Of a stretch of DNA of 64,000 nucleotides, positions 1 through 64,000 are shown in pieces. The position numbers were made by a program, and so were the translations under genes. The stretch's first letter is position 1; every line of letters starts with the position of its first letter. This DNA is from Bifidobacterium pseudocatenulatum DSM 20438 = JCM 1200 = LMG 10505. GTDB taxonomy: Bacteria > Actinomycetota > Actinomycetes > Actinomycetales > Bifidobacteriaceae. The stretch spans positions 124,001 to 188,000 of the forward strand of contig NZ_AP012330.1 of the NCBI RefSeq assembly GCF_001025215.1. Reading direction: 5' to 3'. The notes beneath the pieces are model-generated. The model saw only the letters and a list, made by a program, of their open reading frames with translations, made no database searches and had not been told where the DNA came from.

Positions 1-1056
1 TTCACCAACCGCTCCATGGCCATCATGATGCCGTTGATGAACACCGTCATGAACGGTCTGATGCTGGCCGTCTACTGGATCGGCGCCTACCTCATCGACG
101 CCGCCGAAGCGCTCGACAAGCTCACCACCTTCTCCAACATGGTGGTGTTCTCCAGCTACTCCATCCAGGTGATTATGAGCTTCCTGCTGCTGAGCATGGT
201 GTTCGTGCTCTGGCCACGCGCCGACGTGTCCGCGCAGCGCGTGCTCGAAGTCATCGACACCGATCCGATGGTCGCCGACGGTGTGAAGACCGCCGGCAAG
301 CCTGGCATGGAAGGCGAAATCGAATTCCGCAACGTGAGCTTCGCCTACCCCGATTCGCGTCAAGCTATGTTGGAAGGCGTCAATTTCACAGCCAAGAAGG
401 GCGAAACGGTCGCATTCATCGGCTCGACCGGCTCCGGAAAATCGTCTCTCGTCAACCTCGTGCCGCGCTTTTATGACGCGACGCAAGGCGAGGTTCTCGT
501 CGACGGCGTTGACGTGCGCGACTACACGCTCAAGGCGTTGCGCGACAAGATCGGCTACGTGCCGCAGCAGTCGTTCCTGTTCAAAGGCACGATTGCCAGC
601 AATGTCGCGTACGGAGATACGGAACGCAACGACGCCGACGTGAAGACGGCATGCGATGTCGCGCAGGCCACGGAATTCATCGACAAGAAGGACAAGAAAT
701 ACGATTCCGGCATTGCGCAGGGTGGTTCCAACGTGTCGGGCGGGCAGAAACAGCGCCTGTCGATTGCACGCGCCGTTTACCGTCATCCGGAAATCCTGAT
801 TTTCGACGACTCCTTCTCTGCGCTTGATTTCAAGACCGATCGCGCCGTACGCGACGCGCTCGAACGGGAAGCGAAGAATTCCACGAAACTCATCGTCGCG
901 CAGCGCATCGGCACCATTATGAACGCCGACCGCATCATCGTGCTCGACGATGGCAAAGTCGTTGGCCAAGGTACGCACCACGAACTGCTCGACAACTGCG
1001 AAGTATATCGGCAGATCGCCGAATCGCAGTTGAGCGAAGACGAGTTGAATCGCTGA
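1..1056 (+). CDS. ABC exporter subunit, ATPase-permease, degenerate NBD (5' partial)
   Basis: The reading frame is open from base 1, so the N-terminal membrane helices lie outside the window. What remains is the last two or three transmembrane segments (roughly bases 16-210) and a full nucleotide-binding domain. Walker A reads GSTGSGKSS and the signature VSGGQKQ is canonical. Walker B, however, ends in Asp-Asp (ILIFDDSFS) where the catalytic Glu should be, and the H-loop reads VAQRIGT with Gln instead of His. This is the degenerate half of a heterodimeric exporter. The partner starts 15 bp downstream and carries the intact Glu and His. Family knowledge places such pairs among multidrug or lipid/peptide exporters; the substrate cannot be read from sequence. 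Confidence 0.93.
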   Translation, partial: FTNRSMAIMMPLMNTVMNGLMLAVYWIGAYLIDAAEALDKLTTFSNMVVFSSYSIQVIMSFLLLSMVFVLWPRADVSAQRVLEVIDTDPMVADGVKTAGKPGMEGEIEFRNVSFAYPDSRQAMLEGVNFTAKKGETVAFIGSTGSGKSSLVNLVPRFYDATQGEVLVDGVDVRDYTLKALRDKIGYVPQQSFLFKGTIASNVAYGDTERNDADVKTACDVAQATEFIDKKDKKYDSGIAQGGSNVSGGQKQRLSIARAVYRHPEILIFDDSFSALDFKTDRAVRDALEREAKNSTKLIVAQRIGTIMNADRIIVLDDGKVVGQGTHHELLDNCEVYRQIAESQLSEDELNR

Positions 1057-1070
1057 AGGGGAGGACCAAC

Positions 1071-2915
1071 ATGGCAAGAGGACCAATGGGACGCTCTCGC
1101 GGACCCGTGGAAAAGCCGAAGGATTTCGGCGGTGTGATGAGCAAACTGGCGAAATTCTGCCGTCACTACATTCCTGTGATGATTTTCGCCCTGATTCTGG
1201 GTGCAGCCGGCACGATCTGCCAGATTGTCGGACCGGACAAGCTCAAAGACATGACCAACGAGATCACGAAGGGACTGCCGGCCATGGTGCATGGCAGGCC
1301 GGTCATGCACTCGATTGATATGGATGCTGTTTCGCGCATCGCATGGCTGCTTGTCGCGCTGTATGTTGGGTACGCGCTGCTGAGCTACTTGCAGAGCTGG
1401 TTGATGGCCAACGTTACGCAGCGCACCGCCCAGGAGCTGCGTGAGGCGATCAGCAAGAAGATTAATCGCCTGCCGCTCAAATATTTCGACAAGATCAGCT
1501 ACGGCGATGTGCTCAGCCGCATCACCAACGATGTGGACGCGATCGGCCAGACGCTCGGCCAGTCGGTCGGTTCGCTGATCACTTCAATCACGCTGTTCGT
1601 CGGCGCGCTCATCATGATGTTCTACAACAACGTGATCATGACGCTGTGCGCCATCGGTTCCGCGTTGCTTGGCCTGGTGATCATGGGCGTGATCATGGTC
1701 GCCTCGCAGAAGTACTTCACCCGACAGCAGATCGCGTTGGGAGATGTGAACGGGCACGTTGAGGAAATGTACACCGGCCACACCGTGGTCAAGGCGTACT
1801 GCGGCGAAGAGGACTCCATCGAACAGTTCGAGAAATACAACGATGATCTGTACGTCTCCGGCTGGAAGAGCCAGTTCCTCTCCGGCCTGATGATGCCGCT
1901 CATGAACTTCATCGGCAACTTCGGTTACGTGGTCGTGTGCGTGGTCGGCGCGGTGCTGGCCATGGACGGCAAGATCGAATTCGGCGTGATCGTGGCGTTC
2001 ATGATGTACATTCGCCTGTTCACGCAACCGCTTTCCCAGTTCGCGCAGGCGTTCCAGAACCTGCAGCGCTGCGCTGCCGCTTCCGAACGCGTCTTCGGTT
2101 TCCTGGAAGAGCCGGAGCTGGCCGACGAATCCGGCAAGAAAGCACTGCTGGGTGTCGGTGTGGATGGCAAGCCGCAGCCGGTGCGTGGCGATGTGGAATT
2201 CAGCCACGTGCGGTTCGGCTACGACCCGGACAAGACGATCATCCACGACTTCTCTGCGTCGGTGAAGGCCGGCCAGAAGGTGGCCATCGTCGGTCCGACC
2301 GGTGCCGGCAAGACCACGATGGTCAACCTGCTGATGCGGTTCTACGAGATTTCCGGTGGCACGATTTCGATCGACGGCGTCGACACCAAGTCGGTTCCGC
2401 GCTGGAATGTGCATGACCAGTTCTCGATGGTATTGCAGGACACGTGGGTGTTCCGTGGAACGGTGCGTGAAAACATCGCATACTCGAAGCCGGGCGTCAC
2501 TGACGAGCAGATTGTGGCCGCCTGCAAAGCCGTCGGTCTGCACCGCTACATCATGTCTTTGCCGAATGGCTACGACACTGTGCTCGACGACAAGGCGTCG
2601 CTTTCGCAAGGTCAGAAGCAGCTGCTGACAATCGCCCGCGCCATGGTTGAGGACGCGCCGATTCTGATTCTAGACGAGGCCACGTCCTCCGTGGATACCC
2701 GTACCGAGGAGTTGATTCAGAAGGCCATGGACGCACTGACGGTGGGACGTACGAGCTTCGTGATCGCGCACCGACTGTCCACCATCCGCGACGCCGACAT
2801 GATTTTGGTGATGAACGGCGGCGACATTGTGGAACGCGGCACCCACGAGGAACTGCTCGCTAGAAACGGCTTCTACGCCGACATCTATAACAGCCAGTTC
2901 ACGCTGATCGACTGA
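1071..2915 (+). CDS. ABC exporter subunit, ATPase-permease, catalytic NBD
   Basis: This 614-residue half-transporter has a short basic Gly/Pro-rich N-terminus, six predicted membrane segments (about residues 25-330) and a C-terminal ATPase. Walker A is VGPTGAGKTT near residue 407, Walker B is ILILDEATSS near 531 with the catalytic Glu, and the H-loop is IAHRLST near 565. The signature motif is atypical (LSQGQKQ, Gln for Gly). The intact Walker B here pairs with the canonical signature of the upstream subunit, which gives the usual one-competent-site arrangement of heterodimeric exporters. The ATG follows an AGGGGAGG ribosome site. It forms an operon with the preceding gene. Confidence 0.95.
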   Translation: MARGPMGRSRGPVEKPKDFGGVMSKLAKFCRHYIPVMIFALILGAAGTICQIVGPDKLKDMTNEITKGLPAMVHGRPVMHSIDMDAVSRIAWLLVALYVGYALLSYLQSWLMANVTQRTAQELREAISKKINRLPLKYFDKISYGDVLSRITNDVDAIGQTLGQSVGSLITSITLFVGALIMMFYNNVIMTLCAIGSALLGLVIMGVIMVASQKYFTRQQIALGDVNGHVEEMYTGHTVVKAYCGEEDSIEQFEKYNDDLYVSGWKSQFLSGLMMPLMNFIGNFGYVVVCVVGAVLAMDGKIEFGVIVAFMMYIRLFTQPLSQFAQAFQNLQRCAAASERVFGFLEEPELADESGKKALLGVGVDGKPQPVRGDVEFSHVRFGYDPDKTIIHDFSASVKAGQKVAIVGPTGAGKTTMVNLLMRFYEISGGTISIDGVDTKSVPRWNVHDQFSMVLQDTWVFRGTVRENIAYSKPGVTDEQIVAACKAVGLHRYIMSLPNGYDTVLDDKASLSQGQKQLLTIARAMVEDAPILILDEATSSVDTRTEELIQKAMDALTVGRTSFVIAHRLSTIRDADMILVMNGGDIVERGTHEELLARNGFYADIYNSQFTLID

Positions 2916-2975
2916 GCGGCTGAGTGGCTGGCTTAAGTGGGGTGCTTTGGTTGGCTTGCTTGAGCCGGCTGACGA

Positions 2976-4037
2976 TCAGAAGAAGCGGCCGGGAAAACCG
3001 GCGCTGATGGTGGCGTGACGGTCGGCGTCCAACGTGGCGCAATCGAAGGCAAAAGTGTTGCTCAGCTCGTTCGGATCGGCAACGAACAGCGCCGTAGCCA
3101 AACCGTCTGCCACCGCAGTCGGATAGTCGACGACCAACGTGGATTGCACAGTAATCCACGTGGCCTCCATCTGCTGCGCGGGCAGGCCGTCGACGGCGTT
3201 GAGCAGATGATGAATAGCCAGATGTGTCCGTTCGTCAACCGCCACCTCCCAATGGCGGCGACTGGGCGCGCTCGCGCAAAACGCGCCATCGCAAATCTCT
3301 GCCACACCCACCGCACGGGACGAATCGTCCGGATCCTCAAGCGCCACACGAATCGGGCTGGACGTGTGTACTAGCAGGTCGCCTCCAGCATCAATCACAA
3401 ATTCCGGGAAGGTGTTCTCTCGATTGAAATCTGTTGCCCCAGCAGTGTGCGCCGAATCCTTCCGCATGGCGTGCTGTGGGTGCGGTTCACGAGACACGCA
3501 TGACGGTTCCAAGCCACCCAACAAGCCACCCAACAAATCAACCAGATAGCCTTTGCCGCACGCGCCGAAATCCAAATGAACCGAGCCATGCGTGACCAAC
3601 GTCGTACTATCTGAACGTACTACGTCGTGCCCCCATACAGGGCGTCCGCGCAAAGCGCCCAAGCGCTCGGCGGCGTCGGCTTCGACGGTGAAGCTCAGCG
3701 TGGGATTGTAACCGAGACGAATCAGATCCTCACCCACGCACGGGTCGATCGCGCCGCGTGTGACGTCGTGTAGTGCGTCGTACAAATCAAACAGTGGGCC
3801 GGCCCAATTGGGAAAATCGAAATGCCCGCCATGCTCCGCGTTTCCGATGCGCGTAACCAGCGAATCGGCGCGGAATCGCGAAAGCACATGCTCGTATCCG
3901 TCGATGAGTCGTTCCATTTTGGCACGCAGGCCCGTGGAAACCGGGCGGGCGGTCGAAACCAGCAAACCGGTGCCGAGCGCCTTGGGAAACGCGGTGGTGT
4001 AGGGCATGCGCTGCACGAGCGAAACGGAAGCATCCAT
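2976..4037 (-). CDS. apbE: FAD:protein FMN transferase (ApbE family)
   Basis: This 353-residue protein attaches FMN from FAD to Thr/Ser of target proteins outside or at the membrane. Family marks are the N-terminal ALGTG stretch, DFGACGKGYLVDLL near residues 153-166 (the Gly-Lys-Gly of the active site) and VIDAGGDLLVH near 215-225. An upstream TTG at 4142 is possible, but the ATG at 4037 sits just before the conserved ApbE N-terminus and has an AGGA close upstream, so it is preferred. No lipobox or signal peptide was seen. The gene is divergent from the iron-uptake operon, which ends with an FMN-binding lipoprotein carrying a flavinylation motif; that protein is the obvious client. An insertion of about 40 residues (PSCVSREPHPQH...) precedes the C-terminal part. 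Confidence 0.9.
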   Translation of the reverse strand: MDASVSLVQRMPYTTAFPKALGTGLLVSTARPVSTGLRAKMERLIDGYEHVLSRFRADSLVTRIGNAEHGGHFDFPNWAGPLFDLYDALHDVTRGAIDPCVGEDLIRLGYNPTLSFTVEADAAERLGALRGRPVWGHDVVRSDSTTLVTHGSVHLDFGACGKGYLVDLLGGLLGGLEPSCVSREPHPQHAMRKDSAHTAGATDFNRENTFPEFVIDAGGDLLVHTSSPIRVALEDPDDSSRAVGVAEICDGAFCASAPSRRHWEVAVDERTHLAIHHLLNAVDGLPAQQMEATWITVQSTLVVDYPTAVADGLATALFVADPNELSNTFAFDCATLDADRHATISAGFPGRFF

Positions 4038-4201
4038 AATCCTGATGCTAGCGCGTTCGTTCGTTGAGAGTGAGGCCTTATGTGCCCGTTTTGTCGATGC
4101 TGGTGCTTGGCTGCGGAACGTCCGGCGCGTCGAATTCAACAAGCATGCTGCGAGTGTGCCACTATGTGAGATGACACGCCGAAGATGGTAAAAACAGGAA
4201 T

Positions 4202-4215
4202 GGCGGAATTCCGCC
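4202..4215. promoter_or_regulatory. 14-bp palindrome in the apbE / iron-permease divergent promoter
   Basis: GGCGGAATTCCGCC is a perfect palindrome in the 306-bp divergent intergenic region, followed by an AT-rich tract that probably holds the permease promoter. It could bind a dimeric regulator. It does not resemble a DtxR/IdeR box, and no regulator is assigned. Confidence 0.25.
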
Positions 4216-4343
4216 GATTCTCCATACTCGATACATCAGAACAAATTAAAAATCAAGACTGTTCTTTAAAAAACTTTCGTTTTATCTTGGCTTTCGGTGC
4301 GCACGTCGCACACTGAAAAGTTTTGAGAAGGAAGGTTTGGAAC

Positions 4344-6140
4344 ATGTCATCTCGCGTTGCGCAGCGCTACGCAACCGGTTCCTATGATCCGTGCGATCCA
4401 CGAGTCTCGGCTTCCGGCCGTCTCGTCACGCTCGTCGCCGCGCTGATGATTGCGCTCGCCACGCTTTTCGCGACTACCGCGGTTCCGCAGTCGGCAATCG
4501 CCGCCGATGACGGTCAAACGAATTTTGATTCCTGGACTGCCGCCGCGAAGAATATCGAAGACCAGCTTGCAACCGCCGAAAAAGACTATAATGACGGCAA
4601 TTACGGTCAGGCTGGCACCGATTTCCAGACCGCGCATTGGATCGGTTACGACGCATCCAACTTCTCGAAAGTCGTCAACGACACCATCAGCGCCGACAAG
4701 CAGAAGGAACTGCTACAGCAATTCACCGATCTTGAAGGGCTTGCCTACCAGCAGGACCAAGGCGACGCCATCGCAACCAAAATCGACGCGCTGACCGCCG
4801 AAATCAACGCAACCGCGCAAACGCTCGATGCGAACGCAGACCTCGCCAATCCTAAGGAATACGCGAAGCAGCGTGCCGCACAAACCGCGGAAGAGCGCAA
4901 GAAGCTTGACGCGGCCAAGAAGAATTCGTCCAAAGGCAAAGGCGACCGCACGTGGAGTGAGGTTGCCAACGAAATGACCGTTATTCTCGACCAGGCATAC
5001 GAGGCTGCCGCTGCTGGCAAGGGGGACGAAGGCGCCACGCTGGTCAACAACGCCTACTACCAGTACTACGAGAAGCTCGGCTTCGAAAAGAACGTGATGA
5101 ACGCTATTTCCGGCGACCGTGTTTCGCAGGTCGAATACCAGTTCAAGATGACTCGTAAGACCATGCGCGACGGCGGTTCCGACAAGGAAATCAAGCAGCT
5201 CGTCGACGATTTGAAGAGCTGGCTCGTGAAAGATGCGGCCATCCTCGACAGTGGTGCGTCCGGCAATGTCAACGGCTTCACCAAGCTCGTTACCAGTTCT
5301 GCCGGTCAGGCGTTCCTCATTCTGATCCGTGAAGGCCTCGAAGCGCTGCTGGTGGTGGCCGCAGTAATCGCCTATCTGGTGAAGTCCGGCAACAAGCGTT
5401 TCGCCAAGTGGATCTACCTTGGTGTGGTCGCAGGTCTGGCCGGCTCCGGTTTGGTTGCCGTGCTCTTCACGTTCCTGTTCGGCGGTTCCGGCCCGATTCA
5501 GGAGATTTCCGAAGGCGTGTGCGCGCTTATCGCCACCCTCATGCTGCTGTGGACCAGCAATTGGATGCTCAACAAGAGCTCCGTGGAAGCGTGGAACAAC
5601 TACATCAGGAACAAGACCGAAGCTGTTGTTGCCGGCGCGCAAAGCAAGGTCGAATCCGGTCAGGGCCTGGGCTTGGGCATGGTCACCTCGCTTGCCATGT
5701 TGAGCTTCCTTGCCGTGTTCCGTGAGGGTGCCGAAACGGTGATCTTCTACGAATCCATCTACTCCATGAGCCAGGATGCGCACGGCATGTGGGTTGGCGG
5801 TCTGACCGCCGCCGCGGTGCTGATCGTCATCTTCCTGATCTTGCGATTCACTTCGGTGAAGATTCCGATCGGCCCGTTCTTCCTCGTAACTTCGATTTTG
5901 ATGGCTGCATTGGTTGTCATTTTCGCGGGTGGCGGCATCCATGCGCTCATCGAGGGTGATCTTATTGAAGGTACCTACTTGAGCATTGTGCCAACTAACG
6001 ATTGGATCGGCTTGTATCCGTACGTCGAAACTATTGCGGCACAGGTGATTGCTGCGATCGCGGTGGTTGCGCTGTTCGTAGTCGGCTTCATCAAGAAACA
6101 CAGGATGAAGTTGGCCGCACAAGCGGAACAGGCTAAGTAA
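4344..6140 (+). CDS. FTR1-family iron permease with extracytoplasmic N-terminal domain
   Basis: This 598-residue protein has a signal-like helix (about residues 25-50), a roughly 260-residue extracytoplasmic alpha-helical region rich in Ala/Lys/Asp, and an FTR1 permease domain of about seven membrane spans. The two diagnostic REXXE-type motifs are REGLE near residue 328 and REGAE near 459; these bind iron in the family. The ATG at 4344 has a strong GAAGGAAGG site; an upstream TTG at 4323 lacks one. Neighbours downstream are P19, DUF2318, two FtsX-type permeases, an ATPase and an FMN-binding lipoprotein, the same order as the FTR1-P19 iron cluster of Campylobacter. A similar Bifidobacterium breve locus has been named bfe/sif; the gene-by-gene match is from memory and not checked. 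Confidence 0.92.
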   Translation: MSSRVAQRYATGSYDPCDPRVSASGRLVTLVAALMIALATLFATTAVPQSAIAADDGQTNFDSWTAAAKNIEDQLATAEKDYNDGNYGQAGTDFQTAHWIGYDASNFSKVVNDTISADKQKELLQQFTDLEGLAYQQDQGDAIATKIDALTAEINATAQTLDANADLANPKEYAKQRAAQTAEERKKLDAAKKNSSKGKGDRTWSEVANEMTVILDQAYEAAAAGKGDEGATLVNNAYYQYYEKLGFEKNVMNAISGDRVSQVEYQFKMTRKTMRDGGSDKEIKQLVDDLKSWLVKDAAILDSGASGNVNGFTKLVTSSAGQAFLILIREGLEALLVVAAVIAYLVKSGNKRFAKWIYLGVVAGLAGSGLVAVLFTFLFGGSGPIQEISEGVCALIATLMLLWTSNWMLNKSSVEAWNNYIRNKTEAVVAGAQSKVESGQGLGLGMVTSLAMLSFLAVFREGAETVIFYESIYSMSQDAHGMWVGGLTAAAVLIVIFLILRFTSVKIPIGPFFLVTSILMAALVVIFAGGGIHALIEGDLIEGTYLSIVPTNDWIGLYPYVETIAAQVIAAIAVVALFVVGFIKKHRMKLAAQAEQAK

Positions 6141-6229
6141 GCGCCAATCAATAATCACAAGTAAATATTTAGAGATTTCCATAAGTTCCCAACGTTCCTC
6201 GAGGAACCAAAGAAAAGGAAGAGAACACA

Positions 6230-6892
6230 ATGAAGAATAAGAAGATCGCCGCCCTGCTCGGCGTCCTGCTGGCCGGCTCCATGGCTTTCTCCCTGTCCGC
6301 ATGCGGCAACTCCAACGATTCCGCATCCGACGCCAAGTCCGACACCTCCACTTCGAACGCCACCGACAGCTCCAGCGATTCCAGCGCTGACGACAGCTCC
6401 AATGCCGGCTTCGAAGAGATCCAGGTCGACGAGAAGCACTCCGATCAGGATGTTGACGCTCTGACCGTCAACGCCGTGTACTTCCAGCCGATCGATATGG
6501 AACCGTCCGGCATGGGCCTGAAGGCTGCCGACGCTTCCTTCCACTTGGAAGCCGACATTCACGCCAACGAGAAGGGCACTAAGCTCGGCTACGGCAAGGG
6601 CGACTTCGTGCCGGATCTGACCGTGAACTACGAGATCATCAACAACGCGAACAACGAGACCGTTGATTCTGGTACCTTCATGCAGATGAACGCTTCCGAT
6701 GGCCCGCACTACGGCGCCAACATCAAGCTCGACGAAGCTGGCTCCTACAAGCTCGTGCTGAAGATCGAATCCCCGGAGAAGAAGGGTTGGATGCTCCACG
6801 TTGATCCGGAAACCGGCGTTGAGGGCCGCTTCTGGACCGAGCCGCTCGAGGTCACTTTCCCGGAGTGGAACTACACCCCGCAGGAGTGGTGA
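6230..6892 (+). CDS. P19/Tp34-family iron-transport lipoprotein
   Basis: This 220-residue lipoprotein has a lysine-start signal peptide and a lipobox LSAC with the lipidated Cys at residue 25. A Ser/Asp/Ala-rich linker (about 26-62) leads to a P19-type metal-binding domain. The domain shows MEPSGMGL, an ADIHAN segment with a His, and FMQMNASDGPHYGANI, which supplies conserved Met and His ligands. P19 proteins bind Cu/Fe at the outer face and work with FTR1 permeases. The start has an AAGGAAGAG site. The gene lies 90 bp after the permease and is followed by two strong hairpins, so it may be transcribed more abundantly than the membrane genes further on. Confidence 0.9.
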   Translation: MKNKKIAALLGVLLAGSMAFSLSACGNSNDSASDAKSDTSTSNATDSSSDSSADDSSNAGFEEIQVDEKHSDQDVDALTVNAVYFQPIDMEPSGMGLKAADASFHLEADIHANEKGTKLGYGKGDFVPDLTVNYEIINNANNETVDSGTFMQMNASDGPHYGANIKLDEAGSYKLVLKIESPEKKGWMLHVDPETGVEGRFWTEPLEVTFPEWNYTPQEW

Positions 6893-6975
6893 TCTGGAAC
6901 GTGAATTCCGGCACATGCCAAGCGAAACGGTTTGGATGTAAGCCTGAATTCATGTTGGGATTCAACTCGTGATCA

Positions 6976-7111
6976 ACGCCGTTCCCGTATCGCGAAACGT
7001 ATGCAAGTAGCGCGAATATGGGTACGGCGTTCGCGGTTGCTTGGATAGTCGTTCGACGTACTTAAGGCCGTCTGGCCGAGTCTACGGGCGAACAACCATC
7101 CAGGCAACCGC
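6976..7111 (+). terminator. Two consecutive stem-loops between P19 gene and DUF2318 gene
   Basis: Within the 345-bp gap, a first hairpin pairs AACGCCGT (6976) with ACGGCGTT (ending 7031). A second pairs GCGGTTGCTTGGAT (7033-7046) with ATCCAGGCAACCGC (7098-7111) and is followed by a T-rich stretch. The second looks like a partial terminator or RNA-processing site that would lower expression of the downstream membrane genes relative to the lipoprotein. No gene is seen in the gap. Confidence 0.5.
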
Positions 7112-7237
7112 TTTCTTGCGTTTTAGGGGATGCGCTTTTGGGAGATAACGCGCTTTTTTGGGAATCTTGGTAAGGGGGTTCCTTTTGCGCGCTGAATTCA
7201 CTAGGCTTTGACAGGGATATACGACGAAAGGTGTGAG

Positions 7238-8509
7238 ATGCTGACGCAGTACGTCACGGTGTTGCAGGGAACGCTGGCACCGGCTTTGCTGATTATGGCG
7301 CTGAACGTGATGCTCACGGTCGGTGAGGGTCGTGACAAGCCGTTGAGCGCGTACTGGCGTCTTGCGGGCTTCATTATCGGATTCGCGGGTGCCATTGTGT
7401 TCGCCGCGTTGCGTGCGACCGCGGTGATCAATCAGCGTACGTTCGTCAATTACCCCACGTTGTGGTGTTGTGTGATTTTCGATGTCGCAGTGTTCGTTGT
7501 TGTGCTGTTCGCGCGTCGCATCACTACGAATTGGCATGATCATCGCGCGTTGCTTGATATTGCGAATGCGATTGGCGCTTTTGCGATTGCCGCCACCACC
7601 TTCCGTGCGTTGCCTGATGTAGTTTTGCGTTTGACGATTTTCGTGGAGCCGGGAGATCCGATCTTCACTTCGGATATGCTGCTTCGTGCGCTTGGTTTCG
7701 TATTGGGTGCGGTCACTGCGATTGTTGCGGCGTTGATTTTCCGTACGATGCGTTCCACTGCGATTCGTTGGTCGTTCACTACGGCCGTGCTGCTGCTGAT
7801 TGCGCTGCTGTTTGTTTCGCATTTCACTGATCTTGCGCAGATTCTGCAGTCCAAGCGCATCGTTCATTTCCCTACGGAAGCGTTCCTGGCGTTGGTATGG
7901 TGCATTAATCATCAGCGTCATATGGTCATTGCCATGGTGTTGGTGTTCATTATTCCGGTGGCCGCCAGCATTGTGATGGGCTTCAAAATCAAGCCGGAAG
8001 GCGCCAATGAGGCCATTGTGCGATCGCATATCGCGTTCCGTCGTCGTGCGAAGGCGGCCGGCGCATGGAGCCTTGTTGCGATGATTGGCATCACGTTCGC
8101 GCTCACATATGGTGTGGCGCAAACGAAGAGGGTTATTACGCTGTCTCCGCCTGAGGATTATTCGCTGAGCGACGGCGTGGCCACCATCAAATTCAGCCAA
8201 ATCAACGACGGTCATCTGCATCGCTTCCAATACAAGGCGAAAGACGGCACAGTGATGCGTTTCATCATCATCAAGAAGAATGGTGGAGCGTACGGTGTCG
8301 GTCTTGATGCTTGTGATAACTGCGGTGACGCGGGCTATTACGAGAAGGATGGCAAGATCATCTGCAAGAAGTGCGATGTCGCCATCAACCTCGCCACTAT
8401 CGGGTTCAAGGGCGGCTGCAATCCTGTGCCGTTCGATTATCAGGTTGAATCCGGCAAAATCGTAATTCAAACTTCAACGCTCGACGCATTGTCGACGCAT
8501 TTCCAGTGA
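7238..8509 (+). CDS. DUF2318 membrane Fe-S protein of iron cluster
   Basis: This 423-residue protein has about eight hydrophobic segments (residues 1-310), then a C-terminal soluble domain with the DUF2318 signature. The signature consists of Cys pairs in DACDNCGDAGYYEKDG and IICKKCDVAIN, followed by a further Cys in GFKGGCNPVP. Such proteins accompany P19/FTR1 systems and probably bind a metal or Fe-S centre outside the membrane, but the reaction is not established. The start is placed at the ATG with GAAAGGTG upstream rather than the TTG at 7208. It is followed at 16 bp by the first permease gene. Confidence 0.85.
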   Translation: MLTQYVTVLQGTLAPALLIMALNVMLTVGEGRDKPLSAYWRLAGFIIGFAGAIVFAALRATAVINQRTFVNYPTLWCCVIFDVAVFVVVLFARRITTNWHDHRALLDIANAIGAFAIAATTFRALPDVVLRLTIFVEPGDPIFTSDMLLRALGFVLGAVTAIVAALIFRTMRSTAIRWSFTTAVLLLIALLFVSHFTDLAQILQSKRIVHFPTEAFLALVWCINHQRHMVIAMVLVFIIPVAASIVMGFKIKPEGANEAIVRSHIAFRRRAKAAGAWSLVAMIGITFALTYGVAQTKRVITLSPPEDYSLSDGVATIKFSQINDGHLHRFQYKAKDGTVMRFIIIKKNGGAYGVGLDACDNCGDAGYYEKDGKIICKKCDVAINLATIGFKGGCNPVPFDYQVESGKIVIQTSTLDALSTHFQ

Positions 8510-8525
8510 GCGGAAAGAGGTAGTC

Positions 8526-9890
8526 ATGTTCTTTCTTCGAATGATTTTCCGCTCGTTCAGCAGGCAGTTCAAACGCAGGCTGCTGATCGCGGTCACCGTG
8601 TGCTTGTCGGCCACGGTCAGCGTGGCCATGTTGGGCGTGGTGTTCGACGTTGGAGACAAGCTGAACGCCGAACTGTCGACGTACGGTTCCAACATCATCG
8701 TGCAGCCCAAGGCTGATGCCGTCGTCAACGACCTGTACAACACGGGTGGTGATGCTGACAGCAGCGCTTCCGGCACTTCCGAATCCGATCCGACCACATT
8801 TTTGAAGGAATCGGATGTACCGAAGATCAAAACCATCTTCTGGGCGTTCAATATCACGAATTTTGCCCCCGAACTTAATATCCATGCTGACGTGAACTGC
8901 GCGTCCGAATCGGCGGCATCGGCGGATTCCAGCTCCTGTAAGGCTTCCGGAGTGCCGATTGTGGGCACATGGTTCGCGAAGACCCTGCACATGGATTCCG
9001 GCGAATCCACGGTGGCGGGTATGAACGGCATGCGTTCGTGGTGGAAGCTTGACGGCTCTTGGCCGAAAGATGATAGCGCGCAAGGTCTGATCGGCACCAC
9101 GCTCGCATCCAAGCTCGGCGTGGCCAAGGGAGACACCGTAACCCTCTACAAAACCACCGCCGACGGCAGCCGCAACAAGCAGCAGATCACTATCACTGGC
9201 ATTTACGATTCCGGCGATAGCGACAACAACGCGATGTACATTCCGTCATTCACCGCGCAGGTGCTTGCGAATCTGCCTGATTCTATTGACGAGATCGAAG
9301 TCAAAGCGCTGACCACGCCAGACAATGATTTGGCGCGAAAGGCGTCGAAGAATCCGAACGCGCTCACGCAAGACGAGTGGGAAACATGGTATTGCACCGC
9401 GTACCCTTCGTCCATCGCCTACCAGATCGAAGAGGTTATTTCCGGTTCCGTAGCCAAGCAGGTGCGTCAGGTGGCCGCATTGCAGGGCGATGTGCTGCAG
9501 AAAACGCAGGCGGTGATGGTGCTGATGACCGTGCTTTCGTTGGTTGCGGCCGCTATTGCAGTGGCGAATCTGATGGCCGCCTCGATCGGTGAGCGCGGTT
9601 CCGAATTGGCGTTGCTGAAGGCGATTGGTGCCACCGATGGTGCGGTTTCCCGCCTGATGCTCGCTGAGACGGCTGTGATTTCGTTGGTTGGCGCGATTGT
9701 TGGTGCGCTGTTGGGTTCCTGTGTTGCGCAGATTGTGGGACACGTGGTATTCGGTTCCGGCATTACGATGCGTCCGATGGTGTTTGTGCTGGTGTTTGTG
9801 CTGCTGACGCTTACCGTGCTGATCGCCTCGTTCTCGTCGATCCGTTCGATTCTGGGACTCAAACCCGCGGAGGTGTTGCATGGCCGCTGA
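8526..9890 (+). CDS. FtsX/MacB-type ABC permease 1 of iron cluster
   Basis: This 454-residue protein has one N-terminal membrane helix (about residues 15-40), a large extracytoplasmic MacB-like periplasmic core domain (about 45-300), and three C-terminal helices with the FtsX pattern. ASIGERGSELALLKAIGATDG is the coupling segment between the first two of these. MacB-type complexes perform mechanotransmission rather than classical substrate translocation. Position in the FTR1-P19 cluster implies work on the lipoprotein partners, for example releasing iron from P19 or passing electrons; this is inferred. A GAAAGAGGTAGTC site precedes the ATG. Confidence 0.85.
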   Translation: MFFLRMIFRSFSRQFKRRLLIAVTVCLSATVSVAMLGVVFDVGDKLNAELSTYGSNIIVQPKADAVVNDLYNTGGDADSSASGTSESDPTTFLKESDVPKIKTIFWAFNITNFAPELNIHADVNCASESAASADSSSCKASGVPIVGTWFAKTLHMDSGESTVAGMNGMRSWWKLDGSWPKDDSAQGLIGTTLASKLGVAKGDTVTLYKTTADGSRNKQQITITGIYDSGDSDNNAMYIPSFTAQVLANLPDSIDEIEVKALTTPDNDLARKASKNPNALTQDEWETWYCTAYPSSIAYQIEEVISGSVAKQVRQVAALQGDVLQKTQAVMVLMTVLSLVAAAIAVANLMAASIGERGSELALLKAIGATDGAVSRLMLAETAVISLVGAIVGALLGSCVAQIVGHVVFGSGITMRPMVFVLVFVLLTLTVLIASFSSIRSILGLKPAEVLHGR

Positions 9891-9981
9891 TTTCAACCTG
9901 AGTTCCGTAAACTCGGCCGCGGCTGCGGCCTCGGTCACGAACGGCACACTGTGCTGTTCGTCCGCGGAGGTGTTGCATGGC
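9865..9981 (+). repeat. 20-bp direct repeat spanning the 3' end of permease 1
   Basis: CCGCGGAGGTGTTGCATGGC occurs at 9865-9884 (the last codons of permease 1) and exactly again at 9962-9981, 97 bp later. The second copy creates an in-frame ATG (9977) that could be mistaken for the start of permease 2. It probably arose by a small tandem duplication. Confidence 0.8.
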
Positions 9982-10015
9982 AGGTGAGTTCAAGACAGTC
10001 CGTAAGGGGCATGAG

Positions 10016-11236
10016 ATGACTAATCGCAAGATGTTCTTCACCATGCTGTGGGGCGCGGTGTTCCGCCGTCGTTCGCGAGCCGTTATGGCCGTGATCGCCT
10101 CCATGGTGGGTGCTGCCACGCTGTTCTGCCTTGCTGCAACGTGTATTGCCGTTCCACAGCAGATGAACGAGGAAATGCGCGCGTATGGCGCGAATCTTAT
10201 CGTCACACCGTCCGAATCAACCGAAAAGTCCAACGGCATCGACACCGATACCACCAAAGCGTTGAACCAGATGGTGAAAGGCTCATACAGCGCCCGTTCC
10301 GCCGCCTACCGGTATGAAAGCGTGCGCATAAACTCGGCGCCATACACGCTGGCCGGCATCACGACCAAAGATGTGAAAGCGCTCAACCATCATTGGAATG
10401 TGACTGGCGATTGGCCCAGCGAAGGCAATGTGATGCTCGGCCGTGACGTGGCCGACGCGCTCGGCGTCTCCATCGGTTCGACCGTGACCATCGGCTACCG
10501 TGCATCCGACGATGCGCAGGATTCCGGCGCTCCCGGCCAAACCGAAGCGCAAGCCATGGAAAACGGCCGCGTTTCGTCCGACATTATGGAGAACACCGGC
10601 ACCGAATTCCGTGTCGGAGGCATCGTCGATACGGGCGGCAGCGAAGACGGAATCGTCTACGCAGTCAATGCTGACGTGGCCAAACTGGCCGGTTCCAAAC
10701 GCGGTGCGGACGTGATCGAATATTCCGTCAATGCGGTAGGTAGCGAACTCAACGACGTCGTCAAATCAATCAATGCGAATCCGTCAACCGGCGTGAAAGC
10801 GCAGACCGTCACCAAAATCACCTCATCCGACACCCGCATCATCGCCATGCTGCAAACCCTGTTCTGGATCGTGTCGCTGGTCGTGCTCGTGCTGACGCTG
10901 GTCGGCGTGGGCACCACCATCAGTTCCATCGTGTCTCAGCGACGCAACGAAATCGGCTTGCGCAAAGCGTTGGGTGCATCGTCGCAGGCCATCGGCATCG
11001 AATTCTATGTGGAATCCGCCATCTACGGACTGATTGGCGGCCTGGTCGGCACTATCATCGGCTACTTGCTGGCCCGCGTGCTGTGCGTGTCCGTATTCGA
11101 GCGTGCCATTGGCTTCAACTGGCTGTTGGGCGTCGCTTCGCTGCTGTTGAGCGTGCTCATCGCCGTCATCGCATCCATTCCGCCGGTTCGCCGCGCAACC
11201 CGTATCGACCCCGCCATCGTTTTGAGGGAGGAATAA
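10016..11236 (+). CDS. FtsX/MacB-type ABC permease 2 of iron cluster
   Basis: This 406-residue protein has the same architecture as its neighbour: N-terminal helix, extracytoplasmic domain (about residues 45-270) and three C-terminal helices with the coupling stretch VSQRRNEIGLRKALGASS. The start at 10016 has an AAGGGG site. The in-frame ATG at 9977 lies in a duplicated copy of the preceding gene's end and would add 13 unrelated residues, so it is rejected. The C-terminus matches MacB family proteins. The ATPase gene follows 2 bp after the stop codon, so the two are translationally coupled. Confidence 0.85.
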   Translation: MTNRKMFFTMLWGAVFRRRSRAVMAVIASMVGAATLFCLAATCIAVPQQMNEEMRAYGANLIVTPSESTEKSNGIDTDTTKALNQMVKGSYSARSAAYRYESVRINSAPYTLAGITTKDVKALNHHWNVTGDWPSEGNVMLGRDVADALGVSIGSTVTIGYRASDDAQDSGAPGQTEAQAMENGRVSSDIMENTGTEFRVGGIVDTGGSEDGIVYAVNADVAKLAGSKRGADVIEYSVNAVGSELNDVVKSINANPSTGVKAQTVTKITSSDTRIIAMLQTLFWIVSLVVLVLTLVGVGTTISSIVSQRRNEIGLRKALGASSQAIGIEFYVESAIYGLIGGLVGTIIGYLLARVLCVSVFERAIGFNWLLGVASLLLSVLIAVIASIPPVRRATRIDPAIVLREE

Positions 11237-11238
11237 TC

Positions 11239-12060
11239 ATGAGTTCCGAGAATACGTTGAATATGTTGCTTGAATTGGATCATATTTCCAAGATTTACGG
11301 CGATTTGCGTGCCGTCGACGATTTGACTTTGACCGTTCCGCAAGGTGAATGGCTTGCGATTGTCGGTTCGTCGGGTTCCGGTAAAACCACGCTGATGAAC
11401 ATGATTGGCTGCATGGACACGCCTTCAAAGGGTTCCGTCATGCTGGAAGGCCGCAAGTTGGAGGATTTGAACGCCAAGCAGCTTGCCGACGTGCGTAAGA
11501 ACATGATCGGATTGGTGTTCCAGAAGTTCTATCTGGTACCGCATCTGACGGCTGTGGAAAACGTGATGGTGGCACAGTACTATCATTCCGTAGTCAACGA
11601 GCAGCAGGCGTTGGAAGCGTTGGAACGCGTCGGTTTGAAGGAGCGTGCCCACCATCTGCCCGGCCAGCTTTCCGGTGGCGAACAGCAGCGCGTGTGCATC
11701 GCACGTGCGCTCATCAACTGCCCGAAATTGATTCTTGCGGACGAACCGACCGGCAATTTGGATGAGAAGAACGAGAAAATCGTGCTTGACCTGTTCCGTC
11801 AGCTGCACGAGCAGGGCACTACCATCATCGTCGTGACCCATGATGCGCTCGTCGCATCTTGTGCCCAGCGCGAGATTATGCTCAACCATGGCGTGCTCGT
11901 CGGCGAGAAGTGGAATGATGAGGCCGCACGGAAGGCCTATGAGCAGGCGGGTGGCAAGCCGGCATACACCGGTTCCACTACGGAAGGCGCACAGAATGGC
12001 GAGACGGCCATCAGCTTCGCCGATCCGACCAAAGTCGCGAAAACCGGGGGTGAGGAATAA
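11239..12060 (+). CDS. MacB/LolD-type ABC ATPase of iron cluster
   Basis: This 273-residue ATPase drives the two FtsX-type permeases. Walker A is [10 protein letters not shown], the signature is [15 protein letters not shown], and Walker B is [12 protein letters not shown], the form typical of the MacB/LolD branch; the H-loop is VVTHD. A C-terminal tail of about 40 residues (from roughly 235) is specific to this protein. The start is the ATG at 11239 behind GAGGGAGGAA; the long upstream extension in the same frame overlaps permease 2 and is not real. Confidence 0.93.
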
Positions 12061-12116
12061 GCTGAAATCAGCCGAATAATCCAAGCCATAGCACTGACGA
12101 ATCGTACGGAGCGAAC

Positions 12117-12674
12117 ATGAGCAACGAATCATCGAATGCGATCAAAGTAATCGCACTGTCTGCGGCAAGCCTTGCATTGCTGTCGGCATGCGGCGAACCC
12201 ACGGCGACGCCAATGGACGATGAATATGCCGGAAATTCCGGCGAAAGCGTGCAATCGCAGGAAGAAAATTCAAAGAACAGCGGTAGTGCCACCGACTCCG
12301 GCGATTCTGCGGATACGGACGTCAAAAACCATGCCGACGATCCGAACAGCACTACATCCGATAAGCAAGACACCGGCAACTACGCCGACGGTACCTACTC
12401 GATCAACGGCCAGTACGGGCCGGTGAGCGAAGACACTATCGACGTGCATGTGACGGTCAAAGACCAGACCGTCACCAATGTGGAGGTTATCGGGCATCCG
12501 TTCACGTCCATCTCCAAAAAGCACCAGAATGCGTTCGCCGAAGCCATCAACGGTGTGGTGGACGGCAAGCCGCTCAAAGACCTCAAGGTAGACAAGGTGG
12601 CCGGTGCCAGCTGGACGTCGGAAGCGTTCAACAAGGCGTTGGACGTGGCCCGTCAGGAAGCGTCAATCCAGTAG
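12117..12674 (+). CDS. FMN-binding-domain lipoprotein, predicted ApbE substrate
   Basis: This 185-residue lipoprotein has lipobox LSAC (Cys25), an acidic Ser/Asp/Asn-rich linker (about 26-90) and a C-terminal FMN_bind domain (about 93-183). Residues 159-167, DKVAGASWT, fit the covalent flavinylation motif Dxx(S/A)GA(S/T)xT, with Thr167 as expected FMN acceptor. An ApbE gene lies at the other end of the locus. In Campylobacter-type FTR1-P19 clusters this place is taken by thioredoxin-like proteins, so here a flavin carrier may provide the redox step, for instance Fe(III) reduction. That is inference. It is the last gene of the operon and is followed by a hairpin. Confidence 0.88.
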   Translation: MSNESSNAIKVIALSAASLALLSACGEPTATPMDDEYAGNSGESVQSQEENSKNSGSATDSGDSADTDVKNHADDPNSTTSDKQDTGNYADGTYSINGQYGPVSEDTIDVHVTVKDQTVTNVEVIGHPFTSISKKHQNAFAEAINGVVDGKPLKDLKVDKVAGASWTSEAFNKALDVARQEASIQ

Positions 12675-12708
12675 GGCCAGTAGCGGCGAAAAGCCCGCAA
12701 ACGTACAA

Positions 12709-12768
12709 TGAGCGCCTCAGCTACAGCCGCACCCAAAGAGTGATCAAAGGCCGTAGCGGGGGCGCTCA
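12709..12768. terminator. Long interrupted palindrome between convergent genes
   Basis: TGAGCGCC (12709-12716) pairs with GGCGCTCA (12761-12768), and inside it GCTACAGCC nearly pairs with GGCCGTAGC. It lies between the 3' ends of the FMN-lipoprotein gene and the minus-strand TetR gene, so a bidirectional terminator is likely, although no long T-run follows. Confidence 0.5.
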
Positions 12769-12811
12769 CTAAGTTTCAGATTACTATGGCAGCTCTGCTC
12801 TGCGATGCCTT

Positions 12812-13465
12812 TCAGACGGCCATAACGGGCCACAGAACGGCCGCCATGTTCTCAGGCCAAGGAATACTCGCATCGCCATGCAACGCCTTACAGGCGAGCA
12901 TGGAGCCGAGTATCGTGCTGAACAGGAATTGCGGATTCAATCCATTACGGAACACTCCGGCCTTCATGCCGCGTTCAACAAACTCAGAAAAACGCTTTTC
13001 CGCAGGAACAAGTACTTGATTGGCAATCGCATTCAACGAAGTGTTATCAGACGAAAGCACCACACCAACGGCCTTCAAACCAAAATCGCTGTCGAAAAAA
13101 CAACCTTGAATGCGTTGCAACATCGTCAGCAAACCGTTTTTCGACAACTCGACATCGCTGAAATCCGGTAATCCCGCAACTTCCAGCTGCACACGGTGCA
13201 ACAGATCATCAGCATTCTTATAGCGGCGATAGATCGTGGTTTTCGCAACGCCAGAACGACGAGCGACCTCTTCGATGGTCACCGCGCCGACGCCATCGGA
13301 AATCACAATCGCAAGCGTGGCCTTCATAATCTTATGATCGGTCTGCTCACGAAGCTGCTCGCGGCGGCTCTGCGCCTTGCGAACAGCCTCATGCACGTCA
13401 CTGACCGCGTCGGAAACCACATCGGAAACGGCTTCGGAAACCGCCTCATGCACTCCGGTAATCAT
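12812..13465 (-). CDS. TetR-family regulator, last gene of Pip operon
   Basis: This 217-residue regulator has an N-terminal HTH with VTIEEVARRSGVAKTTIYRRY at about residues 63-83 and a variable helical ligand domain. Its ATG overlaps the TGA of the upstream Pip gene (ATGA, 13462-13465), which fixes the start. The first 35 residues are an unusual Val/Ser/Asp/Ala/Glu repeat (EAVSEAVSDVVSDAVSDV) encoded by near-tandem 12-nt units. It probably senses a compound acting on the envelope and represses its own operon; a palindrome-rich region before the first Pip gene is a candidate operator. Confidence 0.9.
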   Translation of the reverse strand: MITGVHEAVSEAVSDVVSDAVSDVHEAVRKAQSRREQLREQTDHKIMKATLAIVISDGVGAVTIEEVARRSGVAKTTIYRRYKNADDLLHRVQLEVAGLPDFSDVELSKNGLLTMLQRIQGCFFDSDFGLKAVGVVLSSDNTSLNAIANQVLVPAEKRFSEFVERGMKAGVFRNGLNPQFLFSTILGSMLACKALHGDASIPWPENMAAVLWPVMAV

Positions 13466-15654
13466 GAGATCACCTTGGTGCTTTCCACCTTCGCCACATA
13501 CCACTTGTTGAACTTGACCAGAGGAATACGCAGCACCAGGCCAATCAGCAGCAGCGGAATCAGGAACAACAGTAGCGAGCCGAGCGCATGCCAGTAATCG
13601 TTGTTGTAAATACCGGCAATTGCCGCACGCAACGCCACAATCGAATGCGTGGCCGGCAGGAACGGGCTGATATCGCTGATGATCTTCGGCAGCACGGCCA
13701 GCGGATATGCGCCATTCGAGCCGGAAATCTGCGCCACTAGCACCAGCACGCCAATAGCCTTGCCTATATTGCCGAAACTCGCCACCATCGTGTACGTGAA
13801 GAACGAGAACACCAAGGAGCTCGTCCAGCCAGCCAGCATGAACAGCCATGGATGCACCGCCTGCACATGCAGAAACAGGAGATTGCCGCCCAGCGAGAAC
13901 GTGCTCTGCAGCAGCGCGATCACACCGAACACGCCATAATGGCCGAGGAACAGCTGATGCGGCTTCGGATTGTCAAGACCCTCACGGTTCTTGCGTGAAA
14001 CGCCGGGTTTCAGCGTTACAGCCATAAGCAGCGAACCTACGAATAGTGGAAGAATCGTGTAGAACGGCGCCAACTGCGAGCCGAAATTCTTAACAGGGAA
14101 CACAGCTGTGCGCTTCACCTGGACGGGGGCCGCGAGAGCCGCCGCCAGTGAATCGGTGTTATTGCCGAGCACTTCCTTGACGGTGTCCATATTGCCGCTG
14201 TTCAGTGCGTCGGAAAGCGTGCCATTGAACGAAGACAGCGCGGTGCCCGCCTTGGTGAGGCTTTCGGCGGTGGAATCAAGCACCGTGCGAATATTGGTCA
14301 GCTGCTTGTCTGCCGACTTCGTGGTGCTGTTGAGATCTCCCAACGCGCCCTTCAGATCGGCGGCCGTGCTGCTCAATGCGGTGACCGTGTTGCTGATCGA
14401 ATCGGAAATATCGTTGAGCTGCGGCTTGAGCTGGCTGTCGAAATCGGTTTTGATGCCGTCGATGGAGGCCTTCGCCTGCTGGGCGAGCTGGTTCACGCGC
14501 TCGCGGTCGGCTGTGGTGTCGCTCACTTTCGTGTCGATATTGTCGGCGCTGGTGTTGAGTGAGTTCGCTAGATCGTTGAGTTGCGTAATGGTCGCGCCCA
14601 CGTTGGTTTTGAGATGATCGATGGCGATTTTCGCGACTTCCGGCATCAGATTGTTGTTGCTGAGCTCGTCGAGGGCGTCGTAGATGTTCTGGTAGCTTTG
14701 CGCCTGCTTGGTTACGTTTGCGGCCTGATTGCGCAGGGCAGTGGCCGTATTGCCGGCTTGGGTGCCCGCATTGTTGAATACGCTGTCAATATCGGTGGAG
14801 ACCGCGCCGAAGCTGTTCGCCGAGCTGTTCAACGCGGTGCTGAGAGCGTTCGTGCTGGTTTTGACGGCTCCGGTCAGATCGTTGATGCTGTTTTTCGACT
14901 GTTTGAGCTCGTTGCCGGCGTTCTTCGCGCTGTCGCTCACGTTGGAAAGCAGGCTGTTGGAACTGTCGAGCAGGTTCTGTGCGCTCAATGTCAGTGAGCT
15001 GAACGTGGTCAACGCGGATGACGTGTCGGTGAGCGTGTTCGCGAAATTGCCCATGTTGTTGCTGAAGTTGGTGAGCGTGGCCTGCGATTCCGGTTTGTCA
15101 AGCTCGTCGGCCAGCTGCGAGGTGATGCTGAGCGCGGTGCTCGTCAACGTTTCGGAGAACATTTCGTTGATCTGCGCTGCTACGGTGTCGGCTCCTTGGC
15201 CGGTGATCTTTGGGGCGAGTGCGTTCTTCTTCTCGTTGTTGTAGTAGGTGAGCGTGGCATGGTCGCCGTCTGCGGTGAAGAACGTCATCATGCGGGTGCT
15301 GAAATCCTTCGGAATCACCACTGCCGCATAGTATTTGCCGGATTTGGTGCCGTCGATGGCCTCTTTTTTGGTGGTGAAGGTCCAGTCCATCTGGTCGTTG
15401 GCGCGCAAGGTGTTGACCACTTGGTCGCCGATGCTGATCTTTACTGGAATGAGGTCGGACTTGTAGCCTTCATCGTCGTTGGCGACGGCGAATTTCAGAT
15501 TGCCGGTATTGGCGAACGGATTCCAGCTTGCGCTGATGTTGAACCAAGAGAACAGACCCGGAATCACCACCAGTCCGGTAACGATGATGATGGAGACGAT
15601 GTTGCTGGTCAGGCGTCGAACGTCGCCGACGAACAGTTTCCAGATGTTTTTCAT
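13462..15654 (-). CDS. YhgE/Pip domain membrane protein 2
   Basis: This 730-residue protein has an N-terminal membrane helix, a conserved Pip head (VIPGLFSWFNISASWNPFAN, then KFAVANDDEGY), a long extracellular Ser/Thr/Asn-rich coiled region (about residues 170-500) and five or six C-terminal membrane helices of the ABC-2 type. Relatives include the phage-receptor protein YueB/Pip and type VII-like or RND-like export partners; the exact role here is unknown. It is coupled at both ends by 4-bp ATGA overlaps with the first Pip gene and the TetR gene, so all three are co-translated. Confidence 0.9.
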   Translation of the reverse strand: MKNIWKLFVGDVRRLTSNIVSIIIVTGLVVIPGLFSWFNISASWNPFANTGNLKFAVANDDEGYKSDLIPVKISIGDQVVNTLRANDQMDWTFTTKKEAIDGTKSGKYYAAVVIPKDFSTRMMTFFTADGDHATLTYYNNEKKNALAPKITGQGADTVAAQINEMFSETLTSTALSITSQLADELDKPESQATLTNFSNNMGNFANTLTDTSSALTTFSSLTLSAQNLLDSSNSLLSNVSDSAKNAGNELKQSKNSINDLTGAVKTSTNALSTALNSSANSFGAVSTDIDSVFNNAGTQAGNTATALRNQAANVTKQAQSYQNIYDALDELSNNNLMPEVAKIAIDHLKTNVGATITQLNDLANSLNTSADNIDTKVSDTTADRERVNQLAQQAKASIDGIKTDFDSQLKPQLNDISDSISNTVTALSSTAADLKGALGDLNSTTKSADKQLTNIRTVLDSTAESLTKAGTALSSFNGTLSDALNSGNMDTVKEVLGNNTDSLAAALAAPVQVKRTAVFPVKNFGSQLAPFYTILPLFVGSLLMAVTLKPGVSRKNREGLDNPKPHQLFLGHYGVFGVIALLQSTFSLGGNLLFLHVQAVHPWLFMLAGWTSSLVFSFFTYTMVASFGNIGKAIGVLVLVAQISGSNGAYPLAVLPKIISDISPFLPATHSIVALRAAIAGIYNNDYWHALGSLLLFLIPLLLIGLVLRIPLVKFNKWYVAKVESTKVIS

Positions 15655-18398
15655 GCGTTGCTCCTTTCGCTGTTACCGTTGGGATTGGCGTTGCTCGCTG
15701 TGCCGGTGTTGCCGGCCGCGTTCATGGCCTGTACCAGTGTTGCGACGCCGTCGGCGTCGGCTTGGTTGGTGCCTGCGACGTTGGCGATCGCCTGTTTGGT
15801 TTCGTGTTTTCTTCGTCGTGCCTTGCGCATCAACTTGTCTCGCCTGTTTTGTTGCGCGCGCTTCTTGCGGCGCAGCCTCGCAGCTTGACGTTCCACCAGC
15901 TGTTCGCGAATCGCTTCGTCGCTGAGGCTGCCGAGTTCCACCTGGCGTTGCAGGCTGAAACGCATGTATTCGATGACCATCAGGAATCCGATGATGAGCA
16001 GCACCCAAATGATCCAGGTGGCAAGCACCACGCTCTTCTCGCCGTTGGTGAAGGAGAAGATCAGCACCAGAATCACTGGCACAATGAAACCGGCGATGAG
16101 CGCGCCACGCTTGAGCTTCGGATACAGTTCGGCGAAACGGCTTGCGCGTTCCTCGATCGCCTCACGGTAGCCGCCCTTGTCGGCAAGCACCTGAATGGCT
16201 TGGGACACGTTGTATCCGCGTTCCGGAAGCTGCACTTCCTCGCCGATGATCATGTCGCTTTCCTTGATTTGACGGGCGAACAGGCGGTTGAGATTGACCA
16301 GCAGCGGGCGAATCGCAAGTCCAATGAAGAATGCGGCCACGGCGAACAGCAGCAGCGTGCCAATCGACTTGAGCCAATGCCCATCGTAGAAGCCGGCAAT
16401 CGTCTCTCGGAACGCGTCAATCGAATAACTGAATGGCACGAACGGGTAGACCATGCGGAAGAATTTCGGCATCATCTCAATCGGATACAGGCCGGAAGCG
16501 CCCGGAATCTGCACGATAACCAACGCGACACACAATCCCTTGCCGATATGCATGAACGTGGTCGATAGTGCGAATGTGATGCTCAGATATACCAGCGATG
16601 TGATGGCGCCGGTAAGTACGAACAGCGGTGCGTTCACGGTCTGCACGCCAAGCAGCAGGTCGCCGATGGTGGTGATCGTGCCTTGGGCCGCGCCCATGAT
16701 GCCGAGCAGCATGTAGCGGGCGAAATATTTTTCGGAAGCGGTCAGGTCGAGGCCTTCGAGGCCTTCATCGTCGACTTCCACCTTGAAGATCACCACGAAG
16801 GCGAACGCGCCCACCCACAGGGCCAGATTGGTCATGAGCGGAGCCATGCCGGAACCGTAGGAGTTTATCGGGTACACGTTCTTCGTGTCGATCACGGTGG
16901 GGGACTGCATGAACGAGGCGATTTTCTCCGTGTCGAGGGAACTGCCGCCGGTCAGGTTTTTCAGCATGTCGACGCTGCCGAGTGCCTTCAGGTCGGTGCT
17001 GACGGTGATGAGCTTGTTCTCCACATGTTCAAGCTGCTTGTCGGTGTTCTGCAGGGTGGTGCGGGTGTCGTTCGTTACCTGGTCGAGCTGGTCGAGCACG
17101 GCGGAGGTTTGGGTGACGATGGTGTTTTGGCTGGTCACGGTGCCAGACAGCGTGCCAGCGGTCATGGCGAGCGAGCTCAGGCCTGAGTTGAGCTGGGGGA
17201 GCGCGCCGGAATTCAACGTGTTGCGGGCATCTCCCATGCTTTTCAGTGAATTTTGCGTGCTGGTGTTGAAGTCGGTGGCGAGTTTGGACACGCTGTCGGA
17301 CGTGGATTGCGTGTTCTCGCTCAACGTTTTGAGGTCGTTGAGCGTGCCAGCGGCCGTGTTGTTGGTGTCTTCAAGCTTCTTGATGATGTCTTGGTACTGC
17401 GTGTTGTCGCTGACGTTCTTGAGCTTCTCGATGAGCTGGGCGTTACGGTCGGTCACGCTTTGCATGCTGCTGACGGCCTGCTGTGCGGCTCCGCTCGCGG
17501 AAGAGACGGCTGTGGTCACCTTGTTGATGCTGGTGGTGGTGTCGCTGGTGGCCTGCGAAATCAGGCCGGAACCGTTTTCCAAAGCAGTGTTGGCGTTGGA
17601 AGTGAAGGTATTGAGACCGTTCTGTGTGGTGCCGATGGCGGTGGCGGTGTTCGCCAGGCCCTTGCCGGCGCTTGCTGCGGCCAGTTGCACGTCGTTCATT
17701 GCCTGACGTGCGGATTGCGTTTGTTGCGGCACGTTGGCGAGCTGTGCGTCAAGATCTTCGATGGTGGAGCGGATGAGGTTTACGTTCTTCTGGGTTTTGT
17801 CGAGTTCTGCTGTGGTTTCGTTGACGAAGGAGTTGGTTTTGCCGTTGATGGTGCCGTTCGCGGAGTTCACGGCTTTAGTGAGTACTTCGCTGACAGTGGA
17901 GACGAAGGTGTTGTTGACGGTACGGTCGACGGTGGTCGCGCCTTGATCGGTGATTTTCGGGGAGATTGGGCTCGATTTTTCGTTGACATAGTATTCCAGC
18001 GTCGGCCGGTTCTTGCTGTCGGTCACGACGTTGGCGAGATCCTCGCTGAAATTGGAGGGGATGATGATTGCCGCATAGCAGTCGCCGGACTGTATCGCTT
18101 CCATCGCTTCGGCCTTGCCCATGAATTCCCAGCCAAGCTGGTCGTTGTCTTTCAGCGTGTCTTCGATCTGGTCGCCGAGGTTCATTTTGCCGAGCAGGGC
18201 GTTGTCGGTGCCTTTATCGACGTTGGCCACGGCAACTTTGATGCCTTGGGTGTTGCCGTACGGATTCCAGAATCCGTAGATGTTGAACCATGCGTACAGC
18301 GGCGGAATGATGATTATGCCGATCATGATGACCCAGGCGGCGGGTACGGTGACGAGTCGTTTGAGGTCACGACGCAGAATCTGCAGTACGTTGCGCAT
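15651..18398 (-). CDS. YhgE/Pip domain membrane protein 1
   Basis: This 915-residue paralogue of the following gene has a Pip head (IIIIPPLYAWFNIYGFWNPYGN), a long extracellular helical region with many Ser/Thr/Asn (about residues 165-480), then ABC-2-like membrane helices. It differs in an extra roughly 200-residue C-terminal part with two more helices and a very basic tail (RLRRKKRAQQNRRDK) ending in an Ala/Asn-rich stretch. The start at 18398 is the ATG directly before the conserved head; the longer open frame upstream is non-coding promoter DNA. It heads the pip-pip-tetR operon. Confidence 0.9.
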   Translation of the reverse strand: MRNVLQILRRDLKRLVTVPAAWVIMIGIIIIPPLYAWFNIYGFWNPYGNTQGIKVAVANVDKGTDNALLGKMNLGDQIEDTLKDNDQLGWEFMGKAEAMEAIQSGDCYAAIIIPSNFSEDLANVVTDSKNRPTLEYYVNEKSSPISPKITDQGATTVDRTVNNTFVSTVSEVLTKAVNSANGTINGKTNSFVNETTAELDKTQKNVNLIRSTIEDLDAQLANVPQQTQSARQAMNDVQLAAASAGKGLANTATAIGTTQNGLNTFTSNANTALENGSGLISQATSDTTTSINKVTTAVSSASGAAQQAVSSMQSVTDRNAQLIEKLKNVSDNTQYQDIIKKLEDTNNTAAGTLNDLKTLSENTQSTSDSVSKLATDFNTSTQNSLKSMGDARNTLNSGALPQLNSGLSSLAMTAGTLSGTVTSQNTIVTQTSAVLDQLDQVTNDTRTTLQNTDKQLEHVENKLITVSTDLKALGSVDMLKNLTGGSSLDTEKIASFMQSPTVIDTKNVYPINSYGSGMAPLMTNLALWVGAFAFVVIFKVEVDDEGLEGLDLTASEKYFARYMLLGIMGAAQGTITTIGDLLLGVQTVNAPLFVLTGAITSLVYLSITFALSTTFMHIGKGLCVALVIVQIPGASGLYPIEMMPKFFRMVYPFVPFSYSIDAFRETIAGFYDGHWLKSIGTLLLFAVAAFFIGLAIRPLLVNLNRLFARQIKESDMIIGEEVQLPERGYNVSQAIQVLADKGGYREAIEERASRFAELYPKLKRGALIAGFIVPVILVLIFSFTNGEKSVVLATWIIWVLLIIGFLMVIEYMRFSLQRQVELGSLSDEAIREQLVERQAARLRRKKRAQQNRRDKLMRKARRRKHETKQAIANVAGTNQADADGVATLVQAMNAAGNTGTASNANPNGNSERSNA

Positions 18399-18436
18399 TG
18401 TCTCCCCAGTCCAATGGATGTTCGACCGTGTTCGCG

Positions 18437-18478
18437 CGTAGCGATACGTTATCCGTAGCGCTACGCCTCCCGTATCGT
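18437..18478. promoter_or_regulatory. Candidate TetR operator before the Pip operon
   Basis: CGTAGCGCTACG (18454-18465) is a perfect 12-bp palindrome, flanked by CGATACG (18442) and CGTATCG (18471) that pair with each other across it. Nested dyads directly upstream of an operon encoding its own TetR protein are the usual operator arrangement. Binding by this TetR protein is inferred. The rest of the 370-bp divergent gap to 18769 shows no gene. Confidence 0.45.
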
Positions 18479-18768
18479 AATACCCGTTCTCGGACAAATT
18501 TGGGCACGGACGTAAATGCGCTCCGCCCATGACTGAAATAAACACGACAAACTGCGGCGGAACTGTGAATCTTGCCGTTAATGACCGCACAACTTGCATT
18601 CTGTGCATGCGCAAGTCGAGTCTGTTGTCTGCGATCTTGTGATTACGAGATGGCACGTGACTTGTGCAGACAGCAATCGCAGGTTGTGCTGGTTGCGCAC
18701 AAACAATCCTCTCGTGTAGCGCACTGCGATTGGGTTTTGGTAGCGTTGTACAAGGAAGGACGAATAGT

Positions 18769-20040
18769 ATGGGCAGAACCGAAGAAGTGAGCGCGGCCAT
18801 CGCCGACGAAACCGAAATCACAGCGATCGAAGAGGCCGGAATCATTGCGCAATCAAAATCGGCGGAAGCCGACGACAATCCGGCCGACCGTAGACTGCCG
18901 CTGATTGCACGCATTTACGGCATCGTCATGCTGGTCGAAGGCGTGGTGACGTTGCCGATCATCGTGATTTCCTGCCTGTATGCAGTCCAAGCCGCGCTTT
19001 CCGGCAGGCTGGCGTTTGGCGCGCTGAACCTCACCACTATTCTGTCGGTTATTCATGCTGCGGTGCTGCTGGTCTCCACCGCATGCCTTGCGATTTTCGG
19101 CATGCTGCTGATTCTCAACAAGCGTCGGCACATCGCGCAATGGACGTATTTGATGATTCCGCTCACGCTTGCGGAAGGCCTATTGTCGTTGTCGTTGCAG
19201 GGTTTGGGTGTGAATCTGATCAGTCCGGTCGTGCAGCTGCTTGTATTGGTTGCGTTGCATATTACGGCCGATCCGTCGCTGCGCGAGGAGCGTCGTTTGC
19301 AGTTCGCGCTTCGTCGTTTGGATGCGCGCAGCGAGTATGAGACGGCTGTTTCGAAGGGCATGGCCGGCCGTGATCTGACTGGCAAAGGCTATATTTCGTT
19401 GGATTTCTTCAACTTATTCTGGCTGTTTGTGGTCGGTTGCGTGTTTGGTCTGGTGGTGGAGACGCTGTACCACTATGTGCTGTTCGGCGAATGGCAGGAT
19501 CGCGCCGGATTTTTGTGGGGGCCGTTCTCGCCTATCTACGGTTTTGGCGCGGTGATTCTGACGGTGTTGCTCAACCACTTGTGGCGGTCGAATTGGATGC
19601 TGATTTTCTGCGCGAGCGCGGTGATTGGCGGCGCGTTTGAATATTTCACCAGCTGGTTCATGGAAGTTGCGTTCGGTATTCGCGCGTGGGATTACACAGG
19701 CAAATGGCTGTCGATTGATGGGCGCACATCCGGCAAATACATGTTTTTCTGGGGAATACTTGGCTTGGTGTGGGTGAAGCTGATTCTGCCGCATTTGCTT
19801 GCGATGATTCAGCGTATTCCGTGGAAGATTCGCTATACGTTGACGGCGGTGTGCTTTGCGCTGATTTTCGTTGACGGCGTGATGACGTTGATGGCGCTGG
19901 ATGCCTGGTATTCGCGTATGGCGGGTATTGCGCAGAATTCGCCTGTTTCGCAATTCTTCGCCACGTATTTCGACGACGACTTCATGGCCAATCGGTTCCA
20001 GACCATGACGCTCGACCCGTCTACTGCCGGTCGCATGTAG
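18769..20040 (+). CDS. CmpB-type ('ABC transporter type IV') membrane protein
   Basis: This 423-residue protein has an acidic cytoplasmic N-terminus (about 40 residues), four membrane helices (about 45-165) and a C-terminal domain of about six helices. The C-terminal domain has the hallmarks of the CmpB-like family PF06541: GCVFGLVVETLYHYVL, FLWGPFSPIYGFG, and FEYFTSWFMEVAFGIRAWDY. The family name suggests transport, but function is not established. The ATG at 18769 has a strong AAGGAAGGA site. It stands alone, divergent from the Pip operon. Confidence 0.8.
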   Translation: MGRTEEVSAAIADETEITAIEEAGIIAQSKSAEADDNPADRRLPLIARIYGIVMLVEGVVTLPIIVISCLYAVQAALSGRLAFGALNLTTILSVIHAAVLLVSTACLAIFGMLLILNKRRHIAQWTYLMIPLTLAEGLLSLSLQGLGVNLISPVVQLLVLVALHITADPSLREERRLQFALRRLDARSEYETAVSKGMAGRDLTGKGYISLDFFNLFWLFVVGCVFGLVVETLYHYVLFGEWQDRAGFLWGPFSPIYGFGAVILTVLLNHLWRSNWMLIFCASAVIGGAFEYFTSWFMEVAFGIRAWDYTGKWLSIDGRTSGKYMFFWGILGLVWVKLILPHLLAMIQRIPWKIRYTLTAVCFALIFVDGVMTLMALDAWYSRMAGIAQNSPVSQFFATYFDDDFMANRFQTMTLDPSTAGRM

Positions 20041-20058
20041 CGGGCTGGCTGGGCTGGG

Positions 20059-20295
20059 CTATGCGGCGAAGCTTTGTGCGAGCTGGCGGATCAGATCCGG
20101 CCTATGTCCGCTCCATGAGGAGTTCGGTGAGATGACGACCGGAATCTGTTTGAAACCAGCGTTTTTGATCTGTTCGAAGGTGGACGGGTTCTTCGTCAGA
20201 TCGACGGTGTCGTAACGCACGCCCAGCTTTGCAAGCTCTTGTTCGGTGGCTTCGCATTGCGGGTTGCTCGGATTGGTGAAGACGGTCACGGTCAT
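20059..20295 (-). CDS. nrdH: NrdH-like glutaredoxin with atypical SNPQC active site
   Basis: This 78-residue NrdH-type redoxin would reduce class Ib ribonucleotide reductase. The fold marks are present: TVFTNPSNPQC at the active site, FKQIPVV with the cis-Pro, and SWSGHRPDLI like the WSGFRPD of NrdH. The usual C-x-x-C is S-N-P-Q-C here, so the first, nucleophilic cysteine is Asn and only the second remains. Two NrdR-like boxes lie upstream. No nrdI, nrdE or nrdF is adjacent. Monothiol function or a diverged paralogue is likely; the full NrdH may be elsewhere in the genome. Confidence 0.82.
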   Translation of the reverse strand: MTVTVFTNPSNPQCEATEQELAKLGVRYDTVDLTKNPSTFEQIKNAGFKQIPVVISPNSSWSGHRPDLIRQLAQSFAA

Positions 20296-20396
20296 TCGAT
20301 TTCCTCCCTATGCAAATGGCTTTCGTCGTTTGTGAAAGCCGTGTCGGCCACGTTCTTCGGTTATGCTCGCTTACGCAAGCCACTATCTAGCATACA

Positions 20397-20444
20397 CACT
20401 ACCGGTAGTGGTGTGTCGTGAGATCCTTCACTGTATATAGTGGG
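20397..20444 (-). promoter_or_regulatory. Pair of NrdR-box-like palindromes upstream of nrdH
   Basis: CACTGTATATAGTG (20429-20442) closely matches the NrdR box core CwATATwG, and CACTACCGGTAGTG (20397-20410) shares its CTA...TAG frame. Their centres are 32 bp apart, three helical turns, as expected for paired NrdR sites. They sit about 100 bp upstream of the nrdH start. Confidence 0.6.
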
Positions 20445-20666
20445 GAATTCCCCAGAATTCCCAAAAATACGAACGTTTGTTCGAATATGCTCCAGTGTAC
20501 CTCAAACTACGGAATTCGCGTCTGAGCGCATGTCGCAATCCAGTTGCCATTTATGGTGGGCGCATCGATTGAAAATGTGTGTTGATGGGTGTGGGGCGAA
20601 TGCAAGCGGCTTTCGCGTGCGGATGTGGCCGTGACTACTCGATTGAGGGAAGGGAAGTACATGTCA

Positions 20667-21037
20667 CCCCCCCCCATAGGATGTCTGATGGGGTGTAGCG
20701 CGAGTTTTCCCGTGCGAACGTGTCGAAAAATCCGACTTCCTGACTTACTTTGGCGTGGTAGTGCGCTTGGTGTGTGTGGGGAACTTCAAGGGGGTTTTGA
20801 GCGTTCTTTAGGGAAATGTATCTACGCTATGCTGAAGTCTGGCGGTTTTCCGTCGGAAATAGGAAAACCCTGGAAGTCGAATGGCTTCCAGGGTCGTGGA
20901 TGGTTGGTCGCTGGCAAGGGCAGCGCATCAGAGTGCGGAAGTGTTTTCGAAGGCTCTTCCGCACTTGTCAACTGCGTTTGAGGTATAGCCCTCGCCGGCA
21001 GCCAGCCAAGTCTTTATACTACCCCCCCCCCATAGGC
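20667..21037. repeat. Two poly-C tracts in direct repeat flanking a 340-bp segment
   Basis: A run of nine C at 20667-20675 and a run of ten C at 21023-21032 are both followed by ATAGG, giving a 14-bp direct repeat. The flanks on the left (GTACATGTCA and TTATACTA) are loosely alike. They lie in the 0.9-kb stretch 20296-21206, where no credible gene was found: open frames there lack ribosome sites and resemble no family. Long mononucleotide runs are prone to slippage; the repeat could also mark ends of a degraded small element. Confidence 0.7.
20844..20965. other. Three consecutive hairpins in the gene-poor stretch
   Basis: GGTTTTCC/GGAAAACC (20844-20869), CCCTGGAAG/CTTCCAGGG (20868-20893) and AGTGCGGAAG/CTTCCGCACT (20932-20965) are perfect stems in close succession, all between the two poly-C tracts. 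On the minus strand the second is followed by TTTT and could terminate transcription. A structured RNA or the relic of a small element is possible. Confidence 0.45.
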
Positions 21038-21093
21038 ATACTCGGATTATGAGAGGGCGTGTTTGCGAAGTCACGTAATCAATAGAACGACGA

Positions 21094-21154
21094 TTTGGCT
21101 TCGTGCAAGCTTTCCTTGAAAATCATCCCGGAAATCATCTCACACGAAGCCAAA
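21094..21154 (-). terminator. 12-bp inverted repeat after the repeat-protein gene
   Basis: TTTGGCTTCGTG (21094-21105) pairs with CACGAAGCCAAA (21143-21154) with a 37-nt loop. It lies about 55 bp beyond the stop of the minus-strand surface-protein gene and probably ends its transcript, although no clear T-run follows. Confidence 0.4.
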
Positions 21155-21206
21155 CCAGATCATTCCTACGTGAACGACGCTTCGGCTAAGCTAAGCTCAA
21201 CTGGGC

Positions 21207-23024
21207 TCAGGCGCGCTTGCGCAGCACGGTGATGCCAGCGAAGCCGAGCAGAGCGAGCACAGCGAACACCGCAACACCGCCGACGGTGGCACCGGTGTTG
21301 CCGAGAACGGCCTTCTTGATCTTCTGGGCAACGGTCTTCTTGGTGTTGCTCTTGGTGTCGTTCTTCTTGGTGGTGTCGGCCGGCTTGCTGTCATCCTTCT
21401 TGGAGTCGTCGGTCGGAGCGTCCTTGTACATGGCGTACACGGCCCAGTTGCCGGTCACGACCATGTCCGGGTCGACCGGAACGTCGCCGTCGTTGGAGGC
21501 GAAGCCCCAGCCGGTGAAGATCTTGCCCTCGACGGCCGGTGCCTGGATGCCGAGCGCGTACTGGGAGAACTTGACCTTGTCCTTGGCGTAGTAGCCGACG
21601 GTCTGGATGAGCTTGTCGGTGCCTGCGTAGAAGGAGACCACGTTCTGGGTGGTGTCATCCTCGGTCGGAGCGTCCTTGTACATGGCGTACACGGCCCAGT
21701 TGCCGGTCACGACCATGTCCGGGTCGACCGGAACGTCGCCGTCGTTGGAGGCGAAGCCCCAGCCGGTGAAGATCTTGCCCTCGACGGCCGGTGCCTGGAT
21801 GCCTGCGGCGTAGGTGGAGAACTTGACGTGGTCCTTGGCGTAGTAGCCGACGGTCTGGATGAGCTTGTCGGTGCCTGCGTAGAAGGAGACCACGTTCTGG
21901 GTGGTGTCATCCTCGGTCGGAGCGTCCTTGTACATGGCGTACACGGCCCAGTTGCCGGTCACTTCTGCGTCCGGGTCGACTGCGACGTCGCCGTCGTTGG
22001 AGGCGAAGCCCCAGCCGGTGAAGATCTTGCCCTCGACGGCCGGTGCCTGGATGCCTGCGGCGTAGGTGGAGAACTTGACGTGGTCCTTGGCGTAGTAGCC
22101 GACGGTCTGGATCAGCTTGTCGGTGCCTGCGTAGAAGGAGACCACGTTCTGGGTGGTGTCATCCTTCTTTTCCGCGTTCTTGTACATCGGGTAGACGGCC
22201 CAGTTGCCGGTCACTTCTGCGTTCGGGTCGACCGGAACGTCGCCGTCGTTGGAGGCGAAGCCCCAGCCGGTGAAGATCTTGCCCTCGACGGCCGGTGCCT
22301 GGATGCCCAGTGCGTACTGGGAGAACTTGAAGTGGTCCTTGGCGTAGTAGCTCACGGTCTGGATCAGCTCGTTCTTGGTGTTGTAGAAGGAAACCGTGTT
22401 CAGAGTCTTATCTTCCGAAGCCGGAGTGTTCTTGTACATCGGGTAGACGGCCCAGTTGCCGGTCACTTCTGCGTTCGGGTCGACCGGAACGTTGCCGTCG
22501 TTGGAGGCGAAGCCCCAGCCGGTGAAGGTCTTGCCTTCGACTGCGGGTGCCTGGATGCCTGCGGCGTAGGTGGAGAACTTGGCCTTGTCCTTGGCGTAGT
22601 AGCTCACGGTCTGGATGAGCTTGTCGGTGCCGGCGTAGAAGGAGACGGTGTACTGGGTATTGTCGTCCTGTGCCGGAGTATTCGCGTACGTCGCGTATAC
22701 GGCGATATTCCCGCACACCGGATCGGTGTCCTTGAGCATGGGGCCCTCGGAGTAAGCCCAGCCGGTGAAGGTCTTGCCCTCAACAGTCGGTGCTGTGATG
22801 CCTGTGGCGAACATGGAGAACGCGGTGCCCTTTTGGTAGCCGGTCTTCTGGATAAGAGTGCCATCTGCGGCATAGAACGAGACTTCGACAATCGTGGAGT
22901 CGCTCTGAGTGGACACGGCCGAGTTCTGGTTCTGGTCACCTTCGGCCATTGCGACTGCCGGTGCCAAGGCAGCCAGAGTCGCTACAGCTGCAACGCCCGC
23001 AATAATCTTTTTGCTAAAAGACAT
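21207..23024 (-). CDS. Secreted surface protein with six InlB/Listeria-Bacteroides-type repeats
   Basis: This 605-residue protein has a signal peptide (MSFSKKIIAG... cleaving near AMA-EGD, about residue 30), then six repeats of about 84 residues. Each repeat is of the Flg_new/InlB B-repeat type, with VSFYAGTDKLIQ, APAVEGKIFTGWGF and GNWAVYAMYK. A Lys/Asp/Thr-rich spacer follows, then VLGNTGA, a membrane helix and the basic end RKRA. LGNTG resembles a sortase signal with Gly for the usual Pro. The start at 23024 with GAAAGGG upstream is chosen over an extension that lacks a signal peptide. Such repeats act as stalks or adhesins; the ligand is unknown. It is a single-gene unit. Confidence 0.85.
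   Translation of the reverse strand: MSFSKKIIAGVAAVATLAALAPAVAMAEGDQNQNSAVSTQSDSTIVEVSFYAADGTLIQKTGYQKGTAFSMFATGITAPTVEGKTFTGWAYSEGPMLKDTDPVCGNIAVYATYANTPAQDDNTQYTVSFYAGTDKLIQTVSYYAKDKAKFSTYAAGIQAPAVEGKTFTGWGFASNDGNVPVDPNAEVTGNWAVYPMYKNTPASEDKTLNTVSFYNTKNELIQTVSYYAKDHFKFSQYALGIQAPAVEGKIFTGWGFASNDGDVPVDPNAEVTGNWAVYPMYKNAEKKDDTTQNVVSFYAGTDKLIQTVGYYAKDHVKFSTYAAGIQAPAVEGKIFTGWGFASNDGDVAVDPDAEVTGNWAVYAMYKDAPTEDDTTQNVVSFYAGTDKLIQTVGYYAKDHVKFSTYAAGIQAPAVEGKIFTGWGFASNDGDVPVDPDMVVTGNWAVYAMYKDAPTEDDTTQNVVSFYAGTDKLIQTVGYYAKDKVKFSQYALGIQAPAVEGKIFTGWGFASNDGDVPVDPDMVVTGNWAVYAMYKDAPTDDSKKDDSKPADTTKKNDTKSNTKKTVAQKIKKAVLGNTGATVGGVAVFAVLALLGFAGITVLRKRA
21421..22890 (-). repeat. Six in-frame 252-bp tandem repeats
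   Basis: The same landmark (TCCTTGTACA or a one-base variant) recurs at 21421, 21673, 21925, 22177 and 22429, with a diverged copy at 22681; the spacing is exactly 252 bp each time, with no indels. The three copies nearest the C-terminus are nearly identical over long stretches and the N-terminal one is the most diverged, as expected for expansion from one end. Confidence 0.92.
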
Positions 23025-23040
23025 TTGGGGAAACCCTTTC

Positions 23041-23056
23041 TTAGTTACGTAACTAA
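23041..23056. promoter_or_regulatory. 16-bp perfect palindrome in the leader of the repeat-protein gene
   Basis: TTAGTTACGTAACTAA lies 17 bp before the start codon of the minus-strand surface protein, next to the ribosome site. It is a candidate operator for a dimeric repressor. The remaining 5' gap to the tRNA (to 23453) holds another inverted repeat, CCCTAGC/GCTAGGG around 23147-23169, and no gene. Confidence 0.4.
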
Positions 23057-23413
23057 TTGCCCCAAAGCGATGCCTTCGAAATACCGCCCTGAATGCGTGG
23101 CGTTCCCCCTCATAAGAATTCCAGAAAGCCATGATAGCTGCCCCCTAGCGACTTTTTCCAGAGGCTAGGGCGTGTTCGTTGGAATTGCAATCTTTCTCGA
23201 TTCCCACACTTTCCTATTGCCGTTGTATTGGCGGAAGCCTTTTGGAATCGGCAAGGTGCCATCCCGTCAAGGCGTCTTGCCTGTAAGGGAGGAATCCGAC
23301 GGTGGCGATGGCAGGGTGTTTGCCGGTGCGGATGATGATGTGACAATCCGTGTTTGGGGTGCGAACAATGTGAGCTCGTCTAATTGCATCTGGAGCCAAA
23401 ACCGCGGGAATTG

Positions 23414-23447
23414 AAAAACCCTTGGAATCTAATGTTTCCAAGGGTTT
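23414..23447 (-). terminator. Rho-independent terminator of tRNA-Lys
   Basis: On the minus strand AAACCCTTGGAA pairs with TTCCAAGGGTTT (23416-23447) and the stem runs into five T. It lies directly downstream of the tRNA. Confidence 0.85.
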
Positions 23448-23453
23448 CATATG

Positions 23454-23526
23454 TGCCCCCCGTGGGATTCGAACCCACAACCCACGACTTAAAAGGACGC
23501 TGCTCTAACCGTTGAGCTAGAGGGGC
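23454..23526 (-). tRNA. tRNA-Lys (anticodon TTT)
   Basis: The 73-nt cloverleaf reads acceptor GCCCCTC/GGGGGGC with discriminator A, D-stem GCTC/GAGC, and T-arm GTGGG TTCGAAT CCCAC. The anticodon loop CTTTTAA gives TTT. The 3' CCA is not encoded. The anticodon stem GCGTC/GTCGT contains one T-T mismatch and one G-T pair, which is weak for a tRNA. The remaining structure and a good terminator argue for a functional gene. Confidence 0.85.
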
Positions 23527-23684
23527 AACAAAGAGCTAGTATACAGCATATTTACGCAAAACGCCACACAAATCAGCTATAAGTGACAAAAAACGTGGAT
23601 TATCACCAAGTCATCGCCGAATCATCATCGAATTCCCGCGAATCGCAGCATCATTTCTGCATATCTGCTCGTACAGTGGAATGC

Positions 23685-25340
23685 ATGTCATGTACCACGA
23701 TTCTTATAGGAAAGAAAGCCAGCTACGACGGCTCCACTATCATCGCACGCGACGATGATTCCGGTTCCGGCCGTTACGATCCGAAGAAATTCATTGCGGT
23801 CGCGCCGCAAGACCAACCGCGGCATTATCGCAGTGTGCTCAGTCATGTCGAAATCGATCTTCCCGACAATCCATGCCGATACAGCATTGTGCCGAACGTG
23901 CTGCCAAATCGCGGAATTCTCGCGGAAGCGGGCGTCAACGAGCACAATGTGGCGATGAGCGCCACCGAAACCATCGCAGTCAACGAGCGCGTGCTGGCCG
24001 CTGATCCGCTCGTTGAGTTGCAACCGGCGAACAAAGCCGCTAATACCCCTGAAATTCCGGGCGGAATCGGAGAAGAAGACATCATCACCCTTGTGTTGCC
24101 TTACGTAACCACGGCACGCGAAGGCGTCGCACGTCTCGCCGAACTGCTTGAAACATACGGCACCTACGAATCGAATGGCATCATCATTTCCGACGTAAAC
24201 GAAATCTGGTATGTCGAAACGATCGGCGGACATCATTGGATCGCCCGCCGCGTGCCTGACGACTGCTATGCGACCATCCCCAACCAGCTCGGCATCGACG
24301 ATTTCGACTTTGACGACGCCTTCAACACCCAACGTGAATTCATGTGCAGTGCCGATTTGCGTGAATTCATGGATGCGCACCACCTTGACCGCACTATGAG
24401 CGCGGCTGCAAGTAGCGGCTTCGGATTCCAGCCGACGAGCGCTTTCGGAAACGTCAATATGAACGGTGGCAGTAATAGCAGTAGCGGCGCGGCGCTGAGA
24501 CGCAACCATTTCAATCCGCGCACAGCTTTCGGCACCGCCACCACCAAAGACCGCATCTACAACACTCCGCGTGCCTGGTACATGCAGCGCTACCTCAATC
24601 CAAGTGAGGATTGGGATTCGCCGGCCGCCCGATATACGCCCGCGTCCGACGATATTCCGTGGTGTCGCGTGCCTGAGAACGCTGTGACGCTCGAAGACGT
24701 CGATTTCCTGATGAGCGCACACTTCGAGGGAACCCCTTACGACCCGTACGGTACTCTCGGAACGTCGGAAAGCCGCCATCGCTACCGTCCGATCGGCATC
24801 AACCGCACCGGGCATATGGTGGCCATGCAGATCCGCCCGTACGCGCCGGAAACCAGCCGCTCGATCATGTGGATTTCGTACGGTTCCGGCCCCTTCACCG
24901 CGGCCACGCCGTTCTATGCGAACGTCGACGATACGCCCGCCTACCTGCGCGACACCACGCCGGAAGTCTCGACCAACAATCTGTACTGGGCGAACCGTTT
25001 GATCGCCGCGCTCGCCGACGCGCATTTCTACGAAACCAGCAATGCGATCGAAGAATTTGCGGAATCGGCCCGCGCGTATGGTCATCGTCTGGTGGAACGT
25101 ACTGATGCCGAATTGCGTGAGATGACCGCGCAGTCGAGCGCGTCCGAATCACAAAAGAGTACAGAAACCGCGGAGATTACGGAAGACGCAAGTATTGCAA
25201 TCATCGCCAGACTGCAGCAGTCCAACGAAGAAATGGCGGAATACTTGCGCACTCACGTTACGAAACTGCTCAACGACGTGCTCTACACGTCCAGCAATCT
25301 CATGCACAACAGTTTCGCCATGTCCGACCGCTGGAACTGA
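23685..25340 (+). CDS. pepD: C69-family dipeptidase (PepD-type Ntn hydrolase)
   Basis: This 551-residue peptidase opens with MSCTTILIGKKASYDGSTII. The Cys3 becomes the N-terminal nucleophile after processing, as in C69 dipeptidases, and the following GKKASYDGS stretch is diagnostic. Further family blocks are ARDDDSG, GVNEHNVAMSATET, and WYVETIGGHHWIARRVPDD. The first 34 residues of the longer open frame are non-coding. No Shine-Dalgarno is evident, so a leaderless transcript is possible. It hydrolyses dipeptides in the cytoplasm. It carries a poorly conserved Gly/Ser/Asn-rich loop (about residues 250-275). Confidence 0.92.
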   Translation: MSCTTILIGKKASYDGSTIIARDDDSGSGRYDPKKFIAVAPQDQPRHYRSVLSHVEIDLPDNPCRYSIVPNVLPNRGILAEAGVNEHNVAMSATETIAVNERVLAADPLVELQPANKAANTPEIPGGIGEEDIITLVLPYVTTAREGVARLAELLETYGTYESNGIIISDVNEIWYVETIGGHHWIARRVPDDCYATIPNQLGIDDFDFDDAFNTQREFMCSADLREFMDAHHLDRTMSAAASSGFGFQPTSAFGNVNMNGGSNSSSGAALRRNHFNPRTAFGTATTKDRIYNTPRAWYMQRYLNPSEDWDSPAARYTPASDDIPWCRVPENAVTLEDVDFLMSAHFEGTPYDPYGTLGTSESRHRYRPIGINRTGHMVAMQIRPYAPETSRSIMWISYGSGPFTAATPFYANVDDTPAYLRDTTPEVSTNNLYWANRLIAALADAHFYETSNAIEEFAESARAYGHRLVERTDAELREMTAQSSASESQKSTETAEITEDASIAIIARLQQSNEEMAEYLRTHVTKLLNDVLYTSSNLMHNSFAMSDRWN

Positions 25341-25417
25341 GCATAAAGTCTTGAAATCCGGCAAAACCCGTCCCAATGAGCTAGGTTTCCGCGCTCGGGG
25401 CGGTTCCGCATGAACGT

Positions 25418-25454
25418 AGGCTGTTGGAAGCGTCAGTGCTGCTTCCAACAGCCT
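25418..25454. terminator. 14-bp perfect stem between convergent genes
   Basis: AGGCTGTTGGAAGC (25418-25431) pairs perfectly with GCTTCCAACAGCCT (25441-25454) around a 9-nt loop. It lies between the 3' ends of the dipeptidase gene and the glycosyltransferase gene and can act for both. Confidence 0.6.
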
Positions 25455-25483
25455 CACGACTGCATCCTCGCCCCGTCGTCAGT

Positions 25484-25505
25484 TCTGCCATATATAAGGC
25501 AGATA
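25484..25505. repeat. TATATA-centred intergenic repeat, single copy
   Basis: TCTGCC and GGCAGA face each other across ATATATAA. It belongs to the same family as 29189-29212 and the four copies at 56637-56817. It is placed in the same convergent gap as the preceding stem-loop. Confidence 0.7.
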
Positions 25506-25552
25506 GTGCCATCCAGACCGTCGATTGACCATCAAATCGTCGGAAATCGCAA

Positions 25553-26584
25553 TCAGTTGAACCCGACGACGTGTTCCGCCACGAAATATCCCTTGCGAAT
25601 CACGAAACGACCGATTGACCCGCGCAAATTCAACGCACGAGACATGGCTTTCTTGCGCACATCCTTGTAAATAGTGGGGGAGTACGCCTTAATGTCGTCC
25701 CACATATCCTTTTTCTTCTCATAATTTTCCGGATCGCGAGACAAAATCATGAACACACTTGCCACGGAACTTTCAATCGCCAGGAAGTGGATCATATAAC
25801 GGTACAGGCCGTCCGGTACCGTGTCGCGTTCCGGAGTGGCGTGCACCATGCACTGGTTGACGAGGCGCAGCTGGTCGACACGGCGGATCATCACATCGGT
25901 CTGCACGCTTTGCCCGTCGCGCCCGATGAAATAGTGGTAGAACGGCGTATCCAAATACTTCATGGTCTTCACCCACGGGAATGGTTGGTACGCGTAAATG
26001 AAATCCACGTAGAACGTGTGCTCCGGCAGTTGCATGCCGGACTCTCGCACCACGGAAGTACGGTACGTCAGCGCGTGCATGAGAATGTATTCAGCCAAGC
26101 CGAAATGCCCAAGATCGTTCCAAGTCAGGCGCTCGCCGGCCTTCATGGCATGGCGGAAGTTCACTACATGCTTGTTGCGTTTGCCAACCTTGTCATACAC
26201 ATAATTGGTGACGAGCATGTCGATCGGCTCGGTGGAATCGGCCTCTTCGCGCAGCACGGCCATGACTTGTTCGAGTGCTTCGGGACCGACCCAATCGTCG
26301 GCGTCCACGACCTTCACATACATGCCGTTTGCTGCCGCGATGCCGGTGTTGACGGCCCCTCCGTGCCCCCTGTTCTCCTGGTGGATGGCGCGCACGATGC
26401 CTGGATAGCGGGCCTCGAATTTCTGTGCCATTTCCAGCGTGCCGTCGGATGATCCGTCATCCACGATCAGCACTTCGATATCGTCGTTGCGCTTCGCTGC
26501 GATTAACGACATGACGCATCGTTCCAAATATTCGGTCATATTGTACGCGGGCACCACGAAGGTGAGCGTCTTCTTCTCCTGCAT
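25553..26584 (-). CDS. Family 2 glycosyltransferase
   Basis: This 343-residue GT-A fold enzyme begins VVPAYNMTEYLERCV, followed by VLIVDDGSSDGT and KVVDADDW (the DxD-like metal/nucleotide motif). It resembles glycosyltransferases that build wall polysaccharide or teichoic-type polymers; donor and acceptor are unknown. No membrane segments are visible, so it acts at the inner face of the membrane. The ATG has AAGGAAG at good spacing. It is monocistronic; the 300-bp gap upstream (26585-26885) shows only promoter-like AT-rich DNA and a short CCCTTAAGGG palindrome. Confidence 0.9.
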   Translation of the reverse strand: MQEKKTLTFVVPAYNMTEYLERCVMSLIAAKRNDDIEVLIVDDGSSDGTLEMAQKFEARYPGIVRAIHQENRGHGGAVNTGIAAANGMYVKVVDADDWVGPEALEQVMAVLREEADSTEPIDMLVTNYVYDKVGKRNKHVVNFRHAMKAGERLTWNDLGHFGLAEYILMHALTYRTSVVRESGMQLPEHTFYVDFIYAYQPFPWVKTMKYLDTPFYHYFIGRDGQSVQTDVMIRRVDQLRLVNQCMVHATPERDTVPDGLYRYMIHFLAIESSVASVFMILSRDPENYEKKKDMWDDIKAYSPTIYKDVRKKAMSRALNLRGSIGRFVIRKGYFVAEHVVGFN

Positions 26585-26885
26585 AGTCTTCCTTGGTCGG
26601 CCGAGGTGACCTTCCGCGTGCGCGTGGTCACTGCGTAACGAAACTAACGTAGCACCTTGTTCGCTTCAGGGGAACGGTTTGTGCGCAATAGGCACCCTGA
26701 ATAGTTCAATCTGCACCTGAAATTTCCCTTAAGGGTATCGTTGTTGACGATTCGTCGGTTTTCGTCGATGTTTATTGGCTGTTGTGCTGCTTACGATTCC
26801 TCTGTTGCGGGCACTGTTTAATTCCTGCGCTTGGCATCTGTTGGAGTGGGCTGCGATGCTTGCGGTGACAGGGTGCGGCTGGGTC

Positions 26886-27695
26886 TTACGACTGCTGTTC
26901 GGCTTGTGTGTCTTGGCTTCCGGCTGCGCCTTGTTCGGTGTTCTGTTCAGCGTTCTGCCCGGCTGGGCTTTCCGTATTGTTTTGTGATTGTGCCTCTTTT
27001 GCGGCCTTGCGCTCACGTTTCGCGATTTCCTTGATTTCGCGCCTTTCCTGCTTCTCCGCCTCTTTTGCGGCTTTGTCGCTTTCGAAACGCAGTTCCGGCT
27101 TGGCTTCCATGCGGCTCAAGCCATGCCAGGCCAGATTCACGATGTGCGCGGCGAGCTGCTCCTTGCTGAGCTTGCGCTGGTCGGCCCAATATTGGCAGGT
27201 GTAGACGGTCATGCCGATGAGCATCTGCGCGTAGTACGGCACGCCCTTGGCGGGCAGATGCTGCCGCTTGAACGCCTCGGTGAGTATGTCTTCGACGCGG
27301 ATGGAGATGTCGCCGAGCAGCGAGTTGAATGATCCCGCGGGATCGGTTTTCGGCGAATCGCGGGTGAGCACGCGGAATCCCTCGGCGTTCTCCTCGACAT
27401 AGGTGAGCAGTGCGAGGGCGGTGCGTTCGACGATCTGCCGCGGATGCGCCTGCGGATCGGATAGCGCGTTGATGAGGGTGTCGGTGAGCGCGCGCATTTC
27501 GCGGTCCACCACCACGGCGTACAGGCCCTCTTTACCTCCGAAATGCTCGTACACAATGGGTTTTGACACTTTTGCGGTGGCGGCGATCTCCTCCACGCTC
27601 ACTGCTTCGAAACCCTTCGACGCGAACAGCGAACGACCGATTTCGATGAGCTGCTCGCGCCGCTGATACGACGTCATTCTGGATGTGTTAGCCAT
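26886..27695 (-). CDS. TetR-family regulator with acidic tail
   Basis: This 269-residue regulator has an HTH at about residues 30-52 (SVEEIAATAKVSKPIVYEHFGGKEGL) and a TetR C-terminal domain. Beyond residue 200 it carries an extra Lys/Glu-rich helix and a low-complexity Gln/Asn/Ala/Glu tail. The ATG at 27695 is chosen; an in-frame upstream start would place coding sequence over the operator-like palindromes. It is divergent from ftsY. Two palindromes between the genes are its likely binding sites. Confidence 0.88.
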   Translation of the reverse strand: MANTSRMTSYQRREQLIEIGRSLFASKGFEAVSVEEIAATAKVSKPIVYEHFGGKEGLYAVVVDREMRALTDTLINALSDPQAHPRQIVERTALALLTYVEENAEGFRVLTRDSPKTDPAGSFNSLLGDISIRVEDILTEAFKRQHLPAKGVPYYAQMLIGMTVYTCQYWADQRKLSKEQLAAHIVNLAWHGLSRMEAKPELRFESDKAAKEAEKQERREIKEIAKRERKAAKEAQSQNNTESPAGQNAEQNTEQGAAGSQDTQAEQQS

Positions 27696-27728
27696 GCTGT
27701 CCAGTTTTTCACGTCCCGTGGATAGTCT

Positions 27729-27801
27729 GTCCGATTCTGCAGAATCGGACAATTGTGGTGCGTTTGACGGTGCTTACTTGTCCGTTTCTCCCGAATCGGA
27801 C
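27729..27801. promoter_or_regulatory. Duplicated palindromic operator between tetR and ftsY
   Basis: TCCGATTCTGCAGAATCGGA (core of a 22-bp perfect palindrome at 27729-27750) is followed 51 bp later by an imperfect copy at 27780-27801 with GAATCGGAC conserved. Both copies are followed by nearly the same 10 bp (TTGTGGTGCG and TCGTGGTGCG), so the whole unit is a tandem duplication. It is probably the TetR autoregulatory site. Confidence 0.7.
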
Positions 27802-27861
27802 ATTCGTGGTGCGTCCGCGGGGCGGGGCCGGAGTGTCCGTTGCGCTTTTTAGGCTGGAGCC

Positions 27862-29124
27862 ATGGATACGAATGTGATTATTGCGATTGTCGCTGTTGTC
27901 GTTATTGCGGCAATTCTAGTGATTGGTGGTTGGTGGCTCGGTAAGACCCGCAAGAACGCCGTCAACAAGTCCACTGAGGATGCGAAAGCGGCTGCTGATG
28001 CCCGTCTTGCTGCGGAAGCAAAGTCGGCTGCGGCTGATTCTTCCACGGTGAAGCCGTCCGTTGATTCCAATGTTGATGCAGCTGAAAAAGCTCCGGCTGA
28101 AAGCCAGCAGAAGTCCTCAGCTCAAGCTTCCTCTTCCGAAACGGCGGCTCCTGCACCAGCCACCGAAGCCAAGCCCGAACCGGTTCATGAAACCCCCGAA
28201 GCCGCCGGCACACGCATGCAGCGTCTTAAGGCGCGCCTGTCGAAATCCGGCAATCCGTTCGGCAAGGCCCTGTTCAACATCCTCGCCAAGGATCAGCTCT
28301 CCGAAGCTGACTGGGAGGACGTCGAAGACACCCTTCTGCTTGCCGATGTTGGCGCGGAAGCCAGCGAACAGCTTGTCGAGGAACTACGCAACGACGCCCG
28401 AATCTCAGGCCAGTCCGATCCGGCCGAAGTGCGTGCCGCGCTGAAAGACAAGCTGCTGAAGCTCGTAGGCACTGACACGGATCGCCGCCTCAATGCCGAT
28501 AAGGAAGGCGCGAACAAACCGAACGTCATCATCATGGTCGGCGTGAACGGCACGGGCAAAACCACCACTGCGGGCAAGCTTTCCCGCCTGCTCGTTTCCG
28601 AAGGCAAGCAGGTCATGCTGGGCGCTGCCGATACCTTCCGCGCGGCGGCCGCCGACCAGTTGGAAACTTGGGGTGCGAAGGTGGGCGTTCCGGTCGTGCG
28701 TTCCGACAAGGACGGCGCCGATCCGGCGTCCGTCGCATTCGAGGCCAGCGCCAAGGCCAAGGAAGAGAACGTCGACGTGCTCATCATCGACACCGCCGGC
28801 CGCTTGCAGAACAAGGCGAACCTCATGGACGAGCTCGGCAAGATCCGCCGCGTTACCGAAAAGAATCTTCCGGTCGACGAGGTGCTGCTCGTGCTCGACG
28901 CCACCACCGGCCAGAATGGCATGACGCAGGCCAAGGTGTTCGCCGAAGCCATCGGCATTACCGGTGTGGTGCTCTCCAAGCTTGACGGTTCCGCAAAGGG
29001 CGGCATCGTGATTTCCGTGCAGAAGGAGCTTGGCGTGCCCGTCAAGCTCGTCGGCCTCGGCGAAGGCCCGGACGATCTCGCCCCGTTCGATCCGGAAGGC
29101 TTCGTCGACGGCATCCTCGCCTGA
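27862..29124 (+). CDS. ftsY: Signal recognition particle receptor FtsY
   Basis: This 420-residue SRP receptor has an N-terminal membrane helix (residues 5-26), an Ala/Lys/Glu/Ser-rich A domain (about 27-115), then the N and G domains. GTPase motifs are GVNGTGKTTTAGKL (G1), DTFRAAAADQLETW, DTAGRLQNKANLMDEL (G3), LSKLDGSAKGG (G4) and GLGEGPDDLAPF (closing loop). It docks the SRP-ribosome complex at the membrane. The C-terminus ends right after the GEGPDDL element, as is normal. It is followed by a strong terminator. Confidence 0.97.
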   Translation: MDTNVIIAIVAVVVIAAILVIGGWWLGKTRKNAVNKSTEDAKAAADARLAAEAKSAAADSSTVKPSVDSNVDAAEKAPAESQQKSSAQASSSETAAPAPATEAKPEPVHETPEAAGTRMQRLKARLSKSGNPFGKALFNILAKDQLSEADWEDVEDTLLLADVGAEASEQLVEELRNDARISGQSDPAEVRAALKDKLLKLVGTDTDRRLNADKEGANKPNVIIMVGVNGTGKTTTAGKLSRLLVSEGKQVMLGAADTFRAAAADQLETWGAKVGVPVVRSDKDGADPASVAFEASAKAKEENVDVLIIDTAGRLQNKANLMDELGKIRRVTEKNLPVDEVLLVLDATTGQNGMTQAKVFAEAIGITGVVLSKLDGSAKGGIVISVQKELGVPVKLVGLGEGPDDLAPFDPEGFVDGILA

Positions 29125-29140
29125 GATGATTACGCTCTCG

Positions 29141-29175
29141 AGAAAGCCTCCCCGCGTGGGAGGCTTTCTTTTTAC
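29141..29175 (+). terminator. Rho-independent terminator of ftsY
   Basis: AAAGCCTCCC pairs with GGGAGGCTTT around a short GCG-containing loop, and the stem runs into CTTTTT. Confidence 0.9.
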
Positions 29176-29188
29176 CCCCGACCAGTCC

Positions 29189-29212
29189 TATCTCGCCTAT
29201 ATAAGGCAGATA
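29189..29212. repeat. TATATA-centred intergenic repeat, single copy
   Basis: TATCTCGCC and GGCAGATA flank a TATATAA core. It is the second isolated member of the family seen at 25484 and 56637-56817, placed just beyond the ftsY terminator. Confidence 0.7.
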
Positions 29213-29324
29213 CGCTGAAAAATGGGCTGATATTGGTTTTGTCCTGGGAGTGGTGCGCAATCTGAAACAAAACATGCCAGCCGCTTTATTCCGCCATTTT
29301 CGGTTGGCGTAATGGCGAGATGGC

Positions 29325-29361
29325 GTTACCTTGCTGTAACACGTCGTAACGTTTTCAAAAC
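29325..29361 (+). promoter_or_regulatory. GlnR-box-like array upstream of amtB
   Basis: GTTAC, GTAAC, GTAAC and AAAAC occur at 29325, 29336, 29346 and 29357, spaced 11, 10 and 11 bp. This is close to the actinobacterial GlnR pattern of GTnAC and GaAAC half-sites one turn apart. It sits about 90 bp before the amtB start, as expected for nitrogen control. The regulator itself is not in the window. Confidence 0.45.
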
Positions 29362-29446
29362 GCGGGCGGCGTTCCATACCGTTTTGTCAGCCCCATACGA
29401 TGGGGCCGGAAATGTGAACTCAAAAAGAAAGAAAGAGGAGGGTGAC

Positions 29447-31082
<1,636 letters not shown>

Positions 31083-31141
31083 TAATTCATTCGGATAGAT
31101 ATTAAGGACTCCGGGCTTAGGTTCGGGTTATCAATAGACAG

Positions 31142-31177
31142 ATCCCCGTACGTGCTTCGCGCCGTGCGGGGATTTTC
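31142..31177 (+). terminator. Rho-independent terminator of amtB-glnK
   Basis: ATCCCCG pairs with CGGGGAT, with further pairing inside the loop, followed by TTT. Confidence 0.75.
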
Positions 31178-31265
31178 ATACGATTTTCGCGTCAGATTGT
31201 CTGCTTCGGATTTCCCTTATCTGCTCAGATTTGCTTGTTTTTGCGAAGATTCATAAGGATTTGCT

Positions 31266-33092
31266 ATGACTTCAGCGGTTGATGGTCTTAAACAACGTTT
31301 CATGAATATAAGTCAGCCGGATGCCGACGGCGTGTACCGCAATGGTGCGGCGAAGCGCAAGGCTCGTACGGATCTGGCCATGGATTGCCTGACGAAGTTG
31401 TGGCAGGAGGCCTGCCAGACGGTTTCTTTTGACGTTCCGCAAGTTGGTATTGGTCTTGGTGCGGTCGGTTCGTTGGCTCGCGGCCAAGTTGGACCGAGTT
31501 CCGATCTTGACTTGGTGGTCATTTATGAGCTTCACGCGCTTACTGACCAGCAGCTCAATGAGCTTGCCAACAAATTGTGGTATCCGATTTGGGATTCTGG
31601 CCTTGATCTTGACCAGTCGGTGCGCACCCGCGCGCAGTGCGAGGCGGTCACAGACCATGATCTGCCCGCCGCGATGGGTTGGCTGGATGTGGTGCCGATA
31701 GCGGGCGACACGCAGCTGATCGAATCCACGGCCGTCTCCATTTTAGAGCGTTGGCGTAGGGCCGCCCGTAAGCGCTTGCCTGAATTGTTGGGTTCCGCCA
31801 AGTCTCGTTTGGACGAGTTCGGCCGTATGGCGTACGGCAATCAGCCTGATATTAAGGAGTCTCGCGGCGGTTTGCGCGATTCCGTGCTGGTATCCGCGCT
31901 TGCCGCTTCTTGGCTTGCCGACCGCCCGCACGGCCAGTATGACGATGCTGTCGAACGGTTGTTGGATGTGCGTGACTGCATTCATTTGGTTGCCGCCAAA
32001 GACACGAATATGCTGCTTGCTCCCTATCAGGCGAGGGTTTCGGCGATGTTGGGTTTGGCTGATCCGACGTTGCCGAGCGGCGAGCGTGAGGCGAAGTCGA
32101 TTGATGATTTGCAGACGTTGCTCGCTCGTGTTGGCCGTCAAATCGCGTTTTCGCTTGATTCTACGGCTTCCCGCGCCGAGCATTCGTTGACTCATGAGAA
32201 GCCTCGTTTTGCGTTTTTTCAGGTGTTCCAGCCTCGTGGCGGTGGCAAGCGTCAGGCGCCTACGTTTGATGTGGTCGCGCCCGGTATTGCCAAGCATGAG
32301 GAGGAGATTGTGCTTGCGCCGGGTGCCGATCCGAAGTCTGACCCGTGCCTTGCATTGCGTGCGGCTGTTGCTGCGGCTGAGTTTGGTCTGCCGATTGCGC
32401 CCGGCACGTTGCAGAATCTGAAGTCATGTCCGATTGATGATCGCACTTGGAATGATGAGTCGCGCAGTCTGTTCTTGCGTTTGCTTGCGAGCGGTCCCGC
32501 GTTGTTGCAGGTATGGGAGGAGATTGATTTTGTTGATATTCCGGGTCGTTTGATTCCGGAATGGTTGGCGATTCGTAATCGTCCGAGCGCTTCGGCTGCT
32601 CATCGTTACACGATTGACCGTCATTCGGTTGAGGTGGTCACACGGCTTGGTCGTGAAACACCTCGTGGAAACCGTTATGATGATCGGCATTATCAGGCGT
32701 TGCTGTTGGCTGGTATTTTGCATGATATCGGCAAGCGTCCGTGGGTTGCCGATCATGCTGCGGAGGGTGCCCGTCATGCGTCCACGGTTTTGAAACGTAT
32801 GGGTTTTGACCGTGACATTATTTGGTGGGTCACGTTGCTGGTGCGCGAGCATCTTACGTTGTCGGAATTTGCGACTGGCCAGAATCCTAATGATCCGAAT
32901 GTTGGTGACGAATTGGCCTCCCGTCTTGATCATGATCCGCTGCTGCTTGACATGCTCTTTGACCTGACTCGCGCTGACGGTTCGTCATTGGGTGCCACGT
33001 CCGGCGAGACCATTTCCAAACAGTACGGCTGGAGCAAATGGCGCGAAACCCTCGTCCGAACCATGTACAACGCCACCCGCTATCACATGTGA
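31266..33092 (+). CDS. glnD: PII nucleotidyltransferase GlnD, lacking C-terminal ACT domains
   Basis: This 608-residue protein has the nucleotidyltransferase motif GAVGSLARGQVGPSSDLDLV near residues 60-80, the linker helix region, and an HD phosphohydrolase domain with LLAGILHDIGKRPWVADHA near 480. It would modify and demodify Tyr51 of the PII protein encoded upstream. Typical GlnD proteins continue for about 200 residues with two ACT glutamine-sensing domains. This one stops shortly after the HD domain at NATRYHM, with no sign of a frameshift downstream (the next 400 bp are the DnaA-box region). Glutamine sensing must therefore differ. Confidence 0.9.
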   Translation: MTSAVDGLKQRFMNISQPDADGVYRNGAAKRKARTDLAMDCLTKLWQEACQTVSFDVPQVGIGLGAVGSLARGQVGPSSDLDLVVIYELHALTDQQLNELANKLWYPIWDSGLDLDQSVRTRAQCEAVTDHDLPAAMGWLDVVPIAGDTQLIESTAVSILERWRRAARKRLPELLGSAKSRLDEFGRMAYGNQPDIKESRGGLRDSVLVSALAASWLADRPHGQYDDAVERLLDVRDCIHLVAAKDTNMLLAPYQARVSAMLGLADPTLPSGEREAKSIDDLQTLLARVGRQIAFSLDSTASRAEHSLTHEKPRFAFFQVFQPRGGGKRQAPTFDVVAPGIAKHEEEIVLAPGADPKSDPCLALRAAVAAAEFGLPIAPGTLQNLKSCPIDDRTWNDESRSLFLRLLASGPALLQVWEEIDFVDIPGRLIPEWLAIRNRPSASAAHRYTIDRHSVEVVTRLGRETPRGNRYDDRHYQALLLAGILHDIGKRPWVADHAAEGARHASTVLKRMGFDRDIIWWVTLLVREHLTLSEFATGQNPNDPNVGDELASRLDHDPLLLDMLFDLTRADGSSLGATSGETISKQYGWSKWRETLVRTMYNATRYHM

Positions 33093-33264
33093 GTCCGTGT
33101 AGGCCGTGGGCGAGTGTCCGGCAAAGCGACTGGTTACCAATATGGCGCCCGCCGCGCTGTCGTATATGCGCTATTTAAGAAAAAGTGGGGAACATATCAC
33201 CTTCAGTTCACTTAAGCAAGTCAAAACCAGGGGAATAGACGCCTGTACGAAAGATGTCCCCAAG

Positions 33265-33368
33265 TTGTCCACTTGGTTATCCCCATTTGGTGGATAACTC
33301 GATATGTTTTCCACATAGTTATCCCCAATATGTGGATAACTTGGCTTTTTTCGACTTTCTTATCCACA
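33265..33368. promoter_or_regulatory. Array of seven DnaA boxes upstream of dnaB, two tandem triplets
   Basis: Nine-mers close to TTATCCACA lie at 33265 (TTGTCCACT), 33277 (TTATCCCCA), 33289 (reverse GGTGGATAA), 33307 (TTTTCCACA), 33319 (TTATCCCCA), 33331 (reverse TGTGGATAA) and 33360 (TTATCCACA). The first six form two forward-forward-reverse triplets with 12-bp steps, offset by exactly 42 bp. The gap from 33093 to 33510 contains no gene. Possible roles are dnaB promoter control, DnaA titration or a secondary unwinding site. Confidence 0.85.
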
Positions 33369-33510
33369 GCGAACCGATTCGCGCGTGTCGTGTATCATCA
33401 ACTCCAGCAATGCGGAGAATCCTCGATAATCTCAGCACAATACTGTTCGTGAAGTGGCACAGGTATTATGGTTTTTCCCGGTACACCACACATCGAAGAG
33501 CTGGAGAAGC

Positions 33511-34959
33511 ATGGCGGAGAGCAATTCTTGGAACAACGGCCTGAATCAAGGGCAAAACCGCGGTTTTTCAGGCAATGGCAGCACTTCCGGAACATCCGGA
33601 GCAGCCATTCGCGACGCCATCTTTGACCGTGTGCCGCCACATGACGACGCCGCCGAAATGGCGGTGCTCGGCGGCATGCTCATGAGCAAAGACGCCATCG
33701 GCGAAGTCTCACAGATGATCGACATCACCGATTTCTACCAGCCGCGTAACCAAACCGTGTACGAAGCCATCATCAACCTGTTCTCCGCATCGCAACCCGT
33801 CGACGCGGTGCTGGTAGCCAATCAACTGCTCAAAGACGGCGACCTCGAAAAAGTGGGGGGATCCGACTATCTGCACAGCCTCGTCGCATCCGTGCCGACC
33901 GCAGCCAACGCAACCTTCTATGCCGACATCATCCATCAGCGCGCCATCTTGCGCAATGTGATCGCAGCCGGCACCAAAATAGCGCAGCTCGGCTACACGG
34001 CCGAAGGATCCCAAGCCGAAGACGTCGTCAACCTGGCGCAGGCCGAAGTCTACGAAATGTCGACCGGCAAAGTGAGGCAGGATTACGCGCCGATCGGCAC
34101 CGTCATCACCGACACCCTTGACCAAATCGACCGACTGCAGAACGGCGAAGTCTCCAAGGGCGTACCAACCGGATTCCGCGACATCGACGAAGTGACGCAA
34201 GGCCTGCAGCCGGGCCAGATGATCGTTGTGGCAGGACGCCCCGCCATGGGCAAGTCCACGCTCGGCGTCGATTTCGCACGATCCGCCGCGTTGCACCACA
34301 ATATGACATCCGTGATCTTCAGCTTGGAAATGAGCAAAAACGAACTTGCGCAACGAATTATCTCCGCGGAAACGAATATTCCGTTGGCAGCCATGCGCCG
34401 AGCGGAAGATATCACGCAGGAACGTTGGAATATCCTTAATAATCTGCAAGATAAACTGCAGAACGCACCATTATTCATCGACGATAGTCCGAACATGAGT
34501 TTGATGGAGATCCGTGCGAAATGCCGTCGATTGAAGCAGACGAATGACCTGAAATTGGTGGTGATCGACTACCTGCAGCTCATGACTTCCGGCAAGGCCG
34601 TGGAAAGCCGCCAGCAGGAAGTGTCTGACTTCTCGCGTGCATTGAAGCTGCTTGCCAAGGAATTGGAAGTGCCGGTGGTGGCGCTGAGCCAGCTGAACCG
34701 TGGCCCCGAAATGCGTCAGGACAAGAAGCCGCAGCTTTCCGACCTGCGTGAATCTGGTTCTATCGAACAGGACGCCGACGTGGTGTTCCTCGTGCACAGA
34801 CCGGACGCCTACGACAAGGAGGACCGCCCGGGCGAGGCCGACATCATCATGGCGAAGCATCGTAACGGTCCGACCGATACCTTCAACCTCGCGTTCCTTG
34901 GCGCGTACTCCAAGTTCAAAGATATGCCGCAGGACTATCAGAGCCAGCAGGAGGTATAA
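33511..34959 (+). CDS. dnaB: Replicative DNA helicase DnaB
   Basis: This 482-residue hexameric helicase has a Ser/Asn/Gly-rich start, the DnaB N-terminal domain (VPPHDDAAEMAVLGGML, about residues 34-135), and a RecA-like C-terminal domain. The latter has Walker A AGRPAMGKST, LEMSKNELAQRI, VVIDYLQLM (Walker B) and SQLNRGPEMRQDKKPQLSDLRESG. No intein or insertion is seen. The start is the ATG behind CTGGAGAAGC; the open frame extends upstream into the DnaA-box region without a ribosome site. murT follows 2 bp after the stop. Confidence 0.97.
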   Translation: MAESNSWNNGLNQGQNRGFSGNGSTSGTSGAAIRDAIFDRVPPHDDAAEMAVLGGMLMSKDAIGEVSQMIDITDFYQPRNQTVYEAIINLFSASQPVDAVLVANQLLKDGDLEKVGGSDYLHSLVASVPTAANATFYADIIHQRAILRNVIAAGTKIAQLGYTAEGSQAEDVVNLAQAEVYEMSTGKVRQDYAPIGTVITDTLDQIDRLQNGEVSKGVPTGFRDIDEVTQGLQPGQMIVVAGRPAMGKSTLGVDFARSAALHHNMTSVIFSLEMSKNELAQRIISAETNIPLAAMRRAEDITQERWNILNNLQDKLQNAPLFIDDSPNMSLMEIRAKCRRLKQTNDLKLVVIDYLQLMTSGKAVESRQQEVSDFSRALKLLAKELEVPVVALSQLNRGPEMRQDKKPQLSDLRESGSIEQDADVVFLVHRPDAYDKEDRPGEADIIMAKHRNGPTDTFNLAFLGAYSKFKDMPQDYQSQQEV

Positions 34960-34961
34960 GC

Positions 34962-36488
34962 ATGGCGTGGAACTCATTCGCAACGCCGTTGATCGGCAAA
35001 GCCGTGCGAGCGGCCTCCCGCTTGGCACATGGTGGCGGCAGCGCGTTCCCCGGCAAAATCGTGGAACAGATCGACCCACAATTCCTCGCACGCACGCTAC
35101 AGCAGCTGCCGCTCGGCGTGGTGCTCGTATCCGGCACGAACGGCAAAACCACCACCACTCGCATGGTGGCAAGCATGCTGGAATCGTTGGGATTAAAAGT
35201 GTTCACCAACCCGACCGGATCGAACTTCACCCGTGGCGTGGTTTCGTCGCTGCTGGCCGAAGTCTCGCTTGGCGGCAAACTGGACGCCGATATCGCCGTG
35301 TTGGAACTCGACGAAGCGTATGCGGTGCATTTCGTCAAACAAGTGCAACCTGACTACTGCCTGCTGCTCAACGTGATGCGTGACCAGCTCGACCGTTTCG
35401 GCGAAATCGACAATACCGCCCGCCTGCTGAGCAAAGCTGCCGAAGCGACCACCGGAACCGTGGTGCTCAATCGTGAGGATCCGCGCATCGCACGGCTTGC
35501 AGACGTCACGCATACTGAAGATGGTGTGGAAGTGCGCTATTTCGGACTTGACAAGTCGCTGCGCAGCTTCTTCCCTTCCGACGATGACATGTGCACGACG
35601 GTTGATACGGAATCGGCAGCTGATACTGAAGCGTCAGTTGGTATTGACTTGTCCGAATCTGCAGAATCGGACGAAAATATTGAGATTGGCGATGCTTCCG
35701 CAATTGCGAAAACTGGGGAACATGCAGAAAAATCGGAAAATGCAGAATCTGCGGAACAGCTACCGGCTGACGTGACCCTGCTTGCCGTAGGCGACCATCG
35801 TGCCAGCTTCGGCATCGATGGCGAAACGTACGAAACCGGCGTGAAACTGGAAGGTGTGTACAACCTGTACAACGCGGCGGCCGCGCTGGCTGCCGTGCGA
35901 GCGGTCGTGGCCGACGCGCAGGCAATGTTCCTGCCGTTCGAAGAGAACGTAACCGACGAACTGCTGCGCCAAGTGGGAATCTCACAGCGCATGATCGATT
36001 TCGCGCACTCCACCACGCAATCCATGATCGACGCGGCATCCGAAGTCACTCCGGCATTTGGACGCGGCGAAGTCATCGACGTGAACGGTTCACCGGTGGA
36101 GCTGCTGCTCGTCAAAAATCCCATGGGATTCCGTCTGTCGCTCGCATCCTTCGCCCCCGAAGGCTGCGACACCATGATCGCCATCAACGACGAATACGCC
36201 GACGGGCGTGACATGAGCTGGCTGTGGGACGTGGACTTCTCCTCGCTGCGAGGCACCGGTGTATCTATGGTTTCAGGCGTGCGCGCATGGGATATGGCGT
36301 TGCGTCTCGAATATGATCAGGTGCCGGTGAATAGCGTCAACACGGAACTTGAAGAGGCCGTCTCAACGTTCGTGAACGCGAATCCGGGTACCCCCAAGCA
36401 TATCTACTGCACATACACGGCAATGCTCAAAACGCGAGCCGCGCTCGGCAGAATCGCCGAAGTCGCCGACGCTGGCGTGGGCAAGTGA
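34962..36488 (+). CDS. murT: Lipid II isoglutaminyl synthase subunit MurT, without Cys4 ribbon
   Basis: This 508-residue Mur-ligase-like subunit has VSGTNGKTTTTRM (ATP loop, about residues 49-62), NPTGSNFTRG, ELDEAYAVHF, NVMRDQLDRFGEID and NREDPRIARLAD. A C-terminal DUF1727-type domain follows from about 360. With GatD it amidates the D-Glu of lipid II. Known MurT proteins carry a four-cysteine zinc ribbon in the middle. Here that place (about residues 200-265) is a Ser/Ala/Glu/Asp-rich low-complexity stretch with one cysteine and no CxxC. GatD follows after a 105-bp gap of short repeats. Confidence 0.93.
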   Translation: MAWNSFATPLIGKAVRAASRLAHGGGSAFPGKIVEQIDPQFLARTLQQLPLGVVLVSGTNGKTTTTRMVASMLESLGLKVFTNPTGSNFTRGVVSSLLAEVSLGGKLDADIAVLELDEAYAVHFVKQVQPDYCLLLNVMRDQLDRFGEIDNTARLLSKAAEATTGTVVLNREDPRIARLADVTHTEDGVEVRYFGLDKSLRSFFPSDDDMCTTVDTESAADTEASVGIDLSESAESDENIEIGDASAIAKTGEHAEKSENAESAEQLPADVTLLAVGDHRASFGIDGETYETGVKLEGVYNLYNAAAALAAVRAVVADAQAMFLPFEENVTDELLRQVGISQRMIDFAHSTTQSMIDAASEVTPAFGRGEVIDVNGSPVELLLVKNPMGFRLSLASFAPEGCDTMIAINDEYADGRDMSWLWDVDFSSLRGTGVSMVSGVRAWDMALRLEYDQVPVNSVNTELEEAVSTFVNANPGTPKHIYCTYTAMLKTRAALGRIAEVADAGVGK

Positions 36489-36514
36489 CGGCGCACATCC
36501 GCACAATCCGGCAA

Positions 36515-36585
36515 AACGTGCGAAAAACGCATGAAAATCGGCGCAACGCATGAAAACGCATGAAGAACGTATGAAACGCATGAGG
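36515..36585 (+). repeat. Short degenerate repeats between murT and gatD
   Basis: ACGCATGAAA or close variants recur about five times at 10-15 bp steps in the murT-gatD gap, offering several spurious ATGs before the true gatD start behind GAGGGAGACGAT. Confidence 0.6.
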
Positions 36586-36593
36586 GAGACGAT

Positions 36594-37352
36594 ATGAGCC
36601 AGACAATCGACATCGTGTCGCTATATCCGAAAGACATGAACATCTACGGCGACTCCGGCAACGTACTCACCATCCAGCGCCGACTCGCGCTGTACGGCTA
36701 CGAACCGCACGTGCACGCCTACAATCAGAGCGACGCGTGGCCCGAACATGTCGATATGATTCTGGGCGGCGGCGGCCAAGACACCGGCCAGAAGAAAATC
36801 ATCGACGACTTCTTCAAACGCGCCGACCTGTTGCGCTCGCTGGCTGCCGACGGCACCCCCATGCTCATGATTTGCGGCCTGTACCAGCTGTTCGGCGAAT
36901 ATTTCGAAACGGTGGATGGTTCCCGACTCGACGGCATCGGCGTGATCGGCGCGTACACGGTTGGTCAGGAAGTGCGCATGATCGGCAATCTGACCGAGCA
37001 TTCCGCCGATTTTGGCGATATCATCGGCTACGAAAACCATTCCGGTCAGACCTTCCTGCGCGAAGGCGTGCAGCCGCTCGGTACTGTCGACGCGGACGGC
37101 ACCGGCAACAATGGCGAGGATCATACGGAAGGCGCGCGCGTCAACAATGTGATTGGCACATACATGCACGGTTCGCTGCTGCCGAAGAATCCTGCGCTCG
37201 CCGATTTTCTGATCCGCACCGCCGTGGAACGCCGATACGGTTCGTTCGATCCGGTTGCTGCAGGGCAAACGCAAGCGCAGCGTGCGGAACTTGACAGCAT
37301 CAATACGATTGCAGGCAACGCGCGTCGCGTGGCCATGTCACGCCCGCGCTGA
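36594..37352 (+). CDS. gatD: Lipid II isoglutaminyl synthase glutaminase subunit GatD
   Basis: This 252-residue class I glutamine amidotransferase of the CobB/CobQ-like type begins SLYPKDMNIYGDSGNVLTI, which is typical of GatD. The nucleophile Cys lies in MLMICGLYQLFG (about residue 94) and the catalytic His in GTYMHGSLLPKNP (about 190). It supplies ammonia to MurT for amidation of peptidoglycan precursors in the cytoplasm. The pairing and order with murT are conserved in Gram-positive bacteria. Confidence 0.95.
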   Translation: MSQTIDIVSLYPKDMNIYGDSGNVLTIQRRLALYGYEPHVHAYNQSDAWPEHVDMILGGGGQDTGQKKIIDDFFKRADLLRSLAADGTPMLMICGLYQLFGEYFETVDGSRLDGIGVIGAYTVGQEVRMIGNLTEHSADFGDIIGYENHSGQTFLREGVQPLGTVDADGTGNNGEDHTEGARVNNVIGTYMHGSLLPKNPALADFLIRTAVERRYGSFDPVAAGQTQAQRAELDSINTIAGNARRVAMSRPR

Positions 37353-37550
37353 TCGGCCGTTCATTTTTTTGCGCGAGTTTCGCACGATCACGCTGTCCTG
37401 TGTTTTTGCGGCTTCGTTTTCGTTTTCCGTACGCTGTGAGCATACGGCAGCGAGCCTTCCGCAGAATTGCGACAATTGATCAGTTTCGTTGACTTTATTT
37501 GTGAAGATAATGCGATAGAGTGGGTACTACCATCACCTAAGGAGGTAATC

Positions 37551-37799
37551 ATGGCTGATTTTGATTTTGGTGACGGCCTGCGTAAGGTCTTCCTCGCCGG
37601 CGTTGGCGCTTTGGCGACCACGGTTGAGAAGAGTCAGGAAATTGTCGACGATCTCGTCAAGAAAGGCGAGCTGACCGTCGAACAGGGCAAGGCCCTCAAC
37701 GCCGAACTCAAGCACAAGGTCGCGGAGGTCAAGGAAGCCTCCGACGCCAAGGCTGCAGAGGAAGTCAAGGAAGCGAAGCCTGAAGCCAAAGCCGAGTAA
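37551..37799 (+). CDS. Small phasin-like helical protein
   Basis: This 82-residue protein begins MADFDFGDGLRKVFLAGVGALATTVEKSQEIVDDLVKKGELTVEQGK, the pattern of phasin-related (PhaF/PhaI-type) small proteins. A Lys/Glu/Ala-rich coiled region ends it. It has an optimal AAGGAGG ribosome site and its own terminator, so it is likely abundant. Bifidobacteria are not known to store polyhydroxyalkanoate, so a granule role is doubtful; a role at the membrane or in polyphosphate bodies is only a guess. It stands alone. Confidence 0.8.
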   Translation: MADFDFGDGLRKVFLAGVGALATTVEKSQEIVDDLVKKGELTVEQGKALNAELKHKVAEVKEASDAKAAEEVKEAKPEAKAE

Positions 37800-37814
37800 C
37801 GTTCAATCGTTCCC

Positions 37815-37855
37815 ATCGCCGTCTGCGCGTCGCATCACGTTCAGACGGCGATTTG
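37815..37855 (+). terminator. Rho-independent terminator of the phasin-like gene
   Basis: ATCGCCGTCTG pairs perfectly with CAGACGGCGAT, followed by TT and an AT-rich run. Confidence 0.8.
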
Positions 37856-37857
37856 CT

Positions 37858-37946
37858 ATGCGGAACTTGCGCGTCATGCGAAACTTGCGTGCCATGCGAA
37901 ACATGCGAACAATCGCGTGCGATTCGCATGAAACGTGCGAATCGCA
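37858..37946 (+). repeat. 18-nt tandem repeat and 11-bp inverted repeat upstream of the UbiB gene
   Basis: Three 18-nt units starting ATGCG(G/A)AAC (37858-37911) are followed by TGCGATTCGCA (37918-37928) and its exact complement TGCGAATCGCA (37936-37946). The tract could encode MRNLRV-MRNLRA-MRNMRT, but it has no ribosome site and is probably not translated. The inverted repeat may be an operator for the next gene. Confidence 0.65.
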
Positions 37947-38017
37947 TGAAATACGCGGGACGCAAGCCCCTATGAATCCTACTCATCGTAATCCGACCAA
38001 CGTTTGCGAGCAGCGAT

Positions 38018-39871
38018 ATGTCTTTGAATTCCCCAATCGAGCCGGACGCGGCCCGCCCCGAAAGCGTGGAACCGGTCACACTCTCTGACCGAGTCAACGC
38101 GGTGATCAATCCGACGGCGGACCCCTCGCCCGACGCGGCGGCGGCAACGGCAGCCAAATCCGCGGAAAAAACGGGAATGCCGCAATCGCGCAAACAGAAC
38201 AGCGCAACCTTTACGCAACCCGAAACCATCGGACTGTTCGGCTCTCGCAAAGACTCCTTCTCGCAGCGTTACCATCTAACGCGACGCGGCAAACTGAAAC
38301 GACTTGCGCAAATCGCACAGATCGTCAATCAGTTCGACATCGTGCACGGACTGACGCCCATCAAAATGCGTCTCATGTTCGAAGCGCTCGGTCCGACCTT
38401 CGTGAAAGTCGGGCAGATTCTATCCATGCGCTCCGAAATCCTGCCCCAATCGTTCTGCGACGAGTTGTCCAAACTACGCGCCGACGCCGATCCTATGCCG
38501 TACGGTACGGTATTGCAGGTGCTTGAGGACGAATACGGGCGCCCAGCAAGCGAAATCTTTGACCATATCGACGCCACACCGCTCGGATCGGCAAGTCTCG
38601 CGCAAGTGCATCGTGCGAAACTTACCACCGGCGAGGACGTGGCCGTCAAAGTGCAACGTCCGGGTGTGCGCGAAACCATGGCGCAGGATGTGTCCATCAT
38701 GCGCACCATTGCACGAATCGCCGCCAAAACCATGCGCAGCGCGCAAGTGGTCGATCTCTCCGGCGTGGTCGAGGAATTGTGGGACACCTTCGAATCGGAA
38801 ACGGACTTCCTGATCGAAGCGCGGAATCTGGCGGAATTCAAACGATTCTGCGAACGCTACAAATATATGGACTGTCCGAAGCCCTACCCGGAACTGTGCA
38901 CCGAACATGTGGTGGTCATGGATTACGTCGAGGGCATTTCCGTCTCGCATCCCAACGAACTTATCGAAGCGGGCTACGATCTGAAGGAAATCGGCACCAA
39001 ACTGGTCGACAATTACGCCACGCAAGTGCTTGACGAAGGTTTCTTCCACGCGGATCCGCACCCGGGCAACATTATGGTGCGCGGCGGGCAGATCGTGCTA
39101 CTCGACCTAGGCATGACGGGTCGGCTCAATGCGAAAACCCGTTCCGTGTTGAAAGACATGATTTTCGCGGTCGCCGAACAGGATTCGCCCGCGCTCGCCG
39201 ACGGATTGCTGCGGTTTGCCGGAGCTGAAGCCGATTCCGAAGACTACCCGGCCTTGCTGGCCGACCTGGATGTGATCGTTAAGGAATTCGGCACCGTCGA
39301 CCTTGCCGAACTCGACATCGCCGCCATGCTCACCGCATTGACGCAAATGGCGCAACGCCACGGCATTGAAGTGCCGAGCACCGTCACCACGGTCGGGCGT
39401 GCGCTGGTCACTTTGGAAGGCCTGCTCGACGAGTTCATTCCAGACGTGAATATGATTCAGATCATCTCCGACCATATCGCCGCAAGCACGTCGAAGAAGG
39501 ATTTCGCCAAGGATGAGGCGAAATCGCTGGTTATCGAAGGTCATCAGGCGCTGCACAGCCTGCTCGCTGCCGCCAATGAGCTGAAAGTGGCCTCCCGTAT
39601 GCTTACGCGCGGCCAGTTGCGCGTGAATATGGAGATGGTCGGTTCGCAGGAACCGATCCATCTGCTTGCCAACATGGTGAACAGGCTTACGATGGCGCTG
39701 ATCGTCGTCGGATTGTTCATCGGCTCGTCGATTGTGTACTATGCGGGCATCAAACCGGTGATTTTCGGTATTCCGATCGTTGGTTTCCTCGGCTATGTGA
39801 TCGCGTTCGTTTTGTCCGTCTGGATCGTGTTCGACATTTACTTCAAGGGACGTTCCAACAAAAAGCGATGA
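38018..39871 (+). CDS. UbiB/ABC1/ADCK atypical kinase-like membrane protein
   Basis: This 617-residue protein has a disordered N-terminus (about 100 residues) and a UbiB kinase-like fold. The KxGQ-type motif is LGPTFVKVGQILSMR, the Ala-rich loop PLGSASLAQVH, the Lys-containing VAVKVQRPGV, the catalytic-loop FFHADPHPGNIM and the metal-binding LLDLGMTGRL. Two membrane helices close the protein (about residues 545-605). Family members support quinone or lipid metabolism as ATPases; bifidobacteria lack most quinone pathways, so the substrate is unclear. The gene meets the LacI gene tail to tail with a 2-bp gap. Confidence 0.92.
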   Translation: MSLNSPIEPDAARPESVEPVTLSDRVNAVINPTADPSPDAAAATAAKSAEKTGMPQSRKQNSATFTQPETIGLFGSRKDSFSQRYHLTRRGKLKRLAQIAQIVNQFDIVHGLTPIKMRLMFEALGPTFVKVGQILSMRSEILPQSFCDELSKLRADADPMPYGTVLQVLEDEYGRPASEIFDHIDATPLGSASLAQVHRAKLTTGEDVAVKVQRPGVRETMAQDVSIMRTIARIAAKTMRSAQVVDLSGVVEELWDTFESETDFLIEARNLAEFKRFCERYKYMDCPKPYPELCTEHVVVMDYVEGISVSHPNELIEAGYDLKEIGTKLVDNYATQVLDEGFFHADPHPGNIMVRGGQIVLLDLGMTGRLNAKTRSVLKDMIFAVAEQDSPALADGLLRFAGAEADSEDYPALLADLDVIVKEFGTVDLAELDIAAMLTALTQMAQRHGIEVPSTVTTVGRALVTLEGLLDEFIPDVNMIQIISDHIAASTSKKDFAKDEAKSLVIEGHQALHSLLAAANELKVASRMLTRGQLRVNMEMVGSQEPIHLLANMVNRLTMALIVVGLFIGSSIVYYAGIKPVIFGIPIVGFLGYVIAFVLSVWIVFDIYFKGRSNKKR

Positions 39872-39873
39872 CG

Positions 39874-40893
39874 CTAGTCTAGGGGGAGAGTGGATTCGCG
39901 TTGGATGAGGCGGCAGGGAAGGTATTCCGTGCCGTGGTGGGGCTGGCCGTTGATGGCGTCCATCAGGTAGCGGGCGGCTTTGCGGCCGATGAGTTCCGTT
40001 TCATTGTCGATGCTGGTCAGCGGCGGGCGGGAGCTCTTGGTGAGCACGTCCCAATTATCGTGGCCGATCACCGCCACATCCTCAGGAATGCGTAGATGCT
40101 GCGACTTCAACGCGTCAATGCATCCTCGTGCCAGCTGATCGCTCTGGCATACCACGGCGTCGAACTTCACGCCTTGGTCGAGCAGCAGTCTGGTGGCGGC
40201 ACGCCCCCAATTCTCGTCCCAACGGCCATAGCGAATCGGGCCAGCCGGTTCCAAACCAACCTCGGCCAACGCTTCCAACGCGCCCTTGGTGCGGTCGGTG
40301 GAGGCCGTATACGTTTCATCGCCGCCAATAATGGCGATACGGTTGCGTCCGCACGAAATCAAATGATTTACGGCCATGCGCCCGGCGTCCACATTGTCAC
40401 ACGTCACCGAACAATCGTTGGTGTCGGTGGAAGGACCATACACATACACCAGCGGCACGCCCCAATCACGCCCCAGCGACGGGCGCGGATTCGTCTCGCA
40501 CTGCACAATCAGCAGGCCGTCCACTTTCAGCGACAGCAGTTTCTCTACATGGCTGCGTTCCAGCGCATCGTCACCGCGAGCATTGGCGAGTAGTACCGAT
40601 GTCGATTGTGCGCGCAGCTCGTTTTCGGCGCCAATAAGAATAGGCGTGGAGAAACGGCCTTGCAGATCGGAAGTGACCAAACCGATGGTTCCGCTTCTGC
40701 CGCTTGCCAACGATTGCGCCAGCTTGTTCGGGGAATAGTTGAGTTGCCGCGCTGCCTCCATCACGCGCTCGCGGGTGTCTTCACTGACGCGCGGTTTGCC
40801 ATGCAGCGCCTTTGAAGCCGTTGCCAAAGACACGTTGGCCAGCGCTGCTACATCTTCAAGCCTTGCTGTTGAGTGAGTATCTGCAGTTGCCAT
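39874..40893 (-). CDS. LacI-family regulator of the beta-arabinan locus
   Basis: This 339-residue regulator has a LacI HTH (LEDVAALANVSLATASKALHGKPRVSEDTRERV, residues about 12-45), the hinge NYSPNKLAQSLASG and a periplasmic-binding-like sensor domain. It is divergent from an arabinose-oligosaccharide importer. TGCGAAA/TTTCGCA palindromes in the shared promoter region, and again before hypBA2, are the likely binding sites. The inducer is probably L-arabinose or beta-arabinobiose; this is inferred from context. The ATG has AAGGGGAAC. Confidence 0.93.
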   Translation of the reverse strand: MATADTHSTARLEDVAALANVSLATASKALHGKPRVSEDTRERVMEAARQLNYSPNKLAQSLASGRSGTIGLVTSDLQGRFSTPILIGAENELRAQSTSVLLANARGDDALERSHVEKLLSLKVDGLLIVQCETNPRPSLGRDWGVPLVYVYGPSTDTNDCSVTCDNVDAGRMAVNHLISCGRNRIAIIGGDETYTASTDRTKGALEALAEVGLEPAGPIRYGRWDENWGRAATRLLLDQGVKFDAVVCQSDQLARGCIDALKSQHLRIPEDVAVIGHDNWDVLTKSSRPPLTSIDNETELIGRKAARYLMDAINGQPHHGTEYLPCRLIQRESTLPLD

Positions 40894-40986
40894 GATGTTC
40901 CCCTTTTTTTACGGTGTGACGAAAACGTTGGCTGCGCGTCGATGCGCTTCGCCGCCCTTGTATTGCGTAATATTATACGACAAAAC

Positions 40987-41080
40987 TGCGAAAGTTTTCG
41001 CATCGTGTCAAAAAGTGGACAAAACGGCTTTATATAGCCGATTGCTGACATTTTCACTTGCAAATTGCGAAACTTTCGCA
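40987..41080. promoter_or_regulatory. Two LacI-type operators in the regulator/importer divergent promoter
   Basis: TGCGAAAGTTTTCGCA (40987-41002) and TGCGAAACTTTCGCA (41066-41080) are near-identical palindromes. A further half-site TGCGAAAA follows at 41083. The same half-sites recur at 47041 and 47121. Confidence 0.75.
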
Positions 41081-41142
41081 TTTGCGAAAATGAACACATT
41101 TTTCTTTCGCATTTTCTGCATCTCACGTCATTTTTTGCTGTC

Positions 41143-41176
41143 ATAAACGATTCTTAAAATGCTAAGAATCGTTTAT
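41143..41176. other. 14-bp perfect inverted repeat in the divergent promoter region
   Basis: ATAAACGATTCTTA (41143-41156) and TAAGAATCGTTTAT (41163-41176) flank a 6-nt spacer. It differs from the LacI sites and is either an operator for a second regulator or a hairpin limiting read-through between the divergent units. Confidence 0.6.
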
Positions 41177-41218
41177 TTATAACGGTTTTATCGACATGAA
41201 TACCTTTGCATTCTGATG

Positions 41219-41260
41219 TGCGAAAGCGATTTTGCAAAATCTGGAGAAAACCATATACTG
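41219..41260 (+). promoter_or_regulatory. Likely promoter of the importer operon overlapping a weak operator
   Basis: TTGCAA (41233-41238) and TATACT (41255-41260) are spaced 16 bp and fit a vegetative promoter. TGCGAAAGCGATTTTGCA at 41219-41236 is a weak LacI-like palindrome overlapping the -35 element. Confidence 0.5.
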
Positions 41261-41379
41261 AGAAAAGGCTTTCGCACTACGGTTCAATCGAAGGAGAACA
41301 ACCGGAAATCGTGAAGGCAGACGGCGGAAGGCCCGCCGGATGGCTCAAAGCTGAGCGATACATAGAGAAAGAAGTAGAC

Positions 41380-42705
41380 ATGGTGTCTTTCAACAAGGTC
41401 ACTCGCGTTATTGCCGGCATCGCGGCAACCGCGTTGCTTATTCCGATGGCTGCATGCGGCGGTGGTTCCAGCAGTGGTGGATCCGCGGCTCCGGCCGATA
41501 TTCCGGCAGCCGGCACTGATGACGGCACTGAGATCACTCTGTGGACCCGTTCTCCGCTGGAGCGTCAGGCCAAGAACGCGGTGAAGGCCTACAACGCCTC
41601 CCACAAGAACCAGGTCAAGCTGGAAATCATTCCGAACGACGATATGGAAGGCAAGGTTGGTGGTGCCTCCCAGACCGATTCCCTTCCGGACATTCTCGCC
41701 GGTGACGTGGTGCGTATTCCGTACTGGGCTTCTGAAGGCATCTTCACCGACATCACCAAGCAGATCGACGGACTCGACAACAAGTCCGACCTGCAGCAGG
41801 GCCACATTGAAGCCGGTACCGTGGATGGCAAGGAATACACGCTGCCGTTCATCACCGACGTTTCCGTGATGGTATGGAACAAGAATCTGTACAAGGAAGC
41901 AGGCCTTGACCCGGAGAAGGGCCCGAGCAGCATCGACGAGTTCGTTGAGCAGGCCAAGGCGGTCGCGGCCCTCAACAAGGACGGCGTGGCAGGCTCCTAC
42001 TTGGCCGGCCAGTCCGGTGGCGCTCTCGTGTTCGACCTGTTCCCGTCCGTGTGGGCTGACGGCGAATCCGTGATGAACGCAGATGGCACCGAAGCCACCC
42101 TCGACAACGATTCCATGAAGGCCGTGCTCGACGCCTACAAGGAACTCGCCAACACCACCAACGGCTTGGGCGCAGGCTCCAAGGAAGAAACCGGTGCCAC
42201 CTGGACCGCTCCGTTCGCCAACGGCAACATCGGTGTGATGCCGTATCCGAACACCTCTTCCACCGCACTGTTCGAAGCTGAGAAGGACGGCGGCTTCGAA
42301 GTGGGTGTCACCCCGATCCCGGGCACCAAGGAAGGCAAGACCTCCACGTTCCTCGGCGGCGATGCCATGGGCATCTCCAAGGACTGCAAGCACGTCGCTC
42401 AGGCTTGGAACTTCCTCGCATGGCTCATGAGCGATGACGCCCAGAAGGAAGTCTTCGCAGCCAACGGCGACACCGCATCCAACATCCAGACCCTGAAGAC
42501 CTCCTACGACGATGCCGATCCTCGCGTCCAGACCATCAACTCCGTAATCATCGACGGCAATGGCCAGACCCCGAAGTCCGCAGCTTTCAATGAGGCCTTC
42601 AACGCAGCCGGTTCCCCGTGGCAGCTGCTCATCCAGAACGCAGTCTGGGGCGATGGCGATCTCAAGGCCGACAACCAGGCCATCACCGACGTGCTGGGTC
42701 AGTGA
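41380..42705 (+). CDS. Sugar ABC transporter solute-binding lipoprotein (arabinan locus)
   Basis: This 441-residue family 1 solute-binding protein has a lipobox (PMAAC, about residue 25) and a Gly/Ser linker. The binding domain begins GTEITLWTRSPLERQAKNAVKAYN. The start at 41380 gives the signal peptide directly after the start; the longer frame upstream covers the promoter. It captures the oligosaccharide released by the surface enzymes, presumably beta-arabinobiose. Two strong stem-loops follow before the permease genes. Confidence 0.93.
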   Translation: MVSFNKVTRVIAGIAATALLIPMAACGGGSSSGGSAAPADIPAAGTDDGTEITLWTRSPLERQAKNAVKAYNASHKNQVKLEIIPNDDMEGKVGGASQTDSLPDILAGDVVRIPYWASEGIFTDITKQIDGLDNKSDLQQGHIEAGTVDGKEYTLPFITDVSVMVWNKNLYKEAGLDPEKGPSSIDEFVEQAKAVAALNKDGVAGSYLAGQSGGALVFDLFPSVWADGESVMNADGTEATLDNDSMKAVLDAYKELANTTNGLGAGSKEETGATWTAPFANGNIGVMPYPNTSSTALFEAEKDGGFEVGVTPIPGTKEGKTSTFLGGDAMGISKDCKHVAQAWNFLAWLMSDDAQKEVFAANGDTASNIQTLKTSYDDADPRVQTINSVIIDGNGQTPKSAAFNEAFNAAGSPWQLLIQNAVWGDGDLKADNQAITDVLGQ

Positions 42706-42812
42706 GGTGAGCCACTGAAAACGAACTTCTCCTCCTTTTTCTCCTTTCCCCGATTTACATAACTTAAGAACAACTGAATATCGAATAACTGAATATCGAA
42801 AACAAAAATCGA

Positions 42813-42878
42813 CAGACCACAGTTGTGGTCTGCCATGAAGATCGACAATACTTCAAAAACAATGTCGGTCTTCATGGC
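42813..42878 (+). other. Two strong stem-loops between binding-protein and permease genes
   Basis: CAGACCACA/TGTGGTCTG (42813-42832) is followed at once by a 16-bp stem, GCCATGAAGATCGACA with TGTCGGTCTTCATGGC (42832-42878), with one G-T pair. They lie in a 297-bp gap without a gene. Such structures often protect the upstream mRNA, keeping binding protein in excess over permease. Confidence 0.7.
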
Positions 42879-43002
42879 GGATTTCAACGGCCGCACGAGA
42901 CGGAATCGCACTTCCAAACGCATATCCAATCGCTTGGCCATTTATGTCGAAAACCCCGAACGATTCAAGAGAGAGTCGCCAAAAGTGTTCCAAGGAGGGA
43001 AT

Positions 43003-43929
43003 ATGACTACTGTTTCCAAGAACGCTGCGCCAGTGAAGACGCATCGTTCCAAGGCCAAGGCGGAGGCAACCCGTCGTGGCCTGCTGTATGCGCTGCCTGA
43101 TTGGCTGATGATCATCATGCTGTTCTTCGTGCCAATCGTACTGCTCGTCATCATGGCCGGTTCCCGCTGGTCGTTGATGGGCGGTAACCGTGGTTGGAAT
43201 TTCCCTGAGAATTTCGTCAAGGTTTTCGAAAATAAACTGCTCGGACAGTCGGTGTTGTTCACACTTGAATACACCGTGATCGTCACGATTTTCCTGCTGG
43301 TGCTCGGCCTTGGCCTGGCGCTGATCGTGCAGGAAAGCACCAAGTGGAACAATATGCTGCGCACGTGCTTCCTGCTGCCGTCCGCAACCGGTCTCGCCTC
43401 TGCTTCGCTGCTGTTCTACGCGCTGTACTCCCCGCAGGTGGGCCCCGTCACCAAGATCCTGAGCTTCTTCGGATTGATGGATGAGGGCGGCTCCGTGCTC
43501 GCCACCGGCCAGAGCGCGCTGTGGGCCACCATTATTGTGATCGTCTGGCGTTTCTCCGGCTACTACATGCTGCTCATGATGATCGGCCTGCAGGCCATTC
43601 CGGGCGACCTGTATGAGGCCGCGCGCATGGACGGTGCTGGCACGTGGCGCATTTTCCGTTCCATCACCCTGCCGCTGATGAAGCCGACCATCGTGATGTG
43701 CCTGATCTACTGCGTCACCGGTTCCATCCTCGCGTTCGACCAGTTCTTCATTCTGACCAAGGGCGGTCCGAACAATTCCACCATGACCGTGGTGCAGCTT
43801 ATCTACAACTTCGCATTCGATTCCAAGAAGGATCTGGGCATGGCGGCCGCACTGTCGCTGATCGTGCTTGCGGCCCTCGTGGTGATCAATTCCATCCAGA
43901 TGCGCGGTATGCGCGACAACACCAAGTGA
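43003..43929 (+). CDS. Sugar ABC transporter permease (MalF type)
   Basis: This 308-residue permease has six membrane helices and the EAA coupling motif YEAARMDGAGTWRIFRSITLP near residues 205-225. The ATG follows CAAGGAGGGA; the longer upstream frame includes the stem-loop region and is not coding. It forms the channel with the next gene. No cognate ATPase is in the operon, so a shared MsiK-type ATPase encoded elsewhere is expected, as is usual for bifidobacterial sugar importers. Confidence 0.95.
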   Translation: MTTVSKNAAPVKTHRSKAKAEATRRGLLYALPDWLMIIMLFFVPIVLLVIMAGSRWSLMGGNRGWNFPENFVKVFENKLLGQSVLFTLEYTVIVTIFLLVLGLGLALIVQESTKWNNMLRTCFLLPSATGLASASLLFYALYSPQVGPVTKILSFFGLMDEGGSVLATGQSALWATIIVIVWRFSGYYMLLMMIGLQAIPGDLYEAARMDGAGTWRIFRSITLPLMKPTIVMCLIYCVTGSILAFDQFFILTKGGPNNSTMTVVQLIYNFAFDSKKDLGMAAALSLIVLAALVVINSIQMRGMRDNTK

Positions 43930-43948
43930 GCAAGGGGAGGGAACTCAC

Positions 43949-44767
43949 ATGACTACTCCATTGTGGAAGCGCGTAATCGTCTATATTCTCGAAGGTCTGC
44001 TGGCTCTGGTCTTCATTTCGCCGCTGATCTGGGTGGTGGTCTGCTCGTTCAGTCCGCAGCCTGGTTCCGCACAATCCAAGGGCTGGGGTGTGAACAACTA
44101 TCTGACGTTGTTCGGCTACCAGGAAGGCCTGCCGAAGTACCTGTTCAACTCGGTGGTGGTGACGTTGGTCGCCGTGGTGTTCTCCGTGGTGGTGTGCACG
44201 CTCGCAGGCTATTCGTTCTCCCGTTTCGACTATCCGGGCCGCAATCTCGGATTCATGGTGACGCTGTCCATTTTGATGGTACCGTATGCGTCTCTGCTGA
44301 TTCCGCTGATGGTGTGGTACAAGGATATTGGTCTGAACGATTCCTTGCTGGGTGTCGGTTTGGTTATTACCTTGTTCCAGCTGCCGATGAGCACGTTCAT
44401 CATGCGTAATGCTTTCGATGCGATTCCGAAGGATATGGAAGAGGCCGCCATGGTCGATGGCTGCAACTCCCTGCAGTCGTTGATTAAGATTCTGGTGCCG
44501 GTCGTCAAGCCGTCGATGGTCACTGTCGGTCTGCTTGCTTTCCTTGAGGCTTGGAACAATTTCATGATTCCGCTGTACCTGTCGAGTTCGTCGAACGCCA
44601 CGCTGCCGCTCGCTTTGGTGAACATGCGTCAGCAGACTATGGGCGTCATTGATTACGGTGCCACCGAAGCTGGCGTCGTAATTCTGATGATCCCCGCAGC
44701 CATCCTCTTCCTAGCCCTCCAGAAGTACTACGTCAAAGGGTTTATGGCTGGAGCCGTCAAGGGCTGA
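43949..44767 (+). CDS. Sugar ABC transporter permease (MalG type)
   Basis: This 272-residue permease has six helices and the EAA motif MEEAAMVDGCNSLQSLIKILVP near residues 165-185. It pairs with the preceding permease. GGGGAGGG lies before the ATG. Its last codons overlap one copy of a 16-bp direct repeat and the first arm of a stem-loop separating it from the hydrolase gene. Confidence 0.95.
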   Translation: MTTPLWKRVIVYILEGLLALVFISPLIWVVVCSFSPQPGSAQSKGWGVNNYLTLFGYQEGLPKYLFNSVVVTLVAVVFSVVVCTLAGYSFSRFDYPGRNLGFMVTLSILMVPYASLLIPLMVWYKDIGLNDSLLGVGLVITLFQLPMSTFIMRNAFDAIPKDMEEAAMVDGCNSLQSLIKILVPVVKPSMVTVGLLAFLEAWNNFMIPLYLSSSSNATLPLALVNMRQQTMGVIDYGATEAGVVILMIPAAILFLALQKYYVKGFMAGAVKG

Positions 44768-44869
44768 CACCTGGCGATGTCAGCCCTTGGGAGACAGCCC
44801 AGTGGACTGTTTCCAGGCTCCGGCCTGAGCAGAACCGAAGGCGGAGTAGCCAAGAGCCGTCAAGGGCTG
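44751..44869 (+). repeat. Direct repeat and stem-loop between permease and hypBA1
   Basis: GAGCCGTCAAGGGCTG occurs at 44751-44766 and again at 44854-44869. The first copy overlaps a hairpin AAGGGCTGAC/GTCAGCCCTT (44759-44788). The segment looks like a small duplication and may tune read-through into the hydrolase gene. Confidence 0.7.
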
Positions 44870-44897
44870 GCGAAGTCCTTAATCTTAAGGAAATATC

Positions 44898-46871
44898 ATG
44901 AATGTAACTATTACTTCTCCTTTCTGGAAGCAGCGTCGCGACCAGATCGTTGAATCCGTCATTCCCTATCAGTGGGGTGTGATGAATGATGAGATTGCCA
45001 CTGAAGTTCCGGATGATCCGGCTGGCAATCAGCTTGCCGATAATAAAAGTCATGCCGTGGAGAATCTGCGTATCGCAGCCGGTGATGAGACCGGTGAATT
45101 TCATGGCATGGTCTTCCAGGATTCTGACATATATAAGTGGTTGGAGGAAGCGGCTTACGCACTGTCGTATCATCCTGATCCGCAATTGCGGGAACTGTGC
45201 GATAAAACCGTCGACCTCATCGCACGTGCGCAACAATCGGACGGATATTTGGACACTCCGTACCAAATCAAAACCGGTGAATGGGCGCATCGTGAGCGTT
45301 TCACACTGATTCAGCAAAGCCATGAAATGTATGTCATGGGCCACTATATTGAGGCTGCTGTCGCCTATCATGAGGTGACCGGTAACCAGCAGGCGCTTGA
45401 CGTGGCGTGCCGTATGGCGGATTGCATCGATGCCAATTTCGGCCCGGAGGACGGCAAGATCCACGGTGCTGATGGACATCCGGAAATCGAATTGGCGTTG
45501 GCGAAGCTGTATGATGCGACCGGTGAGGAGCGCTATCTGAATCTGGCGCGGTATCTCATCGACGTGCGTGGTCAGGATCCGCAGTTCTACGCCAAGCAGA
45601 TCGCCGCTGTCGACAACGACTACATTTTCCGGGATCTGGGATTCTACAAGCCCACGTACTTCCAAGCCGCGCAGCCGGTGCGCGAGCAGCAGACCGCTGA
45701 CGGCCATGCTGTGCGCGTGGCCTATTTATGCACTGGAATCGCACATGTGGCGCGTATTACCGGCGATCAGGGCTTGCTGGATGCGGCGCATCGTTTTTGG
45801 AACAACATCGTGTCGAAACGCATGTATGTAACGGGTGCGATCGGTTCCACACATGTGGGGGAGTCGTTCACGTACGATTACGATCTGCCGAACGACACCA
45901 TGTATGGCGAAACGTGCGCTTCTGTGGCGATGAGCATGTTTGCCCGCCAAATGCTTCTGTTGGAACCGAATGGTGAATATGCCGACGTGCTTGAGCGTGA
46001 GCTGTTCAATGGTGCCATCGCGGGCATCAGCCTTGATGGCAAGCAGTATTACTATGTGAATGCGTTGGAGACTTCGCCGGACGGTTTGGACAATCCGGAT
46101 CGGCATCATGTGCTTTCGCATCGTGTCGATTGGTTTGGCTGCGCATGCTGCCCAGCTAATGTCGCGCGATTGATCGCGTCGGTGGACCGTTATGTGTATA
46201 CCGAACGTGACGGCGGTCGCACGGTGCTCGCTCACCAGTTCATTGCGAATCAGGCAAGTTTTGATTCCGGGTTGCATGTGGAGCAGCGTTCCGATTTTCC
46301 GTGGAACGGTCATATTGAGTACATGGTGGAATTGCCCGCTGAGGCGGCTGATTCGGTACGTTTCGGCGTGCGTATTCCCACATGGTCGGCTGATTCCTAT
46401 GCGCTGACATGCGATGGTGTTGCTGTGAAGACGGCTCCGGAAAACGGTTTCGTATATTTCGCAGTTGCTCCGGGAACTGCATTGCATGTGGTGCTGGATC
46501 TTGATATGGCAGTGCGATTGGTGCGTGCCAACTCTCATGTGCGTTGCGATGCAGGTCGTGTTGCGGTGATGCGCGGTCCGCTCGTCTATTGCGCGGAGCA
46601 AGCCGATAATGCCGGCGATCTGTGGACGTACCGTCTTGCTGATGGCGTGGATGTCGCGGATGCCACGGTTACTTTCGAGAGTGATTTGCTTGGAGGTGTT
46701 GACGCGGTGACGTTGCCTGCCGTTCGTGAGGCTGCGGATGCCGTGGACGCCCCGTTGTACATGTCCGCTCAGCGTGACGCCTCAGATGAGCGGACGTCGC
46801 TCAAGCTGGTGCCCTACTACGCATGGGCCAACCGCGAACTCGGCCAAATGAACGTGTGGTTGCGCAGCTAA
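44898..46871 (+). CDS. hypBA1: GH127 beta-L-arabinofuranosidase HypBA1
   Basis: This 657-residue cytoplasmic enzyme splits Araf-beta-1,2-Araf to L-arabinose. The zinc-thiolate site of B. longum HypBA1 is present at identical numbering: Glu322 (VGESF), Glu338 and Cys340 (YGETC), and Cys415, Cys417 and Cys418 (FGCACCPA). Cys417 is the nucleophile and Glu322 the acid/base in the characterised enzyme. No signal peptide is present. It acts after the importer encoded upstream and the surface enzymes encoded downstream. A bipartite hairpin terminator follows. Confidence 0.96.
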   Translation: MNVTITSPFWKQRRDQIVESVIPYQWGVMNDEIATEVPDDPAGNQLADNKSHAVENLRIAAGDETGEFHGMVFQDSDIYKWLEEAAYALSYHPDPQLRELCDKTVDLIARAQQSDGYLDTPYQIKTGEWAHRERFTLIQQSHEMYVMGHYIEAAVAYHEVTGNQQALDVACRMADCIDANFGPEDGKIHGADGHPEIELALAKLYDATGEERYLNLARYLIDVRGQDPQFYAKQIAAVDNDYIFRDLGFYKPTYFQAAQPVREQQTADGHAVRVAYLCTGIAHVARITGDQGLLDAAHRFWNNIVSKRMYVTGAIGSTHVGESFTYDYDLPNDTMYGETCASVAMSMFARQMLLLEPNGEYADVLERELFNGAIAGISLDGKQYYYVNALETSPDGLDNPDRHHVLSHRVDWFGCACCPANVARLIASVDRYVYTERDGGRTVLAHQFIANQASFDSGLHVEQRSDFPWNGHIEYMVELPAEAADSVRFGVRIPTWSADSYALTCDGVAVKTAPENGFVYFAVAPGTALHVVLDLDMAVRLVRANSHVRCDAGRVAVMRGPLVYCAEQADNAGDLWTYRLADGVDVADATVTFESDLLGGVDAVTLPAVREAADAVDAPLYMSAQRDASDERTSLKLVPYYAWANRELGQMNVWLRS

Positions 46872-46980
46872 ACAAAAGAAAGACTTGCTACCCGGCGCTA
46901 TGAGTGCCATGGTGCCGGGAAGCGGGTGAGCGCGGCGTGATCGATTGGAGCCGAATGCGCCGCGCTGACTGGAATGAGAG

Positions 46981-47013
46981 ACCGGCTGCCCCTTATGGGG
47001 TGGCCGGTTTTGT
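46981..47013 (+). terminator. Rho-independent terminator of hypBA1
   Basis: ACCGGC-TGCCCC pairs with GGGG-TGGCCGGT around TTAT, followed by TTTTG. A second hairpin, CCCGGC/GCCGGG, lies just upstream near 46891-46920. Confidence 0.8.
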
Positions 47014-47040
47014 CATAGCCCCTAGTATAAGACGGGAAAA

Positions 47041-47148
47041 TGCGAAAACTTTCCTTTTCGCATAAAAGCCATCGTATGGCAGTTCACTTAGAAAGCATTG
47101 GAGAAAACTGAAAGAAAATTTGCGAAACCGTATTCGCGTCATGTATTC
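47041..47148 (+). promoter_or_regulatory. LacI-type operators and promoter of hypBA2
   Basis: TGCGAAAA and TTTTCGCA (47041-47062) form a palindrome, and TGCGAAACCGTATTCGCG (47121-47138) a second one. TTGCGA at 47120 and TATTCT at 47143 fit -35 and -10 elements 17-18 bp apart, so the second site would block polymerase. The half-sites match those before the importer operon. Confidence 0.65.
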
Positions 47149-47198
47149 TTGAAATGTCGGTGGACGCTCCAATCTCATGTCCATCGCACGACTCTCAT

Positions 47199-47270
47199 TC
47201 CTACAGAAAGAAAGTTGGATGCCAGGGAACGAGCCTTGGCAACCAAGGGCCAACGATGGTCCATGTAGGA
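47199..47270 (+). other. Leader structure that could mask the hypBA2 ribosome site
   Basis: TCCTACA (47199-47205) is complementary to TGTAGGA (47264-47270), the latter being part of the TAGGAGGA ribosome site. A nested hairpin GCCTTGG/CCAAGGG lies between. This may regulate translation; it is prediction by eye only. Confidence 0.35.
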
Positions 47271-47277
47271 GGAATTG

Positions 47278-50200
47278 ATGACACCATCAACAAGGAAGAA
47301 AGGGATTGTCACGTCATTGGGCGTGCTGACGGCAGTGGCCACACTGTTGTCTGGCGGTGTGATGACCGCATACGCCAATGACGCGCTGGCCAATCCGAAC
47401 TCTGCCATGGGGTATCCGAGTTTCAAGGGGGCCGCCGACCCGATTCCGGGCACCGGCGTCGCTTTCGATCCCTCGACAAGCTACCTCAAGCAGGTGTTCG
47501 ATGCGGATGTTGCCAACGGTGCCGGAACCGACACCGCACACGACTTCTGGATCGACAAGATGCTGACGCGCACAGGCACCGCACCAAACGGTACCGGCAC
47601 CAACGATGCTGGCGACTACAACTATGCGGGCGCAGACAAGAACGAATACCTGTTCTCACGTGGCCGTGCCGCATTCATGTACACGCATACGCCGGAAGCA
47701 CTTGGTTTCGTAGGAGATGTCGCATACTGGGATCAGACCGGCAACGACGGCTTTACCGTTGAGGTAAGCATTGGCGGTTCCAAGCAGACCCTGCGCGAGA
47801 ACACCGACAAGCGCAAGCAGACGCCAAGCTACTTCACCACGGAATTCACCAACGGCGACAAGACCATTACCGTCACCGAAGTCAAGTACATCACCTACAC
47901 CAATGTGATGGTCGCGAATTTCACCATCACCAGCACCACCGGCGGTGACGTAACGCTGACAGCAGCCTCGCCATTCGCACAAGACGGCAATGACGGCGAC
48001 ACTGAACTGACCGGTCGCTTCAATGTGAAGAACGATCTGACCACCATCTATCCACGGTTCTCCGGCAACGGTTTCACCGTAAAGGACGGCAAACTCGCTT
48101 CCACCCTCACCTTGGAAGCGAACGTGCCACAAACCACCAAGCTGCAGCTTGGCCTGATCGCCAACGAGTTGCCGGACTCCACCGCGGAATACGAAGCCCG
48201 ATTCAACGGCGATCTCACCGATCCGGCCGCTTCCTACAAGGATTCCGTGACCACCTACAACCAGTGGTGGGTCGATAACATTCCTTACGTGGAAACCCAG
48301 GAACACAATATCGACAAAACCGTGTTCTACCGCTGGTGGCTGAGCCGTTTCAACATGTTGGATGCCAATATGCCGGGCAATACGTTCCAGTATCCGACCT
48401 CCATCGAAGGCGTGCTCGGATACAACAACCAGATCGTGCTGACATCCGGCATGTTCATCAACGACACCAAGTGGTTCCGTAACGCCGAATACTCGTACGG
48501 CACTTGGGTGTCGGCCGGGCAGACAGCCAAGAAAGGCCAGTCCGGGTATTACTACTACCACGACAATCCGGGCGATCCAGCCAATTGGAACCACAGCTAC
48601 ACGCAGTACATCACCAAGGCCGGTTGGGACTCCTACAAGGTGCACGGCGGCCCGTCATCATTGGCTGAAGCGTTGGGTGATTACGGTTCCGAAGATGTCA
48701 AAGGTCTGCTCAATTCGCAAAGCGAGCCAGACAGCAACGACAACCAGAATAGCAACGGCAACAAGCTGATCGACTGGTCGTGGTGGTCCATGACCGGCAA
48801 CGATGCCGACGCGGTGTCGTTCTCCGAACCCGGTCGTTCCGGCCAGCGTATGGACCGTGCCGACGGTTCCGCCAACATGTGGGCCAACGCCAATGCCGCC
48901 GCGCAAGCATACAAGGCTGCCGGAGACACCGAAAAAGCCGCTGAAATGCAGCAGATCGCCGACGCCATCAAGCAGGATGTGCTCGACAACCTGTGGGATT
49001 CCGACAGCAAACTGCTGCTGCACAAGTGGCTGAACGACGGTCAATTCGCGAAATACAAGGAACTCAACAACTACTATCCGTATTCCGAAGGTCTGATGCC
49101 GATCGGCAATGATGATTACGATAGTGCGTTGCGCTTGTTCGAAGATGCCGACGAATTCCCGATTTTCCCGTTCTTCACCGCGAATCAGGCAGACAAGAAG
49201 GCGCTGAATTTCCCAGGATCAAACAATTTCTCCATTATCAATGCAACTCCGCTGCTGCAAATCTATTCTGCGGGAATCCGTGATTATAATGCTGCAGACA
49301 ACGGATATATCACGAACGAATCGTTCAAGAAACTGCTGTATTGGGTGGCGTTCTCGCATTATCAGGGAGGCGACAACCAGTATCCGGACCAGAACGAATT
49401 CTGGAATATGGATAATAATTCCGCAGGAAGCACGATTCCGGAGAAGAACGCCGACGCCAGCAAGAACGGTGGAAAGATCACCTACCGTTCCTGGATTCAC
49501 CACACCCAGCTTGGCACCACCAACTGGACGATTGTGGAAGACGTGGCAGGTATGGTTCCGCGTGAAGACAACAAGATTGAACTCAATCCGATCGAGATTC
49601 CCGGTTGGAACCACTTCACCGTCAACAACCTGAGCTACCACGGGCAGGATCTGTCGATCGTATGGAACAACGACGGCACCTACAACGCTCCGAAGGGATA
49701 TACCCTGTATGTGGACGGCAACGCCGTGTTCACCTCCGATAAGCTCGCCCACCTCATCTACGATCCGGCCAGTGGAACCGTTGAGGTTGCCGATGATTCC
49801 GGAGCGGTGATCACCGGCGCGACCACCGCCACCATGCCGAACGCCAACGAAGTGACCTACGCATCGAACAGCAGGGTTACGCAGATCTTCGCGCAGTCCG
49901 GACAGAACGTGGACGAAGCGTCCAAGAGCCAGGCCAACGTGGCCAAGGACGCCGATGTGGAAGCCACTTACGAAACCAAGGGATACCCGGCAACCAATGC
50001 AGTGGACGGCAAGAACGTGATGGAATCCTTCTGGGGCACCAAGGGATCCAAGAACGCCAAGGATTCGCTGACCGTAACGTTCAAGAATGGCGTGCAGAAC
50101 ATCGACGACGTGCGTTTGTACTTCTACCAGACCTCGTCCAGCCAGACGATTGCCGGCTACAGTGAGCCGTCGGTGTACACGCTTGAATATCAGGATGAGG

Positions 50201-52860
50201 CCGGCGCATGGCATGTCCTGCCGAACCAGGTGCGTACGCCTACTTACGCGGGAGCCAACTACAACCGCGTGCAGTTCTCCAAGGTCGTGGCCAAAGCCAT
50301 TCGTGCCACCTTCACTCCGCAAGCAGGTCAGGCCATTGGCTTGAAGGAGATTCAGGCCTACGAAACCGACATTGTGCCGGAAGGCGAACCTACGAACCAG
50401 GCGCCAAGCGTTGACGCCTACATTGCCAGCAGCACCTCGTCCGGTGCGCAGCTGGTGGGCACGGTGAAGGACGACGGCCTGCCGTCTGACACGCTCACCA
50501 CCACATGGGAGCAGGTGTCTGGCCCTGAAAACGGCGAAGCGAAGTTCGTCGACGCAACCGCTGCCAACACTACGGTCACGTTCAACCGTGAGGGTGACTA
50601 TGTGCTCAAACTCACCGCATTCGACGGTGAGAAGACCGGTTTCAAGGAAGTCACCGTTCACGGCATTCCTTCCGACGGCACGGTGAATGTGGCTTCACAG
50701 TCCACTGCGAGCGCCAGCTTCACCAATCCATATCAGGCGAAGGACAATGCCAAGAAGGTTATCGACGGTCAGGTGTTGTATACCAATACTCCGAATGAGA
50801 CCTGGAATAATTGGGGTGACAATACCGGTACCGAGCCGTGGCTGCAGCTTGCCTGGGATGGCACTGTTCCGTTGAAGAAGGCGAAGCTGTTCTTCTGGAC
50901 TGACGGTGGCGGTGTGCCGATGGTCAAGTCGTGGAAGTTGCAGTATGCGGATGAGAATGGCGATTGGCAGGATGTGAAGCTTGCCGCCGGCCAGTCTTAT
51001 ACCACGATGCAGGGTGAAGGCAATGAGGTTCGTTTTGCCGAAACGGTGGAGACGAACAAGTTGCGTGTGCTGTTCCCGAAGGGTGCCATTGTTGGTGCTA
51101 CCGAATTTGAGGCGTATGCGCTTGATCCGGTGAGCGTGGATGGCGTGAATCGTATGGTGCAGACTGGCAGCAAGGCTGCCGATGTGAATCTGCCGAAGAC
51201 GGTGAGTGCCAGCTATACGGACGGTTCCCGTCGTGACTTGAGTGTTGCGTGGGATGCCATCACTGACGATCAGCTTGCTTCCGATAGCGAGTTTGCGGTT
51301 TCCGGAACGGTTATTGGCGCGCTCGCTGGAACCAAGGCCACTATTGGCGTGCGTTCCGACGCGCAGTCTCAGACTGCTGGTGCGGCTCAGCCGATCGAAC
51401 AGACGGTGTACCAGAATTCCAAGTCGGTGGCTTTGCCGTCTGTGGTTCCGGTGCGATTCCCCAATGGCATGCTTGACGATCGCACGGTTATGTGGGATGA
51501 GGCAAGTGTTGCCGGCGTCAGGTTGGACACCATCGGCGATTATGAGGTGTCCGGCACGGCTGAGGGTTCAAGCTCGCAGGCCAAGATTACAGTGCATGTG
51601 GTCGCCGATCCGAATGGTGGTGCCGATCCTGATCCTGAGCCGACGCCGGATCCCAAGCCGGAGCCCGATACTCCGTTGACTGGTTGGATTGAAGGCAGGG
51701 CCATTGACACCACGGTGAGTGCCGAGGCGAGCTGGTCTCCGGCTTCCGGCAAGCTCAACGATGGTGTGCTGGTTGACGATACGTGGCCGTCTGATGATGA
51801 CGCCGATGTGAATGGCCGCGTGTGGGGCAGCTGGGGTCAAGCTTCCGCTGGCATGTACGCGCAGTACACCTGGAGCAAGGAAGCCACCGTCGATTCCAGC
51901 CGTGTGCAGTTCTGGGCCAACTTCGCGGAGCGTAATGATGCCAAGGGTGGTTTGGATGTTCCGGACAGCTGGAAGATTCAGTACTTGGCTTCTGATGGTA
52001 TATGGAAGGATGTGGAGAATGCGCAATACTCCACCGTGCGTAATTCCCCGGCCTCACGTGCCTCTGACGATGCTCAAGGCTGGAGCGTGGCCACATTCAC
52101 TCCGGTGAAGACCACGTCGTTGCGCTTGGTGCTTGATCCGCCGACCGCCGAGGGCGTCACCTTCGGTCTGGCGGTTGCCGAGTGGGGCGTGCATGCTGCG
52201 GAAAGCACTCCTGATCCGGAACCGACTCCTGACCCGGATCCAACCCCTGATCCGGAACCAAGCGTGGACAAGAGCAGGCTCGAATCCACCATCAACGCAG
52301 CCGGTTCCGTGCAACAAGCTAATTTCACGCCGAACAGCTGGAAGGCATTCTCCGAAGCCATGGGTAACGCTCAAAAGGTGTATGCGGACGAGAGCGCCAC
52401 CCAGGATCAGGTGGATGCGGCCATCAAGCAGCTTGAAGAAGCCCAGCAGACACTGGTGAAGAAAGCCGACACCACTGAGTTGAAGACGGTTCTTGACCAG
52501 GCACAGGGCGTCAGCGGTGACCTCTACACCGAAGCCAGCGCCAAGAAGTTGGCTGAAGCAGTGGATGCCGCCTCCAAGGTGCTGAACGATGAGAACGCCA
52601 CCCAAGCTGATGCGGATGCCGCAGTCAAGCAGCTGACCGAGGCCATCGCCGGACTTGAACTCAAGCCAGCACCGAAGCCGGACGACGACAAGACCGACCC
52701 CAAGCCGAATGCCAAGCCTGGAAACAAGCCGGTTTCCAAGTCTGAAGTCAGTGCCGCAATCAGCAGCACCGGCAGCAATGTCATCGGCATCGCCGTCGTA
52801 GGAATGATCGTCCTGCTGACGGGAGCCGCCATCATGCTGACGCGCCGCAACCGCGACTAG
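47278..52860 (+). CDS. hypBA2: GH121 beta-L-arabinobiosidase HypBA2, cell-surface
   Basis: This 1860-residue enzyme releases beta-arabinobiose from Hyp-linked arabinans. Residues Glu377 (TSIEG), Asp509 (TGNDADA) and Glu707 (QNEFW) correspond, with a constant offset of six, to Glu383, Asp515 and Glu713 of B. longum HypBA2. It has a signal peptide (about 1-35) and a GH121 catalytic barrel. Accessory domains follow: a CBM-like discoidin domain (about 880-1040), a PKD-like domain, a second discoidin domain, two Big_4 Ig domains and a third discoidin-like domain flanked by Pro-Asp-Glu linkers. Two FIVAR repeats, then ISSTGSN and a membrane helix with basic end NRD anchor it. The start ATG has TAGGAGGA. 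Confidence 0.96.
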   Translation: MTPSTRKKGIVTSLGVLTAVATLLSGGVMTAYANDALANPNSAMGYPSFKGAADPIPGTGVAFDPSTSYLKQVFDADVANGAGTDTAHDFWIDKMLTRTGTAPNGTGTNDAGDYNYAGADKNEYLFSRGRAAFMYTHTPEALGFVGDVAYWDQTGNDGFTVEVSIGGSKQTLRENTDKRKQTPSYFTTEFTNGDKTITVTEVKYITYTNVMVANFTITSTTGGDVTLTAASPFAQDGNDGDTELTGRFNVKNDLTTIYPRFSGNGFTVKDGKLASTLTLEANVPQTTKLQLGLIANELPDSTAEYEARFNGDLTDPAASYKDSVTTYNQWWVDNIPYVETQEHNIDKTVFYRWWLSRFNMLDANMPGNTFQYPTSIEGVLGYNNQIVLTSGMFINDTKWFRNAEYSYGTWVSAGQTAKKGQSGYYYYHDNPGDPANWNHSYTQYITKAGWDSYKVHGGPSSLAEALGDYGSEDVKGLLNSQSEPDSNDNQNSNGNKLIDWSWWSMTGNDADAVSFSEPGRSGQRMDRADGSANMWANANAAAQAYKAAGDTEKAAEMQQIADAIKQDVLDNLWDSDSKLLLHKWLNDGQFAKYKELNNYYPYSEGLMPIGNDDYDSALRLFEDADEFPIFPFFTANQADKKALNFPGSNNFSIINATPLLQIYSAGIRDYNAADNGYITNESFKKLLYWVAFSHYQGGDNQYPDQNEFWNMDNNSAGSTIPEKNADASKNGGKITYRSWIHHTQLGTTNWTIVEDVAGMVPREDNKIELNPIEIPGWNHFTVNNLSYHGQDLSIVWNNDGTYNAPKGYTLYVDGNAVFTSDKLAHLIYDPASGTVEVADDSGAVITGATTATMPNANEVTYASNSRVTQIFAQSGQNVDEASKSQANVAKDADVEATYETKGYPATNAVDGKNVMESFWGTKGSKNAKDSLTVTFKNGVQNIDDVRLYFYQTSSSQTIAGYSEPSVYTLEYQDEAGAWHVLPNQVRTPTYAGANYNRVQFSKVVAKAIRATFTPQAGQAIGLKEIQAYETDIVPEGEPTNQAPSVDAYIASSTSSGAQLVGTVKDDGLPSDTLTTTWEQVSGPENGEAKFVDATAANTTVTFNREGDYVLKLTAFDGEKTGFKEVTVHGIPSDGTVNVASQSTASASFTNPYQAKDNAKKVIDGQVLYTNTPNETWNNWGDNTGTEPWLQLAWDGTVPLKKAKLFFWTDGGGVPMVKSWKLQYADENGDWQDVKLAAGQSYTTMQGEGNEVRFAETVETNKLRVLFPKGAIVGATEFEAYALDPVSVDGVNRMVQTGSKAADVNLPKTVSASYTDGSRRDLSVAWDAITDDQLASDSEFAVSGTVIGALAGTKATIGVRSDAQSQTAGAAQPIEQTVYQNSKSVALPSVVPVRFPNGMLDDRTVMWDEASVAGVRLDTIGDYEVSGTAEGSSSQAKITVHVVADPNGGADPDPEPTPDPKPEPDTPLTGWIEGRAIDTTVSAEASWSPASGKLNDGVLVDDTWPSDDDADVNGRVWGSWGQASAGMYAQYTWSKEATVDSSRVQFWANFAERNDAKGGLDVPDSWKIQYLASDGIWKDVENAQYSTVRNSPASRASDDAQGWSVATFTPVKTTSLRLVLDPPTAEGVTFGLAVAEWGVHAAESTPDPEPTPDPDPTPDPEPSVDKSRLESTINAAGSVQQANFTPNSWKAFSEAMGNAQKVYADESATQDQVDAAIKQLEEAQQTLVKKADTTELKTVLDQAQGVSGDLYTEASAKKLAEAVDAASKVLNDENATQADADAAVKQLTEAIAGLELKPAPKPDDDKTDPKPNAKPGNKPVSKSEVSAAISSTGSNVIGIAVVGMIVLLTGAAIMLTRRNRD

Positions 52861-52875
52861 CGCTAGCAATTGCTC

Positions 52876-52940
52876 AAGTCCTCTTACGGATCGCACGAGG
52901 AATACCAACGTAACCTAAGCAATCCGTAAGAGGACTTTTC
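52876..52940 (+). terminator. 16-bp perfect stem-loop between hypBA2 and the GH43 gene
   Basis: AAGTCCTCTTACGGAT (52876-52891) pairs perfectly with ATCCGTAAGAGGACTT (52922-52937), followed by TTC. It probably terminates or attenuates transcription from hypBA2 into the GH43 gene. Confidence 0.75.
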
Positions 52941-52969
52941 AATATCCAATCGTGAAAACAGGAATATTC

Positions 52970-55900
52970 ATGAGCTTTTCGCACATCTCACATGCGTCGA
53001 TGAAGACGCTGGTGGCAGGCATCGCAGCCGCAGCCACCTTATGCACGGGAGCAATCGCAACCATGCAGACAGCCAACGCGGCCGACGCAAGTACCGCGCC
53101 CAGCGTCGCCGGACACGCCTACAACGATCTGCCGGTCGGCAATCCCGACGTCACCGTCACGCAAATCGACAACAGTGCGTTGCCGGCAACCCTTCGCAAC
53201 CCCATCGGGCAGAACGAAGGAACCAATACCCCCAACGACCTGTCGCAAAACTACTATTCCGCAGACGCATCCACCCTTGAATACGATGGCAAACTCTTCG
53301 TATTCACAGGACACGACGAGGCCGAACCAACCTACGGGTCCTTCAATATGAAAGACTGGGGCGTCTACGTAACCGACAATCCGGAATCCGGCAAATGGAC
53401 GCACTACAAGACCATCGCCAAAGCCGACCTGTTCGACTGGGCAACCGGCGACGGAGCCTACGCAGGACAAGTAGTAGTCGACGATGCTGGCACCGCAGAC
53501 ACGGCCGACGACTGGTTTTACTACTACGTGCCAGTCAAAGACAAGAACGCAGCCGCGGGAGCCGACCCGTTCTCCATCGGCGTGGCCAAATCAAAAAGCC
53601 CCCTCGGACCATGGGTCGACGCCATCGGAGCGCCGTTGCTGACTACCATGCAGACGCAAATCGAAACCATCGATCCCGCATTCTTCGTGGACAATGACGG
53701 TACCGGATATCTGCACTTCGGCACCTTCAACAGCGAACTCGCCGTAAAAATGCAGCGGGACGCCAACACTGGCCGCACCTCATATGTTGCCGTGGAAACC
53801 ATGGACGGAACGGCGGATGGAGCGCCGAAAATCTACAATATGCGTGACGCCGACGCGCTCGCCAACATACCCGACTACGATGCCAGCAAAGACGTGCTTG
53901 GCAGCGACTATGCGAACCAAGTGAACGCGTCGCTGACCTTGGGCAACAACGGCGGCGCTTATGCCAACGGGCCCAAAGGCTTCTTTGAGGCGGCATGGGT
54001 GTTCCGTGAAGGAGACACCTACTACAACGTGTACGACGGTGGCAAACCCGGGTCGGGAGTGGCGACCTGCGTGGAATCCAACTATCAGGCGTGCGTGCAA
54101 TACTCCACGTCGGCAAGCCCTCTTGGGCCGTGGACGTACCAAGGCGTAATCGTCGAATCGGGATCGTCCACCACCATGCATCCGTCGATTCAACGATTCG
54201 GCGGCAAATGGTGGGTCACCTACCACACTGGAGACAAGACTGGTGGTACTGACTTCCGCCGTGCAGTCTGCATCGATGAAGTGACGTGGAATGGCGGGCG
54301 CATGAACGCCGTTTCGCATCCGACCAAAGCCGAACGGTTGCAACCCTCACGCAACGTGGCCCCCTATGCGTCAGTGGACGCGACCTACACCGAAACACCC
54401 GCCTACAAGGGTTCCGTGAACGACGGGCGAGTGCTGGAAACTGCTGTAGTACCGCCGAACCATTGGACGAACTATCGAAAGATGCCACAAACACAATCCT
54501 CCGATTCACTGATCTACCAGTGGAATGGCGCTGTACGTGTGAATGGATCGAAAGTCTGGTTCGATACCGATGCGAACGCATTGCGTGCCCCTGCCTCATG
54601 GAAACTGCAATATCTTGACGCAGACGGTTCCTGGAAGGACGTGCCCAATTCCAGCGAATACGGCGTGGATACAGGCAAGAACGCGCCTAATGAAGTGACA
54701 TTCGACGCAGTGACCACCACTGCGCTCAAACTTGACATGACCGCGCAAGCCGTTGACGGGGGCTATGCTTCCGTTGGCGTTCCTGAATGGGAAGTATATG
54801 CGCAACAGGGAGCAGTTGTGGCTGAACGGCCAGCCGACGTCTACGCCAAGACCGGAGACGCGCCGGAATTGTCGAACACGGTGAAAGTCGCGTACGGCTC
54901 GGAAACAGTGGAAACTCCGGTTTTGTGGCGCACGGTGTCTGCTTCTTCGTATGCGCAGGCGGGTGAGTTCACCGTGCAAGGTGTGGTTGCTGGCATTGAA
55001 ACCAAGCAGCAGGCTGATGATCTGGCAGCCGGCAACGTAGCCGTGACCGTACATGTTTCCGACGATTACGTAAAACCGGCTGATACCATTGCTCCTGCCG
55101 TGCGTGTGGCATTGGCTGGCACGGCTGGCAATGATGGTTGGCTGGTCACTTCACCGATCGCTCTTATTACGGCTTCCGACAATGCGGCTGCGCCGATCGC
55201 AAAACTCGAACTTGCGGTCGGGGATGGCGCATGGGTGACCGTCGGAACGAATGTGAACACTGCGGTAAAGGCTGTGACTGGCGAGGGTATAGTGAGTGTG
55301 CGTGCGCGTGCCACTGATGCGGCCGGCAATGTGAGCGAAATCGCTGCTGCGGAAGCGCGTGTGGATGCTACGGCTCCTACGGTAACCGCCTCGGTAGATA
55401 CGGTTTCCCGCACTATGACATTGACCGCCTCAGATGGTGCTGGATCCGGTGTGAAAACGGTGGAATACCGGGTTGGAAACGGCGAATGGCAGCAATATGA
55501 AGAAGGCGCGGCGATTACTGCTTCTTCGTCGAAGCGCGAAACGGTGAGCTATCGGGCTTCGGACATTGCTGGCAATATGTCGGCTGCGGGCGTCAAAGAT
55601 ATTCCATCCGATACGTCGGTGCCGTTGGCCGGCTATATCGAGCAAGATGCCGTTGCTACTGACGTGGACAAAAAAGCGTCTTCTTGGACAGCTGGTGTTG
55701 CCGCGCTTAACGACGGCAAAACCATTCCGGGCGATTGCACGGTTGATAACGCCTGCATTTGGGGTACGTGGCCGAATACCGGTGAAATGAAGCTCGACTA
55801 CGAATGGGATCGCGAAGTCACCATCGATTCCAGCCGTGTGCAATTCACCTCCGATGGAGGGGGCTTGGGAATGCCGGCGTCGTGGAAACTGCAGTATTGG

Positions 55901-56383
55901 GATGCTGGAACGAATGCGTTTGTGGATATTCCCGATGCCACATATACATTGGTCACCAATGCTCCCGGCGCTTACGGTACCGATAACGGCGGATGGAGCG
56001 AGGCAACCTGGACTGACGCGGTGAAGACCACTAAGCTGCGCATGGTGATTCAATCCGGCAGTGCATCGCCGGCTGCCGCCGAATGGCAGGTTCATGCACC
56101 TGAACCGACTCCGGACCCGACCCCCGATCCGACGCCTGAGCCCGAGCCGGAACCAACGCCAACTCCAAAGCCGACTCCGGATATCGATAACAACGGCAAG
56201 CAGGACGGTAATAATGCCGAGCCTTCTGCGAAACCGCAATCATCGCAGCAATCTCAGTCTCAACGTAAGAAGAAGCTAAGCTCTACAGGCGTCGCTACTA
56301 CGGCAATCGTCATTGCCATGACGGTGCTGGCCACGGCGGGGTGCTGCATCTTCGTGGCCAAGCGGGGCAAGCTGCGTAACTGA
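52970..56383 (+). CDS. GH43 arabinofuranosidase, cell-surface (HypAA-like)
   Basis: This 1137-residue enzyme has a signal peptide (cleavage near ANA-ADA), and a five-bladed GH43 domain with likely catalytic base Asp99 (SADAS), pKa modulator Asp235 (TIDPAF) and acid Glu340 (FFEAAW). Downstream are discoidin-like and Big_4-like domains, two Ig-like OmpL47-type repeats (DTIAPAVRV..., DATAPTVTA...) and another discoidin-like domain. A Pro-Glu linker, LSSTGV and a membrane helix end it. In B. longum the gene beside hypBA2 encodes HypAA, an alpha-arabinofuranosidase that removes the terminal alpha-Ara cap; the same role is inferred. The start is the ATG with AGGA rather than the GTG at 52952. Confidence 0.9.
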   Translation: MSFSHISHASMKTLVAGIAAAATLCTGAIATMQTANAADASTAPSVAGHAYNDLPVGNPDVTVTQIDNSALPATLRNPIGQNEGTNTPNDLSQNYYSADASTLEYDGKLFVFTGHDEAEPTYGSFNMKDWGVYVTDNPESGKWTHYKTIAKADLFDWATGDGAYAGQVVVDDAGTADTADDWFYYYVPVKDKNAAAGADPFSIGVAKSKSPLGPWVDAIGAPLLTTMQTQIETIDPAFFVDNDGTGYLHFGTFNSELAVKMQRDANTGRTSYVAVETMDGTADGAPKIYNMRDADALANIPDYDASKDVLGSDYANQVNASLTLGNNGGAYANGPKGFFEAAWVFREGDTYYNVYDGGKPGSGVATCVESNYQACVQYSTSASPLGPWTYQGVIVESGSSTTMHPSIQRFGGKWWVTYHTGDKTGGTDFRRAVCIDEVTWNGGRMNAVSHPTKAERLQPSRNVAPYASVDATYTETPAYKGSVNDGRVLETAVVPPNHWTNYRKMPQTQSSDSLIYQWNGAVRVNGSKVWFDTDANALRAPASWKLQYLDADGSWKDVPNSSEYGVDTGKNAPNEVTFDAVTTTALKLDMTAQAVDGGYASVGVPEWEVYAQQGAVVAERPADVYAKTGDAPELSNTVKVAYGSETVETPVLWRTVSASSYAQAGEFTVQGVVAGIETKQQADDLAAGNVAVTVHVSDDYVKPADTIAPAVRVALAGTAGNDGWLVTSPIALITASDNAAAPIAKLELAVGDGAWVTVGTNVNTAVKAVTGEGIVSVRARATDAAGNVSEIAAAEARVDATAPTVTASVDTVSRTMTLTASDGAGSGVKTVEYRVGNGEWQQYEEGAAITASSSKRETVSYRASDIAGNMSAAGVKDIPSDTSVPLAGYIEQDAVATDVDKKASSWTAGVAALNDGKTIPGDCTVDNACIWGTWPNTGEMKLDYEWDREVTIDSSRVQFTSDGGGLGMPASWKLQYWDAGTNAFVDIPDATYTLVTNAPGAYGTDNGGWSEATWTDAVKTTKLRMVIQSGSASPAAAEWQVHAPEPTPDPTPDPTPEPEPEPTPTPKPTPDIDNNGKQDGNNAEPSAKPQSSQQSQSQRKKKLSSTGVATTAIVIAMTVLATAGCCIFVAKRGKLRN

Positions 56384-56425
56384 ATCCAATATAAAAGTGG
56401 TAAGTTCTCAGCCTCGGCCTCTGGA

Positions 56426-56565
56426 CTGAATATGTGTGCTTGACGCACTCAAGGTACCGCTACGCGGTCTTCGCGGCAAGCCGCTCACTTCGCCTGAGGA
56501 AAGCCCATTGGGCTTTCCTCTTCACGGCTCAGTGGCCAAGCCTACGATCAAGCACACGTATTCAG
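56426..56565. other. Intergenic element bounded by an 18-bp inverted repeat
   Basis: CTGAATATGTGTGCTTGA (56426-56443) and TCAAGCACACGTATTCAG (56548-56565) pair with one G-T. Inside lies a strong hairpin GAGGAAAGCCC/GGGCTTTCCTC (56496-56520) that probably ends the GH43 transcript, and other short dyads. The whole could fold as a multi-branched RNA. Confidence 0.5.
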
Positions 56566-56577
56566 CCGCCGACCTTT

Positions 56578-56630
56578 GGGGTCCGACCCCTACGTTTGTG
56601 TGAACTCGGACGTCATCGGACCCCATTTTG
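56578..56630 (+). terminator. Second stem-loop after the GH43 gene
   Basis: GGGGTCCGA (56578-56586) pairs with TCGGACCCC (56616-56624), followed by ATTTTG. Confidence 0.55.
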
Positions 56631-56636
56631 CTCATA

Positions 56637-56817
56637 ACTCGCCTATGTATGGCAGATTTGCGGGTCTGTCAGGAAGCATCTCGCCTATATATGGCAGAAG
56701 ACTTCGCTAAAAAGCCATATAGGGGGTATGAAAACGCATGTTTTCTGACTCCAGTCTGCCATATATAAGCGAGATGCCTCGTGACGAGACTCAAAATCTG
56801 CCATATATAGTCGAGAT
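56637..56817. repeat. Four TATATA-centred repeats forming a 180-bp imperfect inverted repeat
   Basis: Copies at 56637 and 56678 read CTCGCCTATxTATGGCAGA. Copies at 56755 and 56797 are the reverse complement form, TCTGCCATATATA then (G)CGAGAT. Copies within each pair are 41-42 bp apart. The second and third are complementary over 21 bp with one mismatch, and the intervening spacers also pair partly, so the tract can form one long hairpin. Confidence 0.85.
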
Positions 56818-56842
56818 ATGGCTCGGCTGTTGGTGGCTTGAG

Positions 56843-56887
56843 ACGGCGACATACGATCGCGGATCGCGTAGGTGGTCGCCGTTTTTG
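56843..56887 (+). terminator. Rho-independent terminator before the GDPD gene
   Basis: ACGGCGAC (56843-56850) pairs with GTCGCCGT (56875-56882), running into TTTTT. No protein gene precedes it, so it may end a small RNA that carries the repeat hairpin. Confidence 0.65.
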
Positions 56888-56988
56888 TGATTTATGGGCT
56901 AATCTCAGAAGAGACAGATTCGATGGCCGCGAACGGTGAGAACCAACGCGAGAGAATGCGCGAGCGGCCGCGTAAGGGAGGAAAGCCC

Positions 56989-58053
56989 ATGTCCAAATCA
57001 TTCGTCAACAAGGCGCTGCTCGGCGGCGCAGTCGCTGCAGGCGCCGCAGTGTGGGCGATCGCGCCGCGTACCTTCTCCGATAAGCGCCGCAATTATGTGC
57101 CGTCCATTCCCGACGTGTGGTACGCGCATCGTGGCCTGCATGACGCGGGTTCCGGTCTGACCGCGCAGTATGCCAACGAGAGCGGCGAGTATGTGGCGCT
57201 GGCACGTCGCATGGCCATGAAGGCCGGCTATGGCAGCCCCAGCGTGACTGGTGCGATCGCTCCGGAGAACTCGCTTGCGGCATTCGCAGCGGCTTGCGAA
57301 GCCGGCTATGGCATCGAGCTTGACCTGCAGATGACCGCCGACGGCGAAATCGTGGTGGTGCATGACGGCGATCTGATGCGCGTCGCCGGAGATCCACGCC
57401 GTATCGCCGATCTCACGTACGATGAGCTGACCCGCATCCCGCTGTTCCCGACCGACGCCCCCGGTGCCGCCGTGGCAGCGCCGTTGCCGGGTTCGCTTGA
57501 AAATCCGCCGCTGGTCACCACACCTGACAGCGCTCCGGAAGGGTATTTCCAGCATGTGCCACTGTTCGCCGACGTGCTCAAGGTAGTGGCGGGTCGTGTG
57601 CCGCTGATCGTCGAATACAAGTTCGACGACAATTCCAAGTGGGGTTCGCGCGATGTCGAGCTCATGGAAAAGGGCGACGCGCTGCTGCAGGCCTATTCCG
57701 GCGCGTATGTGATCGAATCGTTCAATCCGGCTGCCGTCAACTGGTATAAGGAGAACCGTCCGGAAGTGTGCCGTGGCCAGCTTTCCTGGTGGCCGCAGGG
57801 GGAGGAGAAGCCGTCTGATCCTGCTGCGCTCGCCAAGGAATATGCGGCCGGTGCGCTGATTTTCGACTGGATTTCCCGCCCTGATTTCGTCGCCTACGAT
57901 TGGCATGGCGGCAACAGTCCGCAGGTACGGTTGGCCCGTTTCATGGGTGCCGTTCCCGTGTCGTGGACGGTGCGCAGCCGCGACGAGCTCGCCCAGTGCG
58001 ATGACTGGTTCGACCATCATATTTTCGAGGCGTTCGTCCCCGACGAGCAGTAG
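56989..58053 (+). CDS. Glycerophosphodiester phosphodiesterase
   Basis: This 354-residue GDPD hydrolase has an N-terminal hydrophobic anchor (about residues 8-27), so it is probably membrane-tethered. The catalytic blocks are YAHRGLHD (His-Arg), APENSLAAF, and ELDLQMTADGEIVVVHDGDLMR (metal ligands and second His). It cleaves glycerophosphodiesters to sn-glycerol 3-phosphate and an alcohol. An insertion of about 35 residues between the first two blocks (AQYANESGEY...) is common in actinobacterial members. The ATG has AAGGGAGGAAAG; the longer frame upstream overlaps a terminator. Confidence 0.92.
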   Translation: MSKSFVNKALLGGAVAAGAAVWAIAPRTFSDKRRNYVPSIPDVWYAHRGLHDAGSGLTAQYANESGEYVALARRMAMKAGYGSPSVTGAIAPENSLAAFAAACEAGYGIELDLQMTADGEIVVVHDGDLMRVAGDPRRIADLTYDELTRIPLFPTDAPGAAVAAPLPGSLENPPLVTTPDSAPEGYFQHVPLFADVLKVVAGRVPLIVEYKFDDNSKWGSRDVELMEKGDALLQAYSGAYVIESFNPAAVNWYKENRPEVCRGQLSWWPQGEEKPSDPAALAKEYAAGALIFDWISRPDFVAYDWHGGNSPQVRLARFMGAVPVSWTVRSRDELAQCDDWFDHHIFEAFVPDEQ

Positions 58054-58071
58054 AGGTTTTACATATGATTT

Positions 58072-58114
58072 CGGCCTGCCGCCGCATGATTTGCGTTGTG
58101 GCAGGCCGTTTTTA
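58072..58114 (+). terminator. Rho-independent terminator of the GDPD gene
   Basis: CGGCCTGCC pairs with GGCAGGCCG, followed by TTTTTA. It lies between convergent GDPD and upp genes. Confidence 0.85.
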
Positions 58115-58166
58115 TTCGATTTACTTGATTGACTGATTGGGTTGATTCGGTTGAGCTCTGATGCGG

Positions 58167-58808
58167 TCAGTCGATCACGCCATATAGACGGTCGCCGGCA
58201 TCGCCCAAGCCTGGCACGATGTAGCACTTGTCGTTGAGCTTCTCGTCGACGGCGCACAGCACCAGCTTGAACTTAATGGATGGGTCGAGGTTCTCCTCAA
58301 CGAACTTCAGGCCTTCCGGAGCGCCCAGAATGCACACGGCGGTAACATCCTTTGCGCCGCGCTCGGCCAGGTAATGTGTTGCTGCGACCAGCGTGCCGCC
58401 AGTGGCGAGCATCGGGTCGATCAGGAAGCACTGACGGCCGCTCAGATCGTCGGGCAGACGGTTCGCGTACGTGATCTGCTGGGTTGGGTTCTCCTCGTCG
58501 CGCTTCATGCCAAGGAAGCCGACCTCAGCGGACGGGATCATCTTGGTCATGCCGTCAAGCATGCCCAGGCCAGCGCGCAGCACAGGCACAATGATCGGCG
58601 CCGGGGAAGCGATGTGCTTGCCTACCATCGGAGCGACGGGGGTCTCGATCGGCTTGTCCACGACTTCGACGTCGCGGGTGGCCTCGTAGGCCTCAAGCAT
58701 CACGAGTTCGGAAACGAGCTCGCGGAACGTGGAGGACGGGGTGTTCTTGTCGCGAAGAACGGTGAGCTTGTGGTCCACCAGCGGGTGGTTCAAAACATGA
58801 ATATCCAT
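58167..58808 (-). CDS. upp: Uracil phosphoribosyltransferase
   Basis: This 213-residue enzyme converts uracil and PRPP to UMP in pyrimidine salvage. Diagnostic parts are [48 protein letters not shown], the PRPP loop [12 protein letters not shown] and the end [11 protein letters not shown]. The start at 58808 precedes the conserved N-terminus; the upstream extension is hydrophobic nonsense. The 334-bp gap upstream to 59142 carries its promoter and the end signals of the next gene. Confidence 0.97.
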
Positions 58809-58969
58809 GTCTTCTAAGCGTAGTCCATAATCGCGAGGAAAAGCGCGGGAACTGGGAAAGGAGCCAAGAAAGAAACTGAAAATCGTATGAAAAAAGCAAC
58901 GAAACTTAAGAAGAGGGAAAGCGCCGAACCACGAAAGCGCCTGTCGGCGCAAAGGCCGCTCGCAGCGGC

Positions 58970-59005
58970 AAAAAATGGAGCCCGGGGCTATGCATGGCCC
59001 GGCGC
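58970..59005 (-). terminator. Weak terminator-like hairpin after the unknown gene
   Basis: On the minus strand a short GC stem (CCGGGC with GCCCCGG, one mismatch) is followed after a few bases by six T. Confidence 0.35.
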
Positions 59006-59142
59006 GAGTTCCTATTCTACAGATGCTGTAGACCGTACGTTACGTCGTGTCGCGAATTGATGGTGCGAGCGCCGTAAAACACTTCCGGTAGCGGTACAGA
59101 GGTGGGTGCAGAGGCAGGTGCAGGGGACGGGTACGGAACGCG

Positions 59143-59886
59143 TTACTCCAGTTTTCCGCGACGCCACAGATTCGCCCCATGGCGAAAATCCTTGGCCGTG
59201 ACGAACAGATTGCCGGCCGTGTGCATCAAACGGGACGATTTCGTACGTACCTGCTTTTCCATGGCGGAAATGCCGGAATCGCTGCTATCGGAACCTTCCG
59301 CAGCTTTCAATCGTGCGATCATATTGCGTGCCTCGATGCGCAATCCCAACGCAACCACGTCGGTGAACGCGGCCGCACGTTCCAGCGCAACCGCAAAATC
59401 GCCGGTGAACGCGCCTGCGAGAATCGAATCGGCAATATGCGCAATGTCATCTTCCGTGGGCGCCTGATCGACGCCGGCAATCGCCGAGGCGGTAGTGGCA
59501 ACCGGCTCTCCAGCGCGCCACAACCGCGCGATCGACTCGCGATTCTTCCGCATCCACGTGCGCAGCAGATACAGCCGCCACAGAATGCCCGGCAGCGAAT
59601 CCGGCTCGGCGCTGCTCCACAGTTCGGCGATCACGTCAACGCCCTCGCGGTCCACCAGCGTGAGCACGCGCTCCACCAGTTCGGCATCCTGCGTATGATG
59701 CACGCGGTCCAACAGTGCGGCCGCCGAAGCGTGGCTCATCTCGTTGATTTGCGCCGGATCGGCACCTCCCGCGATATTGTCGGCCATCATCTGGTCGAGT
59801 TGCCCCGGGCGGGCCGGACGCGGCGATCCGGTGTTGGTGAAACCGGCGGAACGGCTTGGTACAACCGATCCGGAACCGTAATGCAT
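59143..59886 (-). CDS. Conserved protein of unknown function after mutT1
   Basis: This 247-residue soluble, alpha-helical protein starts with a disordered Gly/Ser/Pro-rich segment (about 30 residues) followed by helical stretches rich in Ala, Glu and Arg. There are no membrane segments and no motif I recognise. The end NLFVTAKDFRHGANLWRRGKLE is strongly basic. The ATG lies 1 bp after the stop of the NUDIX/phosphatase gene, so the two are translationally coupled and probably functionally linked. Confidence 0.75.
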   Translation of the reverse strand: MHYGSGSVVPSRSAGFTNTGSPRPARPGQLDQMMADNIAGGADPAQINEMSHASAAALLDRVHHTQDAELVERVLTLVDREGVDVIAELWSSAEPDSLPGILWRLYLLRTWMRKNRESIARLWRAGEPVATTASAIAGVDQAPTEDDIAHIADSILAGAFTGDFAVALERAAAFTDVVALGLRIEARNMIARLKAAEGSDSSDSGISAMEKQVRTKSSRLMHTAGNLFVTAKDFRHGANLWRRGKLE

Positions 59887-59887
59887 G

Positions 59888-60985
59888 CTAGTAGACAATG
59901 GGCGAAACCTTTTGAATATCGATAATGCTGGGACCTTGCGGCGTATCGATTATAAACAGCGCTACGGCGGTGCCGGTAGGCATGAACGGCGTTTTGGCGA
60001 TGAGCTGCTTGGAGAGCGCTTTGCGGGCGCATAGTCCGCGCAAGTGATCGAACATGCCTCCGATAACCGGTCGGTGCATGCAGATCGCCGTGGTTTCGCG
60101 GGTCTCGAGCGTGAGCTGGATCTGCTTGAGGAACGCCAGCCATGCGATGGTCGGGTGCTCGGCGAAGGCGTCTTCCGTGAGCGCGTCGATGTGTTCCATC
60201 GGGCGTTCGGTCTGCCAGCTAAGCACCTGCAGTGTTTCCTGGCAGCGCAGCCATGGTGAGGTTGCGAGGCGGGTTGGGTTGTAGCAGGCGAGTTCGCGGT
60301 TGAGTGCGAATGCCGCGGCCGCGCCTTTCGGAGTGATCGGCCGGTTCGCGTCGGTGCCTTTCCAGGATTTGCGCGATTCGGCTTTGGCGTGACGCACGAT
60401 CATCAGATTCTGCGCGGTCGCGGCACCCTCCTGTACGCGGTCCACAAAAATGGCGAGGGTGTCTTTATCGGTGGAATGCGTGAGGATTTTACGTGCTTCA
60501 CGTACGGAAACCCACACGATATCGTTGATTTCGCCTACATCCGCGCGATGCACGGGGCCGAATGCGTCAAGCAGATGTTCCGCATCATCTCCGGAAATCG
60601 GTTGCGCCATCCAATACAACGTGTGCTTGGTGTCGACGGCGCGATCGTGTGAATGCCGGGTTTTCTTGCCTTCTTCGGACAGTGGATATTCGACTTCGCA
60701 CAGATACGGGCCGAGTGCGATGGAAACGCCTGTCTCCTCGCCGATTTCTCGCACTGCGGCATGACGATGCGATTCGCCCTGCTCGAGTTTGCCTTTCGGC
60801 CAGCTCCAGTCATCGTACTTTGGTCGATGCACGATGCACACTTCAATGCTGTTGAGTTGTTCCTTTGGAGTTTTCTGCGCTGCGATTGCTGGATTTTCCG
60901 CGATTTCGCTACCGGTTTTCCACCGCCATACAATACCCCCGGCGGCTTCTACGACACGTCTCATGCTCTCGCTCATATCTTTCAT
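59888..60985 (-). CDS. mutT1: MutT1-like NUDIX hydrolase fused to histidine phosphatase
   Basis: This 365-residue protein combines an N-terminal NUDIX domain, box [23 protein letters not shown] (Gx5Ex7REUxEExGU), about residues 68-90, with a C-terminal phosphoglycerate-mutase-like domain whose RHAKAE motif holds the catalytic His. Mycobacterial MutT1 with the same fusion cleans 8-oxo-dGTP and dinucleoside polyphosphates and is also next to ppk. A roughly 30-residue insertion ([20 protein letters not shown]) lies early in the NUDIX domain. The start at 60985 (MKDMSES) or 60976 cannot be separated; neither has a good ribosome site. Confidence 0.92.
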
Positions 60986-61089
60986 TGTAAGTGGTTGGGC
61001 ACGGGTTTCCCCATGATTGCGCGACGGCAATCGTGCCATCCGAGTTTTCCTGCGTTTTCCCACGATGGTGATCGCGTATGCCGCAACAT

Positions 61090-61131
61090 AGGAAATGGCC
61101 GATTCTGCAACAGCAGAATCGGCCATTTCCT
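61090..61131 (-). terminator. 19-bp perfect stem-loop between ppk and mutT1
   Basis: The arms 61090-61108 and 61113-61131 are fully complementary around a 4-nt loop. The arm contains GGCCGATTCTGC. There is no T-run, so it is more likely an attenuator or processing site than a full terminator. Confidence 0.6.
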
Positions 61132-61136
61132 ACGGT

Positions 61137-63371
61137 TTAGTGCCTTGCCGGTCGGCGCGTATGCTTCTTGATGAGATATTCCTGGGAATCGACCAGCGGG
61201 CGACCCTCCTCATCCTTCGCATGACGCACGTAGGTTCCGTCGGCTGCCATATGCCACGAGGTGGTGGAATCGGCCATTTGCAGATCCACGTACTTGATCA
61301 GCTCGTCGATCTGCTCCGGAGCGGTGATGCGTACCAGCGCTTCGACTCGACGGTCGAGATTGCGGTGCATCAGATCGGCGGAACCGATCCACACTTCCGG
61401 ACCTGCGGCCGGACCTTCACCGATCTGCGGGCCATCGGAGTTCGCGAATGCGTAGATACGGCTGTGCTCGAGGAAACGACCCAGAATGGAACGCACGCGA
61501 ATGTTCTCGGAAAGTCCTGGAACACCCGGCTTGAGCGCGCAGATGCCGCGTTCCACGATGTCGATCTTCACGCCGGCCTGGCTTGCACGGTACAGCGCGT
61601 CGATGGTCTTCTCGTCCACGATGGAGTTGACCTTGATCTTAATCCACGCTTCCTTGCCTGCGCGTGCCGCATCCTCTTCGCGGCGGATGCGCTGAATCAG
61701 ACCGGAACGTACGGTACGCGGCGCTACCAGCAGACGGTGGAAGCTCGACTTCGGCGCATAACCGGACAGCTGGTTGAACAGGCGGGTCATATCCTGGCCG
61801 ACCACCGGATCGCAGGTCAGCAGGCCGAGATCGGTGTAGATGCGGGCGGTCTTCGGATTGTAGTTACCGGTGCCCACATGGCAGTAGCGGCGCAGGCCGT
61901 CGGCTTCCTGACGCACCACAAGGCTCAGCTTGCAGTGAGTCTTCAGGCCCACGATGCCGTACACCACGTGCACGCCGGCGCGTTCCAGCTTGCGTGCCCA
62001 TGCGATGTTGGCGTCTTCGTCGAAGCGTGCCTTGATTTCGACCAGTGCCAGCACCTGCTTGCCCGCATGCGCCGCGTCGATGAGCGCGTCGATGATCGGG
62101 GAGTTGCTGGACGTACGGTACAACGTCTGCTTGATGGCGAGCACCTTCGGATCCGCCGCAGCCTGCGCTAGGAACGCCTGAACGGAGGTAGAGAACGAAT
62201 CGTACGGGTGATGCAGGAGGATATCGCGTTCGCGAATCGCTGCAAAAATGTCTTGCGCGCGGGACGACTCCACCTCGGCAATCTGGCGATTGGTGGTCGG
62301 CACGAACGAACGGTACTTCAAGTCCGGACGGTCGATGCCGCCAAGTTCGAAGAGCACGGTCGCATCGAGCGGTGCCGGCAGGCGGTACACCTCATCGGCA
62401 CTGACGCGCAGCTGATCGGCGAGCAGCTGGGAAAGGAACGGGCTGGTCTCGTCGGAAATCTCAAGACGGATCGGCGGTCCGAAACGACGGCGCAGCAGCT
62501 CCTTCTCCATGGCGTTGAGCAGGTTCTCTGCATCATCCTCTTCCACGTCGATATCCTCGTTACGGGTAACGCGGAAGGATCGCGCTTCCTTGATGATCAT
62601 GCCCGGGAACAGGGATTCCAGGTGCGCGATGATCAGGTTCTCCATGGTGATGAAGCCGTAGCGCACGTTGGTGGCATCGTCGTCGGTCATGTCGTCGACG
62701 GGCACGAGACGGTTCAGGTTTCCAGGAATCTTCACGCGAGCGAAGTGGGACTTGCCGGAAGCCGGGTTCTCCACCAGCACGGCGAGGTTGATGGAACCGC
62801 CGGAAATGTACGGGAACGGGTGGGCCGGATCCACGGCGAGCGGCGTCAGAACAGGGAACACCTGCTGACGGTAGTAGCGAGACAGGCGCTCCTGTTCGGC
62901 GGCGGTGAGCTTGTCCCAGCTCAGCAGCACGATCTGTTCCTTCGCCAGGTCGGGAAGAATGTGATCGATCATGTAGTGCGCGTGCTCGTCCTGCAGGCGG
63001 TGCGCCTGCTCGCTGATGGCGCGCAGCTGCTGCCTTGGGCTCAATCCGGAGGCGGCCGTCACGGCGATGCCGGTGTCGATGCGGCGCTTCAGACCTGCGA
63101 CGCGAACCATGAAGAACTCGTCGAGGTTGTTCGCGAAGATCGCGGCGAAGCTTGCGCGTTCGATGATCGGCAGATCTTCGTCTTGGGCAAGTTCGAGGAC
63201 TCGCTTGTTGAACTTCAGCCAGCTCAACTCGCGGTCGAAGAAGCGGTCGTTCGGCAACGGCTCTTCGCCGGCCTGAAGCTCACGCTTGTCGTTTTTATCG
63301 GTCTCGGCGATATGCTCAGCTATCTGGCTGCGCAAGATCGCCTTCGAGGGTGCGTCAAAAATCTGTGCCAT
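61137..63371 (-). CDS. ppk: Polyphosphate kinase 1
   Basis: This 744-residue PPK1 reversibly polymerises ATP gamma-phosphate into polyphosphate. The N domain begins [22 protein letters not shown]. The catalytic part has [48 protein letters not shown] with the phospho-accepting His, and [11 protein letters not shown]. Full length and no lesions. It acts with the MutT1-like enzyme downstream, a conserved actinobacterial pairing, in nucleotide and phosphate homeostasis. The ATG at 63371 has a weak AGGAAAGT site. Confidence 0.97.
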
Positions 63372-63646
63372 ACTTTCCTACTTTATCCTTAAGTAGCTGG
63401 AAATGCTGTAAAAAGCCGGCAAAATTTAGCTGGAGTTAACATTCGTTCGCTCATTGTGCAAATTAGGGTGTCGACACGCCGTGTTTTTGTCGCAAACGCA
63501 CGCAAACGAACAAACACGCCTTGCGTTTCGCACACGATGGAGCATTTTTATGATTCTTGCGATCGTAAAGCAACAGTTGCGACAAATACGGAACATCAGC
63601 CGGTTTCGGTTTGCGATTGCCGGATTGCTGAGCATAATTACGAAGT

Positions 63647-63811
63647 ACAAGAACAACTTAAAGAGCAGAGCCCACAAAGAGTGTATGGCCAAGATAGGTC
63701 GTTACGTTGAACGGGCATTGGATAGACTTACCGTTACGACGATGTTGTTGTGCAGAGATTCTGCCCTTAAGGTTCTTGCAAGGAAGGCCCGCTCGGCGGG
63801 CCTTCCTTTTT
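63647..63811 (+). ncRNA. Candidate 6S-like regulatory RNA
   Basis: A promoter-like TTGCGA...CATAAT lies at about 63611-63638. The following roughly 165-nt transcript folds into one long rod. CAAGAAC-CTTAA (63648-63661) pairs with TTAAG-GTTCTTG (63767-63778); GCAGA (63665) with TCTGC (63760); CACAA (63673) with TTGTG (63748). Then comes an asymmetric central bubble (20 nt and 7 nt), then GTCGTTACG (63698) with CGTTACGAC (63732), one mismatch. It ends in a strong terminator (GGAAGGCCCGC/GCGGGCCTTCC plus TTTTT, 63782-63811). The closing stem, central bubble and apical stem are the 6S RNA plan. Open frames across it have no family resemblance. Confidence 0.5.
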
Positions 63812-63869
63812 GTTTGCCTGTTCTCAGGGAGTTTTTCGGGAAAACGACGGACGCCGATTATCGTCGTTG

Positions 63870-63908
63870 TGTGGATAACGGTGCATAACACGCCGGGGTT
63901 GTGGATAA
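63870..63908. promoter_or_regulatory. Two DnaA boxes near the window end
   Basis: TGTGGATAA occurs at 63870-63878 and 63900-63908, 30 bp apart, after the candidate RNA. They may control the gene that begins beyond the window. Confidence 0.5.
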
Positions 63909-64000
63909 CTCGCGTCCTCCGACCACAGGGCCGGTTCAGCTTGCAATGGTGCTCGCCGAAGCTTTTCAATCGACGGTATGAGTAATGCAACGTCTTTTTC

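Follow-up and report, generated by a model that had tools for sequence, protein, structure and literature searches.

A probable ApbE-SifE flavin arm of the FTR1-P19 iron importer in Bifidobacterium pseudocatenulatum

Gene content of the iron cluster

The window analysed here, a stretch of 64,000 nucleotides of Bifidobacterium pseudocatenulatum DSM 20438 (NZ_AP012330.1, positions 124,001 to 188,000), contains the gene set of an FTR1-P19 iron cluster, and profile matches place all eight genes where an earlier sequence-only reading had put them. The cluster is the bifidobacterial bfeUO/sifABCDE, flanked by a divergent apbE gene, which encodes a FAD:protein FMN transferase of 353 aa on the reverse strand (2976..4037; PF02424, E 6.5e-25). 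The forward strand carries the FTR1-family iron permease gene bfeU (4344..6140; PF03239, E 9.3e-36) and bfeO, encoding the P19 iron-binding lipoprotein (6230..6892; PF10634, E 4.1e-57), followed by sifA, whose product is a membrane protein of the DUF2318 family, now named FtrD-like (7238..8509; PF10080, E 1.4e-32). Next come the FtsX/MacB-type permease gene sifB (8526..9890; PF02687, E 2e-13, with the MacB core domain PF12704), the FtsX-type permease gene sifC (9977..11236; PF02687, E 5.5e-20), the ABC ATPase gene sifD (11239..12060; PF00005, E 2.4e-35) and, last, sifE, which encodes an FMN_bind lipoprotein (12117..12674; PF04205, E 1.5e-7). The likely true starts of four genes lie slightly inside their open reading frames (ApbE ATG 4037, FTR1 ATG 4344, DUF2318 protein ATG 7238, ATPase ATG 11239), and the apbE frame stays open to 4142.

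Between apbE and bfeU lies a copy of the iron-regulon operator (4249..4266, forward strand) with one mismatch to AAAATCAAGACTGTTGTT, for which the chance expectation in the window is 0.03; the motif was originally described upstream of B. breve bfeUO (PMC5449479). The six core genes stand in the fixed order of Fet/Sif-type clusters (FTR1, P19, DUF2318, permease, permease, ATPase), and the score for the EfeU equivalog NF041756 is 86 bits against the 255 required for EfeUOB, the name behind bfeUOB. The bfeU product has an extracytoplasmic N-terminal part and keeps both REGxE motifs, as do 13 of 13 aligned permeases.

ApbE and SifE as a pair

SifE has the layout of a Sec-type lipoprotein, with the lipobox LLSAC, a long Ser/Asp-rich spacer and an FMN_bind domain (32.4 bits against a curated cut-off of 22). 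The lipobox pattern is found in 24 of 24 relatives and a hydrophobic signal in 23, the remaining one (L083) having been read in a frame fused with the ATPase. The stretch DKVAGASWT at residues 159-167, picked out in the sequence-only reading, is real and conserved, since D-[KT]-[VLI]-A-G-A-S-W-T is present in 119 of the 120 relatives listed, P0228 being the sole non-match. Thr167, proposed as the FMN acceptor, is nevertheless off by two: FMN is attached at the final position of the consensus D-x-x-[S/T]-G-A-[S/T] (PMC12052999, accessible part), and in the motif D159-K-V-A-G-A-S165 (12591..12611, forward strand) the expected acceptor is accordingly Ser165 (codon 12609-12611). The D, G, A and acceptor Ser of the consensus are kept, while position 4 is Ala162 instead of Ser or Thr, as it is Ala in 119 of the 120 relatives; ApbE is described as favouring a Ser acceptor less (PMC12052999, accessible part). 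SifE probably carries covalently bound FMN.

The transferase itself scores 88.6 bits against a cut-off of 25.6, and its stretches DFGAxGKG, AGGD and DxLxTA are invariant in 16 of 16 aligned sequences. As the genome encodes exactly one FMN_bind protein, SifE, and exactly one ApbE above cut-off, the pairing is cleaner than the window alone could reveal.

Across 151 Bifidobacteriaceae genomes, FMN_bind is found in 106, ApbE in 107 (108 were listed, one of them below cut-off) and both in 104. Among the 120 with a DUF2318 gene above cut-off, 103 have both ApbE and SifE and 17 have neither. FMN_bind lies 2.5-7 kb downstream of the DUF2318 gene on the same strand in 102 of the 120, all of which have ApbE somewhere in the genome, with a listed match 3-12 kb upstream in at least 54; the remaining 18 comprise G027, in which phmmer finds both proteins, and 17 genomes with neither. 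These 17 retain the other six cluster genes. On a 41-row tree the absence amounts to two changes, and a tree with a single clade is rejected (AU p 4e-5); ApbE and SifE were thus lost jointly in two separate clades. There are exceptions to the pairing: ApbE is missing beside FMN_bind in G058 and, below cut-off, G023; FMN_bind is missing beside ApbE in G010 and G112 and, in a case below cut-off, in G029; and G140 and G150 have both but no DUF2318 gene. A pair apart from the iron genes, which the sequence-only reading had named as evidence against the link, does occur literally in at least 25 of the 151 genomes; there, however, it forms an additional operon of its own, and 24 of these 25 also carry the DUF2318 gene.

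A thioredoxin as local stand-in for the lost SifE was considered and rejected: within 2.5 kb 3' of the ATPase, on the same strand, no thioredoxin or FMN_bind ORF of at least 70 aa was seen by eye in the FMN_bind-less loci, the part of those genomes to which this applies. At one such locus (L020), a pyruvate-oxidase-like ORF follows the ATPase.

Mutants of bfeUO/sifABCDE were published for B. breve UCC2003 in 2017, and both operons are iron-regulated in that species (PMC5449479). The sif mutants score +++ without chelator, + or less at both dipyridyl doses, +++ on ciclopirox and + or less on phenanthroline, and among the 28 genes of the published Table 3 this profile is found only in sifA-E and in apbE, the one gene outside sifABCDE to share it. 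The apbE mutant, tabulated as a single Tn5 insertion, is milder on dipyridyl than the sifA-E mutants (PMC5449479), and no complementation of it was found in the accessible part of that paper. We identified G039 as the B. breve genome of the survey, where 14 of 15 published primers match exactly; it has one FMN_bind and one ApbE gene, unlinked. None of the mentions of apbE in PMC5449479 connects it with sifE, and the authors attributed the mutant to Fe-S repair, adopting a role proposed for Salmonella, in the repair of Fe-S clusters or in thiamine metabolism (PMC5449479, accessible part), under which the link to SifE would be coincidental. That explanation is very unlikely: the Fe-S gene apbC differs in profile (- on ciclopirox and only ++ without chelator), ApbE is missing in all 17 importer genomes that lost SifE, across both clades, and SifE is the only FMN_bind protein found in the B. 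pseudocatenulatum genome. Co-loss and mutant profile together support the earlier claim that ApbE serves this lipoprotein, and we infer that, in genomes with the cluster, it is present chiefly for that purpose.

Site of flavinylation and route of electrons

ApbE has no recognisable signal peptide and no hydrophobic segment ahead of its core. An export signal is likewise absent from 27 of 28 distinct ApbE sequences by a simple hydrophobicity test, though export may follow a non-classical route; the sole exception (L093) has a hydrophobic stretch inside a 233-residue over-extension, and L084 and L088, lacking the core pattern, were left out of the 28. In a set of named species, some of which also occur in the first set, a leader test read 17 of 46 loci (29 were missed by the pattern), and hydrophobic stretches occurred in two, each within a frame over-extended upstream, by 132 and 184 residues. 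A leaderless ApbE paired with an exported, Sec-type target appears to be an unexplained topology.

SifE could bind FMN loosely or not at all and handle iron or haem, with ApbE acting on a cytosolic protein, as a leaderless ApbE does in Klebsiella (PMC12052999, accessible part). The missing export signals and the Ala at motif position 4 would agree with this, but the genome holds no further FMN_bind protein, the two genes are lost together and their mutant profiles agree. Moreover, a leader is also missing from the second bifidobacterial ApbE, whose neighbours are an FMN_bind protein anchored in the membrane and a protein resembling ferric reductases (three loci, by eye), and we consider a SifE without covalent flavin quite unlikely. 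Tentatively, cytosolic ApbE may instead load FMN on the unfolded SifE precursor before the Sec translocon passes the flavinylated protein. Such a sequence of events would explain why a leaderless ApbE has an exported lipoprotein as its only FMN_bind partner, and why the ApbEs of both separate flavinylation operons are leaderless; since ApbE accepts tags of only seven residues (PMC12052999, accessible part), a folded target seems unnecessary.

The DUF2318 protein had been put forward as the membrane electron step, which the data do not favour. Its Cys domain (8201-8503) matches the signature CxxC-x13-CxxC-x14,15-C (defined in PMC6083913, accessible part) through C369, C372, C386, C389 and C404, all invariant in 20 of 20 aligned sequences, and these five are the only invariant Cys; in the membrane part, no Cys column of the alignment exceeds 64% conservation. 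That part, modelled with AlphaFold2 as part of SifA (mean pLDDT 91.6), matches FTR1-DUF2318 fusions by hhalign (96.0%, E 4.8e-9, 268 columns), whereas the direct comparison of SifA with the FTR1 profile reaches only 2.6%, so the kinship passes via the fusions. These are found in Actinobacteria, Chloroflexi, Acidobacteria and others and have the same two-part layout as SifA, but both REGxE motifs are retained in 108 of 108 fusions and in none of 76 SifA sequences. The SifA membrane domain looks FTR1-derived, with the REGxE glutamates lost, and unlike an electron conduit; recasting the protein as a likely FTR1 offshoot shifts the place to look for the electron path. Of six transmembrane conduit families known alongside flavinylated proteins (PF01794, PF03116, PF12801, PF02683, PF03929 and PF14358), to which the search was confined, none is above cut-off in the genome (PF01794 at E 0.86, the other five without a match at E<=1); in a control set of 14 genomes, 4 to 11 matched and 3 to 10 were above cut-off.

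Proposed mechanism and known systems

The gene set, the shared fate of ApbE and SifE, the matching mutant profiles and the iron regulation in B. breve are established computationally or in print. On this basis, the locus is probably best read as an FTR1-P19 importer, BfeUO, that is assisted by the SifABCDE module and has a flavin arm of its own (ApbE-SifE). The arm would be an add-on, since two lineages have kept the remaining six genes after losing it. ApbE would attach FMN to Ser165, and the SifE flavin at the cell surface would exchange electrons with iron bound to P19 and the five-Cys domain of SifA, by which iron would reach FTR1 in transportable form. SifA would most likely be an FTR1-derived partner without iron-carrying glutamates, and the MacB-like ABC unit SifB/C/D would most likely perform conformational work or iron handover instead of translocation.

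Covalent flavins usually sit at low redox potential, which makes electron flow toward iron reduction somewhat more likely than toward oxidation. Nevertheless, ferrous chelators harm the sif and apbE mutants while the ferric chelator ciclopirox is tolerated (PMC5449479), and this tolerance speaks against a plain ferric reductase, so that the reduction or release of iron put forward in the sequence-only reading stays a candidate role. Other systems couple permeases of the FTR1 type to the oxidation of iron, and for this reason the flavin could accept electrons from iron in a ferroxidase-like step, which the harm done by ferrous chelators only would fit; in addition, the E. coli FetM homologue has been assigned to a family of oxidase-dependent iron transporters, and the C. 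jejuni cluster encodes thioredoxins that resemble oxidases (PMC10783030, accessible part). Such a step is rather unlikely: chelator growth tests are indirect, and to oxidise iron a low-potential flavin would depend on an electron sink and on a ligand that binds ferric iron strongly, but neither was found.

The cluster type is known, and the accessible literature on it holds no settled mechanism for the redox arm. What is added here is the co-loss of ApbE and SifE, the match between apbE and sif profiles, the apparently leaderless ApbE, the FTR1-like SifA and Ser165 as the expected acceptor. With published apbE and sifE mutants of matching phenotypes in B. breve, the redox arm becomes directly testable in a tractable gut commensal, where a single enzyme would face a single substrate and relatives that have lost both occur in nature, and there is reason to examine where ApbE acts in Gram-positives.

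In the C. jejuni fetMP-fetABCDEF cluster (PMC6083913, PMC10783030, accessible parts), the first six genes and their order are the same and slot 7 also holds a redox protein, but slots 7 and 8 are thioredoxins, whereas slot 7 of the window is the FMN_bind lipoprotein; ApbE is not mentioned for it in those parts. The earlier remark that this lipoprotein occupies the Campylobacter thioredoxin slot is correct and was published in 2018, when FMN-binding proteins were reported at slot 7 in Actinobacteria, with B. kashiwanohense listed (PMC6083913, accessible part). Both this swap and the flavinylation reading were in print by 2018 and 2021, and the system is not new. A survey counts 260 clusters in which P19 goes with an FMN_bind gene, most of them in Gram-positives, and expects the donor elsewhere in the genome (PMC8238504, accessible part); DUF2318 is not named in its main text, and its accessible part covers neither mutants of this cluster nor ApbE topology. 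Growth under iron limitation needs the cluster in C. jejuni (PMC10783030, accessible part) and in B. breve (PMC5449479). The closest counterpart is bfeUO/sifABCDE of B. breve UCC2003, where sifE was noted as FMN-binding (PMC5449479): genes, order and genus are identical and the operator motif is common to both, but apbE is unlinked there (Bbr_1825), whereas in the window it lies divergently beside bfeU.

Joint occurrence and loss of ApbE and SifE

The eight genes named in the sequence-only reading were all recovered in the window, in the order proposed, by ORF reading and domain search: apbE (reverse strand, 2976..4037) and, divergent from it, bfeU (FTR1), bfeO (P19), sifA (DUF2318), sifB and sifC (FtsX), sifD (ATPase) and sifE (FMN_bind lipoprotein). 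A copy of the B. breve iron-regulon operator, with one mismatch and a chance expectation of 0.03, lies at 4249-4266, in the gap from which apbE and the FTR1 gene diverge. Copies with 0-3 mismatches were found in nine of ten other cluster loci tested, locus L086 having a 4-mismatch site only; three apbE genes located elsewhere than the cluster (L051, L060 and L062) had none in the short fragments that surround them. The nearest neighbour of the window cluster in the cluster tree is that of genome G064, and organism names, where given, are Bifidobacterium among 120 listed relatives each of the DUF2318 and FMN_bind proteins.

The genome holding the window encodes one FMN_bind gene and one ApbE gene above cut-off, with another ApbE-like stretch at E 0.1, below it. 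Across 151 Bifidobacteriaceae genomes (matches at E<=0.01), FMN_bind is matched in 106, ApbE in 108 and DUF2318 in 121; both FMN_bind and ApbE occur in 104, FMN_bind only in 2, ApbE only in 3 and neither in 42, G029, whose ApbE is below cut-off, being excluded from this tally. In 102 of the 120 genomes with DUF2318 over cut-off, FMN_bind follows on the same strand, 2.5-7 kb downstream, and every one of these 102 has ApbE; among the other 18, G027 has both proteins (phmmer) and 17 have neither. A strict rule is broken by G058 and G023, which have FMN_bind but lack ApbE, by G010 and G112, where ApbE alone of the two occurs, and by G140 and G150, which carry the pair in the absence of DUF2318. 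The association has a Fisher p of 9e-20, a statistic that takes no account of kinship. It is safer to say that FMN_bind and ApbE were lost at least twice: on a 41-row tree of six core proteins joint loss needs two changes, and a single FMN-less clade is rejected (AU p 4e-5).

The nearest ApbE is 3-12 kb upstream in at least 54 of the 102 clusters; among the matches listed, a further 25 have it 12-49 kb upstream and 2 at a distance of about 1.9 Mb, and in 21 it is on a different contig. The co-fate therefore does not depend on linkage. The six other cluster genes are retained in all 17 genomes without FMN_bind and ApbE, and in FMN-less loci the stretch following the ATPase showed neither a thioredoxin ORF nor one for FMN_bind. 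Beyond the cluster, at 12812-18914, the window carries a TetR-like ORF and two large minus-strand membrane-protein ORFs, which we take to be Pip/YhgE-like. Similar frames come after the ATPase in several FMN-less loci, as judged by eye, and SifE may therefore have been lost in place.

The apbE mutant of B. breve

Chelator growth data on 28 genes are given in Table 3 of PMC5449479, where a single profile (normal growth without chelator, <=+ at both dipyridyl doses, +++ with ciclopirox and <=+ with phenanthroline) is shared only by sifA, sifB, sifC, sifD, sifE and apbE. The authors assign apbE to Fe-S repair; the profile of apbC, the other Fe-S gene in the table, differs from that of apbE. The published gene is very probably the ortholog, because G039 is a B. 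breve genome with one FMN_bind and one ApbE gene, which lie far apart; 14 of 15 primers of PMC5449479 match exactly in its cluster. We read the published mutant table as genetic support, not recognised there, for ApbE working through SifE, a functional link not found in the accessible parts of the open-access literature on apbE in Bifidobacterium, on sifABCDE/bfeUO, or on flavinylation and iron.

In the same table, two insertions in Bbr_1644, which encodes subunit II of cytochrome bd, give mild sensitivity to dipyridyl and phenanthroline and none to ciclopirox; cytochrome bd may point to the electron partner. Family models of six conduit families, which can miss diverged members, found no ferric reductase/MsrQ, NqrB/RnfD, NapH-type, DsbD, PepSY_TM or DUF4405 protein above cut-off in the genome holding the window; in 14 control genomes the families were matched in 4 to 11, and over cut-off in 3 to 10. 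The electron donor may be a diffusible molecule or belong to a family outside those listed.

Protein topology and the ancestry of SifA

The ApbE core (LGTG...) begins a few residues past the first plausible start, in the window and in its relatives. Among 28 distinct ApbEs of iron clusters, read stop-to-stop, a hydrophobic segment precedes the core in one alone, where it falls in a 233-residue over-extension; the other 27 lack it. SifE relatives carry the lipobox pattern (24/24) and a hydrophobic signal (23/24). According to PMC12052999, ApbEs mostly seem secreted, and its leaderless bacterial example has a cytosolic target; a leaderless ApbE with an exported target was not found among titles and opening abstract lines of the literature on ApbE localisation. 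ApbE is also leaderless in a second bifidobacterial flavinylation operon (FMN_bind, ApbE and a ferric-reductase-like protein; three loci by eye). At L068, L069 and L070 (genomes G081, G140 and G127), the ferric-reductase-like membrane protein of this operon is MsrQ-like in layout. FMN_bind lies within 1.5 kb of ApbE in at least 25 of the 151 genomes; the genome holding the window has no second FMN_bind gene.

SifA is likely of FTR1 ancestry, as profile comparisons through FTR1-DUF2318 fusion proteins suggest. Over 268 columns, SifA aligns through its membrane part to the corresponding part of the fusions (96.0%, E 4.8e-9); between the fusions and FTR1 the match is 99.9%, with reversed and FtsX control profiles at or below 1.4%; direct comparison of SifA with FTR1 fails (2.6%). 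The SifA-fusion match is weaker yet still present after trimming the stretch beside the DUF2318 domain, and stronger with a Fusobacterium homologue. Both REGxE motifs are retained in all 108 non-redundant fusions (from 120 listed), and neither occurs in any of 76 bifidobacterial SifA sequences. By source names, the fusions (L027, L031, P0241, P0248-P0360) come from Actinobacteria, Chloroflexi, Acidobacteria, Zixibacteria and KSB1.

Comparison with known systems

Two loci elsewhere vary the arrangement. An E. coli plasmid (NZ_CP048311.1; locus L073, 1920-11274) carries an iron cluster with a TlpA-like protein in the position after the ATPase and, upstream of FTR1, an FMN_bind gene and a further redoxin, so that both redox types stand in one cluster. 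Fusobacterium vincentii (locus L072, 6230-11353) has SifABCDE-like genes, including an FMN_bind-like lipoprotein with SGAT; no FTR1 or P19 ORF was recognised by eye in 14.5 kb (ORFs >=140 aa), and the Sif module may exist independently of FTR1-P19.

The core of this finding has been published before: three papers cover the cluster, the exchange after the ATPase and the flavin reading. In B. breve UCC2003 the same cluster forms the iron-responsive operons bfeUO and sifABCDE, whose Tn5 mutants are chelator-sensitive, and sifE is noted as FMN-binding (PMC5449479). The position after the ATPase is held by a thioredoxin in most Proteobacteria and by an FMN-binding protein in Actinobacteria, Firmicutes, Spirochaetes and Synergistetes (PMC6083913); the SifA-FTR1 link does not appear in the portion seen of that paper, the only one found in the open-access literature to treat both FTR1 and DUF2318. 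P19 clusters with an FMN_bind gene number 260 in another count, where redox chemistry was proposed to help iron uptake, the membrane link being encoded elsewhere (PMC8238504). The observation of the sequence-only reading is thus confirmed and its interpretation partly supported, for a system already published; what is new is the co-fate of ApbE and SifE, a second reading of the apbE mutant, an ApbE without a recognisable leader, a probable origin of SifA from FTR1, and a correction of the expected FMN acceptor on SifE from Thr167, as first proposed, to Ser165.
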